DNA of 64,000 nt from Geothrix sp. (GTDB lineage: Bacteria > Acidobacteriota > Holophagae > Holophagales > Holophagaceae), in contig NZ_JAHRYQ010000001.1 of NCBI RefSeq assembly GCF_020622065.1, positions 248,001-312,000 of the forward strand. The letters run 5' to 3'. Under the pieces are notes generated by a model that did not search any database, had not been told where the DNA came from, and saw only the letters and a list, made by a program, of their open reading frames with translations. Shown piece by piece: positions 1 through 64,000 of the stretch. A program made the translations under genes and the position numbers. How positions within the stretch are numbered: the stretch's first letter is position 1; each line of letters opens with the position of its first letter.

Positions 1-1424
1 TTGAAGATGGGAATGACGCTCCCCCGGCTCCCCAGGACATTGCCGAACCGCACACTGACATAGCGCGTTCCTTCAGGAGCCCGTCGGGCTGCCCGGAGCA
101 CCAGGGACTCTGCGATCCGCTTGGTTGCCCCGAGCACATTGGTGGGGTTGACGGCCTTGTCTGTGGAGATGTTCACAAAGGTGTGGGTGCCCACCGCCAA
201 GGCAGCGTTCACCACATTCAGGGTTCCGAAGACATTGTTGTCCACAGCCTCCTCGGGATGAGCCTCCAGGTAGGGCACATGCTTGTGGGCCGCGGCGTGG
301 AACACCACCTGCGGTTTCCAGCGGTTGAACACCTGCTGGAGGCGAATCGGATTGCGGACATCGCAAAGCTCCAGGGAGAGCCCCTGGTTGGGAAAGAGGC
401 TCCGGAGGGAGCGTTCGGTTTCCCACAGGCTGTTTTCGCCGCGCCCCAGCAGGACGATCCGGGCGGGGCGGAAGGCGGCTACCTGGCGGGCGATTTCGCC
501 CCCGATCGACCCACCGCCTCCGGTGATGAGCACCACGGCATCTTCAAGCACGAGGTTGAGGGAGCTCTGGTCCAACTCCACGGGCTCCCGCCGCAGGAGG
601 TCCTCGATGGAGACATCTTGCAATTCCGGCTTCCAAACCCGCGATCCCAGCAGGTTGAAGAGTCCTGGTGTGGTCTTGACCTCGATCCCGGCGGAGCGGA
701 CCACATCCGTCAGCTGCCGGATCACGGAACCAGGGGCGCTGGGAATGGCCAGCACCACCTGAGTGGCTTCTTCCTTCCGGATGATCTGGTGAAGCAGCCG
801 GGACGGACCCAGCACCCGGGTCCCCTGGATGCGGATGCCCTGCTTGTCGAGGGCATCATCAATGAAGCCTACGATTCGAGTCCCCAACTCGGGATGCCGC
901 TTGAGTTCCTCGGCAATCATCAGCCCCGCCCGGCCGGCCCCGACGATGAGGGTGCGGTGCGGGATGGCCCCATCCGGCAGCTGATCGATGCCCAGGTCCC
1001 GTTCGTGGCGGGCTCGGATGGCCCCTCTGAGGGTGAGCCACAATCCGCCGGTGGTCAGGGCGGAGGCCAGGGCCGTTTCCAGATCGAAGACCGAGTGGAG
1101 TTCGCGGGCCAGGACCGTCACGAACGCGCTCAGCACCAGCAGGGTCGTGGTGGCCAGGGCCAGCCGGACGGCGTCCCGGAAGCCGATGAGGCGGTAGTGC
1201 TGGCGGGTCAGCTGGAAGACGAGGTTGACGGCCAGAGCCAGGAGGGTCCACTTCAAGGCCCCATGCGGCGTCAGGTGGGCCCCCACGAAGACCCGCTCGC
1301 AAAGCATCCAAGCCAGCAAGGCCGCCCCGCCGTCCAGAACAAGCTTGACCCCTTGCCGAAGCAGGGGTTGGTCCAGGGTGGATGGAGGCGGAAGTGAGGA
1401 CCGGTAGGCAGGGGGAGGGTTCAT
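1..1424 (-). CDS. CapD/FlaA1-like nucleoside-diphosphate-sugar epimerase/dehydratase, membrane-anchored (3' end off window)
   Basis: This is a polysaccharide-biosynthesis enzyme of the CapD/WbpM type, which modifies a UDP-sugar for surface polysaccharide. The reading frame starts with ATG at 1424 and runs off the left edge, giving about 474 residues. The N-terminal third carries several hydrophobic helices, as in membrane-anchored family members. A first nucleotide-binding region follows (ILIVGAGRAG-like, near residue 170). The catalytic Rossmann domain begins at about residue 300 with TGGGGSIGGEIA. Further on are AAHKHVPYLEAHPEEAVDNN and NISTDKAVNPTNVLGATKR, both typical of the family. The 3' end is missing, so the substrate (4,6-dehydratase or epimerase) cannot be decided. 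It diverges from the export protein at 1549, which supports a role in exopolysaccharide production. Confidence 0.88.
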   Translation of the reverse strand, partial: MNPPPAYRSSLPPPSTLDQPLLRQGVKLVLDGGAALLAWMLCERVFVGAHLTPHGALKWTLLALAVNLVFQLTRQHYRLIGFRDAVRLALATTTLLVLSAFVTVLARELHSVFDLETALASALTTGGLWLTLRGAIRARHERDLGIDQLPDGAIPHRTLIVGAGRAGLMIAEELKRHPELGTRIVGFIDDALDKQGIRIQGTRVLGPSRLLHQIIRKEEATQVVLAIPSAPGSVIRQLTDVVRSAGIEVKTTPGLFNLLGSRVWKPELQDVSIEDLLRREPVELDQSSLNLVLEDAVVLITGGGGSIGGEIARQVAAFRPARIVLLGRGENSLWETERSLRSLFPNQGLSLELCDVRNPIRLQQVFNRWKPQVVFHAAAHKHVPYLEAHPEEAVDNNVFGTLNVVNAALAVGTHTFVNISTDKAVNPTNVLGATKRIAESLVLRAARRAPEGTRYVSVRFGNVLGSRGSVIPIF

Positions 1425-1548
1425 GGCTCGAGACGGCTCATCAATAGAGGAATACACGGGTGTGCTTGGGTGGCTGAAAGAGCTGCGGGCTCATGATAAC
1501 CTGAACCCTTGTCAATGCTGGATTTCATGTGAATTCATTGGAGATGTC

Positions 1549-4344
1549 ATGCGATTTAACCTTCTGGGCGGCGCGGCGATTCTCACCTCGGCCCTCTTCG
1601 CTCAACTTCCCCAGGGGCTGGACCTCCAGGCTCTGAAGCAGGCCGCCGGGGCCCAAGGGGTGGGCGCGGCAGATGCCGTACCCGGGCGGCCGACAGCGCT
1701 GCCCACCAACGCTCCGACACCTGAAGACGCCGCCCGCCAGCGAAGCGAAGACGAAAAGCTGGATGAGGAGATCCGGACTCTGAAACGCCGGGAGAAGGGG
1801 CCGCGCCGTTTCGGCGCCGATCTGTTCCAGGTGCGGCAGCGCGGTTCGGCCGCCACGGAAGGGGGCATTGCCGAGGACTATGTGCTGGGCACGGGCGACC
1901 GGCTGAACCTCAATGTCTTCGGCAGCGCGACCTTCGACCTCCCGGTGCAGGTCGACGGCCGGGGTGAGATCGTGATCCCGAAGGTAGGCACGGCCAAGGT
2001 GGGCGGCCTGACGCTGGGCAAGGCCAAGGCGGCGGTGCAGGGGTTGGTGAGCCGGAATTTCTCGCGCTCCTCGGTGGACTTGCAGGTGATCAAGCTGCGC
2101 GAGGTGCGGGTCTTTGTCATGGGTGAGGTCTACCGGCCCGGCAGCTATCTGGTATCGAGCCTCAGTTCGTTGGTCAATGTGCTGAGTCTGGCCGGGGGGC
2201 CCACCGCGGTCGGCAGCTACCGCGACATTCGCGTTATGCGGGGCGGGCACAAGGTGGCCGGATTGGACCTCTATCCGCTCCGGGCCGAAGGCCTGGGGAA
2301 CCCCAATGTGGCCCTCCAGAACGGCGACACCGTCTTCGTGCCCCTGGCCCAGAACCAGGTACTGCTGGAGGGCGCCTTCCAGCGGGTGGTGGCCGCTCCG
2401 GCGGAGATGAAGCAGAAGAAGGGGGAGGCCGTCGAGCCTGAGGACCTGGATCTGGATCCCTTGAAGGAGCAGCGGGAGCGAACTCAGCGTGAAATGAAGG
2501 CCATCGAGGCCCAGTTGTCGCTGGGTCAGGGGGCTGGAATCGTGGAGGGTGGCGAGAGTGCAGACCTCCAGAGCCAAGATCGTGAGCCCCGGACCGCCGC
2601 GCCGTTGGGGACCCGAATGGCTCAGGCCCCCGTGCTCAGCCTGACGGAACGAGCCGCTTTGGAAGATCGGCTTTTCTTTTTGAAGCGTCAATTGGTGGCC
2701 CTCAAGGAAGCGCCCCTGGGTGACCACCGCGTCCGAATCAACCCCGAGACCCAACTCCCCGTGTTCCCCCAGGACGCGAGCGAATCCTTGCCGGAGTGGC
2801 TGCGGCGCTGGGAATCGACTGGCGCGGCCCCTCGCATGCAGTTTGAACTTCGGGCGGGAGAGACCGTGGCCGAAGCCCTGCGGTTTGCGGGCGGGTTCGC
2901 CCCCGAGGCGGGCCCCGGGACGCTGACCCTCCGCCGCCGGGACGCCGCGGGCACCCTCAGCGGTCAGGATGTGTCCCTGGACTCGGCCAACCATCTGGCC
3001 CTGCAGCGCGGAGATGTGCTATCGGCCCTCCCCCGCCGGGAGCGCACGGGGCCCGTGGTCCAGATCAGCGGTTGGGCGCGGGTGCCCGGCGTCTTCGCCC
3101 GCACCGAGGGGCTGAAAGTGGGCGATCTGCTCCGCCGGGAAGCCCAGGTGTTGCCGGATACCTATCGGGCCCGGGGAGAGGTGGTGCGGACGGCGGTGGA
3201 TGGCACGAGCCGGTTCCTGGCGTTCGATGTGGACAAGGCCCTGGCGGGCGATGCCACGCATAACCTCCTGCTGGAGGACCGCGACCGGGTGGAGCTGTTC
3301 CGCATGGAAGATCTCCGCCTGCCGAAGCTCGTCACGGTGCTGGGGCCCGTGGCCCGGCCCGGCACCTACGCCTTCCATGATGGGATGAGGGCTTCGGACC
3401 TCATCTTCCGCGCCGGTGTGCCCGCGAAATCGGCAGACCGCCTGGTCGCCGAGCTGGCCCGAAGCAAGGACGGCAAGCCCAGCGAGGTGATCCGACTCGA
3501 TCTGGCCAAGCTGCTTTCCACGGAAACCGCCAGCCCCATCACGCTGCTGGATGAGACCGTGAATCCCCGCATCCAATCGGATGATCAGCTGAGCCTCTTC
3601 GAGAAGCCCGATTACAAGATCCATCGCACTGTGCGAATCACGGGGCAGGTGGTGCGGCCGGGGTCGTACACGCTGGATTCGGCCAAGCCCTCGCTGAGCG
3701 GGCTCATCCAGCGGGCCGGCGGACTGACTGCGGAGGCCATGCCCCAGGCGGGCATCTTCCTTCGGCGGATGAGCACCCAGGACGCCTCCCTGCAGCGGGC
3801 GGCGGAGGAATCCGGCCTCATGGGGAAGGATCCCACGGCCAAGGGCATCAACGAGATCCTCGAACGCCTGAACGAAACCAAGCGCCAGCCCCTTTCGGGC
3901 CAGCTGCTGAAGAACCCCCTGCTCCACGGCCTCTTGGCCGGCAGTCTGAACCGCATGGTGGTGGATTTCAGCGGGGTGCTGAAGGGGGAGGCCCTCTCGG
4001 ATGTGGAGTTGCAGGATGGGGATGAGATCATCATCCCCCGGGCCACCGAGGCGGCCTATGTGGTGGGCGAAACCGCCAGTCCCTTTGCCACTTACAAGGT
4101 GCGGAAGGGCATGAAGGTGGGCGACCTGCTCAAGCTCGCGGGCGGTACCACCCGGAATGCCGACACCTCGAACATCCGCCTGCTCAAGGCCGATGGTCGC
4201 ATCCTCGATTCCTGGGTGGAGGGCAAGGCCGTGGAACCGGGTGACACGGTGTTGGTGCCCCAGCGGTTCCGCCGCGACTCCAGCTGGCAGGAGAACCTCC
4301 AGGCCCTGACGCCGCTGGCCCTGATCCTGAACGCCGTCAAATAG
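1549..4344 (+). CDS. Wza-like polysaccharide export protein with multiple SLBB domains
   Basis: This is a periplasmic/outer-membrane polysaccharide export protein of 931 residues. ATG 1549 was chosen because GGAG lies just upstream and it begins a clear signal peptide (MRFNLLGGAAILTSALFA, then QLPQ). The frame is open further upstream to 1423, but that part looks non-coding. There is no lipobox. The Poly_export domain begins near residue 108 (EDYVLGTGDRLNLNVFG). It is followed by repeated SLBB-type modules with the recurring pattern V.V.G.V.RPG.Y, for example VFVMGEVYRPGSYLVSS, VTVLGPVARPGTYAF, VRITGQVVRPGSYTL and YVVGETASPFATYKV. It is much longer than E. coli Wza (about 380 residues), so it probably forms an extended periplasmic conduit. 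It diverges from the CapD-like gene and ends at a hairpin terminator. Confidence 0.88.
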   Translation: MRFNLLGGAAILTSALFAQLPQGLDLQALKQAAGAQGVGAADAVPGRPTALPTNAPTPEDAARQRSEDEKLDEEIRTLKRREKGPRRFGADLFQVRQRGSAATEGGIAEDYVLGTGDRLNLNVFGSATFDLPVQVDGRGEIVIPKVGTAKVGGLTLGKAKAAVQGLVSRNFSRSSVDLQVIKLREVRVFVMGEVYRPGSYLVSSLSSLVNVLSLAGGPTAVGSYRDIRVMRGGHKVAGLDLYPLRAEGLGNPNVALQNGDTVFVPLAQNQVLLEGAFQRVVAAPAEMKQKKGEAVEPEDLDLDPLKEQRERTQREMKAIEAQLSLGQGAGIVEGGESADLQSQDREPRTAAPLGTRMAQAPVLSLTERAALEDRLFFLKRQLVALKEAPLGDHRVRINPETQLPVFPQDASESLPEWLRRWESTGAAPRMQFELRAGETVAEALRFAGGFAPEAGPGTLTLRRRDAAGTLSGQDVSLDSANHLALQRGDVLSALPRRERTGPVVQISGWARVPGVFARTEGLKVGDLLRREAQVLPDTYRARGEVVRTAVDGTSRFLAFDVDKALAGDATHNLLLEDRDRVELFRMEDLRLPKLVTVLGPVARPGTYAFHDGMRASDLIFRAGVPAKSADRLVAELARSKDGKPSEVIRLDLAKLLSTETASPITLLDETVNPRIQSDDQLSLFEKPDYKIHRTVRITGQVVRPGSYTLDSAKPSLSGLIQRAGGLTAEAMPQAGIFLRRMSTQDASLQRAAEESGLMGKDPTAKGINEILERLNETKRQPLSGQLLKNPLLHGLLAGSLNRMVVDFSGVLKGEALSDVELQDGDEIIIPRATEAAYVVGETASPFATYKVRKGMKVGDLLKLAGGTTRNADTSNIRLLKADGRILDSWVEGKAVEPGDTVLVPQRFRRDSSWQENLQALTPLALILNAVK

Positions 4345-4369
4345 GCCCGGCCCTGCTGGTAGAATGAAA

Positions 4370-4393
4370 GGCCCCGCCCATGCGGGGCCTTTT
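4370..4393 (+). terminator. Rho-independent terminator after the SLBB export gene
   Basis: The arms GGCCCCGC (4370-4377) and GCGGGGCC (4382-4389) pair perfectly around a 4-nt loop and are followed by TTTTC. The hairpin sits between the export gene and queD, so it separates the two units. It also argues against the ATG at 4380 as the queD start, because that codon lies inside the hairpin. Confidence 0.75.
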
Positions 4394-4406
4394 CATCGTG
4401 AGTGCC

Positions 4407-4754
4407 ATGATCCTGCGCAAAGAGTACTGGTTCGAAGCCGCCCATTTCATCTACAACCACCCGGGCAAGTGCCGGAACCTGCATGGTCACAGCTACAAGC
4501 TCTTCGTGCTGCTCGAAGGCGCCGTGAACCCCGACACGGGCATGATCATCGATTTCGACGACCTTTCGAAGGTGGTGGTGGACAAGGTGATCTCGAAGCT
4601 GGACCACCGCTTCCTCAACGACCTGATCCCTCTGTCCACGGCGGAGAACATCTCGGTGTGGATCTGGGAGCAGCTCAAGCCGTTCCTGCCCCAGCTCTGC
4701 CAGATCGAAGTCTTTGAAACGACCGATAACTGCGTGATCTACCGCGGAGCCTGA
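4407..4754 (+). CDS. queD: 6-carboxytetrahydropterin synthase (QueD/PTPS family)
   Basis: This enzyme converts 7,8-dihydroneopterin triphosphate to 6-carboxytetrahydropterin in queuosine/7-deazaguanine biosynthesis. The product is 115 residues, close to the compact bacterial QueD size. Zinc ligands His13 (FEAAH), His26 and His28 (LHGHSY) are present, and Cys22 (KCRNLHGH) fits the catalytic cysteine. Other family motifs are LDHRFLND, STAENISVWIWE and VFETTDNC. ATG 4407 was preferred over an in-frame ATG at 4380, which falls in the preceding terminator. No other queuosine gene is nearby. A lipoprotein gene starts one base after its stop codon and is probably co-transcribed. Confidence 0.9.
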   Translation: MILRKEYWFEAAHFIYNHPGKCRNLHGHSYKLFVLLEGAVNPDTGMIIDFDDLSKVVVDKVISKLDHRFLNDLIPLSTAENISVWIWEQLKPFLPQLCQIEVFETTDNCVIYRGA

Positions 4755-4755
4755 C

Positions 4756-5256
4756 ATGCGACGCCTCTGGGCCCTTCCCGCGCTGGTGCTGTTGGTCGGC
4801 TGCGACGCCATCAATCCCGCCCTGCGCTATGAGGAAGCCGCCCGTCAGTTGCGGTTCACCCTGGATCGGGTGGAACCCCAGGTGGAGCTGGCCTTTCCAC
4901 TTGAGCAGTCCCGGCTCCGGCTGAGGCTCGAGGTGGGCGTGGACAACCCCTCCGATCAGCGACTCCGCACCCGACGGGTGAGCGGGGATCTCCGACTGGC
5001 GGCCCAGGGTGGTGACCATGGCATCGGATCGGTGAGCTTCCCTGAAGGCGCCGACCTCGCCCCGAAGGGCCGCAGCGTTCTGCGCGTGGATGTGGTCCTT
5101 GGATATGCCGACCTCAGGTCGGCCTGGGGGCCCTTGTCCGGAGCGGTCCTGCGCCACGAGCCCGCCACCTGGAACCTGGTGGGTGAGGCCCGCTTTGAGG
5201 TATTGGGCATCGAGTTCGGCGTGCCCTTCCGCACCCGCAAGGAGAGCGGCCGATGA
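4756..5256 (+). CDS. LEA-14-like lipoprotein
   Basis: This is a predicted lipoprotein of 166 residues with a short lysine-poor signal and the lipobox LLVGC (Cys16). The remainder is beta-rich (VELAFPLEQSRLRLRLEVGVDNPSDQRLRTRRV-like layout, quoted here only in part: LRLEVGVDNPSD). That resembles the LEA type-2/WHy fold of small envelope proteins. The start lies directly after the queD stop, suggesting translational coupling. No catalytic residues are visible and its role is unknown. Confidence 0.7.
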   Translation: MRRLWALPALVLLVGCDAINPALRYEEAARQLRFTLDRVEPQVELAFPLEQSRLRLRLEVGVDNPSDQRLRTRRVSGDLRLAAQGGDHGIGSVSFPEGADLAPKGRSVLRVDVVLGYADLRSAWGPLSGAVLRHEPATWNLVGEARFEVLGIEFGVPFRTRKESGR

Positions 5257-5289
5257 GGCTCATTCACCGCCCGCGACGCACTGCCTGAC

Positions 5290-5970
5290 ATGATCCGCGC
5301 CGTCGTCTTCGACCTCTGGAATACGCTGGTCTTCAGCCCGGCGGGCAGCCCCTTCCAGCGACTGAAGGGCCTGATGAGGCCGGAGCAGATCCATCTGCAC
5401 GGCCCCCTCATGCGGGATGGGATGATCCGCCCCTACGATTCGGTGGAGGCCTTTCTGGAGGCCTGGCGCGAGCCTGCGGGCCTGGATGAGGCGCAGGTGG
5501 AGGCGATGGCCCAGGCCTTCCGGGAGGCGGGTGACCAGGCCCAGTGTTTCGCCGGCGCGCCGGAGGCCGTGGGCGCCGTGCGCGACCTGGCCCGGGTGGC
5601 CCTGCTGTCGAATACGCAGAGTTTCGGCCTGGAGCTGCTGGATCGCCTGGGCATCTCCGACCGGATCCGGCTCCAGCACCGGAGCGCCGACCTGGGGGCC
5701 CTCAAGCCCGAGGCTGCGGCCTATGAGGCCGTGCAGCGGCGCCTGGGCCTCTTCCCCGGCAACCTCGCCATGGTGGGCGACAGCTGGGTGGACGATGTGG
5801 AAGGAGCCCTGGCCGCAGGCTGGACCGCCATCTGGGTGAACCGGGAAGCCAAACCCCGGCCCGATCACCACCCCGACGCGCCGCTCTACGAAGTGCGGAG
5901 TCTGGATCGGGTGCCGGAGCTCATCGAGAACCTCCAGGCCGGCATGCGCTGCCCGACCTGTCTCGGGTAG
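5290..5970 (+). CDS. HAD-superfamily hydrolase
   Basis: This is a haloacid-dehalogenase-fold protein of 226 residues, probably a small-molecule phosphatase. Motif I is VVFDLWNTLV with nucleophile Asp8. The usual second Asp is Trp10, a feature shared with haloacid-dehalogenase-like subgroups, so phosphatase activity is less certain. Motif II is LLSNTQ, motif III is the Lys of LKPEAAAY, and motif IV is MVGDSWVDDVEGA with its acidic pair. A small alpha-helical cap lies between motifs I and II. The C-terminus ends with a CPTCLG cysteine pair. It converges on the RNase G gene with only 28 bases between. Confidence 0.82.
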   Translation: MIRAVVFDLWNTLVFSPAGSPFQRLKGLMRPEQIHLHGPLMRDGMIRPYDSVEAFLEAWREPAGLDEAQVEAMAQAFREAGDQAQCFAGAPEAVGAVRDLARVALLSNTQSFGLELLDRLGISDRIRLQHRSADLGALKPEAAAYEAVQRRLGLFPGNLAMVGDSWVDDVEGALAAGWTAIWVNREAKPRPDHHPDAPLYEVRSLDRVPELIENLQAGMRCPTCLG

Positions 5971-5998
5971 CAGGCAGGGGCCGGAGCTGGCCGGCCGC

Positions 5999-7525
5999 TC
6001 AGGCCGTCGCCGAGTCGGAACCGGCCAGCTGGAGGTCCATGACCACGGCGTGCCGGGGGGCATCCAGCCGCTCGATCCACTGGACGCGGGCACCGAGGAG
6101 CCGGGCCAGCTGCATGAGGCCCTCCCGGGCTTCCTGGTGCAGGGTTCCTGCGAGCTCCGGGTGCACGGTCAGGCGCACATCGGCGCCGCGCAGCCGCTCC
6201 CCCAGCCGCACGAGTTCGCGGTAGGCCTTGAGCAGGGAGGTCTCGGGACTCTGGGTGCGGCCGGCCCCATTGCAGACAGGGCAGGGCTGGGTGAGCAGCC
6301 GCTCGAGGGAAGGCCCGGTCCGCTTGCGCGTGAGCTCCACCAGCCCGAATTCGGAGATGCCGCCGGCCCGGGCGTGGTTGCGGTCCCGCTTGAGTTCCTC
6401 CTGGAGCCGGGCCAGCACCTCATCGCGGTGGGTGGGGTCCACCATGTCGATGAAGTCGATGACCACGATGCCGCCCAGGTTGCGCAGGCGGAGCTGCCGC
6501 ACGATCTCGGGGATGGCCTCAAGGTTGGTGAGGTAGACGGTCTCTTCCAGATCCTTCTTGCCGACGAACTTACCCGTGTTCACATCCACGCTGACCAGGG
6601 CCTCGGTCTGGTTCAGCACGATGGAACCCCCGTGCTTGAGGAAGACCTTGGGCTGCCGGGCCGAGTCGATTTCGGCTTCGATGCCGAACGCGTCGAAGAT
6701 GGGCAGGTCCGAGGTGAACTGCTTCACGCGGTTGGCCCACTCCGGGTGGAGCTTCTCCACGAAGGCCAGGACCTCCTGGTGGGCCTCGGCGTCATCCACC
6801 CAGAAGGTGGAGACCTCCTCGCGGAAGATGTCGCGCATGACCTTCTGGAGCAGGCGCAGGTCCTGCCATACCAGACCGGGCGCCGGCACGGTGTCGGCTT
6901 TGGCCTGGATCTCCTGCCACATCTGGCGCAGGAAGGTCACATCCCCCACCAGATCCTCGTCCTTCTCGCCGATGGCAGCGGTGCGGACGATGAAGCCCTC
7001 GCCGGGCTGGGTGTGGCTGCGGATGAGGTCGCGGAGGCGCTCCCGCTCCTCGGGATCGGTGATCTTGCGGGAGATGCCGATGTGGTCGATGCCCGGCATG
7101 AACACCAGGAAGCGGCCGGGGAAGCTCAGATGGCGGGACAGCCGCGGGCCCTTGGAGCCGATGGGATCCTTCACCACCTGGACCAGGGTCTCCTCACCCT
7201 CCTTGAGGGGGGGCAGGGGCGGGGGCGGAGGTGGCAGGTCCTCGGTGGCCTCCTCGCCGTCCTCGTCGGCGGACAGGTCGGCACCCAGGCGCTGGGCCAC
7301 GGGGTCGTCCAGGTAGAGGAAGCCATCCTTGGCGCCTCCGATGCCCACGAAGGCGCTCTGCATGCCGGGGAGCAGCTTGGCCACCCGGCCTTTGTACACA
7401 TCCCCGACTTGGCTCTTGTTCATCGTCCGCTCGAGGAACAGCTCACAGAGCTGGCCGTTCTCAAGCAACGCGATGCGCGTCTCCAGCGGGGTCGAATTGA
7501 CCACCAGGGACTTGCGGACTTCCAT
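5999..7525 (-). CDS. rng: Ribonuclease G/E family endoribonuclease
   Basis: This single-strand-specific endoribonuclease acts in rRNA maturation and mRNA decay. The 508-residue length fits RNase G; the long RNase E scaffold is missing. The N-terminus has an S1 domain (VGDVYKGRVAKLLPGMQSAF) carrying an unusual acidic and proline-rich insertion (about residues 85-115, including PPPPPPLPPL). The DNase-I-like catalytic part has DVNTGKFVG and IVVIDFIDM, supplying the metal-binding aspartates. The zinc-link motif CPVCNGAGR follows RKRTGPSLERLL. ATG 7525 is preceded by purine-rich sequence. The gene converges on the HAD gene and stands alone. Confidence 0.93.
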   Translation of the reverse strand: MEVRKSLVVNSTPLETRIALLENGQLCELFLERTMNKSQVGDVYKGRVAKLLPGMQSAFVGIGGAKDGFLYLDDPVAQRLGADLSADEDGEEATEDLPPPPPPLPPLKEGEETLVQVVKDPIGSKGPRLSRHLSFPGRFLVFMPGIDHIGISRKITDPEERERLRDLIRSHTQPGEGFIVRTAAIGEKDEDLVGDVTFLRQMWQEIQAKADTVPAPGLVWQDLRLLQKVMRDIFREEVSTFWVDDAEAHQEVLAFVEKLHPEWANRVKQFTSDLPIFDAFGIEAEIDSARQPKVFLKHGGSIVLNQTEALVSVDVNTGKFVGKKDLEETVYLTNLEAIPEIVRQLRLRNLGGIVVIDFIDMVDPTHRDEVLARLQEELKRDRNHARAGGISEFGLVELTRKRTGPSLERLLTQPCPVCNGAGRTQSPETSLLKAYRELVRLGERLRGADVRLTVHPELAGTLHQEAREGLMQLARLLGARVQWIERLDAPRHAVVMDLQLAGSDSATA

Positions 7526-7698
7526 GGAACCAACCTTTCAGAACCGTGCGGAGGGGCGCCTTGCCCGGACCGCGGGCCCCAGGGCCGTCCCAGGCCGAAG
7601 GGTAGGTCATTTCTACCATGACCCTTGGATGCCGCGCCAACGGTCGAAGGTTCCGGAGTCGGATTCAATTGTTTCAGGGGCAGAGTCATTTGTTTGCA

Positions 7699-8496
7699 TC
7701 AGACAAGATGCGTGAGGGTGAGTACACCTGGAAGGATCAACGCCGCATCCACCACCAGGGCTCCCCGAACGCCCCGGGCGGTCCACCGGGGGAAGCACCC
7801 CAGGAGGATCAGGGCCGTCCCGCTGGCCGCCAGGCCCGGGCGATGGGCGGCCCCGGCACGCAGCACCGCGCCGGCGGCCAGGATCATCGCGAGGACCGCG
7901 GTCCACCGGGCGCCGAACATGACCGGGAAGCTGCGGATGCCGGCCCTGCCATCGGCCTCCTCGTCCTTCAGGTCGCAGAGCAGGCAACCCGCGGCCAGCA
8001 GCAGGAACAGGGTCAGGGCGACGGGATCGAGCAGGGTGCGCCACCCGAACCAGGAATGCGGCGCGAAAGGCAGGGTCATGCCCGCCCAGGTCCAGGCCAG
8101 GGGCACCCCCAGCGCCTTGGCGAAGGGGAGCCGCTTCCAGCGGCGATAGCCCAGCGCCGAGGCCCCGAGGAGCAGCACCAGGGCGAGGCTCTGTGCAGGG
8201 AGCCAGGGAATCAGGCCGACCCCCAGGATGGCGGAGAGTCTGAAACAGGCCGCGAGCAGGGGCCGAAAGCGGGCACCCTCCCCGCCTTCCGGGCCGTCGA
8301 GCAGGCGATCGAGGGCGTAGGCCGCGGCGATCCCCAGCAGGAGGAACGCCAGGCCAGGCAGGAACAGGGCCTGGCCGGTGACCCGGTGGACGACGGCGGG
8401 GATCGACCCGCCCAGGGCGACGGGCAGGGCGTAGTGGAGCCACCGCACACTTGAGGCCACGCCGGGGTCCTGATGGTCCGCCCCGGGCGGGCTCAT
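7699..8496 (-). CDS. UbiA-like prenyltransferase family membrane protein
   Basis: This is a polytopic membrane protein of 265 residues related to UbiA prenyltransferases. The second Asp-rich motif is clear (CDLKDEEADGRAGIRSFPV). The first is reduced to AYALDRLLD, keeping DxxxD but lacking the usual Asn. About seven to eight hydrophobic helices are visible. The acceptor substrate cannot be read from sequence. Its start overlaps the stop of the upstream ClC gene by 4 nt, so the two are co-translated, although no functional link is obvious. Confidence 0.72.
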   Translation of the reverse strand: MSPPGADHQDPGVASSVRWLHYALPVALGGSIPAVVHRVTGQALFLPGLAFLLLGIAAAYALDRLLDGPEGGEGARFRPLLAACFRLSAILGVGLIPWLPAQSLALVLLLGASALGYRRWKRLPFAKALGVPLAWTWAGMTLPFAPHSWFGWRTLLDPVALTLFLLLAAGCLLCDLKDEEADGRAGIRSFPVMFGARWTAVLAMILAAGAVLRAGAAHRPGLAASGTALILLGCFPRWTARGVRGALVVDAALILPGVLTLTHLV

Positions 8497-10376
8497 CCGG
8501 TCTCTCCGGGAAGCGGGTGGGGTGCGCTGGTCGCCCCGGCTTCCCGGGCCAGGGCCCGCTCTGCGTGGCGCAGCCGCTCGGCATGGGCTTCCAGCAGGTC
8601 GCTCCGGGTGAGGATGCCCACGACCCGTTGGGCGTCGTCGAGGATCAGCAAGCGGCCGACCCGCTCCCGGACCATGTGGTCCGCCGCCTCCCGCAGGGAG
8701 TTGCCCTCCAGGGCGACGGCCAATGGGCGGCCGATGAGCGACCGCAACGGCGCGTCCGGAGCGCGGGCGGGATCCAGGAGGTCGCGGCGGGTGAGGACAC
8801 CGAGGGCGCGGCCCGCGCCGTCGATGATCGGGAACCCGTGGTGGGCCGCTCCGCGGGCGTCGGCCTCCAGCCAGGTCCGGGCGGCCTGGAGGGTGTCGTC
8901 CGCGTTCAGGGTCAGCACATCCCGCGAGGCGAAATCCCGCACCAGCAGCTGATCCAGGAAATCAGAGGCGTATTCCTCGGGGACCCGCACGCCCCGGCGC
9001 GCCAGCTTTTCCGTCATGATGCTCCGCCGCATGATCAGGGCCGACACCAGGTAGGCGGCGGCGCACCCGCCCAGCAGGGGCAGGAGCCCCAGCGGCTGGA
9101 GCGTGGTCTCGAACACGAAGATGGCGGAGGCCAGCATGGTCCGGGAAGCGCCGGCGAAGATGGCCGCCATCCCGACCAGGGCGCAGATCCGAGGCTCCAC
9201 TCCGAGGGTGGGGAAGAGGGTCGCGAGGAGGCCACCGGTGAGGGCCCCCAGGGCCCCCCCGAGGGTGAAGAGGGGGGCGAGGGTGCCTCCGGAGGTGCCG
9301 CTGCCCAGGGCGATGGCCCACGAGAGGAACTTGGCCACGAGGAGGGTGAGAAGCGTGGTGCCCACGAGCTGGGCGGAGAGGACCCCCTGGATGTTCTCGT
9401 AGCCAACGCCGAGCGTGCGGGGCACCCACAGGCCGATCAGCCCGACGGCTAGGCCGCCGAGGGCGGGCCACCACATCCAGTGGATGGGGAGGCGTTCGAA
9501 GCTGTCCTCGATGTGGTACACGGCCTTGGTCACAACCACGGAAGCCAAGCCCATCAGGGCCCCGACCGCGATGTAGAGGCCGAGGGCCGCTCCCGTGGGC
9601 GAGGCCAGGGCCGGCATCGAGAAGACCGGGGCGGACCCCACCAGTGAATAGCGGACGGCCGTGGCCGCCACGCTGGCCAGCACCACCGGGATGATGGACC
9701 GCGGGTGGTACTCGAAGAGCAGCAGCTCGACGGCCAGCACCACGGCTGATACAGGAGAGCCGAAGGTGGCCGCCATGCCGGCGGCCGCGCCGGCCGCGAG
9801 GAGGGTCTTCCGCTCCAGGGCGCTCATCGCGATGAACTGGCCCACCAGCGATCCCAATGCGCCACCGGTGGCAATGATGGGCCCTTCGGCGCCGAAGGGT
9901 CCACCGGTGCCGATGGCGACGGCGGCGGAGAGGGGCTTCAGCAGGGTGATCCGGGGTGGGATCCGGCTCTCGTTGAGGAGAATCTGCTCCATCGCCTCCG
10001 GGATCCCGTGGCCCCGGATCGCTGCGGAGCCGTAGCGGGCCATGAGGCCGACGATCAGACCTCCCGCCACGGGAACGAAGAGGGCACTCCAGCCCAGATG
10101 GTGGCCGGCCGGGGAGGTGAAGCTTGCGGAGAAGCGGTGGTAATAGGCCAGGTTGGTCACCAGCCCGATCAGCCTCAGCAGGCCCTCGGCGATGAGCCCC
10201 AGGGCCAGGCCGAGGGCAGTCGCCAGCAGGCCGATGAACGCCACCCGGCCGTCCAGGACCGCGGTGATGCGGGGCGTGCGGGTCGCGCCGGGCGGGGGCG
10301 GCAGGTCGGCCCCGGCTGGCCGCGGCTCGCCCGGGGGCGGCTGCGGAGGGGTTGGGACCGGCTCAGGGCGTGCCAT
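8493..10376 (-). CDS. ClC-type chloride channel/antiporter with C-terminal CBS domains
   Basis: This 627-residue ClC-family anion channel or H+/Cl- exchanger sits in the inner membrane. A proline-rich N-terminus of about 35 residues precedes the transmembrane core. Selectivity motifs are GHGIPEA (about 122), GPFGAEGPI (gating Glu164) and GTSGGTLAPLF. The conserved gating glutamate suggests exchanger activity. Two CBS domains follow from about residue 490 (LTLNADDTL and LGVLTRRDLLDPA in the first, VGILTRSDLLEAH in the second) and probably bind nucleotides. The start overlaps the end of the marR gene by 14 nt, so the regulator may control its own downstream channel. Confidence 0.92.
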   Translation of the reverse strand: MARPEPVPTPPQPPPGEPRPAGADLPPPPGATRTPRITAVLDGRVAFIGLLATALGLALGLIAEGLLRLIGLVTNLAYYHRFSASFTSPAGHHLGWSALFVPVAGGLIVGLMARYGSAAIRGHGIPEAMEQILLNESRIPPRITLLKPLSAAVAIGTGGPFGAEGPIIATGGALGSLVGQFIAMSALERKTLLAAGAAAGMAATFGSPVSAVVLAVELLLFEYHPRSIIPVVLASVAATAVRYSLVGSAPVFSMPALASPTGAALGLYIAVGALMGLASVVVTKAVYHIEDSFERLPIHWMWWPALGGLAVGLIGLWVPRTLGVGYENIQGVLSAQLVGTTLLTLLVAKFLSWAIALGSGTSGGTLAPLFTLGGALGALTGGLLATLFPTLGVEPRICALVGMAAIFAGASRTMLASAIFVFETTLQPLGLLPLLGGCAAAYLVSALIMRRSIMTEKLARRGVRVPEEYASDFLDQLLVRDFASRDVLTLNADDTLQAARTWLEADARGAAHHGFPIIDGAGRALGVLTRRDLLDPARAPDAPLRSLIGRPLAVALEGNSLREAADHMVRERVGRLLILDDAQRVVGILTRSDLLEAHAERLRHAERALAREAGATSAPHPLPGETG

Positions 10377-10884
10377 GAGCGGCCTCCTTCCCGTGCTGGC
10401 TGCTACGCTCCTCGAAGAACATCGGGGGCGGCTCCGGGCTGGGGGGCGCCAGGGCCTCCAGCAGGCCGGCGAGCTGGAGCAGCTTGGCCGCCGGCAAGGC
10501 CTCCATCCGCCGGATGAGGGTGTCCTGGATCGGCGGAGGAGTCGCCAGGAGCATCCCGCGCCCTTCCGGGGAGAGGCTGATGTCCAGCCGGCGGCGGTCG
10601 TGGCCCGCGACGGCCTTCACCACCAACTGCTTCTCTTCCAGCTTCCGAACCACCACCGAGACCGAGCTTTGATCCGTGAAGGTGGCGTCGGCGAGTTCAC
10701 CCAGAGACAGCCGCCCGTCCTTCCCCAGGACATGGAGGACAAAGATCTGGGCGCTGCTCAGGCCGTGGTGCTTCGCGGTGGAGGCGGAGGCGAGCCGCAG
10801 TTCGCGCACGATGGACCGGAGGGCATCCAGGACGCGCCGGACCGTGGGGTCGGTGTCGGGAAGATTGCTTGGGATCCCATTCAT
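10363..10884 (-). CDS. MarR-family transcriptional regulator
   Basis: This winged-helix regulator has 173 residues from ATG 10884. An in-frame GTG at 10926 would add 14 residues that look non-conserved (alanine/proline rich). The DNA-binding domain is recognisable: LSSAQIFVLHVLGKDGRLSL, then LADATFTDQSSVSVVVRKLE as recognition helix, then the wing VAGHDRRRLDISLSPEG. The effector is unknown. Because it overlaps the ClC gene, it probably autoregulates a MarR-ClC-UbiA operon. Confidence 0.85.
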   Translation of the reverse strand: MNGIPSNLPDTDPTVRRVLDALRSIVRELRLASASTAKHHGLSSAQIFVLHVLGKDGRLSLGELADATFTDQSSVSVVVRKLEEKQLVVKAVAGHDRRRLDISLSPEGRGMLLATPPPIQDTLIRRMEALPAAKLLQLAGLLEALAPPSPEPPPMFFEERSSQHGKEAAHGTP

Positions 10885-10956
10885 TCCTGGAGCATAGGCT
10901 GACGCAGGCGGGTCGGCAAGGCCCACGGCAAGGAAGCCGGTCCCATCTCGGCCCGG

Positions 10957-11355
10957 TCAGTCCGTGAACGCGCTCATGCAGAGGGGTGTCCGCTCCTGAG
11001 TGCGGCGTTCGGTGATGCGGTTGCGCTCATCCACGAAGACCACCTTGGGGGCCACGGTTTCGGCCTCCTCCGCGCTCATCCAGCCGTAGGCCGCGATGAT
11101 GACCAGGTCCCCCTTCTGCACCAGGTGGGCGGCGGCCCCGTTGATGCCCACCTCGCCCGAGCCCGGGATTCCCGGGATCACATAGGTGGACAGGCGCGAC
11201 CCGTTGGTCACATCGTAGATGTCGATCTTCTCGTTCTCCATGAAGCCGGCGGCTTCGATGAGCAGCGGATCGAGCGTGATCGACCCCACATAGTCCAGAT
11301 CGGCCCTCGTCACGGTGGCGCGATGGATCTTTCCGAGCAGGAAGTGGCGCAGCAT
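10957..11355 (-). CDS. panD: Aspartate 1-decarboxylase (pyruvoyl enzyme)
   Basis: PanD makes beta-alanine from aspartate for pantothenate synthesis. The product is 132 residues. The self-processing site is YVGSIT: cleavage between Gly24 and Ser25 creates the pyruvoyl group. Lys9 ([11 protein letters not shown]) and the [16 protein letters not shown] core are conserved. ATG 11355 is preceded by GGAGG at good spacing; the frame is open 13 codons further but lacks that signal. It lies on the same strand as panB and panC but is separated from panC by two small exported paralogues. Confidence 0.95.
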
Positions 11356-11449
11356 GCATCCTCCGGTCCAGGCTCCGTCCGGAGTCCCGGCCAACGCATA
11401 AGGATGGGCTCAGGATTACCCTGGGTCCATCCTCGATTTTTGACCAACG

Positions 11450-11947
11450 CTAGTTGAACAGCACCACATGCAGATCCAGGCCGATCCGGGGTGGGGCGAC
11501 CGGAGGCGGGGCCATGGGCAGACGGAAGGCGCCTTCGAGATCCAGGCGAGCCCGGGGGTCGCGGACCTGACGCAGCACCCACCGCCCTTCGAGGAAGACA
11601 TACATGCGAGAGGGGTCGCCAGGCACCAGGGCCACATAGCGGCGCTGATCACCGGGACGCCAGTACCCGTCCATCCAGGCGGGAGGCCGGTGGTGGCCGC
11701 GCCCCTGGTCGTCATCATCGTAGCGGTGGCGGTCGTGCTTCCGGCCTTCCTTCTCCCTTTCCTTCCAATACTTGCGCTCAGCCTTGTCGCGTTCCTTCCA
11801 GTATTTCCGGTCTTCGCGATCCTCCCGCCGATCATCGCGGCGATCTTCCCGCTGATCGCGGCGGTGGTCATCGGGCCGGGCGCTGGCAGGCAGGGCGGCC
11901 AGGGAGAAAGTGGCGATCAGGGCGGCGCTCAGCAGGGGACGCAGCAT
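11450..11947 (-). CDS. Exported, highly charged hypothetical protein, paralogue of the next gene
   Basis: This 165-residue protein has a clear signal peptide (SAALIATFSLAALPASA). A very charged stretch of Arg, Asp, Glu and Lys follows (about residues 25-85), with two YWKER repeats. The C-terminal domain contains the pattern YVFLEGRWVLRQ and ends RLPMAPPPVAPPR then GLDLHVVLFN. That ending is nearly identical to the end of the neighbour at 11960-12337. The charged region is probably disordered or coiled coil. No function is recognised. It lies 12 nt downstream of its paralogue, within the pan gene run. Confidence 0.72.
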   Translation of the reverse strand: MLRPLLSAALIATFSLAALPASARPDDHRRDQREDRRDDRREDREDRKYWKERDKAERKYWKEREKEGRKHDRHRYDDDDQGRGHHRPPAWMDGYWRPGDQRRYVALVPGDPSRMYVFLEGRWVLRQVRDPRARLDLEGAFRLPMAPPPVAPPRIGLDLHVVLFN

Positions 11948-11959
11948 GGAACCTCCTCG

Positions 11960-12337
11960 CTAGTTGAACAGCACGACATGCAGATCGACGCCCACGCGAG
12001 GCAGGGGGACGGGCGGAGGGGCCATCGGCAGGCGCAGACAGTCGCGGACCTCGGCCTGGAGGCCCACGGAGAAGCCCTTGCGGAGTTCCCAGCGGCCATC
12101 GATCAGGAACCAGGCGCGGTCCTGGTAGCGGGGGTCCACGGCGATGTAGGGCCGCTCGGGAAGCCGGGGGCCGAATTTCTTGGCGAGGCCGGGGGGGAGG
12201 CCGCCCTTCTTGGCCAGGCCCGGGGGGACCCCATCTTTCTTGGCGAGCCCCGGAGGGCCGCCCTGGCCGTGTTTATCGTGGCCGCGCCCCTGGGGCATGG
12301 CGAGCAGGCTGGCGACGAGCAGCATCGGGACGAGCAT
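11960..12337 (-). CDS. Exported hypothetical protein with PPGLAKK repeats
   Basis: This small exported protein has 125 residues and a hydrophobic start (MLVPMLLVASLLAMPQG). Three tandem decapeptides with the core PPGLAKK occupy residues 28-56. A beta-rich tail follows (AWFLIDGRWELRKGF), ending RLPMAPPPVPLPR and GVDLHVVLFN as in the downstream paralogue. PPGLAKK/PPGxAK runs are also found in some periplasmic proteins annotated as RcnB-like. That is only a motif resemblance, and the function is unknown. The two genes look like a tandem duplication whose N-terminal halves diverged. Confidence 0.7.
   Translation of the reverse strand: MLVPMLLVASLLAMPQGRGHDKHGQGGPPGLAKKDGVPPGLAKKGGLPPGLAKKFGPRLPERPYIAVDPRYQDRAWFLIDGRWELRKGFSVGLQAEVRDCLRLPMAPPPVPLPRVGVDLHVVLFN
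12174..12260 (-). repeat. Three tandem 30-bp coding repeats (PPGLAKK)
   Basis: Three consecutive units of about 30 bp encode GGPPGLAKKD, GVPPGLAKKG and GLPPGLAKKF in the gene at 11960-12337. The units differ mainly at synonymous or linker positions. Such repeats can change copy number by slippage. Confidence 0.7.
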
Positions 12338-12391
12338 GGATCCTCCCGGAATGGGTCGCCCGGCCGGGGATCGGCCAGGGACGGCTCCATT

Positions 12392-13282
12392 CTAGACGCT
12401 TTGGGGACTCAGGCTCGTGTTCAGGCCCGCATCCACCGGCGAAGGGGCCAGGACCACATTGTCGATGAGGCGGGTGCCACCCACGAAGGCCGCCACGCAG
12501 AGGACCGCCGCGCGATCCACCTGACCCTGCAGGGGCTCCAGGGCCTGGACATCCACCAACTCGAGGTACTGGATCGAATCCACGCCGGACAAGGGGCCGC
12601 GGGCGAGGTCCATCAACTTGGCCACCTGCCGTTCGCCGGCCTCGAAGGCGGCCTTGGCAGACAGCAGGCCCTGGCTGAGGCCCAGGGCCCGACGCCGGGC
12701 GTCCTCATCCAGGTAGGTGTTGCGGCTGCTCAGGGCCAAGCCGTCCGCCTCCCGGATGGTGGGCACCACCACCACATCCACGGGCAGGTTCAGGTCGCGG
12801 GCCATGCGCCGGATGACGACGGTCTGCTGGAAATCCTTCTGGCCGAAGAAGGCCAGGTCCGGCTGCACGATGTTGAAGAGCTTGGCCACCACGGTGGCGA
12901 CGCCGCGGAAGTGGCCGGGCCGGAAGCGGCCACAGAGGGGTTCGGCCAGGCGGCCGGGCTCCACATGGGTCTGGAAGCCCGTGGGGTAGATCTCGGCGAC
13001 CTCGGGGAGGAAGAGCACCGTGGTATCGGCCTCCAGGCACAGGTTCTGATCCCGCTCCAGGTCCCGGGGGTAGCTGGTCAGATCCTCGCCGGGGCCGAAC
13101 TGGGTCGGGTTCACGAAGATGGACACGACGGTGGCATCACAACGGGCGGCGCTCTGGCGGATCAGGGCCCCGTGGCCCTCATGCAGGAAGCCCATGGTGG
13201 GGACGAACCCGATGCGTTTGCCTTCGTCCCGCAAGGGTCTCAGAAGGGCGCGCAGATCGGCGATAGTACGGACAACTCGCAT
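12392..13282 (-). CDS. panC: Pantothenate synthetase
   Basis: PanC joins pantoate and beta-alanine using ATP, the last step of pantothenate synthesis. The product is 296 residues. ATP-binding motifs are FVPTMGFLHEGHGALI (the HxGH signature) and the later KDFQQTVVIRRM. Pantoate-site residues lie in SIFVNPTQFGPGEDL, and the KMSKS-like region is ALSSRNTYLDEDAR. ATG 13282 was chosen over an in-frame TTG two codons upstream. It follows panB with a 52-nt gap. Confidence 0.96.
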   Translation of the reverse strand: MRVVRTIADLRALLRPLRDEGKRIGFVPTMGFLHEGHGALIRQSAARCDATVVSIFVNPTQFGPGEDLTSYPRDLERDQNLCLEADTTVLFLPEVAEIYPTGFQTHVEPGRLAEPLCGRFRPGHFRGVATVVAKLFNIVQPDLAFFGQKDFQQTVVIRRMARDLNLPVDVVVVPTIREADGLALSSRNTYLDEDARRRALGLSQGLLSAKAAFEAGERQVAKLMDLARGPLSGVDSIQYLELVDVQALEPLQGQVDRAAVLCVAAFVGGTRLIDNVVLAPSPVDAGLNTSLSPQSV

Positions 13283-13334
13283 GGACAAAAACGGGATCCT
13301 TCAGAAAGCGCCTGTCAGTTTACCAAGGGCGCAA

Positions 13335-14198
13335 TCAGGGGTGCCACTGGGTCAAAACCGGACGAACAGCTTCTGGAAGAGTATAGGATTCCCGCCCATC
13401 CGGGAACCCTCCCCCCCTCACATCCTCGGCCCAGGCCGCCAGGGCATCACGCAGGTCTTGGAATCCTTCGGCATAGCGTCGGACGAATTTCGGGGAGGTC
13501 CCAGGCAGCAGGCCCAGCACATCGTGGAAGACCAGCACCTGGCCCGAGCAGTGGGGACCGGCCCCGATGCCGATGGTGGGGATCTCGACGGTCTCCGTCA
13601 CCTTGGCCGCCAGGTCGGCCGGAATGCCCTCCAGCACCATGCTGAAGCAGCCGGCCTCCTGGAGCCTCTGGGCATCCTCCAGCAGGCGCAGGGCATCGCC
13701 CTTCTGCTTGCCCTGGACCTTGAAGCCCCCCATGGGGTTCACGCTCTGGGGGGTGAGCCCCAGGTGCCCCATGACAGGGATTTCGGCGTCCAGCAGGGCG
13801 TGGATCATGGGCAGGCGCTTGGCCCCGCCCTCGAGCTTCACGGCCTGGGCCCCTCGCTGGAGGAAGCCCCCGGCGTTCCGCAGCGTGTCCTCCACGCTCA
13901 GGTGGAAGCTCAGGTAGGGCATGTCAGCCACCAGCATGGCCATGGGCTGAGTGCGGGCCACAGCCTCCAGATGGTGGTTCATCATGGCCATGCTGACGGG
14001 CAGCGTGTTCTCGAAGCCCAGGCACACATTCCCCACGCTGTCGCCCACGAGGATCATGTCCACCCCGGCGGCATCCGCGATGCGGGCGGTGACGGCATCG
14101 TAGGCCGTGGTCATCACGAGCTTCCGTCCCGCATGGTGCCAGGTATGGAGCTGGGGAAGGGTGACGCGGGCGCGCGTTTCGGCGGGCTGGTGGCTCAT
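13335..14198 (-). CDS. panB: 3-methyl-2-oxobutanoate hydroxymethyltransferase
   Basis: PanB transfers a hydroxymethyl group from methylene-tetrahydrofolate to alpha-ketoisovalerate, giving ketopantoate. The product is 287 residues. Signature segments are MTTAYDAVTARIADAAG, MILVGDSVGNVCLG with metal-binding Asp, ADMPYLSF, AVKLEGG and GHLGLTPQSVN. The catalytic Glu is in MVLEGIPADLAAKVTE. It is the first gene of the panB-panC run. panE is not in the window. Confidence 0.96.
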   Translation of the reverse strand: MSHQPAETRARVTLPQLHTWHHAGRKLVMTTAYDAVTARIADAAGVDMILVGDSVGNVCLGFENTLPVSMAMMNHHLEAVARTQPMAMLVADMPYLSFHLSVEDTLRNAGGFLQRGAQAVKLEGGAKRLPMIHALLDAEIPVMGHLGLTPQSVNPMGGFKVQGKQKGDALRLLEDAQRLQEAGCFSMVLEGIPADLAAKVTETVEIPTIGIGAGPHCSGQVLVFHDVLGLLPGTSPKFVRRYAEGFQDLRDALAAWAEDVRGGGFPDGRESYTLPEAVRPVLTQWHP

Positions 14199-14391
14199 GG
14201 GGGTCTCCGCTGGGGGGTCGAAGCCGTGCCCTCCATGAGACCACTAAAAGGCGAAGACAGACCTCAAAAGGCGCGAATGACTCCATCTAGGCCGTGCGTT
14301 GCTTCGGCGGGCCCGTCCTGGTTCCACTCGTCATTTTTGTGAAGGCCCTGAGGCCATCGAACCGGGTGGGACCTCACGGCATTGCGGCCCC

Positions 14392-15333
14392 TCAGGCCCG
14401 GACGGTGGTCTGGTTTTCCAGAAACCATTGGTAGGTGCTGCGGATGCCTTCGGCCAAGGTGATGCGGTGCCGCCACCCCAACTGATGAAGTCGGGAGACA
14501 TCCAGCAATTTGCGTGGGGTGCCGTCGGGTTTGGTGGGGTCCTGGATGATCTGACCCTCGAAACCCACGACCTCCTTCACCTGCTCGGCCAGTTCGCGAA
14601 TCGTGATGTCCTCGCCGGTTCCAACATTGACGATCTCTGGGGAATCATAGACCTGCATCAGGTGGATGCAGGCATCGGCCAGATCATCCACATGCAGGAA
14701 TTCGCGCCTGGGCGTGCCGGTGCCCCACATGATCACTTCGTGAGCGCCAGAGTGCTTGGCCTCGTGGAATTTGCGGAGCAGGGCAGGGAGGACATGAGAG
14801 GCATTCAGATCGAAATTGTCCCCCGGGCCGTAGAGGTTGGTTGGCATCAAGGAGATGGCATTTAGACCGTATTGGGCCCGGTAGGCCTGGCACATCTTGA
14901 TGCCGGCGATCTTGGCGATGGCGTACCACTCGTTGGTGGGTTCGAGATCACCGGTCAGAAGGTATTCCTCTTTGATCGGTTGGGGGGCCAGCTTCGGATA
15001 GATGCATGAACTTCCCAGGAAAAGCAGTTTCTGAACACCGGAGAAGTGGCTGGCGTCGATGATGTTGTTCTGGACCATGAGGTTGGACCGGATGAAATCC
15101 ACCGGATAGCTGGAGTTCGCCAGAATGCCGCCCACCTTCGCCGCAGCCATGAAGACGAATTCCGGCTTTTCTTGCAGAAACAGCTTGAAGACGGCGCCCT
15201 GATTCTCGAGGTCGCATTCGCCATGGCTTCGGAGGATGAGGTTTTCAAACCCCTCCGCCCGAAGGCGGCGGACGATGGCACTCCCCACCAGCCCCCGGTA
15301 GCCCGCCACAAGAATCCGGCTTTGATGCTGCAT
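14392..15333 (-). CDS. fcl: GDP-L-fucose synthase
   Basis: This NADPH-dependent epimerase-reductase makes GDP-L-fucose from GDP-4-keto-6-deoxymannose. The 313-residue length is standard. It has the nucleotide-binding motif [16 protein letters not shown] and the catalytic triad Ser (FLGSSCIYP), Tyr and Lys (YAIAKIAGI). The family hallmark [20 protein letters not shown] is present, as is the substrate loop [19 protein letters not shown]-mannose dehydratase (gmd) is not adjacent. It fits with the exopolysaccharide genes at the left edge. Confidence 0.93.
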
Positions 15334-15352
15334 GGTGGCCTCGGGCGATATG

Positions 15353-15358
15353 ATTATA
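15353..15358 (-). promoter_or_regulatory. Candidate -10 box upstream of fcl
   Basis: On the minus strand an exact TATAAT lies 20 nt before the fcl start codon, in one of the few AT-rich spots of this region. The hexamer 17 nt further upstream (TAAGAA) is a poor -35, so activator help or chance occurrence is possible. Confidence 0.4.
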
Positions 15359-15453
15359 AAAAAGTGATTTGACCATTCTTACTGTTCGATCAATCGCGTC
15401 CGTTCCGTTCGCGGCCATGCCGCAGGAGGCACCTCTTGGTTGGGTCGGGCCGT

Positions 15454-18400
15454 TCAGTCGGGATCAGAATACGCCGGCAGGTTGACCTGGGTGGGGGTCC
15501 AGTCCACGAGGGGGTCGGCGCGCTCGGGGAGGATGAAGCGCAGGCCCGTGGATTCGACGGTCTGGCGGAAACGATGCAGGTCCTCGCGGCCGAGGAAGGA
15601 GGTCTCGTGGGTGTCTGGAAGCCGGGCCCAGAGCTGCTGAAAGCTGGGGAAGGCATCCTGCAGGCGGGACCGCGCGCCCAGTTTCTCGCCGCGCTGAAGC
15701 AGCAGGAGGGCGCCTTCGGCGCTGGCCTCCAGCACCTGGGCCGGGAACTGCAGCTCGCGGGCGGCAGCCAGCACCTCGCTCCAGGCCCGGAGGGCCTCTT
15801 CCGCCACGGCTTCGGAGGCGGGGACCGTGGACAGCAGCAGGGCGTGGGCACGGTGCCATTCGAGGTCCAGCCAGCGCGATCCTGAGCCTTCCACAGGGCC
15901 CTTGAGGTTTTCGAGGATGGCCCAGCCTTGCTCGGGAGCCTCCTGGCGCGCCTGGCGCGATTCCCGGGCCACGGCCTGGCTGAGGCGGAGCTGGGCGAGC
16001 CGGTGGCGCCAGAGCATTCCGTTGGCTTCGAAGTGATCCGCCGCGGCCTTGAAGAACCGGCCCGCCTCGCGCCAGGCGCTGCGGAACCGGGCGATGTCGC
16101 CCTGCAGCAGGGTGTGATCCCCCCGTTCCTCGGGGGAGAGCACGGGAGACGGAATCGCGGTGGCTTCGAATTGAGCATGATCGGCGGCCACCGGGTCGCC
16201 CAGGGCGGCCAGGGTGCGGGCCCGCCAGAGCTGGATCATGACCGTCCGGGCGCCCTCGCCCAGCCGCTGGGCCCGCTCCAGGGCGCGGTCCAGGTGGGAG
16301 AGAGCCGGCCCCAGGAACTGCTGGAGGCTGCGGACCGTGCCGAGGGCGAAGTGGGCCTGGACCTGGAGGGCCAGGTCGCCCTCCAGGCGGGCTGTCTGAA
16401 GGGCCTCGCGCAGCAGGGCCACGCAGGGCTCGGCCTGTCCTTGCATGAGGTGCACCTGGGCCAGGGCGATCTGGACGGGCACGAGATGACGGAAATCCTG
16501 ATCGTGCTCCAGCAGCCGCTGGGCCGACTGGAGGTGGGTGACCGAACGCTGGAACTGCCCCTGGGCGGCCAGGGCCCGGCCCAGGGTCGTGAGCAGGGCG
16601 GCCTGATCCTGGGGCTGGGGTCGGCCGGCCGGAGGATGGAGGCCTTCTTCCAGCGCGCGGATCCCCTTGGTGAGGTGGCCCTGCAGCAGGTGGAGCTCGC
16701 CCAGGGCCAGCCGCAACCGGGGCTGCTCGGGATGGAGCGGGTGGTCCACCAGGCGCTCGGCGGCGGCCATGATGGCCTCCTGAGCCTCGGCGGGCCGCCG
16801 CAGCTGGAGCTGCAGCATGGCGCGCTTGCGGTGGAGGCGGGCCTCCGCCAGCCGCACGCCTTCGTGGGCGGCGGCCCGGCCCAGGGCCTCCAGCGCACGG
16901 TCCAGGGCTTCGAGGGCCAACTCTCCGGAGGGTCTGGCAGGACCTTCGCCAGGCGGGGGTGTGCCCCGGGCCCAGGCCTCGGCCAGATGTTCCCGGAGCC
17001 TCGCCTCGTCCCAGGGGCGAGGGTCCAACTGCAGGGCCTGCTCCACCATCCGCAGCGTTTCCGAGGGGGTGCCGGGCGGCCTCTGGTCAAGGGCCTCCAG
17101 GGCCCCGGCCAAGGCTGTGGCCTCGTCGGAAGCCAGGGCCTGGAGGGTGACGGAATGGGCCGCGACGCCACCCTGCTCCTGGATCACCGAGAGCAGGGCC
17201 CGGGCCAGTCGCTTCAGCTCGGGAAGGGGGGTGCGGGTCAGCACCATCTCCCGCCAGCGCGGATCGGGGATCGTGACCTGGTCCTGTCGGAGCTGCACCA
17301 GCCGGGAGCCCACGGCGCCCTGGAGGGCGTCCTCCAGGGGATCGCCCTCCAGGCCCAACAGGCGTCCCAGGGCAGCCACCGGCAAGGGGCGCTCGGCCAG
17401 GGCCAGCAGACGGACGAGGGTGGCCGAGGCCGGTGTGAGGCGCTGAAGGCGGCCCAGAAAGATCTGCCGGATGAGGTCGTCCTCGGCCTGGAGGGTGGGG
17501 GGGCGACCCGGGACGGGAATCCAGCGGTTCTGCTCCCAGAGCAGAGCCCCCTCCTGCTGTGCCAGCTCCAGCAGATTCCGCAGCAGCCCCGGGTTGCCCA
17601 GGCTCTGAATGACCAGGCCCGCCAGGTAATCGCCGGGCAGGGCATGGCGGCCCAGCAGATCCTGGAGGACGAGGCGGAGATCCTCGTCCTCCAGGCGGTT
17701 CACGCCCACCAATGCCGCCGCGCTCTCCTGGCGGAGGTCGGCGATGAGGGGCCTGAGTCCGGCACCCTGGGCCCCCGTCGTGAGGGAAAGGAGCCAGGGG
17801 GTTCCTGAGGCGTGGACGATCTCCCGTACGAGACTCAGGACCTCGGGGGTGGCGCGGTCGAGGTCGGACAGGTGAATCAGGCGGGGGTGGTGGAGACTGG
17901 CGAAATCCAGGACCTCCAGGGCCGCCTTCAGTTCCTCTGGGTCGGGGCCCGCCTCCTGGCGATTCGGGTGCCGGCCGCCCGTGAGGAAGGAGAAGGCCTG
18001 CAGCCGGAGGGCCAGGGCCTTGGCCGCTCCGGGCCGCTCGGCATAGAGGTCCACCTCGCTGCCCGCCAGCACGGCCTCGAGAAGCCGGGTGAGGAAGCGG
18101 CCCGCGGATTCATCCGCCGAGGCCTCGAGGCGGTGCACCCAGATGCCCTCGCTTTCGGCCACGGCGCAGGCCCAGGCGGCCAGATGGGCTTTGCCGACGC
18201 CCTCCTCGCCCTGGAGCAGGACGATGCGCTCCATGGGGATGGGCGCGCTGAACCCGAGCATGAGCGACTTCAGGTAGGGGAGTTCCTGGCTGCGGCCCCG
18301 GAGCGGCCGCGAGATGGGCTCGGACAGATCCCGAGCCTGCAGCCAGGGTTGTTCTTCGGATAGCGCCGGGGCCGGGGCCGTCCTGGGCAGGAGGGTCGGG

Positions 18401-18861
18401 ACCACGGCCAGCCCCCAGGGCGGCTCCCCGAGGACCCGCGGGATCTGGGTGAGGCCCGGCCGGAAAGTGATGACTTCGGGGTGCAGGAACCGGGGATGGA
18501 GGTCCTGGGCGAGCTGCTGGGCCAGGTGGCGCAACAGGGCTTCGCGCTGGACTTCCCCCCAGCTGGGCCAGAGCCGCGACAGCGGCGTTCCGTGGAGGGC
18601 CTGGAGATACCAGGCCCGCTCGTCGTCGAATCCGAAGTGGCCGTGAACCGGGTCCAGAGGGCCCGCGTCCAGGAAGCGGGCCAGGAAGGTATCCCGCATC
18701 TGGTCCAGATCCCGGTCCGGGGGCAAAGGCGACCAGACCTGCGCCAGGAACCGCGATCCATCGATCTCCCGCCGCACCAGGTGCCAGGTGCAGCCCGGCC
18801 CCTGGCCCAGGTCCATCAACCCGGTGTACCGGTGGGTTCCGAGGAAGCGCGTCACCTCCAC
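15454..18861 (-). CDS. Degenerate protein kinase-like + STAND/AAA_16 ATPase + TPR protein
   Basis: This 1135-residue multidomain protein starts with GTG. Residues 1-160 resemble a protein-kinase fold that has lost catalysis: a glycine-containing loop (DLGQGPGCTWHLV), a hinge-like AWYLQALHGTPLSRLW, and LHPRFLHPEVITF where HRDxKPxN would lie. An AAA_16-type module begins PLRGRSQELPYLKSLM. Its P-loop is LLQGEEGVGKAHL (218-226), where Ala replaces the usual Ser/Thr after Lys224. The Walker B-like strand is PRLIHLSDLDRA. A winged-helix stretch follows (LTPASATLVRLLALAERPLP). From about 640 to 1040 there are many TPR helices (for example LGELHLLQGHLTKGIRALEEG). The layout resembles kinase-STAND-TPR signalling proteins such as PknK. 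The ligand is unknown. Confidence 0.72.
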   Translation of the reverse strand: MEVTRFLGTHRYTGLMDLGQGPGCTWHLVRREIDGSRFLAQVWSPLPPDRDLDQMRDTFLARFLDAGPLDPVHGHFGFDDERAWYLQALHGTPLSRLWPSWGEVQREALLRHLAQQLAQDLHPRFLHPEVITFRPGLTQIPRVLGEPPWGLAVVPTLLPRTAPAPALSEEQPWLQARDLSEPISRPLRGRSQELPYLKSLMLGFSAPIPMERIVLLQGEEGVGKAHLAAWACAVAESEGIWVHRLEASADESAGRFLTRLLEAVLAGSEVDLYAERPGAAKALALRLQAFSFLTGGRHPNRQEAGPDPEELKAALEVLDFASLHHPRLIHLSDLDRATPEVLSLVREIVHASGTPWLLSLTTGAQGAGLRPLIADLRQESAAALVGVNRLEDEDLRLVLQDLLGRHALPGDYLAGLVIQSLGNPGLLRNLLELAQQEGALLWEQNRWIPVPGRPPTLQAEDDLIRQIFLGRLQRLTPASATLVRLLALAERPLPVAALGRLLGLEGDPLEDALQGAVGSRLVQLRQDQVTIPDPRWREMVLTRTPLPELKRLARALLSVIQEQGGVAAHSVTLQALASDEATALAGALEALDQRPPGTPSETLRMVEQALQLDPRPWDEARLREHLAEAWARGTPPPGEGPARPSGELALEALDRALEALGRAAAHEGVRLAEARLHRKRAMLQLQLRRPAEAQEAIMAAAERLVDHPLHPEQPRLRLALGELHLLQGHLTKGIRALEEGLHPPAGRPQPQDQAALLTTLGRALAAQGQFQRSVTHLQSAQRLLEHDQDFRHLVPVQIALAQVHLMQGQAEPCVALLREALQTARLEGDLALQVQAHFALGTVRSLQQFLGPALSHLDRALERAQRLGEGARTVMIQLWRARTLAALGDPVAADHAQFEATAIPSPVLSPEERGDHTLLQGDIARFRSAWREAGRFFKAAADHFEANGMLWRHRLAQLRLSQAVARESRQARQEAPEQGWAILENLKGPVEGSGSRWLDLEWHRAHALLLSTVPASEAVAEEALRAWSEVLAAARELQFPAQVLEASAEGALLLLQRGEKLGARSRLQDAFPSFQQLWARLPDTHETSFLGREDLHRFRQTVESTGLRFILPERADPLVDWTPTQVNLPAYSDPD

Positions 18862-18933
18862 GGAGGGTTCCCCGGGGACGCGACGAAGGGCATGGGCGGC
18901 ATGGCCGCAGTCTACCGCAGGCCCCTCTTGGCC

Positions 18934-19827
18934 CTAACGCGCGAAGTACGGATCCAGGATCGCGGCCGCGGTGAGGATGAGGGCGAACAGGTTGATGTTC
19001 ATGAAGACGCGGCGGTAGAGGGGGGCGTCCTGGCCGGGGCGCAGGAGGGGGAGGGAGCCGGCGATGAGCCAGAGGGCGCCGAGGCCCAGCATGATCTCAG
19101 CGGGGCGTGAGACCAGCACCCGGAAGATGGGCAGCAGGGCGCAGGCTGCGGCCGTGCCGCAGATCCAGGTGAAGGTCAGCCGCGACAGCCGGGGACGGCC
19201 GAAGACCGTCACCAGGGTGGGGAAGCCAGCCCCCTCATAGCCTTCGGCATGGAGGCCCACCAGCAGCCAGAAGTGGGGCACCTGCCAGATGAAGAAGACG
19301 AAGGCCAGCGCCAGGATGGAGGGATCCGCCACGCTCCCGCCTGCGGCGGTCCAGCCGATGGCGGGGGGCAGCGCCCCGATGAGGGAACCCGGCACCACAG
19401 CGAAGGCGCTGATGCGCTTCAGGGGGGTGTAGAACCCGTTGTACCAGGCCAGGGCCAGGGCCCCCAGCAGCGCGGAAGCCAGGTTGTGGGCCAACAGCAG
19501 GGTCAGGAAGCCCGACACGGCGAGGACCCCAGCGACGAGGGCGGCCCGGCCGGGGGAGATGTCGCCATGGGGGATGGGCCGGCCGGCCGTGCGGGGCATC
19601 CGCGCATCATGCCGCCATTCCTGGACTTCGTTGAGGGCGCTGGAGCCCATGGCGAGCAGCAGGATGCCGATCAGGGTCGTGATGAGGCCCGCGTTCGCAC
19701 CCCGGAGGAAGGCCACATAGCCGGCGGCGGCGGTGAAGGTGGAAGCCCCGGAAATACGCAGCTTGGTCAGCTCCAGGAGGGTGGAGATCGGACTGGGCTT
19801 GGACAGGGGAAGGGCGGCCACGCTCAA
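18934..19827 (-). CDS. ctaB: Protohaem IX farnesyltransferase (haem O synthase)
   Basis: This UbiA-family membrane enzyme attaches a farnesyl group to haem B, giving haem O for the oxidase encoded just upstream. The product is 297 residues with about nine hydrophobic helices. The start is TTG 19827, with AGGAG seven bases upstream. The active-site loop is NEVQEWRHDARMPRTAGRP. Most haem O synthases have Asp where this protein has Glu (N-x3-E), with the rest of MxRTxxRP kept. A haem A synthase (ctaA) is not seen in the window. It lies behind the terminator after coxB, so it may be expressed at a lower level than the oxidase. Confidence 0.9.
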   Translation of the reverse strand: MSVAALPLSKPSPISTLLELTKLRISGASTFTAAAGYVAFLRGANAGLITTLIGILLLAMGSSALNEVQEWRHDARMPRTAGRPIPHGDISPGRAALVAGVLAVSGFLTLLLAHNLASALLGALALAWYNGFYTPLKRISAFAVVPGSLIGALPPAIGWTAAGGSVADPSILALAFVFFIWQVPHFWLLVGLHAEGYEGAGFPTLVTVFGRPRLSRLTFTWICGTAAACALLPIFRVLVSRPAEIMLGLGALWLIAGSLPLLRPGQDAPLYRRVFMNINLFALILTAAAILDPYFAR

Positions 19828-19848
19828 ATGATCACTCCTGGTTCAGCC

Positions 19849-19867
19849 AAAACCCAGCGTGGCTGGG
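19849..19867 (-). terminator. Terminator after coxB
   Basis: On the minus strand CCCAGC and GCTGGG (19867 down to 19853) pair around a 3-nt loop and run directly into TTTT (19852-19849). It sits between coxB and ctaB and probably ends or attenuates the act-cox transcript. Confidence 0.65.
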
Positions 19868-19910
19868 CGGGGGGGCGGGGTGCAGGGCGCAAGCCCGGTC
19901 CCCCGGATCC

Positions 19911-20864
19911 TTAAAGGGTCTTGATGTAGCGCACAACCTCGGTGAGTTCCTGGTCGGTGAGCGGGGTCTTGGGCATGGCGGGCGGATAGCCGCGCACCAC
20001 CTGATCCATGGGATCGGTGATGGCCCGTCGCAGGTAGGCCTCATCCACCGTGATGGACTTGTACGATCCGGCGACGAGGATCTCCTGCTCCTTGCCGTAG
20101 AGGGCCTTGAGGGTGGGGCCCACCTTGGGCTTGCCGTCCACGGAGTGGCAGGCGAGGCAGCCCTTGGCGGTCAGCACGGCGAGGCCCGGGGGCAGGTCCT
20201 TGAGGTCGGGATGGGCCTCGGCGGTACGGATGCTCTTGCCCGGCTCGGGAGCATCCTCGCCGCCGAAGTACCAGGCCTTGAACTCGTCCTCGGGCACGAC
20301 GATGACCTTGCTCAGCATGAGGCTGTGGTCCACGCCGCAGATGACGGTGCACTCGATGTCGTAGGAGCCGAGCTTGGTGGCCTGGAACCAGGTGGTGTTG
20401 GTGCGGGCCGGTACGGCGTCGATCTTCAGGCGGAACGAGGGGACGAAGAACCCGTGCACCACATCGGCGCTGCGGACCTCCATCTTCATGGGCTTGTGGA
20501 TGGGGGCGAAGAGCACCTTGCTCTTCTTGCCGTTGGGGTACTCGAAGGACCAGCTCCACTGGCGGGCGGTGACCTTCACGGCCATGGCATCCCGGGGCGC
20601 CTGGTTCATGTATTCGTAGTTGGTCCAGCCGTAGTAGAAGATCGACAGGAACAGCACCAGGGGGATGGTGGTCCACAGGATCTCGAGGCCGAGGTGGCCC
20701 TCGATCTGCTCGGCCTTCGGGTGGCGCTTCTTGCTGTAGCGCACCACGAAGTAGATCATCAGCGCCGTGATGAAGATCAGGAACGCCACCGAGAGGCCGA
20801 ATACATAGAAGAAGACCGCGTCGGACTTCTGGGCCGAAATGGCGGCTTGGTTCATCCAATCCAT
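19911..20864 (-). CDS. coxB: Cytochrome c oxidase subunit II with fused cytochrome c (caa3 type)
   Basis: Subunit II of 317 residues accepts electrons through CuA. Two N-terminal membrane helices (about 18-42 and 62-80) are followed by the cupredoxin domain. CuA ligands are His137, Cys172, Cys176, His180 and Met183 (CTVICGVDHSLM). The aromatic entry patch is RQWSWSFEYPNG. A C-terminal haem c site, CLACH (236-240), defines a caa3-type enzyme. It is the last gene of the act-cox run. Confidence 0.95.
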   Translation of the reverse strand: MDWMNQAAISAQKSDAVFFYVFGLSVAFLIFITALMIYFVVRYSKKRHPKAEQIEGHLGLEILWTTIPLVLFLSIFYYGWTNYEYMNQAPRDAMAVKVTARQWSWSFEYPNGKKSKVLFAPIHKPMKMEVRSADVVHGFFVPSFRLKIDAVPARTNTTWFQATKLGSYDIECTVICGVDHSLMLSKVIVVPEDEFKAWYFGGEDAPEPGKSIRTAEAHPDLKDLPPGLAVLTAKGCLACHSVDGKPKVGPTLKALYGKEQEILVAGSYKSITVDEAYLRRAITDPMDQVVRGYPPAMPKTPLTDQELTEVVRYIKTL

Positions 20865-20872
20865 GGGAAGCC

Positions 20873-21175
20873 TCAGCGGAAAGCGACGTCGGAGAAGAGC
20901 AGGGCGAAGAAGATCAGCAGGGTGCCCAGGGTCACCAGGATGACGATCTTGAAGAGCGGCCCTTCATACCTCAGGTGCATGAAGAAGTAGAAGACCAGGC
21001 CGGCCTTGAGGGGCGTCAGCGTGAGCAGGCCCCAGACGGCGGCGGTCTGGCCCAGATGGCTGACGCCCACCAGGCAGCCCGTGAGGATCAGCAGGGCCAC
21101 CCAGACCTTGATGAAGGTGCCGTAGCCGGGGTGTTCCTGGGTGTGGTCGGCGGTGTGTGCGGCGTGTTCGCTCAT
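20873..21175 (-). CDS. coxD: Cytochrome c oxidase subunit IV
   Basis: This 100-residue membrane protein has three hydrophobic helices: FIKVWVALLILTGCLVGV, LLTLTPLKAGLVFYFFMHLR and IVILVTLGTLLIFFALLF. The FYFFMHLRYEGP segment is typical of prokaryotic COX4 subunits. The N-terminus is His-rich (SEHAAHTADHTQEHPG). It lies 10 nt after coxC and 8 nt before coxB. Confidence 0.88.
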   Translation of the reverse strand: MSEHAAHTADHTQEHPGYGTFIKVWVALLILTGCLVGVSHLGQTAAVWGLLTLTPLKAGLVFYFFMHLRYEGPLFKIVILVTLGTLLIFFALLFSDVAFR

Positions 21176-21185
21176 GGTCGTGCCC

Positions 21186-21788
21186 TTACGCGGCGAGGTA
21201 GAACAGCGGGAGGAGGAAGATCCAGATCACATCCACGAGGTGCCAGTAGAGGCCGCTGTTCTCCAGGTGTACATAGCGATCCGGGCGGATGCGGTCCGTG
21301 GCCACCCACCAGAGCATGACGCCCAGCAGGGACAACCCGACGATGACATGCAGTCCGTGCAGGCCGGTCATCGTGAAGTAGAGGCCGAAGAAGACCTGTT
21401 CGCCCGGCGGCAGCGTCGCCAGGTGTGGGGAATTCGGATAGAGGCCGTGGTGGAACTTGGCGCCCCATTCGAAGGATTTGATCACCAGGAAGGTGGCGCC
21501 CAGGGCCAGAGTGGTGCCGAGGAAGGCCATGGCCCGCTTCTTTTCCGCACGCTGGATGGCCACGATGGCGAGCACCACCGTGAGGCTGCTGGTGAGCAGC
21601 ACCAGGGTGTTGATCACACCCAGCGTGGCGTTCAGTTCCGAGCCGCCGTGGTGGAACTCCGCCGGGTAGCGGTAGCGCATGTAGGAATAGCCGATGAAAA
21701 GGCCGCCGAAGAGGATGATCTCGGTGACGAGGAACAGCCACATGCCAAGCCGGGCACCAAAATCGTCGCGGTGGACATGCTCACTCAT
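21186..21788 (-). CDS. coxC: Cytochrome c oxidase subunit III
   Basis: Subunit III of 200 residues has five predicted helices, the short form usual in caa3 oxidases. Diagnostic segments are LGMWLFLVTEIILFGGLF with the conserved Glu, FTMTGLHGLHVIVGL with conserved His residues, and WHLVDVIWIFLLPLFYL at the end. Its ATG overlaps the coxA stop as ATGA. Confidence 0.94.
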   Translation of the reverse strand: MSEHVHRDDFGARLGMWLFLVTEIILFGGLFIGYSYMRYRYPAEFHHGGSELNATLGVINTLVLLTSSLTVVLAIVAIQRAEKKRAMAFLGTTLALGATFLVIKSFEWGAKFHHGLYPNSPHLATLPPGEQVFFGLYFTMTGLHGLHVIVGLSLLGVMLWWVATDRIRPDRYVHLENSGLYWHLVDVIWIFLLPLFYLAA

Positions 21789-23404
21789 TTGGTCTCCTGC
21801 TCGAAGTGGTAGGGGCCATGGGTGACGGTGGGAATGGTCTCGAAATTCTCAAGCGGCGGCGGGCTGGGGATGGTCCATTCCAGGGTCACGCCGCCCCAGG
21901 GGTTGTCCTCGGCCTTGGGACCCCGGAAGAGCGCGTAGAGCAGGGTTCCGAAGAACATCAGGAGGCCGAGCACCAGCAGCCAGCTGCCGACGGTAGCCAC
22001 CACATGCATGGTGTGGAACTGGGGCAGGTGGACATAGTAGCGGCGGGGCATGCCCATCATGCCGAGGATCAGCATGCCGAAATAAAGCATGTTGAACCCG
22101 ATGAACATGGGGAACCAAGAGGCGTAGATGGCCTTCTTGGAATACATCCGCCCGACCATCTTGGGGAACCAGTAAGTCAGCGCGGCGAAGAACGCGAAGC
22201 CGGTACCGCCGAACATCACATAGTGGAAGTGGCCGACGATGAAGTAGGTGTCGTGGATGTGCACATTGATGGCCAGGGCACCTTGCATGACGCCCGTGAG
22301 GCCGCCGATGGCGAAGAGGAAGATGAAGGTGAGCGCGAAGAAGAGGGGGGGCTGGAAGTCGATGGAGCCCTTGTAGAGGGTGCTCACCCAGTTGAAGACC
22401 TTGATGGCGCTGGGCACGGCCACGACCATGGTGAGCAGCGAGAAGACCATGGTGGCCACGCTGCTCATGCCGCTGGTGAACATGTGGTGGGCCCAGACCA
22501 GGCTGCCCACGCCGGCGATGGCCATGCTGGAGAAGGCGATGGCCTTGTAGCCGAAGATGGTGCGCTTGGCGAAGGTGGGGATGATCTCGGTGATGGCGCC
22601 CATGGCGGGCAGGATCATGATGTAGACGGCCGGGTGCGAGTAGATCCAGAAGAGGTGCTGGTAGAGCAGCGGATCGCCGCCCTTGCTGGGATCGAAGATG
22701 CCGATGCCGAAGAAGCGCTCGAGGATGACCAGCAGCAGGGTGATGGCCACAATGGGGGTGGCGAGGAGCTGGATCCAGGCCGTGGAGTACAGCGCCCAGC
22801 ACATCAGCGGCATCCGGAACCATTTCATGCCGGGGGCGCGCAGGCGGTGGATGGTGGTGATGAAGTTGATGCCCGTGAGCATGGACGAGAAGCCCAGCAC
22901 GAAGGCGGCGAAGACCGCGAGGCTCACATTGGTGCCGGTCTTCAGGCTGAAGGGCGCATAGAAGGTCCAGCCCGTGTCGGGGGCGCCGCCCCCGGTGAAG
23001 AGGGCCAGCACGGCGAGGATGGCTCCGGCCATGTAGAAGTACCAGGAAGCCAGGTTGAGGCGCGGGAAGGACACATCCTTGGCGCCGATGAGGATGGGCA
23101 GGAAGAAGTTCCCGAAGACCGCCGGCAGGCCCGGCACCACGAACAGGAAGATCATGATCACGCCGTGGAGCGTGAACAGGGCGTTGTAGGTCTGGGCGGT
23201 GATGAGCTTCTGGAAGGTGGTGAGCTGCACCAGGCGCATGACGAAGCCGATGCCCATGCCCACCAGGAAGAAGCTGACCATCGAGTAGAGGTAGAGCAGG
23301 CCGATGCGCTTGTGGTCGGTGGTGGTGAGCCAGGCCATGAGGCCCTTCCGCTCACCCGTGTCCACCAGGAAACTGGGCTGTGCCGTGGACGCGTGGGTGC
23401 TCAT
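21785..23404 (-). CDS. coxA: Cytochrome c oxidase subunit I, A2-type
   Basis: This catalytic haem-copper subunit has 539 residues and 12 helices. It binds low-spin and high-spin haem plus CuB. Haem and copper ligands are visible in LFTLHGVIMIFLF, WIYSHPAVYIMILP (CuB His), VWAHHMFTSGM (CuB His pair) and FIVGHFHYVMFG (both haem His). The usual GHPEV of A1 oxidases is YSHPAV, so the D-channel glutamate is replaced. That defines the A2 subgroup found in caa3 enzymes. It agrees with the cytochrome c fused to coxB. Confidence 0.96.
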   Translation of the reverse strand: MSTHASTAQPSFLVDTGERKGLMAWLTTTDHKRIGLLYLYSMVSFFLVGMGIGFVMRLVQLTTFQKLITAQTYNALFTLHGVIMIFLFVVPGLPAVFGNFFLPILIGAKDVSFPRLNLASWYFYMAGAILAVLALFTGGGAPDTGWTFYAPFSLKTGTNVSLAVFAAFVLGFSSMLTGINFITTIHRLRAPGMKWFRMPLMCWALYSTAWIQLLATPIVAITLLLVILERFFGIGIFDPSKGGDPLLYQHLFWIYSHPAVYIMILPAMGAITEIIPTFAKRTIFGYKAIAFSSMAIAGVGSLVWAHHMFTSGMSSVATMVFSLLTMVVAVPSAIKVFNWVSTLYKGSIDFQPPLFFALTFIFLFAIGGLTGVMQGALAINVHIHDTYFIVGHFHYVMFGGTGFAFFAALTYWFPKMVGRMYSKKAIYASWFPMFIGFNMLYFGMLILGMMGMPRRYYVHLPQFHTMHVVATVGSWLLVLGLLMFFGTLLYALFRGPKAEDNPWGGVTLEWTIPSPPPLENFETIPTVTHGPYHFEQETK

Positions 23405-24246
23405 TCGCCCTCCTCTGACTTGGTCTTGCGCCCCCGGCGGACGAGCGTGGCCACGAAGACCAGGGCCGCCAGGATGATGACGGTGGCGCCGATGGTCGTG
23501 GTGTTCAGGACATACTTGCGCCCTGCGGGGTCATAGCTGAAACAGAACTTCAGGAACTTGTTGATGGTGGGCTGGGCCTCGCCACGGGCGGCCTCCTGGG
23601 CAGCCATCTGGAGATCGGCCGGCACATAGGTGGTGCCATACATGTAGCGGGTCACCTTGCCCTTGGGACTGATGAAGATGATGGCGCCGGCATGGACGAA
23701 GTCATCTCCCACGCGCTTGAACTTGAAGCCGACCGCATCGGCCAGGGCCTTGGTGGTGGCGGCGGGACCGGTGAGGAAACGCCAGGCTGCGGGCGGGAAG
23801 GGCCGGGTGATCTCGCCCAGGTAGTTGGTGCGCTTCTGGGCGGCGATCTCGGGCTCATCCCGCTCATCGAAGCTCACGGTGAGCACCTGGAAATCCTTCC
23901 CGGGCTCGGCCTGGGTGCGGTTCAGCACTTCGGCCACGCCGCTGAGCTGGGGCGTGCAGATGCCCGCGCAGCGGAAGTAGTTCAGGGTGAGGATGGTGGG
24001 CTTGTCGATGAGCGAACGGAGGGTGACGGGCTGGCCATCCTCCGCCTTCAGGACGAGGTCGAGGGGGATCGTGGCCCCCAGCTTCTCGTCCACGCCCACT
24101 TCCTGGGGCGTGAAGGCCGGGGCGGCCTGATCGGTCGGCGCCGATGTCGGTGCCGGCACTGGTGCCTGGGCCCGGAGGGGGCCCCCCAAGAGGGCCGCGG
24201 CCAGCACCAGGCTGGTCCAAGGGGAACGGGTCGGGAGCTTCGACAT
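23401..24246 (-). CDS. SCO1/SenC copper chaperone for CuA assembly
   Basis: This membrane-anchored thioredoxin-fold protein delivers copper to the CuA site of CoxB. It is 281 residues from ATG 24246, which has GAGG seven bases upstream; an in-frame TTG at 24258 is less likely. There is a signal/anchor segment, the copper motif CAGIC (Cys93, Cys97) and the third ligand His185 (DDFVHAGAI). The C-terminal helix TIGATVIILAALVFVATLV is an extra anchor not present in all SCO proteins. The stop overlaps coxA by 4 nt. Confidence 0.92.
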   Translation of the reverse strand: MSKLPTRSPWTSLVLAAALLGGPLRAQAPVPAPTSAPTDQAAPAFTPQEVGVDEKLGATIPLDLVLKAEDGQPVTLRSLIDKPTILTLNYFRCAGICTPQLSGVAEVLNRTQAEPGKDFQVLTVSFDERDEPEIAAQKRTNYLGEITRPFPPAAWRFLTGPAATTKALADAVGFKFKRVGDDFVHAGAIIFISPKGKVTRYMYGTTYVPADLQMAAQEAARGEAQPTINKFLKFCFSYDPAGRKYVLNTTTIGATVIILAALVFVATLVRRGRKTKSEEGE

Positions 24247-24254
24247 GGCGGGCC

Positions 24255-24962
24255 TCAACGCTGTACCGGGGCAGCAGGCTTGGCCTCGGCCCGGGCCGAT
24301 TCATACTCGCGGCAGAGGAGATCCACGGCCCGCGACACGGGGATGCGGTTGGGGATCACCTCGCCGGCGCTGGCGAACAGCTTCTCCAGTGCGGCGATGG
24401 CCTTGGGGTCGCTGGCGCCGTGGTCATAGGCTCCGAGCGACTGCACCACATGGGCCAGGGCCATGCGGTCCTTCTTGGAGAGGTAGGCGTAGGAGACCAT
24501 CGAGCTGCCCTTGATGCCCTCCTCCAGGGTCTTGTAGATGTCTTCCACGCGGGTGCCGTTCTTCCAGGCCGCCTTGACCGTGAAGTTGCGGGGCTTGGGG
24601 GTGAGCCCCGTGCCGCCGGGGCCATCGCCCTTGCCATCCACACCATGGCAGGTGGCGCAGGTCTGGGCGTAGAGCGCCTTGCCGCGGGCCATGAGCGCGG
24701 GATTCGGCGTCATCACGGTCGCCGGATCGATGGGTGGGATGACCTGCCGGGCGGTGGCGGGATAGTCGGTGGGATCCAGCCAGCCCGTCTCGCCCTGCAC
24801 AGCCTGGATGGGCGCGTCCGGCGTGGTGTGGGCCTGGTAGCGCAGCCCGGGTAGGACGGTGAAGGCGAAGAAGCCGGCGATGAAGATGAAGCAGATCACC
24901 ACCAGCAGGGCGGAGCCCAGGCGCTTCAGCTCCTCGGAGGAGAGGTAATCGTGGATCTTCAT
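24255..24962 (-). CDS. Membrane-anchored monohaem cytochrome c of the act operon
   Basis: This 235-residue cytochrome c has an N-terminal membrane helix (about 16-38). Its single haem motif is CATCH (102-106), followed by GVDGKGDGPGGTGLTPKPRN, typical of class I domains. A Met ligand probably lies in SSMVSYAYLSKKDRMAL. It sits between actF and sco, its ATG overlapping the actF stop (ATGA). Because ActE is already fused to ActD here, this appears to be an additional cytochrome. It could pass electrons from alternative complex III to the caa3 oxidase (inference). Confidence 0.85.
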   Translation of the reverse strand: MKIHDYLSSEELKRLGSALLVVICFIFIAGFFAFTVLPGLRYQAHTTPDAPIQAVQGETGWLDPTDYPATARQVIPPIDPATVMTPNPALMARGKALYAQTCATCHGVDGKGDGPGGTGLTPKPRNFTVKAAWKNGTRVEDIYKTLEEGIKGSSMVSYAYLSKKDRMALAHVVQSLGAYDHGASDPKAIAALEKLFASAGEVIPNRIPVSRAVDLLCREYESARAEAKPAAPVQR

Positions 24963-26122
24963 AGGCGGAACTCCAGGCCCTCGCGCAGGAAGGGATCGCC
25001 AACGGGCATGTCCTCGCCCTTCTGCATGGCGCCGCGGACCCAGAGGAGGATCCCGCCCAGGAAGAAGAGGGCGAAGCTGAGCTCGGGCCAGGAGAAGTGC
25101 GGCTTGGCGCCGAGCACGGGGAAGATGAGCCAGTAGATGTCCAGGACATGGGCGCCCAGCATGAGCAGGGCCACCCGGCGCAGACGCCTGGGGTCCTTCT
25201 TCGAATCGCGGGTCACCAGGGCGAAGAAGGGCAGCACGAAATGCAGGAGGGCGAGGGAGATGGTGATGGCGCGCCAGGCGCCGGCCAGGCGGACCTTGTA
25301 GTAGATGACCTCATCCGGCAGGTTGGCGTACCACATGAGCATGTACTGGGCGAAGCCGATGTAGGACCAGAACACCGTGAAGGCGAAGAGGAAGCCGCCC
25401 AGGTTGTAGAGGTGGTCGCCGCGCACGCCCTCGAGCCGGCCCTGGTCCTGGAGGTAGAGGACCGCCAGCGCCGTGGCGGCCAGGCCGCTGAGGAAGGCCC
25501 CGGCGAACACATAGACGCCGAAGATGTCGCTGTACCACTCGGGCGTGAGGCCGGAGATCCAGTCGAAGGCCACCAGGGTGATCACCAGGGCGAAGATCGC
25601 CATGAAGGCGGGGGCGAATTTGCGGGCGCGGACATTGAAAGCCGGGTCCTTGGAGGCGTCCTGCTTCAGCGAACCGCCCACCAGCACGCCCAGGCCCAGG
25701 AGCACGAGGGCGAAGGCGATGAGGGTGCGGACGGAGAAGAAGGGAAGGCTCAGCCAGAAGGCCTTGCCCGCCAGGATGGGGTGGTGGGCCGCCTCGGGCC
25801 GGGCCCCGGGGTAGAGGACGGGAATGGCGGCCAGGGCGATGAGGCCCACGGGGATGGCGGGGATCAGGAGGGTGGCCAGGCGCTCGGGGATGCGGCGCAC
25901 GGGCACGCTCCACTTGGCGCTCACCAGGTGTTCCAGGGCCACGATGAAGAGGGAGCCCAGGCCCAGGGTGAACAGGAGCACGAACCAGAGGATCCAGTTG
26001 GCCCAGAACCGCTCGGGACCGGCGGCGAAGTAGGCGCCGGCCACGCCCAGGGCCCCGAGGGCCGTGGCCCCCCAGAGCAGGTTGGAGGTGTTGTTGTTCT
26101 GACTCATGGGGTTCTGGCTCAT
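24959..26122 (-). CDS. actF: Alternative complex III subunit ActF
   Basis: This is an integral membrane subunit of 387 residues with about ten helices, of the NrfD-like short type. ATG 26122 was chosen because it overlaps the preceding stop as ATGA; the frame is open upstream to 26386 but inside the previous gene. Characteristic stretches are FVLLFTLGLGSLFIVALEHL, VFWSYIGFAQYMLMWYANLP and the quinol-site-type LLHFVLPFFALVTRDSKK. It pairs with ActC in the membrane. Confidence 0.9.
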   Translation of the reverse strand: MSQNPMSQNNNTSNLLWGATALGALGVAGAYFAAGPERFWANWILWFVLLFTLGLGSLFIVALEHLVSAKWSVPVRRIPERLATLLIPAIPVGLIALAAIPVLYPGARPEAAHHPILAGKAFWLSLPFFSVRTLIAFALVLLGLGVLVGGSLKQDASKDPAFNVRARKFAPAFMAIFALVITLVAFDWISGLTPEWYSDIFGVYVFAGAFLSGLAATALAVLYLQDQGRLEGVRGDHLYNLGGFLFAFTVFWSYIGFAQYMLMWYANLPDEVIYYKVRLAGAWRAITISLALLHFVLPFFALVTRDSKKDPRRLRRVALLMLGAHVLDIYWLIFPVLGAKPHFSWPELSFALFFLGGILLWVRGAMQKGEDMPVGDPFLREGLEFRL

Positions 26123-27261
26123 GGAATGGCCACCTTCAGGTCCTCGTCCTTGGCGTTCTGGGCGCGCTGCAGGGCCCGCACATAATGCACCACGGCCCAG
26201 CGCTGGGACTCGCTGAGGTCCGCGGCGTGCGACGGCATGGCGTTCTTCCCGTTCACGATGGCCCAGTAGATCTTGCCGTCGGGGTAATCGCGGAACTGCT
26301 GGGCCTGCAGGTTGGCGGGCTTGCCACCATAGGCGGCGGTCAGGCTGCCCACGCCGTCGCCCACGGAGCCGTGGCAGACCTCGCAACGGTTCTTGTAGGC
26401 CTGACGGCCTGCGGCGAAGACTTCCCGGGTGCGCGGCAGGGGGTTCGCCAGGGTGGCGGCTTCCTCCTGGGTGCCCGTGGCGGTGGGCAGGTGTCCCCGC
26501 GCCACGGTGCCGGCCACTGGCCGCTGCATGCCATGGCCATCCTTGAAGAAGCTGGAGGCCTTCTGGGCGTTCAGGCGGGGCTGGTCCTGCATGTATTTCA
26601 TGGGGGCCACCACCGGGAACAGCTTGATGGCGAAGTACATCACGAGACCGGCGCCCAGGCAGGCGGTGAAGATGCCCCCAGCCGCCCGCAGGATGTAGTC
26701 GCTCGTGAGGAAGGGGCTCCGGTCCGGTGCCGGCAGGATCTCCACCTGGGAGGCCCCGGCGGCCTGGAGGGCGGCGGCTGCGGCGGCGCTGTCGAAGGCC
26801 TCGCTTTCGGCTTCCAGGGCCAGGACATACCGATCGCGGGTGATGCTCTTGATGGACTTGGACGACAGCACCGGGTGCCCGAAGAAGGGCAGCTTGTTCA
26901 GGAGGAACAGCATCCCCAGGCCCGCGGTGAAGGTGGCGAAGAGCACCGTCACTTCGAACATGATGGGGATGAAGGCCTCCCAGGAGTCCGGGGCCTTGCC
27001 GCCCGTGATGATCGGGTAGTCGATGGCGCTGATCCAGTACTGGAACCCGAAGGCGGTGAGGGCGCCCAGGACACCCATGACCAGCACCATGCCGCCCAGG
27101 GGGGAGCGGCGGAGGCCCAGGGCCTCTTCGATGCCGTGGATGGCGTAGGGCGTGTAGGCCTCGACGGTGCCGAGCTTGCTGGCGCGCACCTTGGGGATGG
27201 CCTGCATCAGGGCATCGGGCGTCTCGAAGGTGCCGAGGACGGCGTAGGAGGTCTCAGACAT
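26119..27261 (-). CDS. Fused alternative complex III subunits ActD-ActE
   Basis: This 380-residue fusion starts at ATG 27261, which has GGAG nine bases upstream; ATG 27276 lacks such a signal. Residues 1-175 are ActD (DUF3341): YAVLGTFETPDALMQA, YTPYAIHGIEEALGLRRSPL and two membrane helices. From about 190 the ActE part starts with its own helix (AAGGIFTACLGAGLVMYF), then the ActE hallmark RPVAGTVARGH and haem site CEVCH (293-297). A likely axial Met lies in NAMPSH. ActD and ActE are often separate genes. Here they form one chain with no internal stop. Confidence 0.88.
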   Translation of the reverse strand: MSETSYAVLGTFETPDALMQAIPKVRASKLGTVEAYTPYAIHGIEEALGLRRSPLGGMVLVMGVLGALTAFGFQYWISAIDYPIITGGKAPDSWEAFIPIMFEVTVLFATFTAGLGMLFLLNKLPFFGHPVLSSKSIKSITRDRYVLALEAESEAFDSAAAAAALQAAGASQVEILPAPDRSPFLTSDYILRAAGGIFTACLGAGLVMYFAIKLFPVVAPMKYMQDQPRLNAQKASSFFKDGHGMQRPVAGTVARGHLPTATGTQEEAATLANPLPRTREVFAAGRQAYKNRCEVCHGSVGDGVGSLTAAYGGKPANLQAQQFRDYPDGKIYWAIVNGKNAMPSHAADLSESQRWAVVHYVRALQRAQNAKDEDLKVAIP

Positions 27262-28660
27262 GGTGGTCGTCTCCATGGTGAGAAGGTTGCGCGTCCGGCA
27301 GGATGGCCTTCACCTCGGTCGTGGCGATGACCGGCAGCACCCGGGCGAAGAGCAGGACCAGGGTGAAGAAGATGCCGAAGGTGCCTAGGAGGATGCCGAA
27401 GTCCACCATGGTGGGCTTGTAGATGCGCCAGGCGGAAGGCAGGTAGTCCTGGTGCAGCGAGATCACGATGATCACGAAGCGCTCGAACCACATGCCGATG
27501 GTCACGCCCGTGGCCACCAGGATCATCCAGAAGTAGCTGGCCCGGGCCTTCTTGAACCAGAGGATCTGGGGGATGAGGATGTTGCAGCTGATGGTCACCC
27601 AGCCGGCCCAGCCGTAGGTGCCCGTGATGATGTTCATGAAGCCGTGGTGGAGGAACTCGTTCATGGAATACCAGGCCGTGAAGCCTTCCATCATGTAGCT
27701 GTAGCCCATGATGCAGCTCATGGAGAGGATCACCTTGTTCATCACATCCAGGTGCCGCATGGTGATGAGGTTCTTCAGCTCCATGGTCTCGCGCACCACC
27801 ACCAGCACCATCACCACCATGGCGAAGCCGGCGAAGATGGCGCCCGCCACGAAGTAGGGCGGGAAGATGGTCATGTGCCAGCCAGGCACCACGGAGGTGG
27901 CGAAGTCGAAGCTCACCACCGAGTGCACGGACAGCACCAGGCCCGTGGCCAGGCCTGCCAGCAGCAGGTAGGCCTTCTCGTAGTGCTGCCAGTGGGAGGC
28001 GGCCCCACGCCAGCCCATGGCCAGCACGGTGTAGATGACCTTCCGCAGCTTGCTGGTGGTCCGGTCGCGCATGGAGGCGATGTCGGGGATCAGGCCCAGG
28101 TACCAGAACATCAGGGACACGGAGAAGTAGGTGTTCACCGCGAAGACATCCCACAGCAGCGGCGACCGGAAGTTGGTCCAGAGGGCGCGCTGGTTCGGGT
28201 AGGGGAAGAGCCAGTAGGCCAGCCAGGGGCGGCCCACATGGATCAGCGGGAAGATCACGGCGCAGATGACCGCGAAGATCGTCATGGCCTCGGCAAAGCG
28301 GGCGATGGCGTTGCGCCAGCGCTTGCGGAAGAGGAAGAGGATGGCCGAGATCAGCGTGCCGGCGTGGCCGATGCCCACCCAGAACACGAAGTTGATGATG
28401 TCGAAGGCCCAGAACACGGGGCTGCTGTTGCCCCAGGCGCCGATGCCCAGGTAGAAGGTGTAGCCGATGCTGACGACACCGATCAGGGCGGCGGTCAGCG
28501 TGATGGCCAGGGCGAAGTACCACTTCCTGGGGGGCTTGGTCTCGGGGAAGGCCAGCACCTGGTCGTCGAGGCTGCCGGGCGTGACCTTGCCCACATACAG
28601 CGACGGCTCAACCAGGCCTGCCGGGATGTCGCCGGCGGGAATGGCGGCATCAGTGCGCAT
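27254..28660 (-). CDS. actC: Alternative complex III subunit ActC (NrfD/PsrC-like)
   Basis: This quinol-binding membrane subunit has 468 residues and about ten helices. It belongs to the NrfD/PsrC polysulfide-reductase membrane family. Recognisable parts are FVFWVGIGHAGTLISAILFL, FPLIHVGRPWLAYWLFPYPN, GWRGAASHWQHYEKAYLLLA and FVGMWFERFVII-like (actually IGMWFERFVIIVI). Quinol is probably oxidised near the periplasmic-side helix bundle next to ActB. The start overlaps actB by 11 nt. Confidence 0.94.
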   Translation of the reverse strand: MRTDAAIPAGDIPAGLVEPSLYVGKVTPGSLDDQVLAFPETKPPRKWYFALAITLTAALIGVVSIGYTFYLGIGAWGNSSPVFWAFDIINFVFWVGIGHAGTLISAILFLFRKRWRNAIARFAEAMTIFAVICAVIFPLIHVGRPWLAYWLFPYPNQRALWTNFRSPLLWDVFAVNTYFSVSLMFWYLGLIPDIASMRDRTTSKLRKVIYTVLAMGWRGAASHWQHYEKAYLLLAGLATGLVLSVHSVVSFDFATSVVPGWHMTIFPPYFVAGAIFAGFAMVVMVLVVVRETMELKNLITMRHLDVMNKVILSMSCIMGYSYMMEGFTAWYSMNEFLHHGFMNIITGTYGWAGWVTISCNILIPQILWFKKARASYFWMILVATGVTIGMWFERFVIIVISLHQDYLPSAWRIYKPTMVDFGILLGTFGIFFTLVLLFARVLPVIATTEVKAILPDAQPSHHGDDHHV

Positions 28661-31652
28661 GGGGACCTCCCACGGTGGCCTTGTCGGCGGGGTTCTTCAG
28701 GTCGGCGAGGTACGAGATGGCGGGCTTGGCACCCACTTCCTCCAGCACGCGGTAGGCGCGGCTGGCGGCCACCAGCTGGGCGACCTTGCTCTTGGGATCC
28801 TTCAGGTCGCCGAAGACGATGGCGTCCGAGGGGCAGCCTGCCATGCAGGCGGTGGTGATCTCGCCGTCGAGGATGGCGCGGCTCTCGCCCTTGGCGCGGA
28901 TCTTCACATCGTTGATGCGCTGCACGCAGAAGGAGCACTTCTCCATGACGCCGCGGGGACGGACCGTGACCTCGGGGTTGTTGGCCAGGGTCTCAGGCTC
29001 GGTCTTGTAGGCGGTGTACTCGAGGAAGTTGAAGCGGCGCACCTTGTAGGGGCAGTTGTTGGCGCAGTAGCGGGTGCCCACGCAGCGGTTGTAGGCCATC
29101 TGGTTGAGGCCGTCCGGGCTGTGGTTGGTGGCGTTCACCGGGCAGACATTCTCACAGGGCGCGTTGTCGCAGTGCTGGCAGAGCATCGGCTGATGCACGA
29201 CCTTCGGGTTCTCCAGCTCGCCCTCGTAGTACCGGTCGATGCGGATCCAGTGCATCTCTCGGCCGCGGGCCACCTGTTCGGGGCCCACCACCGGGACATT
29301 GTTCTCCGACTGGCAGGCGACCACGCAGGCGGAGCAGCCCGTGCAGGCGGCCAGGTCGATGACCATGCCCCACTTGTGGTCGGGGAACTTCTGGTCCTCG
29401 TAGAGCGAGACCAGCTCGGGCATGTGGTGGTGCCCCTGGGGGTTGTGCGCGAACTCGTCCATGGTGAGGGAGCGGACGATGTCGCGGCCCTCCATGCGGT
29501 GGTGGCTCTGGGTGCGGGAGAGTTCCTTCGTCCCCCCGGCCTTGGCGAGGCGCGCGCCCTTGCGGACATTGGCGCTGGCGGGATCGAGGCCCAGGAGCGG
29601 GTAGGCGTTGGCGCCCACGCCCTTGGCCACGCCGCCGGTGCTGCGACCGTAGCCCAGTGCCAGGGCGAGCACGCCCTTGGCCTGGCCGGGCTGGATGACC
29701 GCGGGCAGCCGCAGGGTGGTGCCGTCCACGGCGAGGGTGACGAAGTCGCCCTCCTGGATGCCCAGAGCCTGGGCGTCCTGCACGGACATGGCCAGGGGGT
29801 TGTCCCAGGTCATCTTGGTGATGGGGTCCGGGGTCTCCTGCAGCCAGCTGTTGTTGGCGTGGCGGCCATCATGGGTGGCGAAGCCCGGGAAGAGCACCAG
29901 CTCCAGTCCATCGGCCTTGGATTCCGCGGCCCGCTTGACGGCAGAGGCCACCGAAGCGCCCTTGAAGGCTGGCGAAGCGCCTTTCGAGTCGGTCTTCACG
30001 AGGCCGTCGTGAAGGGCCTGCTCGAAGGAGGTGCCGAGGGGGAGATCCTTCTTCCAGCGGGCCTGCAGGTAGGCGTGGTAGCCGTCCGGCGTGGAGGCGC
30101 CGAGCGCCTTCAGGGCGCCGAGGAGGATGTCCTCGCCCTGGCGGGTGTCGTAGAGGGTACCGATGGTGGGCTGCTGGAGGACCGCGGCGCCGGGGGTGCT
30201 GAAGTCGCCCCAGCTTTCCAGCCAGTGGTTCTCGGGCAACAGTACCTGGCACTGGGCGGAGGTCTCGTCCTCCACCTGGCCGATCCAGGCGCGGAAGGGC
30301 ACCTTGGCCACGGCCTCCTTCCAGGCGCTGGCCTTGGGGTAAGTGAAGGCGGGATTCACATCCCAGAAGATCGCGGCGGCGTAGCGACCGGTGGCCATGC
30401 CCTGCACGGCGGCCTCGAGGTCCTTGACGCTGGCCAGGGGCTCGGCGGGGCTGATGGCGAGAGCCTCCGAACCCAGCAGGGCGTTCAGAAGGTGGGCGGC
30501 CTGGTGAACCTCGACGGGCATCTGGGCGCCGCAGAGGACCACGGCGTTCTGCCCGGCATGCTGGAGGTCCTTCACCAGGCTGGTCCAGGTGGCCGCCGGA
30601 ATGTCCGCGGGCGCGCCCGCGGGCATTCCGGACAGGTCAGTGCCGGCCGGCAGGGACAAACCCTTGGCGCTCAGTTCCTTCGCCAGGGCGAAGGCCACGG
30701 CCCCGAGCCGCGAAGGCGAAACGGGAACCCGCACATCCGCGTTGGTGCCCGTGAGCGTGAGGGGGCCTTCCAGGACCCAGAGCCGGTTGATGGGATCCTG
30801 GGCGCTCTTCAGGCGGCGCTGGGCGCCCCAGGCGGCCAGGGATTCGGGATCCTCGCCGTTCAGGAAGTCGGCCCCGAGGGACAGGATGACTTTGGCTTTG
30901 GCCAGCCGGGGCTGGAGATCCACGGGCTGCCCGAAGCTGGCTTTGGCGGCTTCCTCGGCGGCATCGCCGGCGGCAGGTTCGTAGGCCAGGTGCTCCAGGA
31001 CGGGCAGGGCAGCCTTGAGGTCCGCCAGGAGGGCCTTGCGGGTGGGCGAGGCCACGGCGCCGGACACCAGGAGCACGGGCTTGCCCGAGGCCTTGGCACC
31101 CTTCAGCGCCTCGTTCAGGCGGGTCTCGGCCTCGGTCCAGCCGATGACCCGGCCCTCGGCCTTGGGGGCGCGGAGGCGGTCGGGGTCGTAGAGGCGCAGC
31201 ACATCGGCCATGGTGCGGGGGCTGGTCTTGCCCTTCACGCCTGGGTGCTCGTCGTTGCCCGTGAGGTGGATGGGGCGGCCTTCGCGGGTCTTCACCAGCA
31301 CGGGATAGACGCGGCGGCCTTCCTGGTGGGCGCTGGCGTAGTAGTTGGCCACGCCGGGCACCACCTCCACCGGGCGCTTGGTGTAGGGCACCACGGTGCC
31401 CTGGCCCTTGCGGTCGCAGGCGACGGTGGCGGCCAGGGCGGCGCTGGCGGTGACCAGGCCCAGGAAGTCGCGGCGGGAGAAGCCGCTCTGGACGGGCAGG
31501 CCGTGGACATCGTCGTAGCTGGTGGGTCCGGCGCCCGGGAGGAACTCGTCGTGGGCGGCCGCCTGGGCCTCCGGCGTTTCGATGCGTTCCTCGAGGGTCC
31601 GCCAGAAGCGCGGGGTCTCGAGGGGGCCGTGTTCGGGAAGTCGTGTCTTCAT
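28650..31652 (-). CDS. actB: Alternative complex III iron-sulfur subunit ActB
   Basis: This 1000-residue subunit joins a molybdopterin-oxidoreductase-like domain (without an evident cofactor ligand) to a ferredoxin-like domain. A Tat-type signal sits unusually inside the chain (FSRRDFLGLVTASA, Arg60-Arg61), ending at Cys79 in a lipobox-like LAATVAC. The C-terminal part has four-cluster cysteine motifs: CTGCSACVVACQ (about 766), CQHCDNAPCENVCP (about 826), RYCANNCPYK and CSFCVQRI (about 900). These would wire electrons from quinol to the haem subunits. It follows the small ORF after 4 nt. Confidence 0.94.
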   Translation of the reverse strand: MKTRLPEHGPLETPRFWRTLEERIETPEAQAAAHDEFLPGAGPTSYDDVHGLPVQSGFSRRDFLGLVTASAALAATVACDRKGQGTVVPYTKRPVEVVPGVANYYASAHQEGRRVYPVLVKTREGRPIHLTGNDEHPGVKGKTSPRTMADVLRLYDPDRLRAPKAEGRVIGWTEAETRLNEALKGAKASGKPVLLVSGAVASPTRKALLADLKAALPVLEHLAYEPAAGDAAEEAAKASFGQPVDLQPRLAKAKVILSLGADFLNGEDPESLAAWGAQRRLKSAQDPINRLWVLEGPLTLTGTNADVRVPVSPSRLGAVAFALAKELSAKGLSLPAGTDLSGMPAGAPADIPAATWTSLVKDLQHAGQNAVVLCGAQMPVEVHQAAHLLNALLGSEALAISPAEPLASVKDLEAAVQGMATGRYAAAIFWDVNPAFTYPKASAWKEAVAKVPFRAWIGQVEDETSAQCQVLLPENHWLESWGDFSTPGAAVLQQPTIGTLYDTRQGEDILLGALKALGASTPDGYHAYLQARWKKDLPLGTSFEQALHDGLVKTDSKGASPAFKGASVASAVKRAAESKADGLELVLFPGFATHDGRHANNSWLQETPDPITKMTWDNPLAMSVQDAQALGIQEGDFVTLAVDGTTLRLPAVIQPGQAKGVLALALGYGRSTGGVAKGVGANAYPLLGLDPASANVRKGARLAKAGGTKELSRTQSHHRMEGRDIVRSLTMDEFAHNPQGHHHMPELVSLYEDQKFPDHKWGMVIDLAACTGCSACVVACQSENNVPVVGPEQVARGREMHWIRIDRYYEGELENPKVVHQPMLCQHCDNAPCENVCPVNATNHSPDGLNQMAYNRCVGTRYCANNCPYKVRRFNFLEYTAYKTEPETLANNPEVTVRPRGVMEKCSFCVQRINDVKIRAKGESRAILDGEITTACMAGCPSDAIVFGDLKDPKSKVAQLVAASRAYRVLEEVGAKPAISYLADLKNPADKATVGGPHAH

Positions 31653-31656
31653 CGGG

Positions 31657-31851
31657 TCATCCGCGGCGCTTGATGGCGTGTTCGGGGGGCGTGATGGGGA
31701 TGGGGCGGAGGGTTTCCTTCGGCGGCATCTCCGGAGGGGCGTCCTTGTCGGGCAGGAAGGCCAGGCTCAGAGCCTCGCGCCCCATCAAGAAGGGGCCGGC
31801 CACCAGGGCGGTCAGGCGGTCGAGGATCGGCTTGCGGTTCAGGTCGGCCAT
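31657..31851 (-). CDS. Small conserved-position protein in the act operon
   Basis: This 64-residue product lies between actA and actB, 17 nt after the actA stop and 4 nt before the actB start. It has no full membrane helix and no cysteine. The sequence is proline-rich at the end (PKETLRPIPITPP). Its position suggests an accessory subunit or assembly factor of alternative complex III, but the sequence gives no family. Confidence 0.6.
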   Translation of the reverse strand: MADLNRKPILDRLTALVAGPFLMGREALSLAFLPDKDAPPEMPPKETLRPIPITPPEHAIKRRG

Positions 31852-31868
31852 CGTTCAGACCTCCGGGC

Positions 31869-32432
31869 CTAGCGGTGGCAGGCGGCGCAGTTTTCGGCGC
31901 CCTTGGTGATCTTCGAGCCCGGCGGCAGCGCGGCATGGGGATCCCGGTGGCAGGCCAGGCAGTTGCCCATGCGCATGCCCATCTCCCGGGTGATCACCTT
32001 CATGGTCTGCACTTCGCCGTGGCAGCTCTGGCAGGCGATGCCGGCGTTCACATGGGGGCGGTGGTCGAAGAAGACATGGTCGGGCAGGGTGTGGACGCGC
32101 TGCCAGGGCAGGGGCTCGCCGGACGCGGCGATCTTGGCCAGCTTCTGGATGGCGGGGCGGTCGGTCCGGGTGACCTTGTGGCAACCCATGCAGAGATCCA
32201 CGCTCGGGATGCCCGCGTGGCGGGACTTGTCCACGCCCGAATGGCAGTACTGGCACTGCATCTTGAGGGTGCCGGCGTGGAGTTCGTGCGAGAAGGGGAT
32301 GGGCTGCTCGGGGGCGTAGCCCTTGGCGAACCGGTCCGGCTGGGTGAGCCAGCCCACCGAGAGGACGGTGGCGAGGATCGCCACCGCCGCGACGGGCAGG
32401 ACGAAGCGGAACGCTCGGTCGAACTGGTGCAT
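31869..32432 (-). CDS. actA: Pentahaem cytochrome c, alternative complex III subunit ActA
   Basis: This multihaem cytochrome c has 187 residues and one N-terminal membrane helix (FVLPVAAVAILATVLSVG). Five CxxCH sites are present in order: CQYCH, CMGCH, CQSCH, CLACH and CAACH. SFSHELHAG-like (here PFSHELHAG) precedes the first site and GIPSVDLCMGCH is an ActA hallmark. ATG 32432 was preferred because GAGG lies seven bases upstream; ATG 32444 has none. It is the first gene of the respiratory run. Confidence 0.94.
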   Translation of the reverse strand: MHQFDRAFRFVLPVAAVAILATVLSVGWLTQPDRFAKGYAPEQPIPFSHELHAGTLKMQCQYCHSGVDKSRHAGIPSVDLCMGCHKVTRTDRPAIQKLAKIAASGEPLPWQRVHTLPDHVFFDHRPHVNAGIACQSCHGEVQTMKVITREMGMRMGNCLACHRDPHAALPPGSKITKGAENCAACHR

Positions 32433-32549
32433 GCCCAACCTCATGAAAGTGCTGGCTCACGAAAGGGAATTGACGGTGTTCAAATCTAAAACCCGACAAT
32501 CCCATAGACCAGGAGGGTGTCCCCCTGGAAGCGACGATCGGCAGTTTGT

Positions 32550-32591
32550 GTCGCAGATCACGATGATAGATCACGCGACCACGATTGTTTA
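32550..32591 (-). promoter_or_regulatory. Promoter and operator-like repeat of the act-cox operon
   Basis: On the minus strand TAAACA (32591-32586) and TATCAT (32568-32563) are spaced by 17 nt, a reasonable sigma-70 promoter. The -10 lies between two direct copies of AGATCACG (plus strand 32555-32562 and 32568-32575, 13-bp period). The outer ends GTCGC (32550-32554) and GCGAC (32575-32579) are inverted. A regulator bound here would cover the -10 box. The predicted leader to actA is about 125 nt. Confidence 0.45.
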
Positions 32592-32704
32592 CCCATTTTT
32601 TCTGAGGAAGTTCCAAGCGTTAAGGGGATTTTGGGGTGGTTTATCTTCTTCCTTTTTGGAGGGGGCGATTTCCTCCAGGAAGGAGGTCCGGAACTCCAGG
32701 TTCC

Positions 32705-33334
32705 CTAGGAACCCTGGGGGAACCCCATCCACGGCTTGAGCAGGCCCAGGTGGAAGAAGAGGGCCCCCATCCGCTCCACCGGCAGGCCCATCACCGTAGA
32801 GAAACTGCCCTCCACGGCCTCGATGAAGAGGGCCCCCACCCCCTGGATGGCGTAGGCCCCCGCCTTGTCCATGGGCTCACGGGTGCCCACATACCAGCGG
32901 ATCTGCGCTTCGGTCAGGGGCCGGAAGAAGACCTGGGCGGTATCGACGAAGCTGTGGGTGGTGTCGTTCTTCTGGAGGCAGAAGCCGGTGTGGACCTGGT
33001 GGGCCCGCCCCTGGATCAGGGTCAGCATCCGCACCGCGTCCTCCACATCCACGGGCTTGTTCAAGGTGTGGTGGTCCACGGCCACTGTGGTGTCCGCGGC
33101 CATGACCCAGCGGCCGGGATTGCGCCGGGCCACGACTTCGGCCTTCAGCTCCGCCAGGCGCAGCACCAGGTCGCCAGGTTCCTCATCCAGCAGGGGGGTC
33201 TCGTCCACCTGAGGGGGCTGGAGCTCGAAGGGGATGCGCATGGCCTCCAGCCAGTGCCGGCGCCGGGGGCTGCCGCTGGCGAGGATCAGGGGTTGCAGGG
33301 CGGCCTCGGGCACGCCGGGCAGCGTTTCGGTCAT
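32705..33334 (-). CDS. maf: Maf-family nucleotide pyrophosphatase
   Basis: This 209-residue house-cleaning nucleoside triphosphate pyrophosphatase removes non-canonical or methylated nucleotides. Signature LILASGSPRRRHWLEAM opens the protein. VMAADTTVAVD carries the catalytic Asp, and GAYAIQGVGALFIEAVEGSF is the conserved later block. The frame is open upstream to 33679, but ATG 33334 matches the family N-terminus and overlaps the preceding stop as ATGA. The subgroup (dTTPase or m7GTPase) is not resolved. Confidence 0.93.
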   Translation of the reverse strand: MTETLPGVPEAALQPLILASGSPRRRHWLEAMRIPFELQPPQVDETPLLDEEPGDLVLRLAELKAEVVARRNPGRWVMAADTTVAVDHHTLNKPVDVEDAVRMLTLIQGRAHQVHTGFCLQKNDTTHSFVDTAQVFFRPLTEAQIRWYVGTREPMDKAGAYAIQGVGALFIEAVEGSFSTVMGLPVERMGALFFHLGLLKPWMGFPQGS

Positions 33335-33831
33335 CGGAGCCCCCGCTGGCTGAGTTCGAGAAGGCCCACGCGCATGTGGTAGCTGTCGACCTCCTGGCCC
33401 ATCCGGAAACCGAACCGGGGGTAGAAGTCGGCCGCGTCGCGGGTTTCCAGGACGAACCGCTGCACCTCGCCCACCCAGGGGTGTCGCAGGGCCCACTTGA
33501 CCAGCTCCGAGGCGATGCCGAGACCCATCAGGTCCCGGGCCGTCACCACATCGTAGAGCTTGGCTTCGTAGGCGTGATCGGACCAGAGCCGGGTGGCACC
33601 CACCAGCCGCCCCCCGCGGTGCCCTTCCGGCACCAGCCGGGCGGTGAGCATCCGGGAGCAGGCCAGCAACCGCCGCCACTGCCCGATGGTGCGGTCCGCG
33701 GTCCAGTAGACCTCTTCGGCCTGAAAGAAGATTTGAAGTTCGCGGGGGTCCACGCTCCAGGTCTCGTCGAAGAAGGCCACGGTGCCGTGGACAGTCGACA
33801 AGGGCTCCGGTACGAGGAAATCGCGATCCAT
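33331..33831 (-). CDS. GNAT-family N-acetyltransferase
   Basis: This 166-residue acyltransferase of the GNAT fold has motif A VVTARDLMGLGIASELVKWA, which corresponds to the R/QxxGxG/A CoA loop in a variant form. ETRDAADFYPRFGFRMG is the motif B region. ATG 33831 overlaps the lnt stop by one base (TGATG). Longer frames begin inside lnt and look unlikely. The substrate is unknown. It is in a run lnt-GNAT-maf, so possibly a maintenance function. Confidence 0.82.
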   Translation of the reverse strand: MDRDFLVPEPLSTVHGTVAFFDETWSVDPRELQIFFQAEEVYWTADRTIGQWRRLLACSRMLTARLVPEGHRGGRLVGATRLWSDHAYEAKLYDVVTARDLMGLGIASELVKWALRHPWVGEVQRFVLETRDAADFYPRFGFRMGQEVDSYHMRVGLLELSQRGLR

Positions 33832-35342
33832 CAGGCCTTCCTGGGTTGGGCTTTCCATCCTAGCAGCAGGGTTCCCAGGGCCAGTCCGGCCATCAGGACG
33901 GGGACCAGCCAGGGGGACCGGGCGGGTGTGCGCACGGGCCGCCACTGGAGCTCCCTCGCATAGGCGCCCTGGCTGAGGGGCTCACCCCACAGCTCGAAGC
34001 GGCCATCCTCGCGGAAGAGTCCCGACTTGCCAGAGAGGGTGGCCCGCAGCAGGGGCACGCCCAGCTCGGGGGCCCGCAGGCGGATCTGGGCCGCGTGCAG
34101 GTCCGTGGCGATGCTGCGGTCGAACCAGCCGTCATTGGTGTGGTTGCTCAGCAGGTCGGCCCGGCCCAGGGCCAGCCCGCGGCGGGCCCGCTCGGGCATC
34201 AGGGCCTCGCTGCAGATGAGGGGGTGGACGCGCAGATCGCCTTGGGCGGAGGGCACTTCGAAGACGCAATCCTTCGTCAGGCGGCCGGCCTCCTGGGAGA
34301 TGAAGCCCAGCCGGGGGTCCAGCCAGCGCCGGAAGGCCTCGGGCCCCGGCGTCCGCTCCCCGAAGGCCATGGGCTCGGTCTTGGCGAAAATGAAGGGGGG
34401 GCGACCCGGCGCCTCGCCCCGCACCAGGTTGTAGGGCCCGCCCTCCGTGCCGAAGAGCCAGGCCACGCCGCGGGAGGCCGCTTCCCGTTCCAGCCGCGGA
34501 TCCGGGCGGCGGTCGTCCCGGCCCAGGATGGCGCTTTCGGGCCAGAGCAGCAGCGTGGGGCGGCCGGCCCGGGGCCAGCCCTGGGCCTTCAGAAGGGCAT
34601 CGCTGCGCCGCCACATCTCGGCTTCCATTCCCAGCCAGCGCTGCCCGGGCGGGAAGTTGGGCTGGATCATGGCCACATCCACGGTCCGCGCCGGGTCCCG
34701 GGGAAGCAGGTACCAGACGCCGCCCGCCAGGGCGAAGAAGGCGAGGACCAGCCCCGGGCCGGCCATGGCCCGGCGGAGCGAGCCGCCTCCAGTCAGGGTG
34801 GCCGCCGCCCAGGCTCCCGCCCCCCAGGCCAGGGCGGACAGGCCCGAAGCGCCCAGGAAGGCCGCGCCGCGCGCAGTCCAGGGCAGGGAGCCGAAGGCCG
34901 CCCCCCAGGTCCAGGGATAGACATGGAATCCCCAGGTCTCCCAGCCCAGGAGGAGGAGGGCCGCGGAGCAGGTGGCGGCCCCGGGACCGAGGCGCCGGAA
35001 CGCCGCACGGGAACCCACGGCCACCAGCCAGAGCCCCGTGGCTTCCCACAGGCTCAGCAACACGGTGCCCAGCAGGGCCAGCCCGAAGGGCAGCCCCCCC
35101 TTGCTGGCGAGGGTCTGGGGTACCCACACATAAAGGAGGAGGAGGCCGGCCAGCAGGGTCAGCCAGGTCCAGGCCGCGTGGCGCCCCTTGTACAGTCCGT
35201 CCAGCAGCAGCAGGGGAAAGAGCAGGGCCATGATCGGTTCCAGCCCGCCGCCGAGGGCGCCCGGGAACCGGAAGGCCAGCACGAAGACCCCGGAGAGGAT
35301 GAGGGCGCTGAGGGGGCGGAGCAGGGGGGGGACCTTCAGCAC
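33831..35342 (-). CDS. lnt: Apolipoprotein N-acyltransferase
   Basis: Lnt adds the third acyl chain to the N-terminal cysteine of lipoproteins in the inner membrane. The product is 503 residues, starting with GTG. Six to eight hydrophobic helices occupy residues 1-215. The nitrilase-like domain carries the Glu-Lys-Cys triad: LLLWPESAIL, KTEPMAFGERTPG and PLICSEALMPE. SNHTNDGWFDRS is also typical. A final helix ends the protein. The start overlaps the upstream methyltransferase by 7 nt. Confidence 0.93.
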   Translation of the reverse strand: MLKVPPLLRPLSALILSGVFVLAFRFPGALGGGLEPIMALLFPLLLLDGLYKGRHAAWTWLTLLAGLLLLYVWVPQTLASKGGLPFGLALLGTVLLSLWEATGLWLVAVGSRAAFRRLGPGAATCSAALLLLGWETWGFHVYPWTWGAAFGSLPWTARGAAFLGASGLSALAWGAGAWAAATLTGGGSLRRAMAGPGLVLAFFALAGGVWYLLPRDPARTVDVAMIQPNFPPGQRWLGMEAEMWRRSDALLKAQGWPRAGRPTLLLWPESAILGRDDRRPDPRLEREAASRGVAWLFGTEGGPYNLVRGEAPGRPPFIFAKTEPMAFGERTPGPEAFRRWLDPRLGFISQEAGRLTKDCVFEVPSAQGDLRVHPLICSEALMPERARRGLALGRADLLSNHTNDGWFDRSIATDLHAAQIRLRAPELGVPLLRATLSGKSGLFREDGRFELWGEPLSQGAYARELQWRPVRTPARSPWLVPVLMAGLALGTLLLGWKAQPRKA

Positions 35343-36100
35343 CTGGACCTCCGGGCCACTTCATAGCAGGCGATGCCGGCGGCGACGGCGGCATTGAGGC
35401 TTTCCACGCCCTGGATGGGGATGGCGAGGCGCTGGATGCCCTCGGGCAGGGCCACGCCCCGCCAGCCGTGGCCCTCGTTGCCGACCCAGAGGCGCAGCGG
35501 CTCGGACAGGTCGGCGTCGGCCAGGGCCACGGCGCCGGGGCCGCCATCCAGGGCGTACCAGTGGCCTGGATCGGGGATAAGAACCTCCATCCGGCGCAAG
35601 GGCAGGAGGAAGGCGGCGCCCATGCTGCCCCGCAGGGCCTTGGGGTGAAAGGGATCGGTGCAGCCGGGGCCCAGCAGGACTTCGTGGAAGCCGAAGGCCG
35701 CGGCGCTGCGGAGGAGGGCCCCCAGGTTGCCGGGGTCTTGGATGCCCCAGGCGCCGAGGATCCGGGGCGCCAGCGGTCCCGTGGGCTCGGCCCCCAGGTC
35801 CATCAGCAGGGCGTGGTCCGGGGGGCTGCCCGCGTCGGTCAGCTCCCGCATGGGGGCTTCGCCCAGCACCTGCGTCTCCACGCCGAGGGTGGCCGCCAGG
35901 GGGTGGGGCCCGGCCTGCTCGAGGCGCAGCCAGAGGGCCGGATGCAGCCGACTTCCCGCGGGGGTCTGCCGGGCCTCGGCCCAGGCCTCGATGAGCTTCT
36001 CACCCAGCAGTAGGGTGGCTTCGCGCCGGGAGCCGCCGGCCTTGAGGCGGGCCTGGAGGGCCCTGAAGCGGGGGTTGGCCTTGCTGGTGAGGAGGGGCAT
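35336..36100 (-). CDS. TrmH/SpoU-family RNA 2'-O-methyltransferase
   Basis: This knotted SPOUT methyltransferase has 254 residues. Motif 1 is QDPGNLGALLRSAAAFG, motif 2 is LRLWVGNEGHGW, and motif 3 is IPIQGVESLNAAVAAGI; together they bind SAM and the RNA ribose. GSMGAAFLLPL is also conserved. The N-terminal part (MPLLTSKANPRFRALQAR) resembles the substrate domain of 23S rRNA ribose methyltransferases such as RlmB. The nucleotide target is not certain. ATG 36100 was chosen, as the frame upstream overlaps the patatin gene. Confidence 0.88.
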   Translation of the reverse strand: MPLLTSKANPRFRALQARLKAGGSRREATLLLGEKLIEAWAEARQTPAGSRLHPALWLRLEQAGPHPLAATLGVETQVLGEAPMRELTDAGSPPDHALLMDLGAEPTGPLAPRILGAWGIQDPGNLGALLRSAAAFGFHEVLLGPGCTDPFHPKALRGSMGAAFLLPLRRMEVLIPDPGHWYALDGGPGAVALADADLSEPLRLWVGNEGHGWRGVALPEGIQRLAIPIQGVESLNAAVAAGIACYEVARRSRC

Positions 36101-36120
36101 GGGATCTGGGTTCGGGAAGA

Positions 36121-37068
36121 TCAGGGAACGGGAGTCACTGGCCGCGTGTGTGCCGCGACCCAGGCGTCGATGGCCTTGCGGATGGCCGGCGCGGCCTGCC
36201 TCGTGGCCTCGATGCCGGCTTGCATGCAGCGCTTCTTCTGCGTGAAGTCGAGCATTCCGACATCGCCGATGCCCGCGGGCGCGATGAGGATGTCGGCCTC
36301 CCGCTTGGCGTGCTCGACATTGAGGGCGAACATGATGTTGGTGGCCTGGAGCGAGACGCCCAGGAGGTTGGTGATGTTCGTGTTCCCGACATTCCCGCTG
36401 ATGTCCACGGCGATCACGAGATCCGCACCTTTGGCCTTGGCCACCGAGATGGGGATGTTGTCCACCACGCCGCCGTCCACCAGGATCTTCCCCTGGTGCT
36501 GGACCGGCGGGAACACGCCCGGGATGGCCGCGCTGGCCCGGATGGCGCGGGCCACGGGGCCCTTGTCGAGGACCACCTTGTAGCCCCAGTTGAGGTCGGT
36601 CGCCACGGCGGCGAAGGGCAGCTTCAGGTTCTCGATGTTCGTGGTCTTGATGTGGCTCTTCACCCAGGCCTCGAGCTTGTCGCCCTTGGCGAAGCCCATG
36701 CCGGTGACGGCGTTCAGGACGCCGAAGTCGAAGAGGTCGTCCTTCTCGAGCTGGAAGGCGGTCCACTCAAGATCGAAGCTGCTGAGATCCGAGGCGTAGA
36801 TCGCGCCGATGAGCCCGCCGACGCTGGTGCCGACCACCATGTCGATGGGGATCTTCTCCTGCTCCAGGGCCCGGATGACGCCCACATGGGCGAAGCCCCT
36901 GGCCGCGCCCCCGCCCAGGACCAGGGCGATCTTGGGTTTCGGCGGAGGCCCCTGCGGTACCTGGGGCGCCTGGACGACGGGGACCTGGGGAACGGTGATG
37001 GGAGGCGTGGTCTGACAGGCAAAAAGAAAGGTCAGACCCGCGATCGCAAGGGTGTTTGCCAGACGCAT
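36121..37068 (-). CDS. Patatin-like phospholipase lipoprotein
   Basis: This 315-residue lipase-like protein starts with a lipoprotein signal (LAIAGLTFLFAC, Cys18) and a proline/valine-rich linker. The patatin domain has the oxyanion loop VLGGGAARGFAHVGVIRAL, nucleophile Ser in VVGTSVGGLIGA, and the Asp of the dyad in VDGGVVDNIP. It is most like bacterial RssA/YchK-type patatins. It lies 20 nt upstream of the methyltransferase and is probably its operon leader. Confidence 0.9.
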   Translation of the reverse strand: MRLANTLAIAGLTFLFACQTTPPITVPQVPVVQAPQVPQGPPPKPKIALVLGGGAARGFAHVGVIRALEQEKIPIDMVVGTSVGGLIGAIYASDLSSFDLEWTAFQLEKDDLFDFGVLNAVTGMGFAKGDKLEAWVKSHIKTTNIENLKLPFAAVATDLNWGYKVVLDKGPVARAIRASAAIPGVFPPVQHQGKILVDGGVVDNIPISVAKAKGADLVIAVDISGNVGNTNITNLLGVSLQATNIMFALNVEHAKREADILIAPAGIGDVGMLDFTQKKRCMQAGIEATRQAAPAIRKAIDAWVAAHTRPVTPVP

Positions 37069-37220
37069 GCGGCCTCCTTACATGAACAGGAACGGACTTT
37101 TCGTGACCGGAATCCGGCCATGGGTGCGGCCGGGGCGGTGCCTACCGGATCGGATTCGGTATTAGACTATCCGCTACATCCGGCATTCTTCTTCCTCTTC
37201 GCGCCTTTTCAGGAGCACCG

Positions 37221-39335
37221 ATGCAACCCTTTGTCCCCTCTGACCAGAACCTGCGGGAGTTCTCCCTGCGGGCGGTGCTCATCGGCCTCGTCATGGCCGT
37301 GGTGCTCGGTTCGGCCAATGCCTACCTCGGACTGAAGGCCGGCATGACCATCGCCGCCACCTACCCCGCGGCCGTCATCGGCATGGCCCTCATCAAGCTG
37401 ATGAAGGGCACCATCCTGGAAGAGAACATGGCCCGCACCGTGGGCAGCATCGGTGAGTCCGTGGCCGCCGGCGCCATCTTCACCGTGCCCGCCTTCGTCA
37501 TCAGCGGCATCTGGCCGAAGTTCTTCACGGCCGGCAACTATGTCACCAGCTCGCTCATCATGTTTGCGGGCGGCGTGCTCGGCATCATGTTCGTGGCCCT
37601 GCTCCGCCGCGTGATGGTCGAGGACGCCGAGCTGCCCTATCCCGAGAGCGTGGCGGCCGCCGAGATCCACAAGGCCGGCGCACGGGGCGGCAGCGGCACC
37701 AAGTTCCTCTTCGGCGCCATGGGCATCGGCGCCGCGGTCCAGGCCCTGGTCCAGATCTCCGTCTTCGCCAGCACCTGGGAGAAGTTCGCGGCCTTCAAGA
37801 CCACCACCATCAACCTCGTGGGCACCTGGAAGGCCAAGGTGGCCGGCGGCATGCTGCTCAGCTCCCCCGGCATCAGCCCCGCCTACATGGGCGTGGGCTA
37901 CATCATCGGACCCAAGCTCGGCGCCCTGAACTTCTCCGGCGGCATCATCGCCTGGGGCCTGCTGGTGCCCATCATCACCTACTTCCTGGCCCCGGGTGTC
38001 CTGCCTGAAGGTGCCCCCGAAGGCGACTGGATCGCCCTCTCGTACTCGGTCTGGAAGTTCATCGTCCGCCCCATCGCCATCGGCGGCATGCTCGTAGGCG
38101 CCGGCTTCACCCTCTTCAAGATGCGCAAGAGCCTCGCCACGGGCCTCACCCGCTCCGTCTCTGATGTGAAGAAGGCCGCCGCGGGCGACCATGTGGTGGA
38201 CCGCGTCAACAAGGACCTGCCCTTCACCTATGTCCTGGGCGGCATCGGCTTCGCTGCGGCCGTCACCTTCCTGGTCACCTGGAAGATCTTCCATGTGGGT
38301 GGCCTGGTGTCCTTCGTCGCCGCGCTGGTGATGGTGATCCTGGGCTTCTTCTTCGCGGCCATCAGCGGCTACCTCGTCGGCATCATGGGTTCGAGCAACA
38401 ATCCCATCTCGGGTCTGACGCTCACGGCCCTGGTCGTCACCGCCCTGGTGATGGTGATGCTGGGCGTGAAGGGCCAGGAGGGCGTCGCCGCTGTGCTGGG
38501 CGTGGCGGCCATCGTGTGCGTGAGCGCCGCCGTCGCCGGCGAAATGCTGCAGGATCTCAAGGCCGGTCACATCCTGGGCGGCACCCCCTGGCGCATGGAG
38601 ATGGGCGACATCCTGGGTGTGGCGCTGGCCTCCGTGGTGCTGTTCATTCCCCTCATGGTGCTGCACGAAGGCGACATCACCGCCCAGGGCACCAAGCGCA
38701 TCGCCGAGCTCACCGCCCAGCAGGTGCAGGTCGTCACCGCCCCGGACGGCAAGACCTACACCCTGGACCAGGTCAAGCAGCTGCCCGCGGACCAGAAGAA
38801 AGCCGTGCTCTCGCTGGACGCCGGTTTCGGCTCCAAGCAGCTGGCCGCGCCCCAGGCGGGCCTGATGGCCCTCCTCAGCCGCGGCATCGTGGAAGGCAAG
38901 ATGGCCTGGCCACTCATCATCGTCGGCATGATGATGGGCCTCGCCTTCATTCTCATGCAGGTGAAGAGCCCCATGCTGGTGTCGGTGGGCATGTATCTGC
39001 CGCTGGAGACGACCTTCGCCATTTTCCTGGGCGGCCTCATCAAGGGCGCCGTGGAGATGTTCGGCGCCAAGCGCGGCCTGAATGAGGCACAGAAGGTGCG
39101 CGTGGAGAACAATGGCGTGCTGCTGGCCGCGGGCCTCATCGCGGGCGAGGCCCTCGTGGGACTTCTCTTCGCGTCCTTCGCCTTCTTCGAGGTGAAGTAC
39201 AAGATCTTCGCCAACCCGGGCATGTTCTGGATCAGCCTGCTGATCCTGGCGGGCATTGCCATCTACCTGGTGAAGGTGCCCCTCGACAACGCCGGCGAAG
39301 CCGACGAGCCCGCGCCGCCCAGCGCGAACTTCTAG
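37221..39335 (+). CDS. OPT-family oligopeptide transporter
   Basis: This 704-residue transporter has about 16 hydrophobic helices. The start MQPFVPSDQNLREFSLRA leads into GLVMAVVLGSANAYLGLKAG and PAAVIGMALIKLM, typical of OPT proteins. SSNNPISGLTLTALVV is the conserved NPxxG-like motif of this superfamily. A soluble loop interrupts the helices around residues 490-540. Substrates in this family are small peptides or metal chelates; which applies here is unknown. It is a single-gene unit closed by a strong terminator. Confidence 0.92.
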   Translation: MQPFVPSDQNLREFSLRAVLIGLVMAVVLGSANAYLGLKAGMTIAATYPAAVIGMALIKLMKGTILEENMARTVGSIGESVAAGAIFTVPAFVISGIWPKFFTAGNYVTSSLIMFAGGVLGIMFVALLRRVMVEDAELPYPESVAAAEIHKAGARGGSGTKFLFGAMGIGAAVQALVQISVFASTWEKFAAFKTTTINLVGTWKAKVAGGMLLSSPGISPAYMGVGYIIGPKLGALNFSGGIIAWGLLVPIITYFLAPGVLPEGAPEGDWIALSYSVWKFIVRPIAIGGMLVGAGFTLFKMRKSLATGLTRSVSDVKKAAAGDHVVDRVNKDLPFTYVLGGIGFAAAVTFLVTWKIFHVGGLVSFVAALVMVILGFFFAAISGYLVGIMGSSNNPISGLTLTALVVTALVMVMLGVKGQEGVAAVLGVAAIVCVSAAVAGEMLQDLKAGHILGGTPWRMEMGDILGVALASVVLFIPLMVLHEGDITAQGTKRIAELTAQQVQVVTAPDGKTYTLDQVKQLPADQKKAVLSLDAGFGSKQLAAPQAGLMALLSRGIVEGKMAWPLIIVGMMMGLAFILMQVKSPMLVSVGMYLPLETTFAIFLGGLIKGAVEMFGAKRGLNEAQKVRVENNGVLLAAGLIAGEALVGLLFASFAFFEVKYKIFANPGMFWISLLILAGIAIYLVKVPLDNAGEADEPAPPSANF

Positions 39336-39349
39336 GTCGAAGTGAATCG

Positions 39350-39383
39350 AAGCGGGGCGCGGGCGACCGCGCCCCGCTTGTTT
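39350..39383 (+). terminator. Strong terminator after the OPT gene
   Basis: Twelve-base arms AAGCGGGGCGCG (39350-39361) and CGCGCCCCGCTT (39368-39379) pair perfectly around six bases, followed by GTTT. It separates the OPT unit from the PqqD-clp genes. The remaining bases up to 39540 show no other clear signal. Confidence 0.8.
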
Positions 39384-39540
39384 AGAGCGGTTCAACCACA
39401 GAGAGCGCAGGCCAAACCAACCCAAGCCTTATGGGGCCGGAGTCCTGAAATCCCCTTCGGATCTTCTCTATGAGTGCTCTGCGCCCCCCGCGGTTCCATG
39501 TTTTCCTGGCCATTGCCGGCCACCCACCGTTGCGTGATCC

Positions 39541-39894
39541 ATGAACCCATTCCCCGATGAGACCTTCCTGGCCCTCGTGCCGGTGCCGTCCCTGGCCTCC
39601 GAGCCCGGCGAGGGCGGCAACCTGACCCTGATCCGCCCGAAGATCCTGTCCCCTCGATGGGCCTGGCTGCTGCGAATGATGAAGAAGCCCGCCTTCCGCG
39701 TGAAGCTGGATGCCCGGGGCACGGCTGTCTGGCAGGCCTGCGATGGCCGGCGCAGCGTGGCGGAGATCGCCCAGGCCGTAGCCGAGGCCTTTCCCGGAGA
39801 ACCCGACACGACCTTGCGCACGGCCCTCTTCATCCGCGAGCTCGCCCGGGGCAAGTTCCTGAACCTGTTCCACCGGCCTGACCCGCTATCCTGA
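39541..39894 (+). CDS. PqqD-family protein
   Basis: This 117-residue protein has a PqqD-like peptide-binding fold: VKLDARGTAVWQACDGRRSV followed by AEIAQAVAEAFPGEP. Such domains recognise precursor peptides in RiPP pathways, but no radical SAM enzyme or precursor gene is nearby. The fold also occurs in orphan proteins. It lies 19 nt upstream of clpS on the same strand, so co-transcription with the N-degron genes is possible. Confidence 0.8.
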   Translation: MNPFPDETFLALVPVPSLASEPGEGGNLTLIRPKILSPRWAWLLRMMKKPAFRVKLDARGTAVWQACDGRRSVAEIAQAVAEAFPGEPDTTLRTALFIRELARGKFLNLFHRPDPLS

Positions 39895-39913
39895 TGCCCT
39901 GGAGGCATGCCCC

Positions 39914-40231
39914 ATGGCCAGGCAGGTGAAGGAGGAGGGCCAGGTCCTCACCCGCAAGCGAGCGAAGCTGCGCGAGCCGGGGATGTGGAAGGTGCTGCTC
40001 CACAACGACGACTACACCACCCAGGAGTTCGTGGTCTGGCTGCTGAAGACGGTCTTCCACAAGGCGGAGCCGGAAGCCACCGCCATCATGCTGGCGGTCC
40101 ATCAGGCAGGCGTGGGGGTTGCGGGAACCTACACCAAGGATGTGGCCGAGACCCGCGCCGAGCGGGGCCGTCAGCTGGCGGAACGCGAAGGATTCCCCCT
40201 GCTGCTGACCGTGGAGGCGGAAGATGCCTGA
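39914..40231 (+). CDS. clpS: Clp protease adaptor protein
   Basis: ClpS binds N-degron substrates and delivers them to ClpAP. The product is 105 residues. The N-terminal tail is followed by the substrate pocket LLHNDDYTTQEFVVWLL, with His-Asp-Asp typical of the family, and MLAVHQAGVGVAGTYTKDVAET. The stop overlaps the clpA start by 8 nt. Confidence 0.95.
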   Translation: MARQVKEEGQVLTRKRAKLREPGMWKVLLHNDDYTTQEFVVWLLKTVFHKAEPEATAIMLAVHQAGVGVAGTYTKDVAETRAERGRQLAEREGFPLLLTVEAEDA

Positions 40232-42473
40232 CGCCCCGCAACTGAGTGCCGAACTGAACCAGGCCTTCCAGCGGGCCTTCGAGCTGGCCAAGGCCCGCCG
40301 CCACGAGGATGTGGCTCTGGAGCACCTGCTCCTGGCCCTGCTGGACGATGCGCATGCGGCCAAGGCCCTGAAGGGCTGCGGCGTGAAGCTGGACGCCCTG
40401 CGCCGGGACCTGGAATCGGTGCTGGAGCGGCAGTTCGAGTCCGTGCCCGGCGACGAGGCCATCCAACCCCACAGCACCCTGGGCTTCGTGCGGGTGGTGG
40501 AGCGGGCCCTGGTCCACGCCTTCAGCTCCGGCCGGCGCACGGTGCAGGGGGGTGAGCTGTTGCCGGCCTTCCTGGAGGAGGAGTCCAGCCCCGCGCGACA
40601 CCTGATGGAAAAGCACGGCGTGCGGCGCCTGGCCCTGCTGAAGGTGCTGAGCCATGGGCCTGCGGCGCCGAAGGCTCCAGCCAAGAAGCAGGCGGCTCCA
40701 GAGGAGGAAGAGGAGGGGGGCGCCATCGCCGAGAATCCCCTGGAGGCCTATGCCACGGACCTCGTGGCCCGGGCCGCGGCGGGACGGCTGGATCCCCTGG
40801 TGGGTCGGGACGCGGAGATCACCCGCATGGCCCAGGTGCTCTGCCGGCGCCGCAAGAACAACCCGCTCCTGGTGGGCGAGCCCGGCGTGGGCAAGACAGC
40901 CATCGTGGAGGGCCTGGCACGCCGCATCCATGAGGGGGATGTCCCCGACCCCCTCAAGACCGCGCGCATCTTCTCCCTGGATCTGGGCGCCCTGCTGGCG
41001 GGCAGCCGCTACCGCGGCGATTTCGAAGAGCGGCTCAAGGCCGTGCTGAAGGCCCTGGACAACGAGCCCGGTGCGATCCTCTTCGTCGATGAGCTGCACA
41101 CCCTGGTGGGCGCGGGCGCCACCAGCGGGGGCGCCATGGATGCGGCCAACCTGCTGAAGCCGGCCCTGGCTTCGGGGGACCTGCGCTGCATCGGCGCCAC
41201 CACCTTCCAGGACCTGAAGGGCTCCCTGGATCGCGACAGGGCCCTGTCCCGCCGCTTCCAGGTGGTGGAGGTGAACGAGCCTTCCGCGGCGGATGCCCTG
41301 GCCATCCTGCAGGGCCTGAAAGCTTCCTACGAGGCGCACCATGGCGTGAGGTATTCGAAGGAAGCCCTGGAAGCCGCGGTGCGTCTGGCCTCCAAGCACC
41401 TGCCGGACCGCCGCCTCCCCGACAGCGCCCTCGATGTGGTGGACGAGGCCGGGGCCGCCCAGAAACTGCTGCCGAAGAAAGACCGGGTGAAGAAGGTGGG
41501 CCCGGCTGAGATCGAGGCCGTGGTGGCCCGCATGGCGCGCGTGCCCGTGGCATCCGTCAGTGCCGATGACCGCGAGGCCCTGGCGAATCTGGAGACCGTC
41601 CTCAAGGGCCAGATCTTCGGCCAGGACCAGGCCTGCGAAACGGTGGCCAGCGCCATCAAGCTCGCGCGCTCAGGCCTGCGCGATCCCCTGAAGCCCATGG
41701 GTTGCTTCCTCTTCGCCGGCCCCACGGGCGTGGGCAAGACGGAACTCTCCAAGCAGCTGGCCAGGGCCCTGGGCATCGCCTTCCTGCGCTTCGACATGAG
41801 CGAGTACCAGGAGAAGCATGCCGTGGCCCGGCTCATCGGCGCGCCACCGGGCTATGTGGGCTACGAGGAGGGCGGCCTGCTCACGGACGCCGTGCGCAAA
41901 CAGCCCCATGCCGTGCTGCTGCTGGATGAGCTGGAGAAGGCCCACCCGGATCTCTTCGGCGTGCTGCTGCAGGTGATGGACCACGCCACGCTCACGGACA
42001 GCCATGGCCGCAGTGCGGATTTCCGGCATACAGTGATCGTGATGACCACCAATGTCGGCGCCCGCGAGCTGTCGGCCCGTCAGGTGGGCTTCGCCGAGGC
42101 GGGCGCACGGCGCTCGGCCACCGGCACCCTCGAAAAAGCCTTCAGCCCCGAGTTCCGCAACCGTCTGGACGCCATCCTCCAGTTCGCGCCCCTGGGCCGG
42201 CCGGACATGGAGCGTGTGGCGGACAAGCACCTGCGGGAATTGGAGACTCAGCTCACCGAGAAGGGCGTCGCCCTCACCTGTACCCCTAAAGCCCGGGTCT
42301 GGTTGGCGGAGAAGGGCTACGACCCGGCCTTCGGCGCCCGCCCCATGGCCCGGCTCATCGAGCGCGAGCTGCGCCGCCCCCTGGCGGAGGCCATCCTCTT
42401 CGGGCCTCTGGTCAAGGGCGGCAAAGCCAAGGTGGACCTCAAGGACGGCCGGCTGTGCCTGTCTTTCGGCTGA
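40224..42473 (+). CDS. clpA: ATP-dependent Clp protease ATP-binding subunit
   Basis: ClpA is the unfoldase of the ClpAP protease. The product is 749 residues with an N-domain that docks ClpS (about 1-145). AAA module 1 has [14 protein letters not shown] and [16 protein letters not shown] module 2 has [31 protein letters not shown] and the sensor-2 GARPMARLI. There is no ClpB-like middle coiled coil. A Pro/Glu-rich linker joins the N-domain. clpP is not in the window. Confidence 0.95.
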
Positions 42474-43132
42474 CGAAGGCCCTGGTCTTCCCAGATCCGG
42501 AGCTGGCGGAGGACGGGCTGCTGGCCATCGGCGGCGACCTCAGCGCGGAGCGCCTGCTGCTGGCCTACCGCAGCGGCATCTTCCCCTGGTACGGCGAGGA
42601 CGATCCCCTGCTCTGGTGGTCGCCACCGGAGCGGGCCCTGCTGCGGCCCGGCCACCTGCACCTGTCGGCCCGGACCCGGCGAAGCCTGCGCCACCGCCCC
42701 TTCGAGATCCGCTTCGATGCGGCTTTCGCGCAGGTCATCGGCCACTGCTCCCAGGTGCCGCGACCCGGCCAGGACGGCACCTGGATCACGCCGGAGATGC
42801 GCGAAGCCTATGGGGCCTTGCATCGCGCAGGCCACGCCCACAGCGTGGAGGCCTGGCGGGACGGCGAACTGAAGGGTGGCCTCTATGGCGTGTCGTTGGG
42901 TGGCGCGTTCTTCGGGGAGAGCATGTTCAGCCTCGAGCCCGAGGCCAGCCGGGCGGCCCTCCAGGCCCTGGAGGCGCGGCTCGCGGCCTGGGGTTTCACG
43001 CTGATCGATGGCCAGCTGCCCCACGAGGGGCTGATGGGCTATGGCTTCCAGTCGGTGCCGCGCAGCCTGTTCCTGGCGGAGCTGGCGGAGGCGTTGCGCC
43101 TGGAGAGCCGCGTGGGGAGCTGGTCCGCCTGA
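42455..43132 (+). CDS. aat: Leucyl/phenylalanyl-tRNA-protein transferase
   Basis: Aat adds Leu or Phe to N-terminal Lys/Arg, creating substrates for ClpS. The product is 225 residues, started by GTG 42455 inside the clpA end (19-nt overlap). Diagnostic motifs are DGLLAIGGDLSAERLLLAYR, GIFPWYGEDDPLLWWSPPER and SVEAWRDGELKGGLYGVSLG followed by AFFGESMFS. It completes a clpS-clpA-aat N-degron operon and converges on ftsZ with one base between. Confidence 0.95.
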   Translation: MPVFRLTKALVFPDPELAEDGLLAIGGDLSAERLLLAYRSGIFPWYGEDDPLLWWSPPERALLRPGHLHLSARTRRSLRHRPFEIRFDAAFAQVIGHCSQVPRPGQDGTWITPEMREAYGALHRAGHAHSVEAWRDGELKGGLYGVSLGGAFFGESMFSLEPEASRAALQALEARLAAWGFTLIDGQLPHEGLMGYGFQSVPRSLFLAELAEALRLESRVGSWSA

Positions 43133-43133
43133 C

Positions 43134-44402
43134 CTACTCGATGGGCAACCGCCCCTGGCCCAGCCGGATGATGGCGGGGACATGGAGGTCGTCGTTGCCG
43201 CCGGGCAGCTCGCCGCTGGGGGTGGGGGCCTGAGGCAGGAGGCGGGTGGGGGTGGGGCCCTGCTGCTCACCGGCCGGCACTTCGCCATAGACACGGCCGC
43301 TGACCACCGTCGTGGGCAGGGGCTGGCTGATGGCTGCCACGGAGGCGATGGGGGCGTAGGCCGCGCTGGGCACGCCCTCTGCGGTACCGCTCAGGTGCAG
43401 GCTGTTCCGGCGTTCCTCCAGGAGCTGCTCCTCCTGGTCGAACCCGCTGGCCAGCACGGTGACCAGCACGCGGTCCTCCATGCCCTCGCCTTCCACGGTG
43501 CAGGCCTTGATGTCGGGCCGGCCGCTGTAGTGATCCTGCAGGTAGTGCATGGCCGTCTCGATGGCCGAGGCCTCCATCACTTCCCAGTCGGCGGTGATGG
43601 AGACCATCACATTGGCGGCGGCGCCGCTCTGGGCGCGCTCCAGCAGGGGGCAGGCCAGGGCCTTGCGCAGGGCGTCCATGACGGCCTCTTCGCCGCGGCC
43701 CGCGCCGGTGCCGATGAGGGCCTCACCTCCGTTGCGGAGGACGGCTTCCACATCCGCGAAATCGCCGTTGATGATGCCGGGCTTGAGGATGAGATCCGCG
43801 ATGCCCCGCACGCCCTGGATGAGCACGCCGTCGGCCACGCGGAAGGCCTCCTTCATGGTGACGCGCGCGTCGCAGACGCTCTTCAGCCGCTCGTTGCTGA
43901 CGACGATGACGGTATCGGCCGTATCGCGCAGGTTGGCCAGGCCGGAGAGGGCCAGGTCACCCTTCTTGCGGCCTTCCCAGGCGAAGGGCGTGAGCACCAC
44001 GGCCACGGTGAGGGCGCCCAGTTCGCGGGCGTAGCTGGCCAGCACGGGAGCCGCTCCGGTGCCCGTGCCGCCGCCCATGCCGGCCGTGATGAAGATCATG
44101 TCGGCGCCCTGGAGGGCCGCCAGCACTTCCTCCCGGCTTTCCTCGGCCGCCACACCGCCGCGCTCGGCGCTGCCGCCCGCGCCCAGGCCGCGGCTGCTCT
44201 GGGGTCCCAGGGGCAGCTTCAGGTGGGCCTTGCTCTGGGCGAGGCTCTGCTGGTCGGTGTTCATGGCGATGAACTGCACGCCGGTGACACCGCTGTCGAT
44301 CATGCGGTTGATGGCGTTGCAGCCCGCGCCGCCCACGCCGATCACCTTGATGTTGGCGCCGGGCAAGCTGTGGGGGCAGGGAAGGAAGGGGGTCTCAGAC
44401 AT
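43134..44402 (-). CDS. ftsZ: Cell division GTPase
   Basis: FtsZ polymerises into the division ring. The product is 422 residues. Nucleotide motifs are [15 protein letters not shown], the tubulin signature [16 protein letters not shown] and [11 protein letters not shown] (T7 loop). The C-terminal linker is rich in Pro and Gly, ending [19 protein letters not shown], which resembles the FtsA-binding tail. ATG 44402 has GGGAG six bases upstream. Further in-frame starts at 44423 and 44441 lack it. Confidence 0.94.
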
Positions 44403-44437
44403 CGGGGCTCCCGAATGGGACATCGCAAAAACGGGGT

Positions 44438-45652
44438 TCAAAACATCTTCTTGAATCGGCCGAGGAAACCATCGCCCCGGTCCTGCTTGCCGCGGGTTTC
44501 GCTCATGTCCCGGGCCAGGGCCTTCACGGCGCCCAGGGCGTTCACGAAATAGGGGTTGCCGGTGGCCTGGGGCAGGCCGGTGACGCCCAGGATGCGGCCC
44601 AGCACGACGCGGGGGCGGCCCAGGAGGGTCTGGGCCAGGATCGCCAGGTGCGTCAGCAGCGCACCGCCGCCCACCAGGTGCACGCCGCCGTGGATCTCGT
44701 GCATCAGCCCCGTGCGGCCCATCTCGGCCAGCACCAGGTTGAGCAGCTCCGCGGCGCGGGCCTGGAGGACCTCGGCGATCTCGCGGCGGGAGACCAGGCG
44801 GCCCTCCTCCTCGAGTTCGACAGATTCCTCCGCGGGCACCTGGTTCGGCAGCACGGTGCCGAAGCGGATCTTGATGCGCTCGGAAGCGGCGATGCCGCCC
44901 AGGTGCTTGGTGATCTCCAGGTCGCGGGTGAAGTGCATGCCGCCGATGGGGATCACGGCGGAATGGAACAGGGTGCCGTGGAGGAAGATGCCCAGGTGGG
45001 TGAGGTGCTCGCCGATGTCGACGACCACCGCACCGTTCTCACGGTCCTCGCGGCTCAGGATGGCCTCGGCGCTGGCCAGGGGCGAGTACATCAGCTCGGC
45101 ACCGTGGAGACCGGCGTTCTTGAGCGCCAGCTGGATGTTCATGATCACGGGGCTCGGGGCCACGATGATGCGGACCTCGGCCTCCAGCGATTCGCCGAAC
45201 ATGTTCACGGGATTGCGGATGTCGCGCTGGCCCTTGATGTGGAACATCTGCGGGATGCGGTGGAGGACCAGCTCCTCCTTGGCGAGCTTGCAGCCGTTGG
45301 TGGCCTGTTCCAGCACGCGGTCGCGGTCCCCGGCGGTGATGATCTTGTCGCCGCTGGAGATGGTGATGGAGTCCCGGAGGTTCTCGCCCTTGAACTGGAT
45401 GCCGTCCACGGCCACACGGATGCCGTCGACCTTGGTCTGGCCGGCGGTGCTCATGGCCTCCTCCACGGCCCGCACGATGGCGCGGGTGCAGAGATCCATG
45501 TCGGTGATCTGGCCCTGGGTGAAGCCGCCCTGGGGCGAGGCCTGGCCGGTCCCGGTCACATTGAGGGTCCCGTCTTCCTCCTGGACGGCGACCACCGCCA
45601 CCACTTTGCTTGCACCGAGGTCGAGCCCGAGAAGAACGGCACGCTGAGGCAT
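44438..45652 (-). CDS. ftsA: Cell division actin-like protein
   Basis: FtsA tethers FtsZ to the membrane. The product is 404 residues. Actin-fold motifs are [14 protein letters not shown] (phosphate 1), [15 protein letters not shown] (phosphate 2) and [13 protein letters not shown] (adenosine). An SHS2/1c domain is inserted as usual. The C-terminal amphipathic tail is [12 protein letters not shown]. It lies 35 nt upstream of ftsZ. Confidence 0.93.
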
Positions 45653-45745
45653 GAAGATCCTTTTCCTTGCTCTAGGTGTACACCAGTTCTGCGTCCGGTT
45701 CGAGTCTTTGCGCGCGGAAAAAACGCCGCTTTCTTCCGCTGCAGG

Positions 45746-46534
45746 TCAGCGCGGGGTCTTGGCCGGGGCGGGGGCCTCTTCCGGCTCGCCCACGGCCACC
45801 TCGTCGTCCCAGCGAAGATCGATGTACCGGAGGCGGGCCAGATCCGGGCGCTGGGAGAGGCGGTCTACGAACAGTCCCTGGAAATTGGGAACATTTTTCG
45901 TCACATCCTGACGGGAAAGATAGATCGGTGCCGGAAGGCCCTCGATGTAGGCCACAGGCCCCTTGGGGCTCCATCGCAGCTCGATGACCCGTTCATAAAA
46001 GCCCTGCTGCTTTTCCCGCAAAGCCCGGGCAGCACTCACGAGCCGGGCCAACCCCTGATCCGTCTGGCTGGCGGCATCCACCACCACGGGAATGGGGCTT
46101 AAGTTGGCTTGATTCACCCGATCGAGCAGGATTCCATCGTCCGACACGAGGAACACCCCGTTGCTCCGCACCAGCCAGAGGACGGGCCGGCGTTCCTCCA
46201 CCACGAGGCTCAGGCGGTCCGGGGGGTCCTTGCGGATCTGCAGGCCGCGCACCCAGCGCTTGGCCTCGATGCGGGACCGCAGCTCCTCGGCATCCACCCA
46301 GAAGAGGGGTTTGCCCAGCACCAGCTGTTCGGCGAGCTTCTGGACCTCCCCCTGGCGCTCGCCCCGGCAGCCGCTCACGCTCACCTGCTCAATGACGAGC
46401 TTCTGGAGCCCCAGGTACCGCGTCGCCAGCTCCAGCAGACCCCAGCCCGCCGCCCCCAGCACCACCACGGTGATCCCAGCCCGGGCCCAGGGGAGCCAGG
46501 GCCGCTTGGGGCGGGTGCGGGGAAGCATGGACAT
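45746..46534 (-). CDS. ftsQ: Cell division protein with POTRA domain
   Basis: FtsQ is a single-pass membrane divisome protein of 262 residues. A basic cytoplasmic stretch (RTRPKRPWLPWAR) precedes the helix AGITVVVLGAAGWGLLELA. The POTRA domain starts at LVIEQVSVSGCRGER, and the beta domain has LSLVVEERRPVLWLV and VFLVSDDGILLDR. The C-terminus is rich in Glu, Ala and Pro. It heads ftsQ-ftsA-ftsZ. Upstream is a divergent sigma factor where murB or ddl would be expected. Confidence 0.9.
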   Translation of the reverse strand: MSMLPRTRPKRPWLPWARAGITVVVLGAAGWGLLELATRYLGLQKLVIEQVSVSGCRGERQGEVQKLAEQLVLGKPLFWVDAEELRSRIEAKRWVRGLQIRKDPPDRLSLVVEERRPVLWLVRSNGVFLVSDDGILLDRVNQANLSPIPVVVDAASQTDQGLARLVSAARALREKQQGFYERVIELRWSPKGPVAYIEGLPAPIYLSRQDVTKNVPNFQGLFVDRLSQRPDLARLRYIDLRWDDEVAVGEPEEAPAPAKTPR

Positions 46535-46616
46535 GAGGGTCAGTTTACCGCCTGAAGGCGATGATCCGGAGGGCCGGGAAGCTTCCTTTATCCTCTACGG
46601 AGCAGAAGGGAGCCCC

Positions 46617-47864
46617 ATGGCCTCGACCGCCCCCGGAGGCATTCCGGATCTTCTCGATTCCATCTTCCGTTCGGAGTCGCGCCGCATCCTGGCCTCCCTG
46701 ATCCGACTGCTCGGGGATTTCGACCTGGCCGAAGACGGCATGCACGATGCCTTCGCGGCCGCACTGGAAGTGTGGCCCCGGGACGGCGTGCCCGATCGCC
46801 CCCGTGCCTGGCTGGTGTCCACGGGGCGCTTCAAGGCGATCGACCGCCTGCGGCGGACCGCACGCCTCAACACCTCACTTGAAACCCTGGCGGAGCCGCC
46901 CGACGAGAGCCCGCCGGACTGGGTGGAGGAGGAAGGTGTCGAAGATGACCGTCTGCGGCTCATCTTCATCTGCTGTCATCCGGCCCTGCCCCCGGAAGCC
47001 TGTACCGCGCTGACCCTCCGGGAAGTGTGCGGCCTGACGACCGAGGCCATCGCGCGGGCCTTCCTCACCGCCCCATCCACGCTGGCGCAACGGATCGTCC
47101 GGGCCAAGGCGAAGATCCGTGACGCGGGCATTCCCTATGACATCCCGGGCCGGACCGAATGGCCGGACCGGCTGGACGCGGTGCTGAAGGTCATCTACCT
47201 GGTGTTCAACGAAGGTTACTCCGCCTCCTCGGGGGAGACGCTGACGCGTCCAGACCTCTCAGGTGAGGCGATCCGCCTGGGACGGCTGCTCCTTGAATTA
47301 CTGCCAGAGGCAGAGGTGATGGGCCTCCTCGCCCTCATGCTGCTGCATGAATCCCGCAGGGTCGCGCGGGTCTCATCGGAGGGGGATTTGGTGCTGCTGG
47401 AGGACCAGGACCGCTCCCTGTGGGATCGAGCCTTGATCGTCGAAGGGAAGGCCCTGGTGGAACGGGCCTTGGCGTCCCATCGAGTGGGCTCCTACACGCT
47501 TCAGGCCGCCATTGCCGCCGTCCACGCCGAGGCCACCGGAGCCTCGGCCACGGACTGGGCCCAGATCATCGGGTTGTACACGCTCTTGGCCCGGGTTGCG
47601 CCTTCCCCCGTGGTGGACCTCAACCGGGCGGTGGCCGTGGCCATGCGGGACGGTCCCCAGGCCGGGCTGGACCTCGTCGACACCCTTCTGGCGCGCCGCG
47701 AGTTGGAGGGATACCACCTGGTGCACTCCGTTCGCGCGGACCTCTGCCGCCGCCTGGGGAGGATGGAAGAGGCGCTCGTCTCCTACCGCCAGGCCCTTGA
47801 GCAGGTCCAGCAGGGGCCCGAGCGGCGGTTCCTCGAGCGGCGGGTGGCCGAGCTTCAAAAATAA
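46617..47864 (+). CDS. ECF42-type RNA polymerase sigma factor
   Basis: This extracytoplasmic-function sigma factor has 415 residues from ATG 46617 with AAGGGAG upstream. Region 2 is RILASLIRLLGDFDLAEDGM followed by RPRAWLVSTGRFKAIDRLRR. Region 4 is ALTLREVCGLTTEAIARAFL followed by STLAQRIVRAKAKIR. A long C-terminal extension has helical TPR-like repeats and LVFNEGYSASSGETL, the marker of the ECF42 group. ECF42 genes typically sit next to a DGPF protein and lack an anti-sigma gene, as here. It is divergent from ftsQ. Confidence 0.92.
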   Translation: MASTAPGGIPDLLDSIFRSESRRILASLIRLLGDFDLAEDGMHDAFAAALEVWPRDGVPDRPRAWLVSTGRFKAIDRLRRTARLNTSLETLAEPPDESPPDWVEEEGVEDDRLRLIFICCHPALPPEACTALTLREVCGLTTEAIARAFLTAPSTLAQRIVRAKAKIRDAGIPYDIPGRTEWPDRLDAVLKVIYLVFNEGYSASSGETLTRPDLSGEAIRLGRLLLELLPEAEVMGLLALMLLHESRRVARVSSEGDLVLLEDQDRSLWDRALIVEGKALVERALASHRVGSYTLQAAIAAVHAEATGASATDWAQIIGLYTLLARVAPSPVVDLNRAVAVAMRDGPQAGLDLVDTLLARRELEGYHLVHSVRADLCRRLGRMEEALVSYRQALEQVQQGPERRFLERRVAELQK

Positions 47865-47945
47865 ATGGAAGCCCCCTGTCGAAAGGGCCCCTGCCCGAAC
47901 GACCAGGGAATGAAGGCGGTCAGATCGACCCCCATAGGAGCCACC

Positions 47946-48338
47946 ATGAAATACATCTGCTTCGGGTACCTCGATGTCCAGCACTGGACGACCCTCTCCC
48001 AAAGCGAGCAGAACGCCATGATCGACGCGTGTTGCGCCTACGATGAGGGCCTGAAAAAAGATGGTCACTGGGCCGGCGGGGAGGGGCTGCAGGGCCCGGA
48101 GACCGCCACCATGGTGCGTTACGAGAAGGGCAAGGTGTCCGTGACGGACGGCCCCTACGCCGAGACCAAGGAACTGCTGGGCGGCCTTCTGATGCTGGAG
48201 GCCAGGGACCTCAACCACGCCATCCATCTGATCTCGAACCACCCGGGCCTGAAGATGGGGCCCTGGGAGATCCGGCCGGCGGCGGACCTGACCCAGATGA
48301 TCCGCGACAGCGAGCTCCGGCGTTCCGCATCCAAGTAG
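47946..48338 (+). CDS. YCII/DGPF-domain protein, ECF42 partner
   Basis: This 130-residue protein of the YCII-related fold has the eponymous motif VTDGPYAETKELLGGLLMLE (the DGPF/DGPY loop). ATG 47946 has AGGAG five bases upstream. These genes are linked to ECF42 sigma factors and may be both target and part of the response; the biochemical activity is unknown. It lies 81 nt after the sigma factor. Confidence 0.9.
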   Translation: MKYICFGYLDVQHWTTLSQSEQNAMIDACCAYDEGLKKDGHWAGGEGLQGPETATMVRYEKGKVSVTDGPYAETKELLGGLLMLEARDLNHAIHLISNHPGLKMGPWEIRPAADLTQMIRDSELRRSASK

Positions 48339-48360
48339 ACAGACCATGCCTGAAGGAACC

Positions 48361-48421
48361 CTCCAGCCTGCGCCGGGGTTCATCAGCGCGGGCTGGAGGG
48401 CGCCCAGGGTTGATGCCCTGG
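48361..48421. terminator. Two hairpins between convergent DGPF and murB genes
   Basis: CTCCAGCC (48361-48368) pairs with GGCTGGAG (48391-48398). CCAGGG (48404-48409) pairs with CCCTGG (48416-48421). Neither has a clear U tract. They sit in the 85-nt convergent gap and may slow transcription from both sides. Confidence 0.45.
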
Positions 48422-48423
48422 AC

Positions 48424-49311
48424 TCAGCCGCGCCAGATCTCCACTTCGGGTTCCAGATCCACGCCGTGGACCTCCCGTACCTTCGTCCGGACCTGCGCCA
48501 TCAGTTCCGCGAACTCGGCGGCGGTGGCGTGGCCGTGGTTCACCAGGAAGTTGGCATGCTCGGGGCTCACCTCGGCATCCCCGATGCGCAGCCCTTTGAG
48601 GCCCGCCTGGTCGATGAGGCGGCCGGCGCTCAGGCCCGGCGGGTTCTTGAAGATGCAGCCGGCGTTGCGCTTCGAGAGGGGCTGGCTGGTGCCGCGCTTC
48701 CCGCGGTACTCCGCCACCTGGGCGCGGATCGCGGTCGGATCGCCCTCCGCGAGTGCGGCCGTGGCCGACAGCACCACGCGCCCGCCGGTGAGGAAGCTCC
48801 AGCGGTAGCTGAACTCGCCTGGATCCGGGGCCTTTTCCACCAGGTCGCCTTCGGGCGTGAGGAAGCGGTAGCACGACAGCACCTCCACCCATTCGCGGCC
48901 GTAGGCCCCCGCATTCATGCGGATGGCGCCGCCCAGGGAACCCGGGATGCCGCTGGCGAACTCCAGCCCTGAGAGGCCCGCCGCCGCAGCGGCCTCGGCC
49001 AGGGCGATGTGGCCGTGGCTGGCGGGGGCGGTGAGGCGCGTACCCTCGCGGCGGATCTCTTTCGGAAAGGCCAATCGGAGCACCGGCAGGTCGAGGTCGC
49101 CCAGCACCACGAGATTCGAGCCGCCGCCGAGCACGCGCCAGGGCAGGCCCTCCCGGAGGCAGGCGCGGACAAAGGCCTGGGCCTCGGCTTCCGTGGTCGG
49201 CTCGAAGAGCCAGCGGCAGAGACCCCCCACTCCCAGCGTGGTGAGGCGCGCAAACGGCACATCCCGGCGATGCGGGACTTTCAACAGGTCATCAGGCAGG
49301 GGGCGCGTCAT
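48424..49311 (-). CDS. murB: UDP-N-acetylenolpyruvoylglucosamine reductase
   Basis: MurB makes UDP-MurNAc for peptidoglycan with FAD and NADPH. The product is 295 residues. FAD-binding motifs are VLGGGSNLVV and LEFASGIPGSLGGAIRMNAG. The catalytic proton donor is Cys in NAGCIFKNPPG, where many MurB proteins have Ser; Cys variants are known. PEHANFLVNHGHATAAEF is the C-terminal signature. It lies in the ftsQAZ neighbourhood but is cut off from ftsQ by the opposite-strand ECF42 module. Confidence 0.94.
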   Translation of the reverse strand: MTRPLPDDLLKVPHRRDVPFARLTTLGVGGLCRWLFEPTTEAEAQAFVRACLREGLPWRVLGGGSNLVVLGDLDLPVLRLAFPKEIRREGTRLTAPASHGHIALAEAAAAAGLSGLEFASGIPGSLGGAIRMNAGAYGREWVEVLSCYRFLTPEGDLVEKAPDPGEFSYRWSFLTGGRVVLSATAALAEGDPTAIRAQVAEYRGKRGTSQPLSKRNAGCIFKNPPGLSAGRLIDQAGLKGLRIGDAEVSPEHANFLVNHGHATAAEFAELMAQVRTKVREVHGVDLEPEVEIWRG

Positions 49312-49335
49312 CAGGTTCAGTATGGACGACCGGCT

Positions 49336-49917
49336 TCAGGCACCGGCCTTTGGAACGGGCCGGAGGGAGGCCAGCACCATCTCCAGCAATCCGTCGATCA
49401 TGGCGCGGAGTTCCTCGGGGCTCGTGGCGGATTCCTTGAAGCCGTGGACGGCGCGCGTGAGGACGCGTGCGATCTGCTCGGGCGGGAGGGCCCGGGCGGG
49501 CGCCGTCGCGCCCAGGGGCGCGAGGATGGTCACCAGATCGGTCTCGAAGGCGGCAATGGCCTGGTCGATGGCCTCCTTGGCGAAGGCCAGGCCGGCATGG
49601 ATGGGCTCTCCGGCTTCCCGGGATGCGGCGAGCAGGCCGAAGGGCCGCACGGCCCAGAGCTCGAAGGCGAAGCGGAGTTGTTCCTCGGGGGTGGGGTGCG
49701 CCGCGAGGCCCTGGCGGATCTCTCCCAGGGTCCGGGCGACATGGGCGTGGAGCACGGCCTCGAAGAGCTCCTCCTTGTTGCAGAAGAGCAGGTAGAGGGC
49801 AGGTCGGGACACGCCCGCGGCCGAGGCGATGTCGCCCATGGTGGTCCGGCGGAATCCGAAGCGAAGGAAGACGGATTCAGCGGCTTCCAGGATCCGGGTC
49901 TTCTTCTCGTTTCCCAT
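49336..49917 (-). CDS. TetR-family transcriptional regulator
   Basis: This 193-residue repressor-type regulator has an N-terminal helix-turn-helix: KTRILEAAESVFLRFGFRRT followed by TMGDIASAAGVSRPALYLLF. The C-terminal ligand domain is alanine-rich. An in-frame ATG at 49956 falls inside a palindrome that looks like the operator, so ATG 49917 is preferred. It is divergent from the SDR gene and probably controls both. Confidence 0.87.
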   Translation of the reverse strand: MGNEKKTRILEAAESVFLRFGFRRTTMGDIASAAGVSRPALYLLFCNKEELFEAVLHAHVARTLGEIRQGLAAHPTPEEQLRFAFELWAVRPFGLLAASREAGEPIHAGLAFAKEAIDQAIAAFETDLVTILAPLGATAPARALPPEQIARVLTRAVHGFKESATSPEELRAMIDGLLEMVLASLRPVPKAGA

Positions 49918-49929
49918 GAAAACAGGATT

Positions 49930-49968
49930 GACAAATTTTGTCCGAATGTCAATCATGGCTCATTGACA
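49930..49968. promoter_or_regulatory. Operator-like palindromes between tetR and SDR genes
   Basis: Two inverted repeats lie in the divergent gap. GACAAA-T-TTTGTC is at 49930-49942. TGTCAAT and ATTGACA (49947-49953 and 49962-49968) are separated by 8 bases. Both share the core TGTC/GACA, as expected for TetR binding sites. The second includes TTGACA hexamers on both strands that could be -35 elements. Confidence 0.5.
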
Positions 49969-50006
49969 CTATTCGTCACAATGTCAGACGAAGCCCGGAG
50001 AGCGAC

Positions 50007-50924
50007 ATGGCGCGAGAAGACTGGAACTGGTCGCAGGTCCCTGATCAAACCGGCCGGGTGGCCGTGGTCACCGGGGCCACCTCCGGCACCGGCTATGAGG
50101 CCGCCCGGATGCTGGCGGCCTGCCGGGCCACAGTGATCCTGGCCTGCCGGGACCTGCCCAAAGCCGAGGCCACAGCGCGCCACATCGTGGCGCTCCATCC
50201 GGGTGCCCGGGTGGAGATCCAGGCCCTGGACTTGGCCTCCCTGGCCTCCGTGCGGAAGGCGGTCACCGAGATCCTGGAGCGGTTCGACCGGCTGGACCTG
50301 CTCCTCAACAATGCCGGCGTCATGGTCCCGCCCTATGGGAGGACCGAAGACGGTTTCGAGACCCAGATCGGCACGAACCACTTTGGCCCCTTCGCCTTCA
50401 CGGGACTGCTCTTGGAGCGCCTGATGGCCAGCCCGGGGTCCCGCGTGGTGACCATGAGCAGCGGCGCCCATCGCGCAGGGCGCATCTACGCCGACGACAT
50501 GCATTTCGACGGCGGCTACCGGGCCTGGGCGGCCTATGGCCAGTCGAAACTGGCCAACCTGCTCTTCACCTACGAGCTGCAACGCCGGCTGGCGACGGCG
50601 GGATCGAACACGCTCTCCGTGGCAGCCCATCCAGGCTGGGCCCGCACCGAGCTTCAACGCCACGCAGGCTGGATCCGCGGGCTGCGGGCCCTGGGACTGG
50701 AGGCGTTGCTGAGCCAGGATGCCTTCGGCGGGGCCCAGCCCTTGCTGCGTGCGGCCACGGATCCGGCCGTGAGGGGCGGTGATTACTTCGGCCCCTCGCG
50801 CTTCCGGGAGATGAAGGGGGCACCCGTGCGGGTGGAGTCCAACGCCCTCTCCCGCGACGAAGGGCTTCAGCGCTGGATGTGGCGACGCTCCGAGCAGAGC
50901 ACGGGGGTGGTTTATCCCGTCTAG
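50007..50924 (+). CDS. Short-chain dehydrogenase/reductase
   Basis: This 305-residue NAD(P)-dependent oxidoreductase resembles retinol-dehydrogenase/WWOX-like SDRs. The cofactor motif is VVTGATSGTGYEAARML. Structural NNAGVMVPPYG, catalytic Ser in VVTMSSGAHRAG and the YxxxK pair in YGQSKLANLLFTYELQ are present. ATG 50007 has GGAG upstream; the frame is open to 49938 across the operator. The substrate is unknown. It is first in a cluster with a metallo-hydrolase and a nucleotide-binding epimerase-like protein. Confidence 0.9.
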   Translation: MAREDWNWSQVPDQTGRVAVVTGATSGTGYEAARMLAACRATVILACRDLPKAEATARHIVALHPGARVEIQALDLASLASVRKAVTEILERFDRLDLLLNNAGVMVPPYGRTEDGFETQIGTNHFGPFAFTGLLLERLMASPGSRVVTMSSGAHRAGRIYADDMHFDGGYRAWAAYGQSKLANLLFTYELQRRLATAGSNTLSVAAHPGWARTELQRHAGWIRGLRALGLEALLSQDAFGGAQPLLRAATDPAVRGGDYFGPSRFREMKGAPVRVESNALSRDEGLQRWMWRRSEQSTGVVYPV

Positions 50925-51018
50925 AACGGGCCTCGCCGGGGCCCTGCTGCTGGCGGCTCTCGCGGTCGGCGGCCGGTGGGCCGCCGGTTCCTCTCTCGAC
51001 CAGATCCGGAGTCCTCGC

Positions 51019-52071
51019 ATGGAACGATCCCCACAGTGGCGCGACGGGCGCTTCCGCAATCCCCAACCCCTCTGGAACGACACCTGGGGAGCGCTCGGCA
51101 GCCTCCTGGGCCGAGATGGGAACTCGACCCCCAGGGAACCCCTTCCAGTGATTCATCCCACCCGGGGCGGCCTGGAGACAGAGTCACCCGGGGGCCTCCA
51201 GGCCACCTGGCTGGGCCATTCCACGGTGTATCTGGAGGTGGATGGCACGCGCGTCCTCACCGATCCCGTGTGGGGTCGACGGGCCTCGCCCGTGGGCTGG
51301 GCTGGGCCGCGCCGCTTCTATGCCCCCCTCATCCCCCTGGAGGAGGTGCCCGTGCCTCAGGTGGTGGCCATCTCTCACGACCACTACGACCACCTGGACG
51401 AGGGTACCCTGCGCCGCCTGAAGGACTGGGACACGCGCTTCGTGGTGCCCCTGGGTGTCGGCGCGCGGCTGGTGCGCTGGGGCGTGCCGGAGGCCCGCAT
51501 CACGGAGCTGGACTGGTGGCAGTCGAAACGGGTGGGCGGTCTGGAAGTCGTCCTGGTGCCGGCGCGGCACGCCTCGGGCCGGGGCCTGCGGGACAAGGAC
51601 CGGACCCTGTGGGGCGGCTTCGCCTTCCTGGGTGCCCGGCACCGGGTCTACTTCTCGGGCGACACGGGCATGTTCCCGGGCCTGGCTGACATCGGACAGC
51701 GCCTGGGCCCCTTCGACCTCACGATGATCGAGGCCGGTGCCTACAACCCGGCTTGGCCCGACTGGCACCTGGGCCCCGAACAGGCCGTGGCGGCCCACGG
51801 GATGGTGCGGGGCCGCGTGCTCCTGCCCATCCACTGGGGCCTCTTCGACCTGGCCGCCCATGGCTGGACCGAACCCGTGGAGCGGGTGCTGGCGGCGGCG
51901 GGCCAGGTCGGTGCCACGGTGGCGCTGCCCCGCCCCGGCGAGGGCTTCGAGCCCGAGGCGCCGCCCCTCCAGCGCTGGTGGCCCGCGCTGCCCTGGAAGA
52001 CCGGGGCGGAAGTTCCCATCCGTGCCACGCTGGACGGTCGACCGGCCGCATTCCAGGGAGGTCTCCCATGA
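51019..52071 (+). CDS. MBL-fold metallo-hydrolase (UlaG/NAPE-PLD-like)
   Basis: This zinc-dependent hydrolase of the beta-lactamase fold has 350 residues from ATG 51019. The N-terminal block SPQWRDGRFRNPQPLW is typical of RomA/NAPE-PLD-like proteins. Metal motifs are ISHDHYDHLD, PARHASGRG, VYFSGDTGMF and LLPIHWGLF. Relatives usually start with a membrane helix. Here such a segment is encoded in frame just upstream (TGLAGALLLAALAVGG) but with no ATG, GTG or TTG. The start may therefore be non-standard, or the protein cytosolic. Confidence 0.85.
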   Translation: MERSPQWRDGRFRNPQPLWNDTWGALGSLLGRDGNSTPREPLPVIHPTRGGLETESPGGLQATWLGHSTVYLEVDGTRVLTDPVWGRRASPVGWAGPRRFYAPLIPLEEVPVPQVVAISHDHYDHLDEGTLRRLKDWDTRFVVPLGVGARLVRWGVPEARITELDWWQSKRVGGLEVVLVPARHASGRGLRDKDRTLWGGFAFLGARHRVYFSGDTGMFPGLADIGQRLGPFDLTMIEAGAYNPAWPDWHLGPEQAVAAHGMVRGRVLLPIHWGLFDLAAHGWTEPVERVLAAAGQVGATVALPRPGEGFEPEAPPLQRWWPALPWKTGAEVPIRATLDGRPAAFQGGLP

Positions 52072-52757
52072 AGATCCTGCTCTTCGGCGCCACGGGCATG
52101 ATCGGCCAGGGCGTGCTGCGCGAGTGCCTGCGGGACCCGCAGGTCGCGGAAGTCGTGGCCCTCGTGCGGAAGCCCTCTGGACAGATGCACGCCAAGCTGC
52201 GGGAGATCGTCCACGGGGACTTCTTCGACTACGGCCCCATCGAGCGGGAGCTGGCGGGGTTCGACGCCTGCTTCTTCTGCCTGGGCGTGTCCGCGGCGGG
52301 GCTGGGCGAAGCCGACTACAGCCGCCTAACCCACGACCTGACGCTGGCTGCGGCGACGATGCTGGCCCGGCTCAACCCGTCCATGGTCTTCGTCTATGTG
52401 TCCGGGGCCGGGACGGACAGCACGGAGCAGGGCCGCACCATGTGGGCCCGGGTGAAGGGGCGGACGGAGAACGACCTGCGGCGCCTGCCCTTCCGGGCCG
52501 TCCACCTCGCCCGGCCCGGTCTCATCCAGCCCCTGCACGGCATCCGGTCTCGGACGGGCTGGTACCAGGCCATCTACACCGTAATGGGCCCCTGCTTCCC
52601 GCTGCTGCGGTGGCTGTTTCCGAAGGCCATCATCACCACCGAGGAGCTGGGCCGGGCCATGCTCCGCATGGTGCGGGACGGGGCGCCCACGGCGATTCTC
52701 GAGGCCGCTGACCTCATTGCCCTGGGGGCCGTTCCAGGGCCAGCAGCCGCGCCTTGA
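52068..52757 (+). CDS. NAD(P)-binding epimerase-like protein
   Basis: This 229-residue Rossmann-fold protein opens with MKILLFGATGMIGQGVLREC, the GxxGxxG dinucleotide loop. It resembles NmrA/SDR-a-type atypical reductases (VYVSGAGTDSTEQGRTMWAR then VKGRTENDL). The usual YxxxK is replaced by the WARVKGRTE region, as in atypical members. ATG overlaps the metallo-hydrolase stop (ATGA). Its 3' end overlaps the convergent ogt gene by 44 bp. Confidence 0.83.
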   Translation: MKILLFGATGMIGQGVLRECLRDPQVAEVVALVRKPSGQMHAKLREIVHGDFFDYGPIERELAGFDACFFCLGVSAAGLGEADYSRLTHDLTLAAATMLARLNPSMVFVYVSGAGTDSTEQGRTMWARVKGRTENDLRRLPFRAVHLARPGLIQPLHGIRSRTGWYQAIYTVMGPCFPLLRWLFPKAIITTEELGRAMLRMVRDGAPTAILEAADLIALGAVPGPAAAP

Positions 52758-53193
52758 CCTCCGGCGACCCGAAGGCGCTCCAACCGCCGGGGCCGTCCGC
52801 GGCCACCACGCGGTGGCAGGGCACGAGGATCAGCACAGGGTTCGCCTTCACGGCCTGACCCACGGCCCGGGCCGCGCCGGGGCGGCCCGCCAGCAGGGCC
52901 ACCTCGCCGTAGGTGAGCGTCTGGCCCGGCGCCGTGGCGCGCAGCACCTCGGCCACCCGGCGCTGGAAGGGGGTGAGACCCGAGAGGTCCAGGTGGATGT
53001 TCGGAAGGTCCTGTGGGCTCCCCGCCAGATGCACCATGAGCCGGCGCATGGCCTCCAGGACCCAGGCCGGGGCCTCCCGGGCCTCTTCGCGGTCGAGGGC
53101 ATCCGTGAAGCGCACCAGGCAGATGCCCTCCGCCGTCCAGGCCAGGCGGAGCCGGCCCAGGGCCGTGGCGAAGGTGAGGGAACGGACGGGCAT
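52714..53193 (-). CDS. ogt: Methylated-DNA-protein-cysteine methyltransferase
   Basis: This suicide DNA-repair protein removes O6-alkyl groups from guanine. The product is 159 residues. The active site is ILVPCHRVVAADG and the helix-turn-helix region is TPFQRRVAEVLRATAPGQ. Tyr and Arg fingers are in LTYGEVALLAGRPGAARAVG. The N-terminal domain is short. The gene converges on and overlaps the epimerase-like gene. Confidence 0.94.
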   Translation of the reverse strand: MPVRSLTFATALGRLRLAWTAEGICLVRFTDALDREEAREAPAWVLEAMRRLMVHLAGSPQDLPNIHLDLSGLTPFQRRVAEVLRATAPGQTLTYGEVALLAGRPGAARAVGQAVKANPVLILVPCHRVVAADGPGGWSAFGSPEVKARLLALERPPGQ

Positions 53194-53210
53194 CGGGCTA
53201 GGATGGCAGG

Positions 53211-53648
53211 ATGCGCTGGCTCGCCATCGACCACGGCACGAAGAAGATCGGCCTCGCCTTCTCGGACGAGCTAGAGATTCTGTCCTCGCCCTTCGAGGTG
53301 TGGCTCCAGGAGCAGGATCGCACCCTCGACCGCCTGGCCCGGTTGTGCCGGGAGGAGGGCGTGCAGGCCCTGTGTATAGGCCTGCCCCGCCACAAAGACG
53401 GCGCCGAAAGCGCCACCGCGCCCGCGGCCCGGGCCTTCGGAGAAGCCCTGGCTGCCCGCACAGGCCTGCCCCTGCGCTTCGTGAACGAGCACCTCAGCAG
53501 CGCCGAGGCCGAGCGCCTGCTGCGGGAGCGGGGTGTGAAGGCCGAGAAGCGCAAGCTCCTGCTGGATGCCGCGGCGGCTGCCGTGATCTTGAGCGAGCTG
53601 CTGGAGGAGCGGCGGGGCAAGGGGATTCCGGCGGATCGATTGGATTGA
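53211..53648 (+). CDS. ruvX: YqgF/RuvX Holliday-junction resolvase-like protein
   Basis: This 145-residue RNase-H-fold nuclease is linked to 16S rRNA 5' maturation and recombination. It opens with LAIDHGTKKIGLAFSDE, with catalytic Asp6. Other motifs are ALCIGLPRHKDGAESATA and the late LLLDAAAAAVILSELLEE with its acidic residue. LRFVNEHLSSAEAERLL is the central conserved block. It diverges from ogt. Confidence 0.92.
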   Translation: MRWLAIDHGTKKIGLAFSDELEILSSPFEVWLQEQDRTLDRLARLCREEGVQALCIGLPRHKDGAESATAPAARAFGEALAARTGLPLRFVNEHLSSAEAERLLRERGVKAEKRKLLLDAAAAAVILSELLEERRGKGIPADRLD

Positions 53649-53792
53649 GGCCACCGGAGGCGTGTGTCAGGCTCCGTCAGCGCCTCAGCAGCCCTTTGGG
53701 TTCGTTCGCCCAGAAGGAAGGGGATGCAAGGGATGGGAAGATGCCCTCTTCATCCCCTTCCTCCTGGCTCCGCCGGTTGGCCTTCCAAGGTC

Positions 53793-55463
53793 CTACTGCG
53801 CTTCTGCCTGAAGCTTCCGGATGCGCGCTTCAAGCTCTGGCAGCGTGAGCCCTTCGAAGATCGCATCGACTTTTGGACCTGCGAAGGTATCCGACGCTCG
53901 ATCGAAACCCATCACGACTTCTTTCACATCGACACTGGTGGCCACACTCTTTGCCGTCGTCAGCAACTGGTCGAGAAAGCCAGGGCTCACCTGCCGGGCA
54001 TGAAGGTCGAAGCAAATTTGGCCATCCTTCAGCGTGTGCTTGGTCACCCGGAAGTTCTGCAGGTCGGTGCCAGCCGGTGCCTGGTAGGGGGCCTCGCCGA
54101 ATTTTTCCGCCAGGCGATTCAGGGCAATCTGGACTTCTTCGGGTTTGGCTCCCGTGAGATCGATGTCCACCCGCGGTCCGACGACCCTCTCATCGCGGCT
54201 GTCCCAGGTTTCACTTCCGATGTAGGGCCCTCGGGCACGGGCCACTTGTTCAAAGACCTTCCAGACCTGGTTCAGGGGCATCTGATCGGCCTTGATGTCC
54301 AGGAGTTGGGTGTACGGGATGTCTTTTCCCTGGGGATCCTTGGCATTCCTGGAATGGATGTAGAGGGCGGCGTTTTCGTTGCCCACCTTCCCACCCGACG
54401 GGAGCATGCGCCATTTGGGAATGGCGAGGGGAACCGTTGGTGTTGGTTCTGGCGCCTGGGCTGCCAATCGGAGACCGGATACCAGAAGCAGCGCCAGAAC
54501 TGCCATGGCACCGAAAGCCGGCGCGCTGGATGTCCGGCGTGGAGGTAGAAGAAGATGAGAAATGCGTTCCATGAGCGAGCCTCCGTGGGCTGCAGGTGCG
54601 GGTTCGAGGGGAACGCGGCCGAGGCCGCGGAGTTCCAAAGTTGTGAGCGCCTCGGCCAGGGGAAGGGAATCCCCCACCAGGTGAGCGGCGAAGGTGTCGC
54701 AGGCGAGTTCCCGTTCTGCGCGGATTCTGCGGGAAAGCCACCAGACACCGGGGTGATAGAACAGCACGACTTCCAGCAGGGACTGCAGAAGGTTGACGGC
54801 GTAGTCATGGCGCAGCACATGGGCCAGTTCGTGGGCGAGCAGGGCTTCCAAATGGGCCGGTGGCAGGTTCAGGAACCAGCCCGCAGGCACGAGGATGGCT
54901 GGACGGAGAATGCCGACCACGCTCGGGCCGACGAGCCCCTCGCAGATGAGCAGCGTCACAGCCCGCTTCAGACCCGCACGGCGGCAAAGATCCAACAGTC
55001 GACCTTGCAGAGCATCCGGTGCCAACTCTGAGTGGCGCCAACGCAAGCGCTGGAGCCAGGCCCAGCCGCCCGCCAAACGCAGCAGGCTGACGAACACTCC
55101 CATGGCCCAAACCGCCACCACCCAAGGCATCGCCCGCTCGAGACTCCTGGCCATACGCGTCCGCAGGGCGGGAACCGGGGCGGGAACGACTTGGCTGAGG
55201 GCCGGCCCCTCAGGCTTTGGATGGCCCTGGACGAGGAGGACCGACGAGGTGCTCGAGGGGAGCGGCACCAGATGGCGGAGAGGAAGCCCCGTCATCAGCA
55301 GGAGAGCCAGAACGGCCACGGCGTAGCGCAGGCGGGGTGAAGCGCCGCGCAATTGGCGCAACACCAGGGCCGCGGCCAGGGCCACGAGCGTTCCTTCCCA
55401 AAGGGAATGCAGAATCGCCCATCCCACCATCGGGAGCCAGGAGGCGTGCAGGAGACCGTTCAT
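53793..55463 (-). CDS. M56-family (BlaR1/MecR1-like) membrane metallopeptidase
   Basis: This 556-residue sensor-peptidase has four N-terminal helices. The zinc site is LLAHELAHVLRHDYAVN (His211, Glu212, His215), with a third ligand Glu in RAERELACD. A further membrane helix lies at about 317-335. The periplasmic C-terminal 220 residues lack penicillin-binding SxxK/KTG motifs, so the signal is probably not beta-lactam. The segment KADQMPLNQVWKVFEQVARA suggests a distinct sensor domain. It overlaps blaI as ATGA, forming a repressor-protease pair. Confidence 0.87.
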   Translation of the reverse strand: MNGLLHASWLPMVGWAILHSLWEGTLVALAAALVLRQLRGASPRLRYAVAVLALLLMTGLPLRHLVPLPSSTSSVLLVQGHPKPEGPALSQVVPAPVPALRTRMARSLERAMPWVVAVWAMGVFVSLLRLAGGWAWLQRLRWRHSELAPDALQGRLLDLCRRAGLKRAVTLLICEGLVGPSVVGILRPAILVPAGWFLNLPPAHLEALLAHELAHVLRHDYAVNLLQSLLEVVLFYHPGVWWLSRRIRAERELACDTFAAHLVGDSLPLAEALTTLELRGLGRVPLEPAPAAHGGSLMERISHLLLPPRRTSSAPAFGAMAVLALLLVSGLRLAAQAPEPTPTVPLAIPKWRMLPSGGKVGNENAALYIHSRNAKDPQGKDIPYTQLLDIKADQMPLNQVWKVFEQVARARGPYIGSETWDSRDERVVGPRVDIDLTGAKPEEVQIALNRLAEKFGEAPYQAPAGTDLQNFRVTKHTLKDGQICFDLHARQVSPGFLDQLLTTAKSVATSVDVKEVVMGFDRASDTFAGPKVDAIFEGLTLPELEARIRKLQAEAQ

Positions 55464-55858
55464 GACCGGCTCCGGCGCGCTTCATTCAGCAGGCTCTGGA
55501 TGGCGTCCAGTTCAGCGGGGCTGGTCTGCCCCGCCTTCAGGGCGTGGACCAGCAATTCGCTGGCCGACCCGGCGAAGGCCTTCGCCATGAGGTCGGATAC
55601 CAGCTGCCCCTTGGTCTGTCCTTCCGCCACCGCAGCCCGGTACACATGGCTGCGTTCAGAGTCGTCCCGGTTGACCAAACCCTTCTCCAACATCACCTGC
55701 ACGGCTTTGAGGACCGTGGTGTAGCCCAGGTCGCGTTCCTGGGACAACGCCTCGTGCAGCTGGCGTACGGTGGAAGGGCCCTTCGCCCAGAGCAGGCGGA
55801 GGACCGATAGCTCGGCATCGGTGGGGATGGGAAGGCCTTCGGAAGGATGGGTGGGCAT
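55460..55858 (-). CDS. BlaI/MecI/CopY-family repressor
   Basis: This 132-residue winged-helix repressor has LPIPTDAELSVLRLLWAKGP then TVRQLHEALSQERDLGYTTV as DNA-binding helices. The dimer part is MAKAFAGSASELLVHALK. A likely cleavage site for its M56 partner lies in the linker, as in BlaI, but is not provable here. It probably binds the 14-bp-arm palindrome at 55887-55924 that covers its promoter. Confidence 0.9.
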   Translation of the reverse strand: MPTHPSEGLPIPTDAELSVLRLLWAKGPSTVRQLHEALSQERDLGYTTVLKAVQVMLEKGLVNRDDSERSHVYRAAVAEGQTKGQLVSDLMAKAFAGSASELLVHALKAGQTSPAELDAIQSLLNEARRSRS

Positions 55859-55882
55859 GGGTGCTCCTGAACTACGGTGATC

Positions 55883-55924
55883 ATCGTACGGCGATTGCCG
55901 TGATAGTCAACGGCAATCGCCGTA
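55883..55924 (-). promoter_or_regulatory. Promoter within a perfect 14-bp inverted repeat upstream of blaI
   Basis: TACGGCGATTGCCG (55887-55900) and CGGCAATCGCCGTA (55911-55924) are exact inverse copies around ten bases. On the minus strand TTGACT (55910-55905) and TACGAT (55888-55883) are spaced by 16, a good promoter embedded in the repeat. A second TACG/CGTA pair lies at 55873-55888. The flanking bases to 55985 are strikingly AT-rich. The arrangement is that of an autoregulated BlaI operator. Confidence 0.65.
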
Positions 55925-56003
55925 CTTTGTAAAATATTTATACAAATGGTTATTTATCAAATATTTAAACGAACATTATTGACCCGACCATCCGGGTTGG
56001 AGC

Positions 56004-56654
56004 CTACCCCAACCGCACGGTCCGCATGCATCGCTCGGCAAGGCCCGGGTTGTGGGTGACCAGCAGGGTGGTGGGGCGCAGCTCCGCATGGAGGCTCAGG
56101 AGGAAGCCGAAGACCTCCTCGGCGGTGGCGGGGTCGAGATTTCCGGTGGGTTCGTCCAGCAGCCAGAGGGCGGGCTTGCGCACCAGGGCGCGGGCCAGGC
56201 CGGCGCGGGCGGCCTGGCCGCCGGAAAGCTGGCCGGGCAGGCGCTCGCCGAGATCCCCCAGGCCCACGGTGGCCAGGAGTTGTCCGATCCAGGCCTCGCC
56301 GCCACCGGAGACTTCGCCCTCGATGAGCAGGGGCATGCGCAGGTTTTCCCGCACGGTGAATTCAGGCAGCAGGTGGGGTTGCTGGAAGGCCAGGCCCACG
56401 CGGCGGCGGCGGTAGAGGGCGCGGGTCTCGGCGCCCTCGGGCACGGGATCCCCGCCGATCACGATGCTGCCCCCCTCCCAGTGATCCAGCCCGGCCACGC
56501 AGTTCAGCAGGGTGGTCTTGCCCACGCCGGAGACGCCGACGACGGCGCAGAGGCTGCCGGCCTCCACCTCGAGGTCGAAGCCGTCGAAGACCGGATGCGC
56601 GTTGCCGGGGTAGGTCTTGTGCAGGCCTTGAATGGAAAGGGGCTGTCCGATCAT
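56004..56654 (-). CDS. lolD: Lipoprotein-releasing ABC transporter ATP-binding protein
   Basis: This 216-residue ATPase energises lipoprotein release or a related MacB-type export. Walker A is VVGVSGVGKTTLLNCVAG, the signature is LSGGQAARAGLARAL, and Walker B is ALWLLDEPTGNLDP. In most relatives the signature reads LSGGQQQRVA, so this one is slightly divergent. ATG 56654 overlaps the permease stop as ATGA. Confidence 0.9.
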   Translation of the reverse strand: MIGQPLSIQGLHKTYPGNAHPVFDGFDLEVEAGSLCAVVGVSGVGKTTLLNCVAGLDHWEGGSIVIGGDPVPEGAETRALYRRRRVGLAFQQPHLLPEFTVRENLRMPLLIEGEVSGGGEAWIGQLLATVGLGDLGERLPGQLSGGQAARAGLARALVRKPALWLLDEPTGNLDPATAEEVFGFLLSLHAELRPTTLLVTHNPGLAERCMRTVRLG

Positions 56655-57877
56655 TCCGCCCTCAGCGCATCGACGGGGTCCAGGGCGGCGGCCTTCTTGG
56701 CCGGGTAGCGGGCCGCCAGCCAGGAGACCAGCAGGGGGAAGACGGCCACCAGCAGCAGGTCCACCAGCTTGAGCCGGAAGGGCATGTAGGTGATGAAGTC
56801 GTAGACGGCGGCCGGGAGCTTCAGCAGGCGGAAGTGGTCGAGGATCAGGCAGAGTGGCACGCTGATGCCCAGGCCCCAGGCCGTGCCGACGACGCCGATG
56901 CGCAGCCCCTGCAGCTCGAAGAGCCGCTGGATCTGCTTCGGCGTGGCACCCAGGGCCAGCAGCACCCCCAGGTCGCGGCGCTTCTCGGTCACCAGGAGGA
57001 CGAGCGAGGCGACGATGTTGAAGGCGGCCACCAGCACGATGAGGCTGAGGATGGCGGCGAAAGCCCATTTCTCCACCGTGAGGGCGGCGAAGAGGGACTT
57101 GTTTGATTCGCGCAAGTCTGTGGCGTGATAGGCGGGGCCGAGGGTCTCCAACACCCGGGGCTTCACCTCCGCGATGGCGTCGATGCTCTGGGCGCGGACC
57201 TCGATCATCTCGGCGCGGCCCTCGGAGCGGGCGATGCGCATGGCATCGCCGAGGTGGATGAAGGCCCAGGCCTTGTCGTACTCGGAGCTGTGGCTGTGGA
57301 AGGTGCCGGCCACGCGGAAGGCAGCCACCTTGGGCTGTTGGCCGCCCAGCCCCAGCTCCAGGCGGAAGAAGGCCAGGGCCACGGTGTCGCCGACCTTCAG
57401 GCCGAGCCGCTGGGCCAGCTCCTTGCCGACGACGATCTCGCCCTCCTTCAGCTGCTCGATGGGGACGGGCTGCATGGAGTCGAAGATGCTGGAGGTGCCG
57501 TGGGCCGTGGCAGGATCCACGGCCTTCACCACGACGGCTTCGGGCGGCACCTCGCTATCCGTGCGGCGCAGCAGGCCCTTTTCCAGGCGAATGGGCGAGG
57601 CGGCCTGCACGCCGGGGATGGCGCGGACGGTCTTCAGGGCGCCTTCGGTATCCGGGATGTCGCCGGCCAGGTGGAACACGGTGAAGTGGGCCGTGGCGCT
57701 GAAGAGCGTGGCCTGGATCTCCTCGCGGAACCCGTTCATCACGGCCAGGGTCACCACCATGGCGAAGACGCCCAGGGCCGTGCCGCCGCGGGCGAAGCGC
57801 ACCATGGTGCGCACGAAGGCCCCCTTGCGGTGGGTCTTGAGGTAGCGCTCAGCGACGGTGCGTTCGAACAAGGCCAT
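56651..57877 (-). CDS. Lipoprotein-releasing ABC transporter permease (LolC/LolE type)
   Basis: This 408-residue permease has an N-terminal helix (GGTALGVFAMVVTLAVMNGF), a large periplasmic domain, and three C-terminal helices. FIAR-like family markers are FERTVAERYLKTHRKGAFV at the start and LLVTEKRRDLGVLLALGATP in the FtsX core. Only one such permease is present, so a LolF-like homodimer is likely. It is coupled to lolD and fits the abundant lipoproteins in the window. Confidence 0.88.
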   Translation of the reverse strand: MALFERTVAERYLKTHRKGAFVRTMVRFARGGTALGVFAMVVTLAVMNGFREEIQATLFSATAHFTVFHLAGDIPDTEGALKTVRAIPGVQAASPIRLEKGLLRRTDSEVPPEAVVVKAVDPATAHGTSSIFDSMQPVPIEQLKEGEIVVGKELAQRLGLKVGDTVALAFFRLELGLGGQQPKVAAFRVAGTFHSHSSEYDKAWAFIHLGDAMRIARSEGRAEMIEVRAQSIDAIAEVKPRVLETLGPAYHATDLRESNKSLFAALTVEKWAFAAILSLIVLVAAFNIVASLVLLVTEKRRDLGVLLALGATPKQIQRLFELQGLRIGVVGTAWGLGISVPLCLILDHFRLLKLPAAVYDFITYMPFRLKLVDLLLVAVFPLLVSWLAARYPAKKAAALDPVDALRAE

Positions 57878-57886
57878 GCGACCAGA

Positions 57887-59215
57887 CTAGCCGATGCCCA
57901 GGTGCTCCTCGATCATGCGGCGGAAATCCAGGTCCAGGGCGTAGGGCTTCACGAGGATCTGGGCCACCCCGGTCTCCTGGGCGCCCAGCACCAGGTCCGC
58001 ATCCACCGAGGCCTCGGCCAGGATCACGGGGGGCATGTCCTCTTCCATGCGGTGCTTCAGCAGGGAGGCCAGGCCCAGGCCCTGCACCTCGGCCACGCCG
58101 CCGTCCACCAGCACCAGGTTCAGGCCGGGGCGGTCCAGGTGGTCCAGGAGGTCCGTGAGGGTGGCCGCGCAGAGGACACGGCCGTAGCCGTCCTCGGTGA
58201 GGAAGGCCGCCAGCTGGTCCCGGTCAGGCCCCTCGGGCATGGCCAGGAGGATGCCCCGGGTCCGCTTTTTCACGCGGAGGAGGGCTTGGGAGCGCTCATC
58301 GATGGGTGCGACCGGAGCGGCAGGGGGAGGCGGCTCGGGGGTGGCGAGGGCTGCCGGGGGCGGCGCAGGGGAGGGCGCTGGGGCAGCCGCTGGGGCGGCC
58401 GCGGGAGCCGCTTCAGGCTCCTTCTTCGGGGCGGGCCGGGGGTGGATGGGCTCTTCCGCCTCCCGGTCGGCCTCGGGCTGGCGGCGGGCCTTGGGGGGGA
58501 CGCTGGTGGGGATGGCGGTGGTCCGGCTGGCCACCAGGGCCCGCACGGGGGCCAGGAGGGACTCCTTCCCGGACTCGAAGGCGATCCCCACGAGCAGGCC
58601 CTGGTTGCTGGCGTCCACATAGGCCACGGTGCCGGCCAGCTCGATGGTGGGGCACTTGGGCAGCTTGGAGAGCTTGACCAGCATGAGGGGCTGGCCCACG
58701 GGCATCAGGTTCGGTCCCAGGTGCATTTTCCGCTGGGTCTTGACCTCCATGGCCCGGTCCACGCGGACGCACACCCCGGTCTCGCTGATGTTCTCGACGC
58801 TGCCGTTGATGCCCACGCCATCGAAGAGACCGGTGAGCACGGTGGCCGTGGCGCCTTCCCGGGCGTTCAGGCGGGCCCGGGGCTTCTTCCGCCGCTCGGC
58901 CAGGCTGATGGCGGCGGGAAGCTCCAGGGCCGCCGAGCCCGGCTTCATCTCCAGGAGGCGGCCCACCGCCTTGAAGCGCAGGCCATCCAGCACGAAGAGA
59001 AGGTTCAGGTTCACGCCCTTGTCGGCCATCAGAGGGCCCTGGAGGTTCAGGCCAACCCGCTCCTCGGACACGGAGGCGAGGGTGGCCGACACGCTCCGCC
59101 CATTGCCGTCCATCAGGGTGATCGCCGTCCGCACCCGCTGGGCTTCTTCCAGGTAGGCGAGGACCACCTCGGATCCCTCCGACGGCTTGGATTTTTTCAG
59201 CCCGAACATGGCCAT
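57887..59215 (-). CDS. PilZ-domain protein with C-terminal degenerate receiver domain
   Basis: This 442-residue protein is likely a cyclic-di-GMP effector. An N-terminal flagellar-brake-like domain (about 12-105) precedes the PilZ core: Arg109, Arg113 and Arg115 in ERRKKPRARLNAREG, then NISETGVCVRV (142-152). A Pro/Ala-rich linker of about 75 residues (250-325) leads to a receiver-like domain. There LNLVLVDGG stands at the phosphoacceptor position and ILVKPYALD ends the fold. The frame is open far upstream, but ATG 59215 fits. It diverges from hflX. Confidence 0.82.
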   Translation of the reverse strand: MAMFGLKKSKPSEGSEVVLAYLEEAQRVRTAITLMDGNGRSVSATLASVSEERVGLNLQGPLMADKGVNLNLLFVLDGLRFKAVGRLLEMKPGSAALELPAAISLAERRKKPRARLNAREGATATVLTGLFDGVGINGSVENISETGVCVRVDRAMEVKTQRKMHLGPNLMPVGQPLMLVKLSKLPKCPTIELAGTVAYVDASNQGLLVGIAFESGKESLLAPVRALVASRTTAIPTSVPPKARRQPEADREAEEPIHPRPAPKKEPEAAPAAAPAAAPAPSPAPPPAALATPEPPPPAAPVAPIDERSQALLRVKKRTRGILLAMPEGPDRDQLAAFLTEDGYGRVLCAATLTDLLDHLDRPGLNLVLVDGGVAEVQGLGLASLLKHRMEEDMPPVILAEASVDADLVLGAQETGVAQILVKPYALDLDFRRMIEEHLGIG

Positions 59216-59296
59216 GCAGACTCGGCTCCCGCTTCTCTGCATCGTCCAGAGTGGCGGGGGCTTGATTATTGCCGCCCGGCACGGCAGCTTTGCCTC

Positions 59297-60487
59297 ATGA
59301 CCGAATCCCTCCCGCGCTGTCTGCTCATCGCCCGCCAGGGCCCCGAGGACCGGGAGGACCGCATCGAGGACCACCTGCTGGAGCTGGCGGAACTGGCCCG
59401 CAGCTGCGGTTTCGAGGTCTGGGCCCGGCGGCGGCTGAAGCGCCCCCAGATCGCCTCGAGGACCTTCTACGGCTCGGGGCAGCTGGAGGCCCTGGCGGAT
59501 GAGGCGGCCCGCCAGGGGGTGCGCCACCTCATCTGCGACGACGAATTGAGCGGCAGCCAGGTCAACGCCATCGAGAAGCTCACGAACCTCATCTGTCTGG
59601 ATCGCACGGGTCTCATTCTCAGCATCTTCGAGCAGCGGGCCCAGACTCGGGAGGCCAAGGCCCAGGTCGAGCTGGCCCGGTGCGAATACGAGCTGCCCCG
59701 CCTCAAGGGGGCCTGGACCCACCTGGAGCGCCAGGGCGGCGGCGTGGGTCTGCGCGGCGGCCCCGGCGAGACCCAGATCGAAGTGGACCGCCGCATGATC
59801 CGCACCCGCATCAGCCAGCTCAAGCGGGAGCTGGCCCACCTGGAACAGGTGCGGAAGACCCAGCGGGAGGGGCGGCCCAAGGGCATGCCCCGCGTGGCCC
59901 TGGTGGGCTACACCAACGCCGGGAAGACCAGCCTGCTGAAAGCCCTGACCGGGGAGGGCGAGCCCCGGGACCTGCTCTTCGCCACCCTGGACACCACCAC
60001 CCGCAAGGCCTGGCTGGGCCAGGACTTCGACCCCGAGACCGGCGAGGGCGACGCCGAGCCCAAGCACTGCCTGGTGGCCGACACCGTGGGCTTCATCCGC
60101 AAGCTGCCCCACCAGCTGGTGGCGGCCTTCCGCAGCACCCTGGGCGAAGTCCGCACCGCCGACGCCCTGCTGGTGGTGGCCGATGCCGCCCACCCGGACC
60201 TGGAGGATCACCTCAAGGTCGTGGGGGCCACCCTGCGCGAGATCGGCTGCGAGCCCGAGGACATCGGGGCCCAGCCCCGGCTCCTGGTGCTGAACCAGGT
60301 GGATCGCCTCCACCGCCCCCAGAAGCTGGAGCTGAAGAAGCGCCACCCCGGCGCAATCCAGACCTGCGCCCTCCAGGGCGCCGGAATCGGGGAGATCCGG
60401 GGCTGGCTCCGGGAGCTCATTCCCGGCCCCCCCAAACCCCGGACCCTGGAAGCCTGGGAACTGCCCGAGCCCGTTCCCGCTCCCTAA
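59297..60487 (+). CDS. hflX: Ribosome-associated GTPase HflX
   Basis: HflX splits stalled ribosomes after stress. The product is 396 residues. The N-terminal domain has RTFYGSGQLEALADEA, and the glycine-rich RQGGGVGLRGGPGETQIEVD is the family hallmark. The GTPase motifs are VALVGYTNAGKTS (G1), VADTVGFIRKLP (G3) and VLNQVDRL (G4). ATG 59297 gives the family N-terminus; the frame is open upstream across the divergent PilZ gene. Confidence 0.95.
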   Translation: MTESLPRCLLIARQGPEDREDRIEDHLLELAELARSCGFEVWARRRLKRPQIASRTFYGSGQLEALADEAARQGVRHLICDDELSGSQVNAIEKLTNLICLDRTGLILSIFEQRAQTREAKAQVELARCEYELPRLKGAWTHLERQGGGVGLRGGPGETQIEVDRRMIRTRISQLKRELAHLEQVRKTQREGRPKGMPRVALVGYTNAGKTSLLKALTGEGEPRDLLFATLDTTTRKAWLGQDFDPETGEGDAEPKHCLVADTVGFIRKLPHQLVAAFRSTLGEVRTADALLVVADAAHPDLEDHLKVVGATLREIGCEPEDIGAQPRLLVLNQVDRLHRPQKLELKKRHPGAIQTCALQGAGIGEIRGWLRELIPGPPKPRTLEAWELPEPVPAP

Positions 60488-60516
60488 GGGGGGGGCGGGG
60501 CTGATGGCGCCGCAGC

Positions 60517-61038
60517 TCAGGCTTTGGGCGCCGAGTCTTTCCGGGGCAGCATGCCCACGGTGGACGCCAGACCCATGGCCAGGAGGATCCTCAGGAAGAA
60601 CAGGTTGCGGCTGAGGCCGTGGGCCTTGTTGTAGGCCACGCGGTCGGCGTGGTCCGGCGCCAGGGTCTCGATGGGGGCGCCAATGCGGGCGCGGATGGCC
60701 CGCACCTTGGGCGTGACCACGAAGGTGCTGGCCAGGCACATGAGCAGGGCCACCAGCCAAGCGGCGCTCCAGAGGCGGATGGGACCGACGATCTCCTCTT
60801 TCACCTCGGCCATCCAGCGGGCGCCCCAGCTCAGGCCCGCGAGACCGAAAGCGACCCAGGCCGCCCAGTCCAGGCGCCCGATGGTCAGGCCCGCCAGGCG
60901 CCCCGCCACATCCCGGCTGGGCAGTTCCTGGAAGAGGAGGGGGGCCGAGAAGGCGCCGAACCCCAGGGCCGCTCCCGCCCACAGCAGCAGCAGGGCGACC
61001 GAGACCTGATCAAGACGACGAAGGGTGCTGGGGCTCAT
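60517..61038 (-). CDS. DUF4149-like membrane protein
   Basis: This 173-residue protein has four membrane helices (starting VALLLLWAGAALGFGAF, LDWAAWVAFGLAGLSW, LWSAAWLVALLMCLAS and LRILLAMGLASTVG). The pattern with FVVTPKVRAIRA and HGLSRNL fits DUF4149/TMEM205-like proteins of unknown role. It converges on hflX with a G/C-rich gap of 29 nt. Confidence 0.75.
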   Translation of the reverse strand: MSPSTLRRLDQVSVALLLLWAGAALGFGAFSAPLLFQELPSRDVAGRLAGLTIGRLDWAAWVAFGLAGLSWGARWMAEVKEEIVGPIRLWSAAWLVALLMCLASTFVVTPKVRAIRARIGAPIETLAPDHADRVAYNKAHGLSRNLFFLRILLAMGLASTVGMLPRKDSAPKA

Positions 61039-61077
61039 GGATGTCCCGGGGAGGAAGGGTGAAGGGCGAAGCGGCCC

Positions 61078-61479
61078 CTACCACTCGTTGTAGGGGATTC
61101 CGTCCTCGCTCTTGTCCGTGGAGCCACTGCGCACCCGGAAGATGCCCACTTCCGCATCGGGGTTGTCCGGATCGGGGGGTTCGAGCTCGGTCTGCCAGGT
61201 GTCCTTGGAGCGGGTCATGGGATCAACCGGGATGTCCCGCAGGTAGTGCAGCTCCCGCAGGGCGCCGAGGTTCGAGGGGTACTTGCCCCGGTCCGCCCGG
61301 AACTGCTCCAGGGCGTGGTTGAGCTGGAAGAGGTTCTCCTTGAGCACCGCCTCCCGCGCCATCTGCGTCTTGTGGCGATAACCCGCCAGGCCCACCGTGG
61401 CCAGCAAGGCCAGGATGGTCATGACCGCGACCAGTTCGATGAGCGTGAAGCCGCGCTGGCGGGAGGGGGTGAGGCGCAT
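61078..61479 (-). CDS. Type II secretion/type IV pilin-like pseudopilin (GspG-like)
   Basis: This 133-residue pseudopilin has the prepilin peptidase site RGFTLIELVAVMTIL: cleavage after Gly10, Phe as first mature residue and Glu five residues in. The helical spine is followed by YPSNLGALRELHYLRDIPVD and DPMTRSKDTWQTE, typical of GspG major pseudopilins. No other gsp or pil gene is nearby, so its system is encoded elsewhere. Confidence 0.88.
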   Translation of the reverse strand: MRLTPSRQRGFTLIELVAVMTILALLATVGLAGYRHKTQMAREAVLKENLFQLNHALEQFRADRGKYPSNLGALRELHYLRDIPVDPMTRSKDTWQTELEPPDPDNPDAEVGIFRVRSGSTDKSEDGIPYNEW

Positions 61480-61602
61480 GGAATTACCTTACCTCAGGTG
61501 GCCGGCGGGCGGTTGAAGGTGGGCGTTCCGGCCCGGGGCGGCTGGATCCGGGCGGCTCCACCGCAGAGGAGGTGGCATGCTTGGGGCATCTCCGGAGGCG
61601 CC

Positions 61603-62310
61603 ATGTCCCGCAAGGTCAACCTGCTCCTCGCAGGCCTTCTGATGGTCCTGGGCGGTGCCTGCAAGCGTCCCGAGACGGCCGTATGGGAGCGCCCGGTGCA
61701 GCGGATCGAGCTGGTGCAGACGGTCCCGGGCATGACCCCGGACGAGGAAAGGGCCCTGGTGGCCCAGCTGTCCGAGGGATTGGGGGTTCCGGTCGACGCC
61801 CCGGACCAGGGGGCGGGTCCCGTCCGGATCTTCCGCCTCACCCTGAAGGGAGGGCCCAACCCCAATGTTGGGCGGGGCCTCGGAAAGACCCTGCTGGTCT
61901 CGACCGGCGGCGGGGCGCTGATGGGGCTGCTCATTCCAGCCTTCGGGTTCACCACCTGGGCCACCGTTCGTTCCGCCGCCCTCGCCACCGGTGCCGGAGG
62001 TCTCCTGGGGCTCGCCTACGGCCCCTTCTGGTTCAAGGACAACCAGAGTCTGGAACAGGAGATGGGCTATCTCCCCTGGTATTTCATCGCCGAGTGGGAT
62101 GTGCTGGAACGCAGGCCGCGCTTCGGTGAAGAGGTGGTGGCTCACAGCGGGAGCCCCGGGGTCTTCTTTGGCCGGCACACGCCCCATTTGGACCTGAGGT
62201 CCACGATGAAGCCGCTGCCTCCCGAATCCCGAAGCGAGGCCGAAATCCGCCAGGCCAGCCTGAAGGCCTACGGCGAAGCCTTGGTGAAGCACTTCCGCAA
62301 GAAAGGCTAG
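61603..62310 (+). CDS. Lipoprotein with glycine-rich membrane segment, unknown function
   Basis: This 235-residue protein has a lipoprotein-type signal ending GGAC (Cys20). A glycine-rich hydrophobic region lies at about 105-145 (LLVSTGGGALMGLLIPAFGF and ALATGAGGLLGLAYGPF). The C-terminus is soluble (HLDLRSTMKPLPPESRSEAE). ATG 61603 has GGAGG upstream. Its stop codon is the first base triplet of the repeated hpd tail, so its original 3' end may have been altered. No family is recognised. Confidence 0.68.
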   Translation: MSRKVNLLLAGLLMVLGGACKRPETAVWERPVQRIELVQTVPGMTPDEERALVAQLSEGLGVPVDAPDQGAGPVRIFRLTLKGGPNPNVGRGLGKTLLVSTGGGALMGLLIPAFGFTTWATVRSAALATGAGGLLGLAYGPFWFKDNQSLEQEMGYLPWYFIAEWDVLERRPRFGEEVVAHSGSPGVFFGRHTPHLDLRSTMKPLPPESRSEAEIRQASLKAYGEALVKHFRKKG

Positions 62311-62481
62311 AGAACACCGCGCTTCTTCTGATCCAGCTCAATGGAGTCGTACAGAGCCTGGAGAACGACGATGGGTGCCGAACCTCCCTCACCAGGAGGG
62401 CGAATCTAACGAATGGCACGAGTCATTCCGGGAGAGGTCTGAGCCCGAAGGGCGAAGAGGTTGCCCTCGCCGAAGCCCATG
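62308..62481 (-). pseudogene. Broken duplicate of the hpd 3' end
   Basis: The 55 bases at 62308-62362 match 62525-62579 (the last codons and stop of hpd) at 54 positions. The 22 bases at 62460-62481 match 62581-62602 exactly. In hpd these blocks are adjacent; here 97 unrelated bases separate them. On the minus strand they read MGFGEGN and then LQALYDSIELDQKKRGVL-stop. This is a remnant of a second hpd tail, interrupted and not functional. Confidence 0.8.
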
Positions 62482-62523
62482 GGGCGACCGACCATCGGAG
62501 GCTTCGGGGGAACAGGCGCGGCG

Positions 62524-63633
62524 TTAGAGAACGCCGCGCTTCTTCTGATCCAGCTCAATGGAGTCGTACAGAGCCTGGAAGTTGCCCTCGCCGAAGCCCA
62601 TGTTCCCCCGCCGCTGGATGATCTCGAAGAACAGCGGCCCCAGCTGGTCTTCGGTGAAGATCTGGAGGAGGTAGCCGCTCTCGTCGCCATCGATCTGGAT
62701 GCCCAGCTCCTGGGCCTCGGCGAGGCTTTCCCGCACGGTGTAGCCGCTCTTGGCGATGCGGCCCGGCAGCAGCTCGTAGTAGGTGTCGGGCACCCGGAGG
62801 AACTTGAAGCCCTGGGCCTGGAGGGTGCGCAGCGTGTGGAAGATGTCGTTGGTGGACATGGCGATGTGCTGCACGCCCTGGCCCTTGTGCCGATCCACAT
62901 ATTCCTGGACCTGGCTCTTCAGATCCGTGGGCTGGTTGATGGGGATGATCACCTGGTTGTTAGCGCTCTGCACCACCTTGGAATCGAGGCCGGTGCCCAG
63001 CGCGCCACGGATGTGGAACTCGCGGGTGACGACGAAGCCGTAGACGCGCTCGTAGAAGTCCACCAGGGCTTCCATTTCGGCGGGGCCCACATTGTTCGTG
63101 AGGTGATCCACCCGCACCAGGCCTGGATCGCAGAGAGCCTCGGCGGGGTCCGGCCCGAGGCCGGGCCAGAAGGCGCCCAGCTCACCCTTGCGCTCCACCA
63201 GGAAGTTCCAGACATCGCCCACGCCCCGGATGGCGGCGAAGCTGAGGGTGCCGTCCCCGAGCGCGTGGGTCTGGGGCTCGAGCATCACATGGGCGCCCTG
63301 GGCCCGGGCCTGGGCGAGGGCGAGGTCGAGGTCCTCCACCAGGAAATTGAGCGCGCAGACCCCCTCGCCGTGGGCCTGGAAGTAGTGCCCGGCCGGGTGG
63401 GAGGCGTCGGCTTCAAAGATGAGGATGTCCATGCGCTGCTGCCGCAGGTGCACCAGGCGGCCCCAGGGGTGGCGGCCGCTGGCGATCCGGGCGAAGCCCA
63501 GGCGCCGGTACAGGGGCTCCAGGCGGTCGATGGAGCCGGTCAGCTGGAAATGGTCGATGCGGTGCAGCCCCATGGGATTGCTGGCGGGCTTCGACGGCGT
63601 GGGAGAGGTGAGGGCGAAGCTGGGGCTGGACAT
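62524..63633 (-). CDS. hpd: 4-hydroxyphenylpyruvate dioxygenase
   Basis: This Fe(II) enzyme converts 4-hydroxyphenylpyruvate to homogentisate in tyrosine breakdown. The product is 369 residues of two vicinal-oxygen-chelate domains. Iron ligands are His177 (VRVDHLTNNV), His256 (GVQHIAMSTND) and Glu337 (PLFFEIIQRRG). The C-terminal gate NMGFGEGNFQALYDSIE is intact. The related hydroxymandelate synthase is possible but less likely. hmgA is not adjacent. Confidence 0.93.
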   Translation of the reverse strand: MSSPSFALTSPTPSKPASNPMGLHRIDHFQLTGSIDRLEPLYRRLGFARIASGRHPWGRLVHLRQQRMDILIFEADASHPAGHYFQAHGEGVCALNFLVEDLDLALAQARAQGAHVMLEPQTHALGDGTLSFAAIRGVGDVWNFLVERKGELGAFWPGLGPDPAEALCDPGLVRVDHLTNNVGPAEMEALVDFYERVYGFVVTREFHIRGALGTGLDSKVVQSANNQVIIPINQPTDLKSQVQEYVDRHKGQGVQHIAMSTNDIFHTLRTLQAQGFKFLRVPDTYYELLPGRIAKSGYTVRESLAEAQELGIQIDGDESGYLLQIFTEDQLGPLFFEIIQRRGNMGFGEGNFQALYDSIELDQKKRGVL

Positions 63634-63692
63634 GGAATCCTCGTCGGGGGGGATGTCCCAGTCTGGCGTCGAAGGTCCGTGACGGGGATCAC

Positions 63693-63721
63693 ACCATAAT
63701 CGTTTACATGAGTGTAATCAA
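63693..63721 (-). promoter_or_regulatory. Candidate hpd promoter with inverted repeat
   Basis: On the minus strand TTGATT (63721-63716) and TATGGT (63698-63693) are spaced by 17. Between them TTACA and TGTAA (63704-63708 and 63713-63717) form an inverted repeat that could bind a regulator. The region is AT-rich against a GC-rich background. Confidence 0.42.
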
Positions 63722-63761
63722 TAGTTTAAACACCATTGGGTCAGATATGGAAATCAATGGA

Positions 63762-63786
63762 AACGGGCCCGCAGAGCGGGCCCGTT
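63762..63786 (-). terminator. Terminator after infB
   Basis: AACGGGCCCGC (63762-63772) and GCGGGCCCGTT (63776-63786) are exact inverse arms of 11 bases with a three-base loop. On the minus strand a short T run follows. It lies 29 nt after the infB stop. Confidence 0.72.
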
Positions 63787-63814
63787 GGAAATCAGCATGG
63801 GGCTCGGATCGTCG

Positions 63815-64000
63815 TCAGCTGAGGCTGGTTGCGATGACCTTCTCCTTGCTGAAGAACTCGAGGAGATCCCCTTCCTTCAGCAGGTCGAAGCCGTCGATGG
63901 CGATGCCGCAGTCGAGGCCGTTCTTCACTTCGGACACATCTTCCTTGAAGCGCTTCAGGCTCTTCAGGGCGCCCTCGAAGAGGGTCTCCTCGCCGCGCTT
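63815..64000 (-). CDS. infB: Translation initiation factor IF-2, C-terminal end
   Basis: The last 61 codons and stop of a protein entering from the right edge are present. The sequence VKNGLDCGIAIDGFDLLKEG then DLLEFFSKEKV matches the C-terminal domain of IF-2, which binds initiator tRNA. Only this part is visible. Confidence 0.85.
   Translation of the reverse strand, partial: KRGEETLFEGALKSLKRFKEDVSEVKNGLDCGIAIDGFDLLKEGDLLEFFSKEKVIATSLS

Follow-up and report, generated by a model that had tools for sequence, protein, structure and literature searches.

A Holophagaceae protein from Geothrix joins a probable truncated pseudokinase to a degenerate STAND NTPase and a TPR array

The window analysed here, a 64,000-nucleotide stretch of the genome of a Geothrix sp., a soil bacterium, carries on its minus strand, at exactly the positions given in the initial annotation, a reading frame of 1135 uninterrupted codons that starts with GTG. 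The features of this gene and its neighbours are listed in Table 1. The encoded 1135-aa protein comprises a putative truncated kinase domain, a STAND core, a long helical arm with TPR motifs and a conserved tail. On the same strand it follows ctaB by about 75 bp and lies upstream of an fcl-like gene, panB and panC. A search of the genome found a single copy of the gene, and a scan for promoters and terminators found none.

Table 1. Features of the gene and its surroundings, with positions counted from the first letter of the window
Feature	Position	Strand	Basis
Whole gene: predicted truncated pseudokinase, degenerate STAND NTPase and TPR protein	15454..18861	-	open frame, 1135 aa
Putative truncated, catalytically dead protein-kinase fold, residues 1-165 (about 2-162)	18367..18861	-	AlphaFold, Foldseek, VIA-align, profile match
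Place of the β3 ATP-binding Lys, residue 41; Gln in 27/27	18739..18741	-	27-sequence alignment
Place of HRD, residues 123-125 (PRF); catalytic Asp gone in 27/27	18487..18495	-	profile match and 27-sequence alignment
Likely place of DFG, residues 141-143 (PRV); Pro-Arg in 27/27	18433..18441	-	register set by hand from domain order
STAND NTPase, helical and winged-helix core, residues 186-560	17182..18306	-	profile match, fold match
Walker A, GEEGVGKA, residues 218-225	18187..18210	-	27-sequence alignment
Walker B region, RLIHLSDLDR, residues 327-336	17854..17883	-	27-sequence alignment
GxP motif, GNP, residues 422-424; kept in 27/27	17590..17598	-	27-sequence alignment
Winged-helix PDPRWR, residues 532-537; His of relatives replaced in 27/27	17251..17268	-	27-sequence alignment
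Helical arm and TPR array, residues 570-1080	15622..17154	-	full-length model secondary structure, TPR matches, profile match
Conserved tail with DWTPTQ, residues 1081-1135	15457..15621	-	conservation across genera
ctaB, encoding a UbiA-family protohaem farnesyltransferase; last gene of the cox cluster	18934..19827	-	neighbour analysis
fcl-like NAD epimerase, between the gene and panB in own lineage only	14392..15333	-	neighbour analysis
panB, ketopantoate hydroxymethyltransferase, conserved downstream neighbour	13335..14198	-	neighbour analysis
panC, pantoate-beta-alanine ligase, conserved after panB	12392..13288	-	neighbour analysis

Homologues with 38-97% identity were found in Geothrix and in four further genera of the Holophagaceae, with near relatives both in named Geothrix genomes and in metagenome bins. 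A search of 297 Acidobacteriota genomes recovered the gene from nearly all sampled members of the genus and from these four other genera (G087, G106, G150 and G284), and no full-length homologue was found outside the family among the 297. The same search found no copy in two genomes of the genus (G065 and G252), which indicates that the gene is not essential; nor was a copy seen in the small-genome relatives G174 and G292, the panB locus of G292 stopping at a contig end. In G252 an intact Ser/Thr kinase (Pkinase E 1.8e-37) lies directly upstream of panB (L087:9727-12825) and has a long C-terminal part that matches nothing in Pfam. We rejected this kinase as a replacement for the missing gene because Pfam gives it no STAND match.

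These absences, together with the loss of catalytic residues described below, could be taken as signs of a functionless gene on its way to becoming a pseudogene. However, the frame is open in almost every homologue, being split on one metagenome contig, and comparison with the closest relative gave a dN/dS of 0.060, with values of 0.21-0.29 for three other relatives. Similar values were obtained for the parts (0.11-0.38 for the pseudokinase and 0.05-0.31 for STAND), and both the DWTPTQ tail and the gene order are conserved across genera. The gene is thus under purifying selection along its whole length and is not decaying, and we consider the pseudogene explanation extremely improbable.

The evidence on the N-terminal domain comes from structure prediction and profile comparison. 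An AlphaFold model of residues 1-195, built from a shallow alignment of 19 sequences, reached a pLDDT of 81.5 and a pTM of 0.80, and showed the order β1-β2-β3-αC-β4-β5-αD-αE followed by a short hairpin; two of the five models in this run were poor (pLDDT 43-44). The full-length model (pLDDT 62, pTM 0.41) fell below 50 at the N-terminus, so the separate model alone was used for this part. All matches listed by Foldseek were protein kinases (best E 5.4e-5), and the leading ones had TM-scores that were moderate, at about 0.31-0.43; VIA-align against kinases reached a Z of 9.7 across 157 residues. When profiles were compared, the N-terminus aligned with kinase domains taken from Acidobacteriota kinase-STAND proteins over 123 collinear columns that span the first strand through the catalytic loop, with a score of 31.7; none of 100 column shuffles scored above 20.3, and the reversed controls gave 13.9-18.2. 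Since HHalign's own probability for this match is only 28% and two of the five AlphaFold models were poor, the kinase assignment leans on the concordance of the methods. Sequence searches of the N-terminus against Pfam, NCBIfam and the PDB gave no kinase match; of two checks suggested by the initial annotation, the structural comparison came out kinase-like and the HMM search for Pkinase came back empty.

The domain is also short. About 180 residues separate its start from the STAND core, versus 288 in L051, an Acidobacteriota kinase-STAND-TPR-GAF-sigma54 activator of 1769 aa, which implies the loss of the activation segment and of most late C-lobe helices, a deficit of about 105 residues relative to the kinase-STAND proteins. 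The predicted N-lobe and the αD and αE helices match kinases and the remaining C-lobe is absent, leaving a partial fold only. The kinase-like N-terminus without its lysine, HRD and DFG residues, as first described, stands, whereas the full kinase layout does not.

Catalytic motifs were read from an alignment of 27 homologous sequences, with the αC and DFG registers set by hand. Beyond the places given in Table 1, the position of the αC glutamate is occupied by Thr, Ala, Ile, Ser or Asp, that of the HRD aspartate by Phe, Cys, Leu, Tyr or Ala and that of the asparagine of the catalytic loop (DxKxxN) by Val, Ala or Gly, and the likely position of the DFG aspartate is Pro in every sequence. None of the five residues that mark a Hanks-type Ser/Thr kinase (β3 Lys, αC Glu, HRD Asp, DxKxxN Asn and DFG Asp) is present in any of the 27. 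The agreement of these methods suggests that residues 1-165 form a truncated, catalytically dead protein-kinase fold. The competing view, that this is an unrelated α/β interaction domain merely resembling a kinase N-lobe, would account for the empty Pfam and PDB sequence searches, the moderate TM-scores given above and VIA-align Z values of 8-10 that rise only somewhat over background. It is difficult to reconcile with a profile match that exceeds all shuffles and stays collinear between the first strand and the catalytic loop, with Foldseek matches that, as listed, are kinases throughout, and with the location of the domain exactly where the nearest kinase-STAND relatives carry their kinase; we judge it improbable.

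For the central region, a profile comparison gave E 1.7e-23 between residues 186-479 and the STAND part of the kinase-STAND relatives, and in a fold search with the full-length model the STAND protein PH0952 (6mfv), which has a TPR sensor, ranked first among solved structures (E 1.4e-11). The core is thus homologous to the NBD-HD-WHD core of STAND proteins and retains GxP, but it lacks GK[ST] and an acidic Walker B. In a joint alignment the kinase-STAND relatives have GK[ST], a Walker B [DEN]D and a winged-helix histidine. As the initial annotation had noticed, the P-loop of the Geothrix protein ends in GKA rather than GKS/T, and the last position is Ala, Glu or another residue in 26 of the 27 homologues, with Ser/Thr gone. 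The first acid of Walker B is lost throughout and the second in 19 (kept in eight). The sole homologue with GKS (L014) still lacks the first Walker B acid and the winged-helix histidine. With the degenerate sites common to the whole set and GKS found in one member only, a misreading that intact homologues might have exposed is ruled out, and the earlier proposal that both enzymes are degenerate is strengthened, since Walker B and the winged-helix histidine are degenerate as well.

In PH0952, ADP is contacted by the P-loop, GxP and the winged-helix histidine (PMC6468293), and we infer that the histidine of the kinase-STAND relatives is the counterpart of this ADP-contacting residue. Judged from the aligned residues, the STAND switch is impaired across the family, and GxP alone is kept. 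The P-loop lysine and glycines persist in 25 of the 27 sequences, so the protein may still bind nucleotide. One could envisage a surviving nucleotide-dependent switch, in which ADP or ATP is held by these residues with no Mg2+-dependent hydrolysis, and ligand binding to the TPR array toggles open and closed states, exposing the half-kinase. The universal GxP, which packs onto the P-loop in PH0952 (PMC6468293), and the retained Walker A lysine would suit such a switch, but every homologue has lost the first Walker B acid and the winged-helix histidine, all except one have lost the Walker A Ser/Thr, and the two deepest members have replaced the Walker A lysine and nevertheless keep the gene. We regard a persisting switch as unlikely.

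The TPR array previously proposed to follow the ATPase part was borne out by three lines of evidence: residues of about 570-1080 form helical hairpins in the full-length model, TPR_12 and TPR_MalT give weak matches in several members, and the region matches the TPR region of the relatives in a profile comparison (E 1.3e-13). The C-terminal tail on its own has no significant match to the relatives. The 1135-aa protein contains no output domain (GAF, sigma-54, DNA-binding or other), and Pfam and NCBIfam scans found no C-terminal DNA-binding domain of the MalT/LuxR type.

Pseudokinases have been described before, as have STAND proteins and kinase-STAND-TPR fusions. Outside the family, the nearest relatives have the architecture kinase-STAND-TPR-GAF-sigma54. 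L051 shares the domain order of the Geothrix protein and matches it by profile in the STAND and TPR regions; unlike the Geothrix protein, it has a full kinase with HND and DFG, GKS, the sequence LEDLHWAD and a GAF-sigma54-Fis end. The succession of a STAND core and a TPR sensor is also that of PknK-type and MalT-type STAND regulators and of PH0952. STAND proteins switch through ADP/ATP exchange (PMC6468293), whereas in the Geothrix protein the residues needed for it are mostly lost. PknK-like proteins combine an active kinase with STAND and TPR parts; here the layout alone is kept, and the kinase is truncated and apparently dead. The layout also occurs in another Acidobacteriota family (L062 and L063, from G024 and G050), where a pseudokinase also precedes STAND and TPR parts. 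In contrast to the Geothrix protein, that pseudokinase is of full length, without HRD and DFG, Walker A is an intact GKT and a sigma54 output domain is present. The two pseudokinases show no detectable profile match to each other, making an independent loss likely.

Of the catalogued bacterial pseudokinase families (ActPs1-3, GLW, CP1, DYD and DLHK), several have lost all three catalytic motifs, as seen here; the main text of a review (PMC12599244) does not mention TPR, STAND or Acidobacteriota. EssB/YukC and TraF of bacterial secretion systems are reported to use a pseudokinase fold as an interaction hub (PMC13037476); these are membrane proteins of secretion machines and are not known to contain STAND or TPR parts. 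PADLOC assigned no defence system, the catalogued anti-phage STAND systems included, and gave only a weak generic TPR match. A partnership with an intact kinase-STAND paralogue is unsupported, none having been found in the same genome. We found no description of the 15454-18861 protein in the open-licence literature, nor one of a double loss with a truncated kinase that is fixed in a family and tied to panB-panC, an absence that is weak evidence.

Kinases work by phosphotransfer. With catalysis and the standard nucleotide switch seemingly gone and the whole length still under selection, the simplest reading is that the protein is a non-catalytic scaffold, to which we assign a probability of roughly 0.7. 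On this view it derives by degeneration from the kinase-STAND-TPR architecture seen in other Acidobacteriota, with the kinase domain cut to its N-lobe and first helices and stripped of every catalytic residue, with a STAND switch that has given up most of its Mg2+-coordinating and phosphate-contacting residues, and with no output domain. Such a protein would most likely hold other proteins together independently of nucleotide, or at most stabilised by it: partners would bind to the TPR array and to the half-kinase, and the STAND core would set their geometry. The earlier suggestion of a sensor or scaffold survives in its doubly degenerate premise, with scaffolding as the putative function. A family-wide, single-copy protein with both activities apparently disabled would offer a natural test of nucleotide-free STAND-TPR signalling or scaffolding.

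The gene order gives some indication of what the scaffold might serve. It had been proposed that the gene stands alone beside fcl, and this was wrong: fcl adjoins it only in this genome and in one relative with 97% identity and is a local insertion, whereas ctaB precedes the gene and panB-panC are conserved downstream. In Geothrix the gene mostly starts 70-90 bp past ctaB, on the strand of the cytochrome oxidase cluster and upstream of panB-panC, and in several Geothrix genomes other genes or longer gaps intervene in the ctaB-to-panB order. The order and strand of panB-panC after the gene are kept in five genera (Geothrix and those of G087, G106, G150 and G284). In three deep genera (L060, L066 and L068) the stop of the gene overlaps the start of panB in a 4-base ATGA, and in G106 the gap to panB is about 175 bp. 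At panB loci of other families, no such gene was found within 1.5 kb upstream (less at contig ends). On the upstream side, terminal-oxidase or ACIII genes lie next to it in most genomes. Divergent COX1-family genes precede the homologue in G087 (L066:9861-12534) and G106 (L067:10456-13282), with FixO-type cbb3 subunits confirmed in the former and neighbours that look alike in the latter. In G284 the divergent upstream genes are ACIII-type, the ActB call resting on a 60% match to the product of window positions 28650-31652, which has Fe-S and molybdopterin domains. In G150 (L068) Maf-like and Lnt-like genes, named from sequence alone, lie upstream.

The overlap with panB, being conserved, suggests one specific candidate partner in CoA biosynthesis. 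The scaffold is most likely co-expressed with the pantothenate genes, and the link to panB-panC suggests, with much less confidence than we place in the scaffold reading itself, a role in CoA precursor supply; we infer that it would serve something co-expressed with panB-panC, often together with respiratory oxidase genes. PknG, a TPR-bearing kinase reported to act in metabolic control (PMC8546545), offers a precedent. Nevertheless, there is close to an even chance that the link to panB-panC and the oxidase genes reflects an inherited neighbourhood only and that the protein serves an unrelated process. This would explain why in several Geothrix genomes further genes separate it from panB and why the upstream oxidase type varies or is absent, as with the Maf-like and Lnt-like genes of L068, but it leaves unexplained that five genera keep the strand and order and that three have the ATGA overlap. 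A more specific scenario, in which a doubly dead, family-specific protein was at one time translationally coupled to panB and regulates, without catalysis, the supply of pantothenate and CoA so that it keeps pace with the respiratory chain, is speculative and, on present evidence, doubtful. As a separate observation, window positions 18934-31652 hold a large co-directional respiratory cluster that encodes molybdopterin/Fe-S and NrfD subunits (ACIII-like) and COX1-family oxidase subunits, and that includes ctaB.
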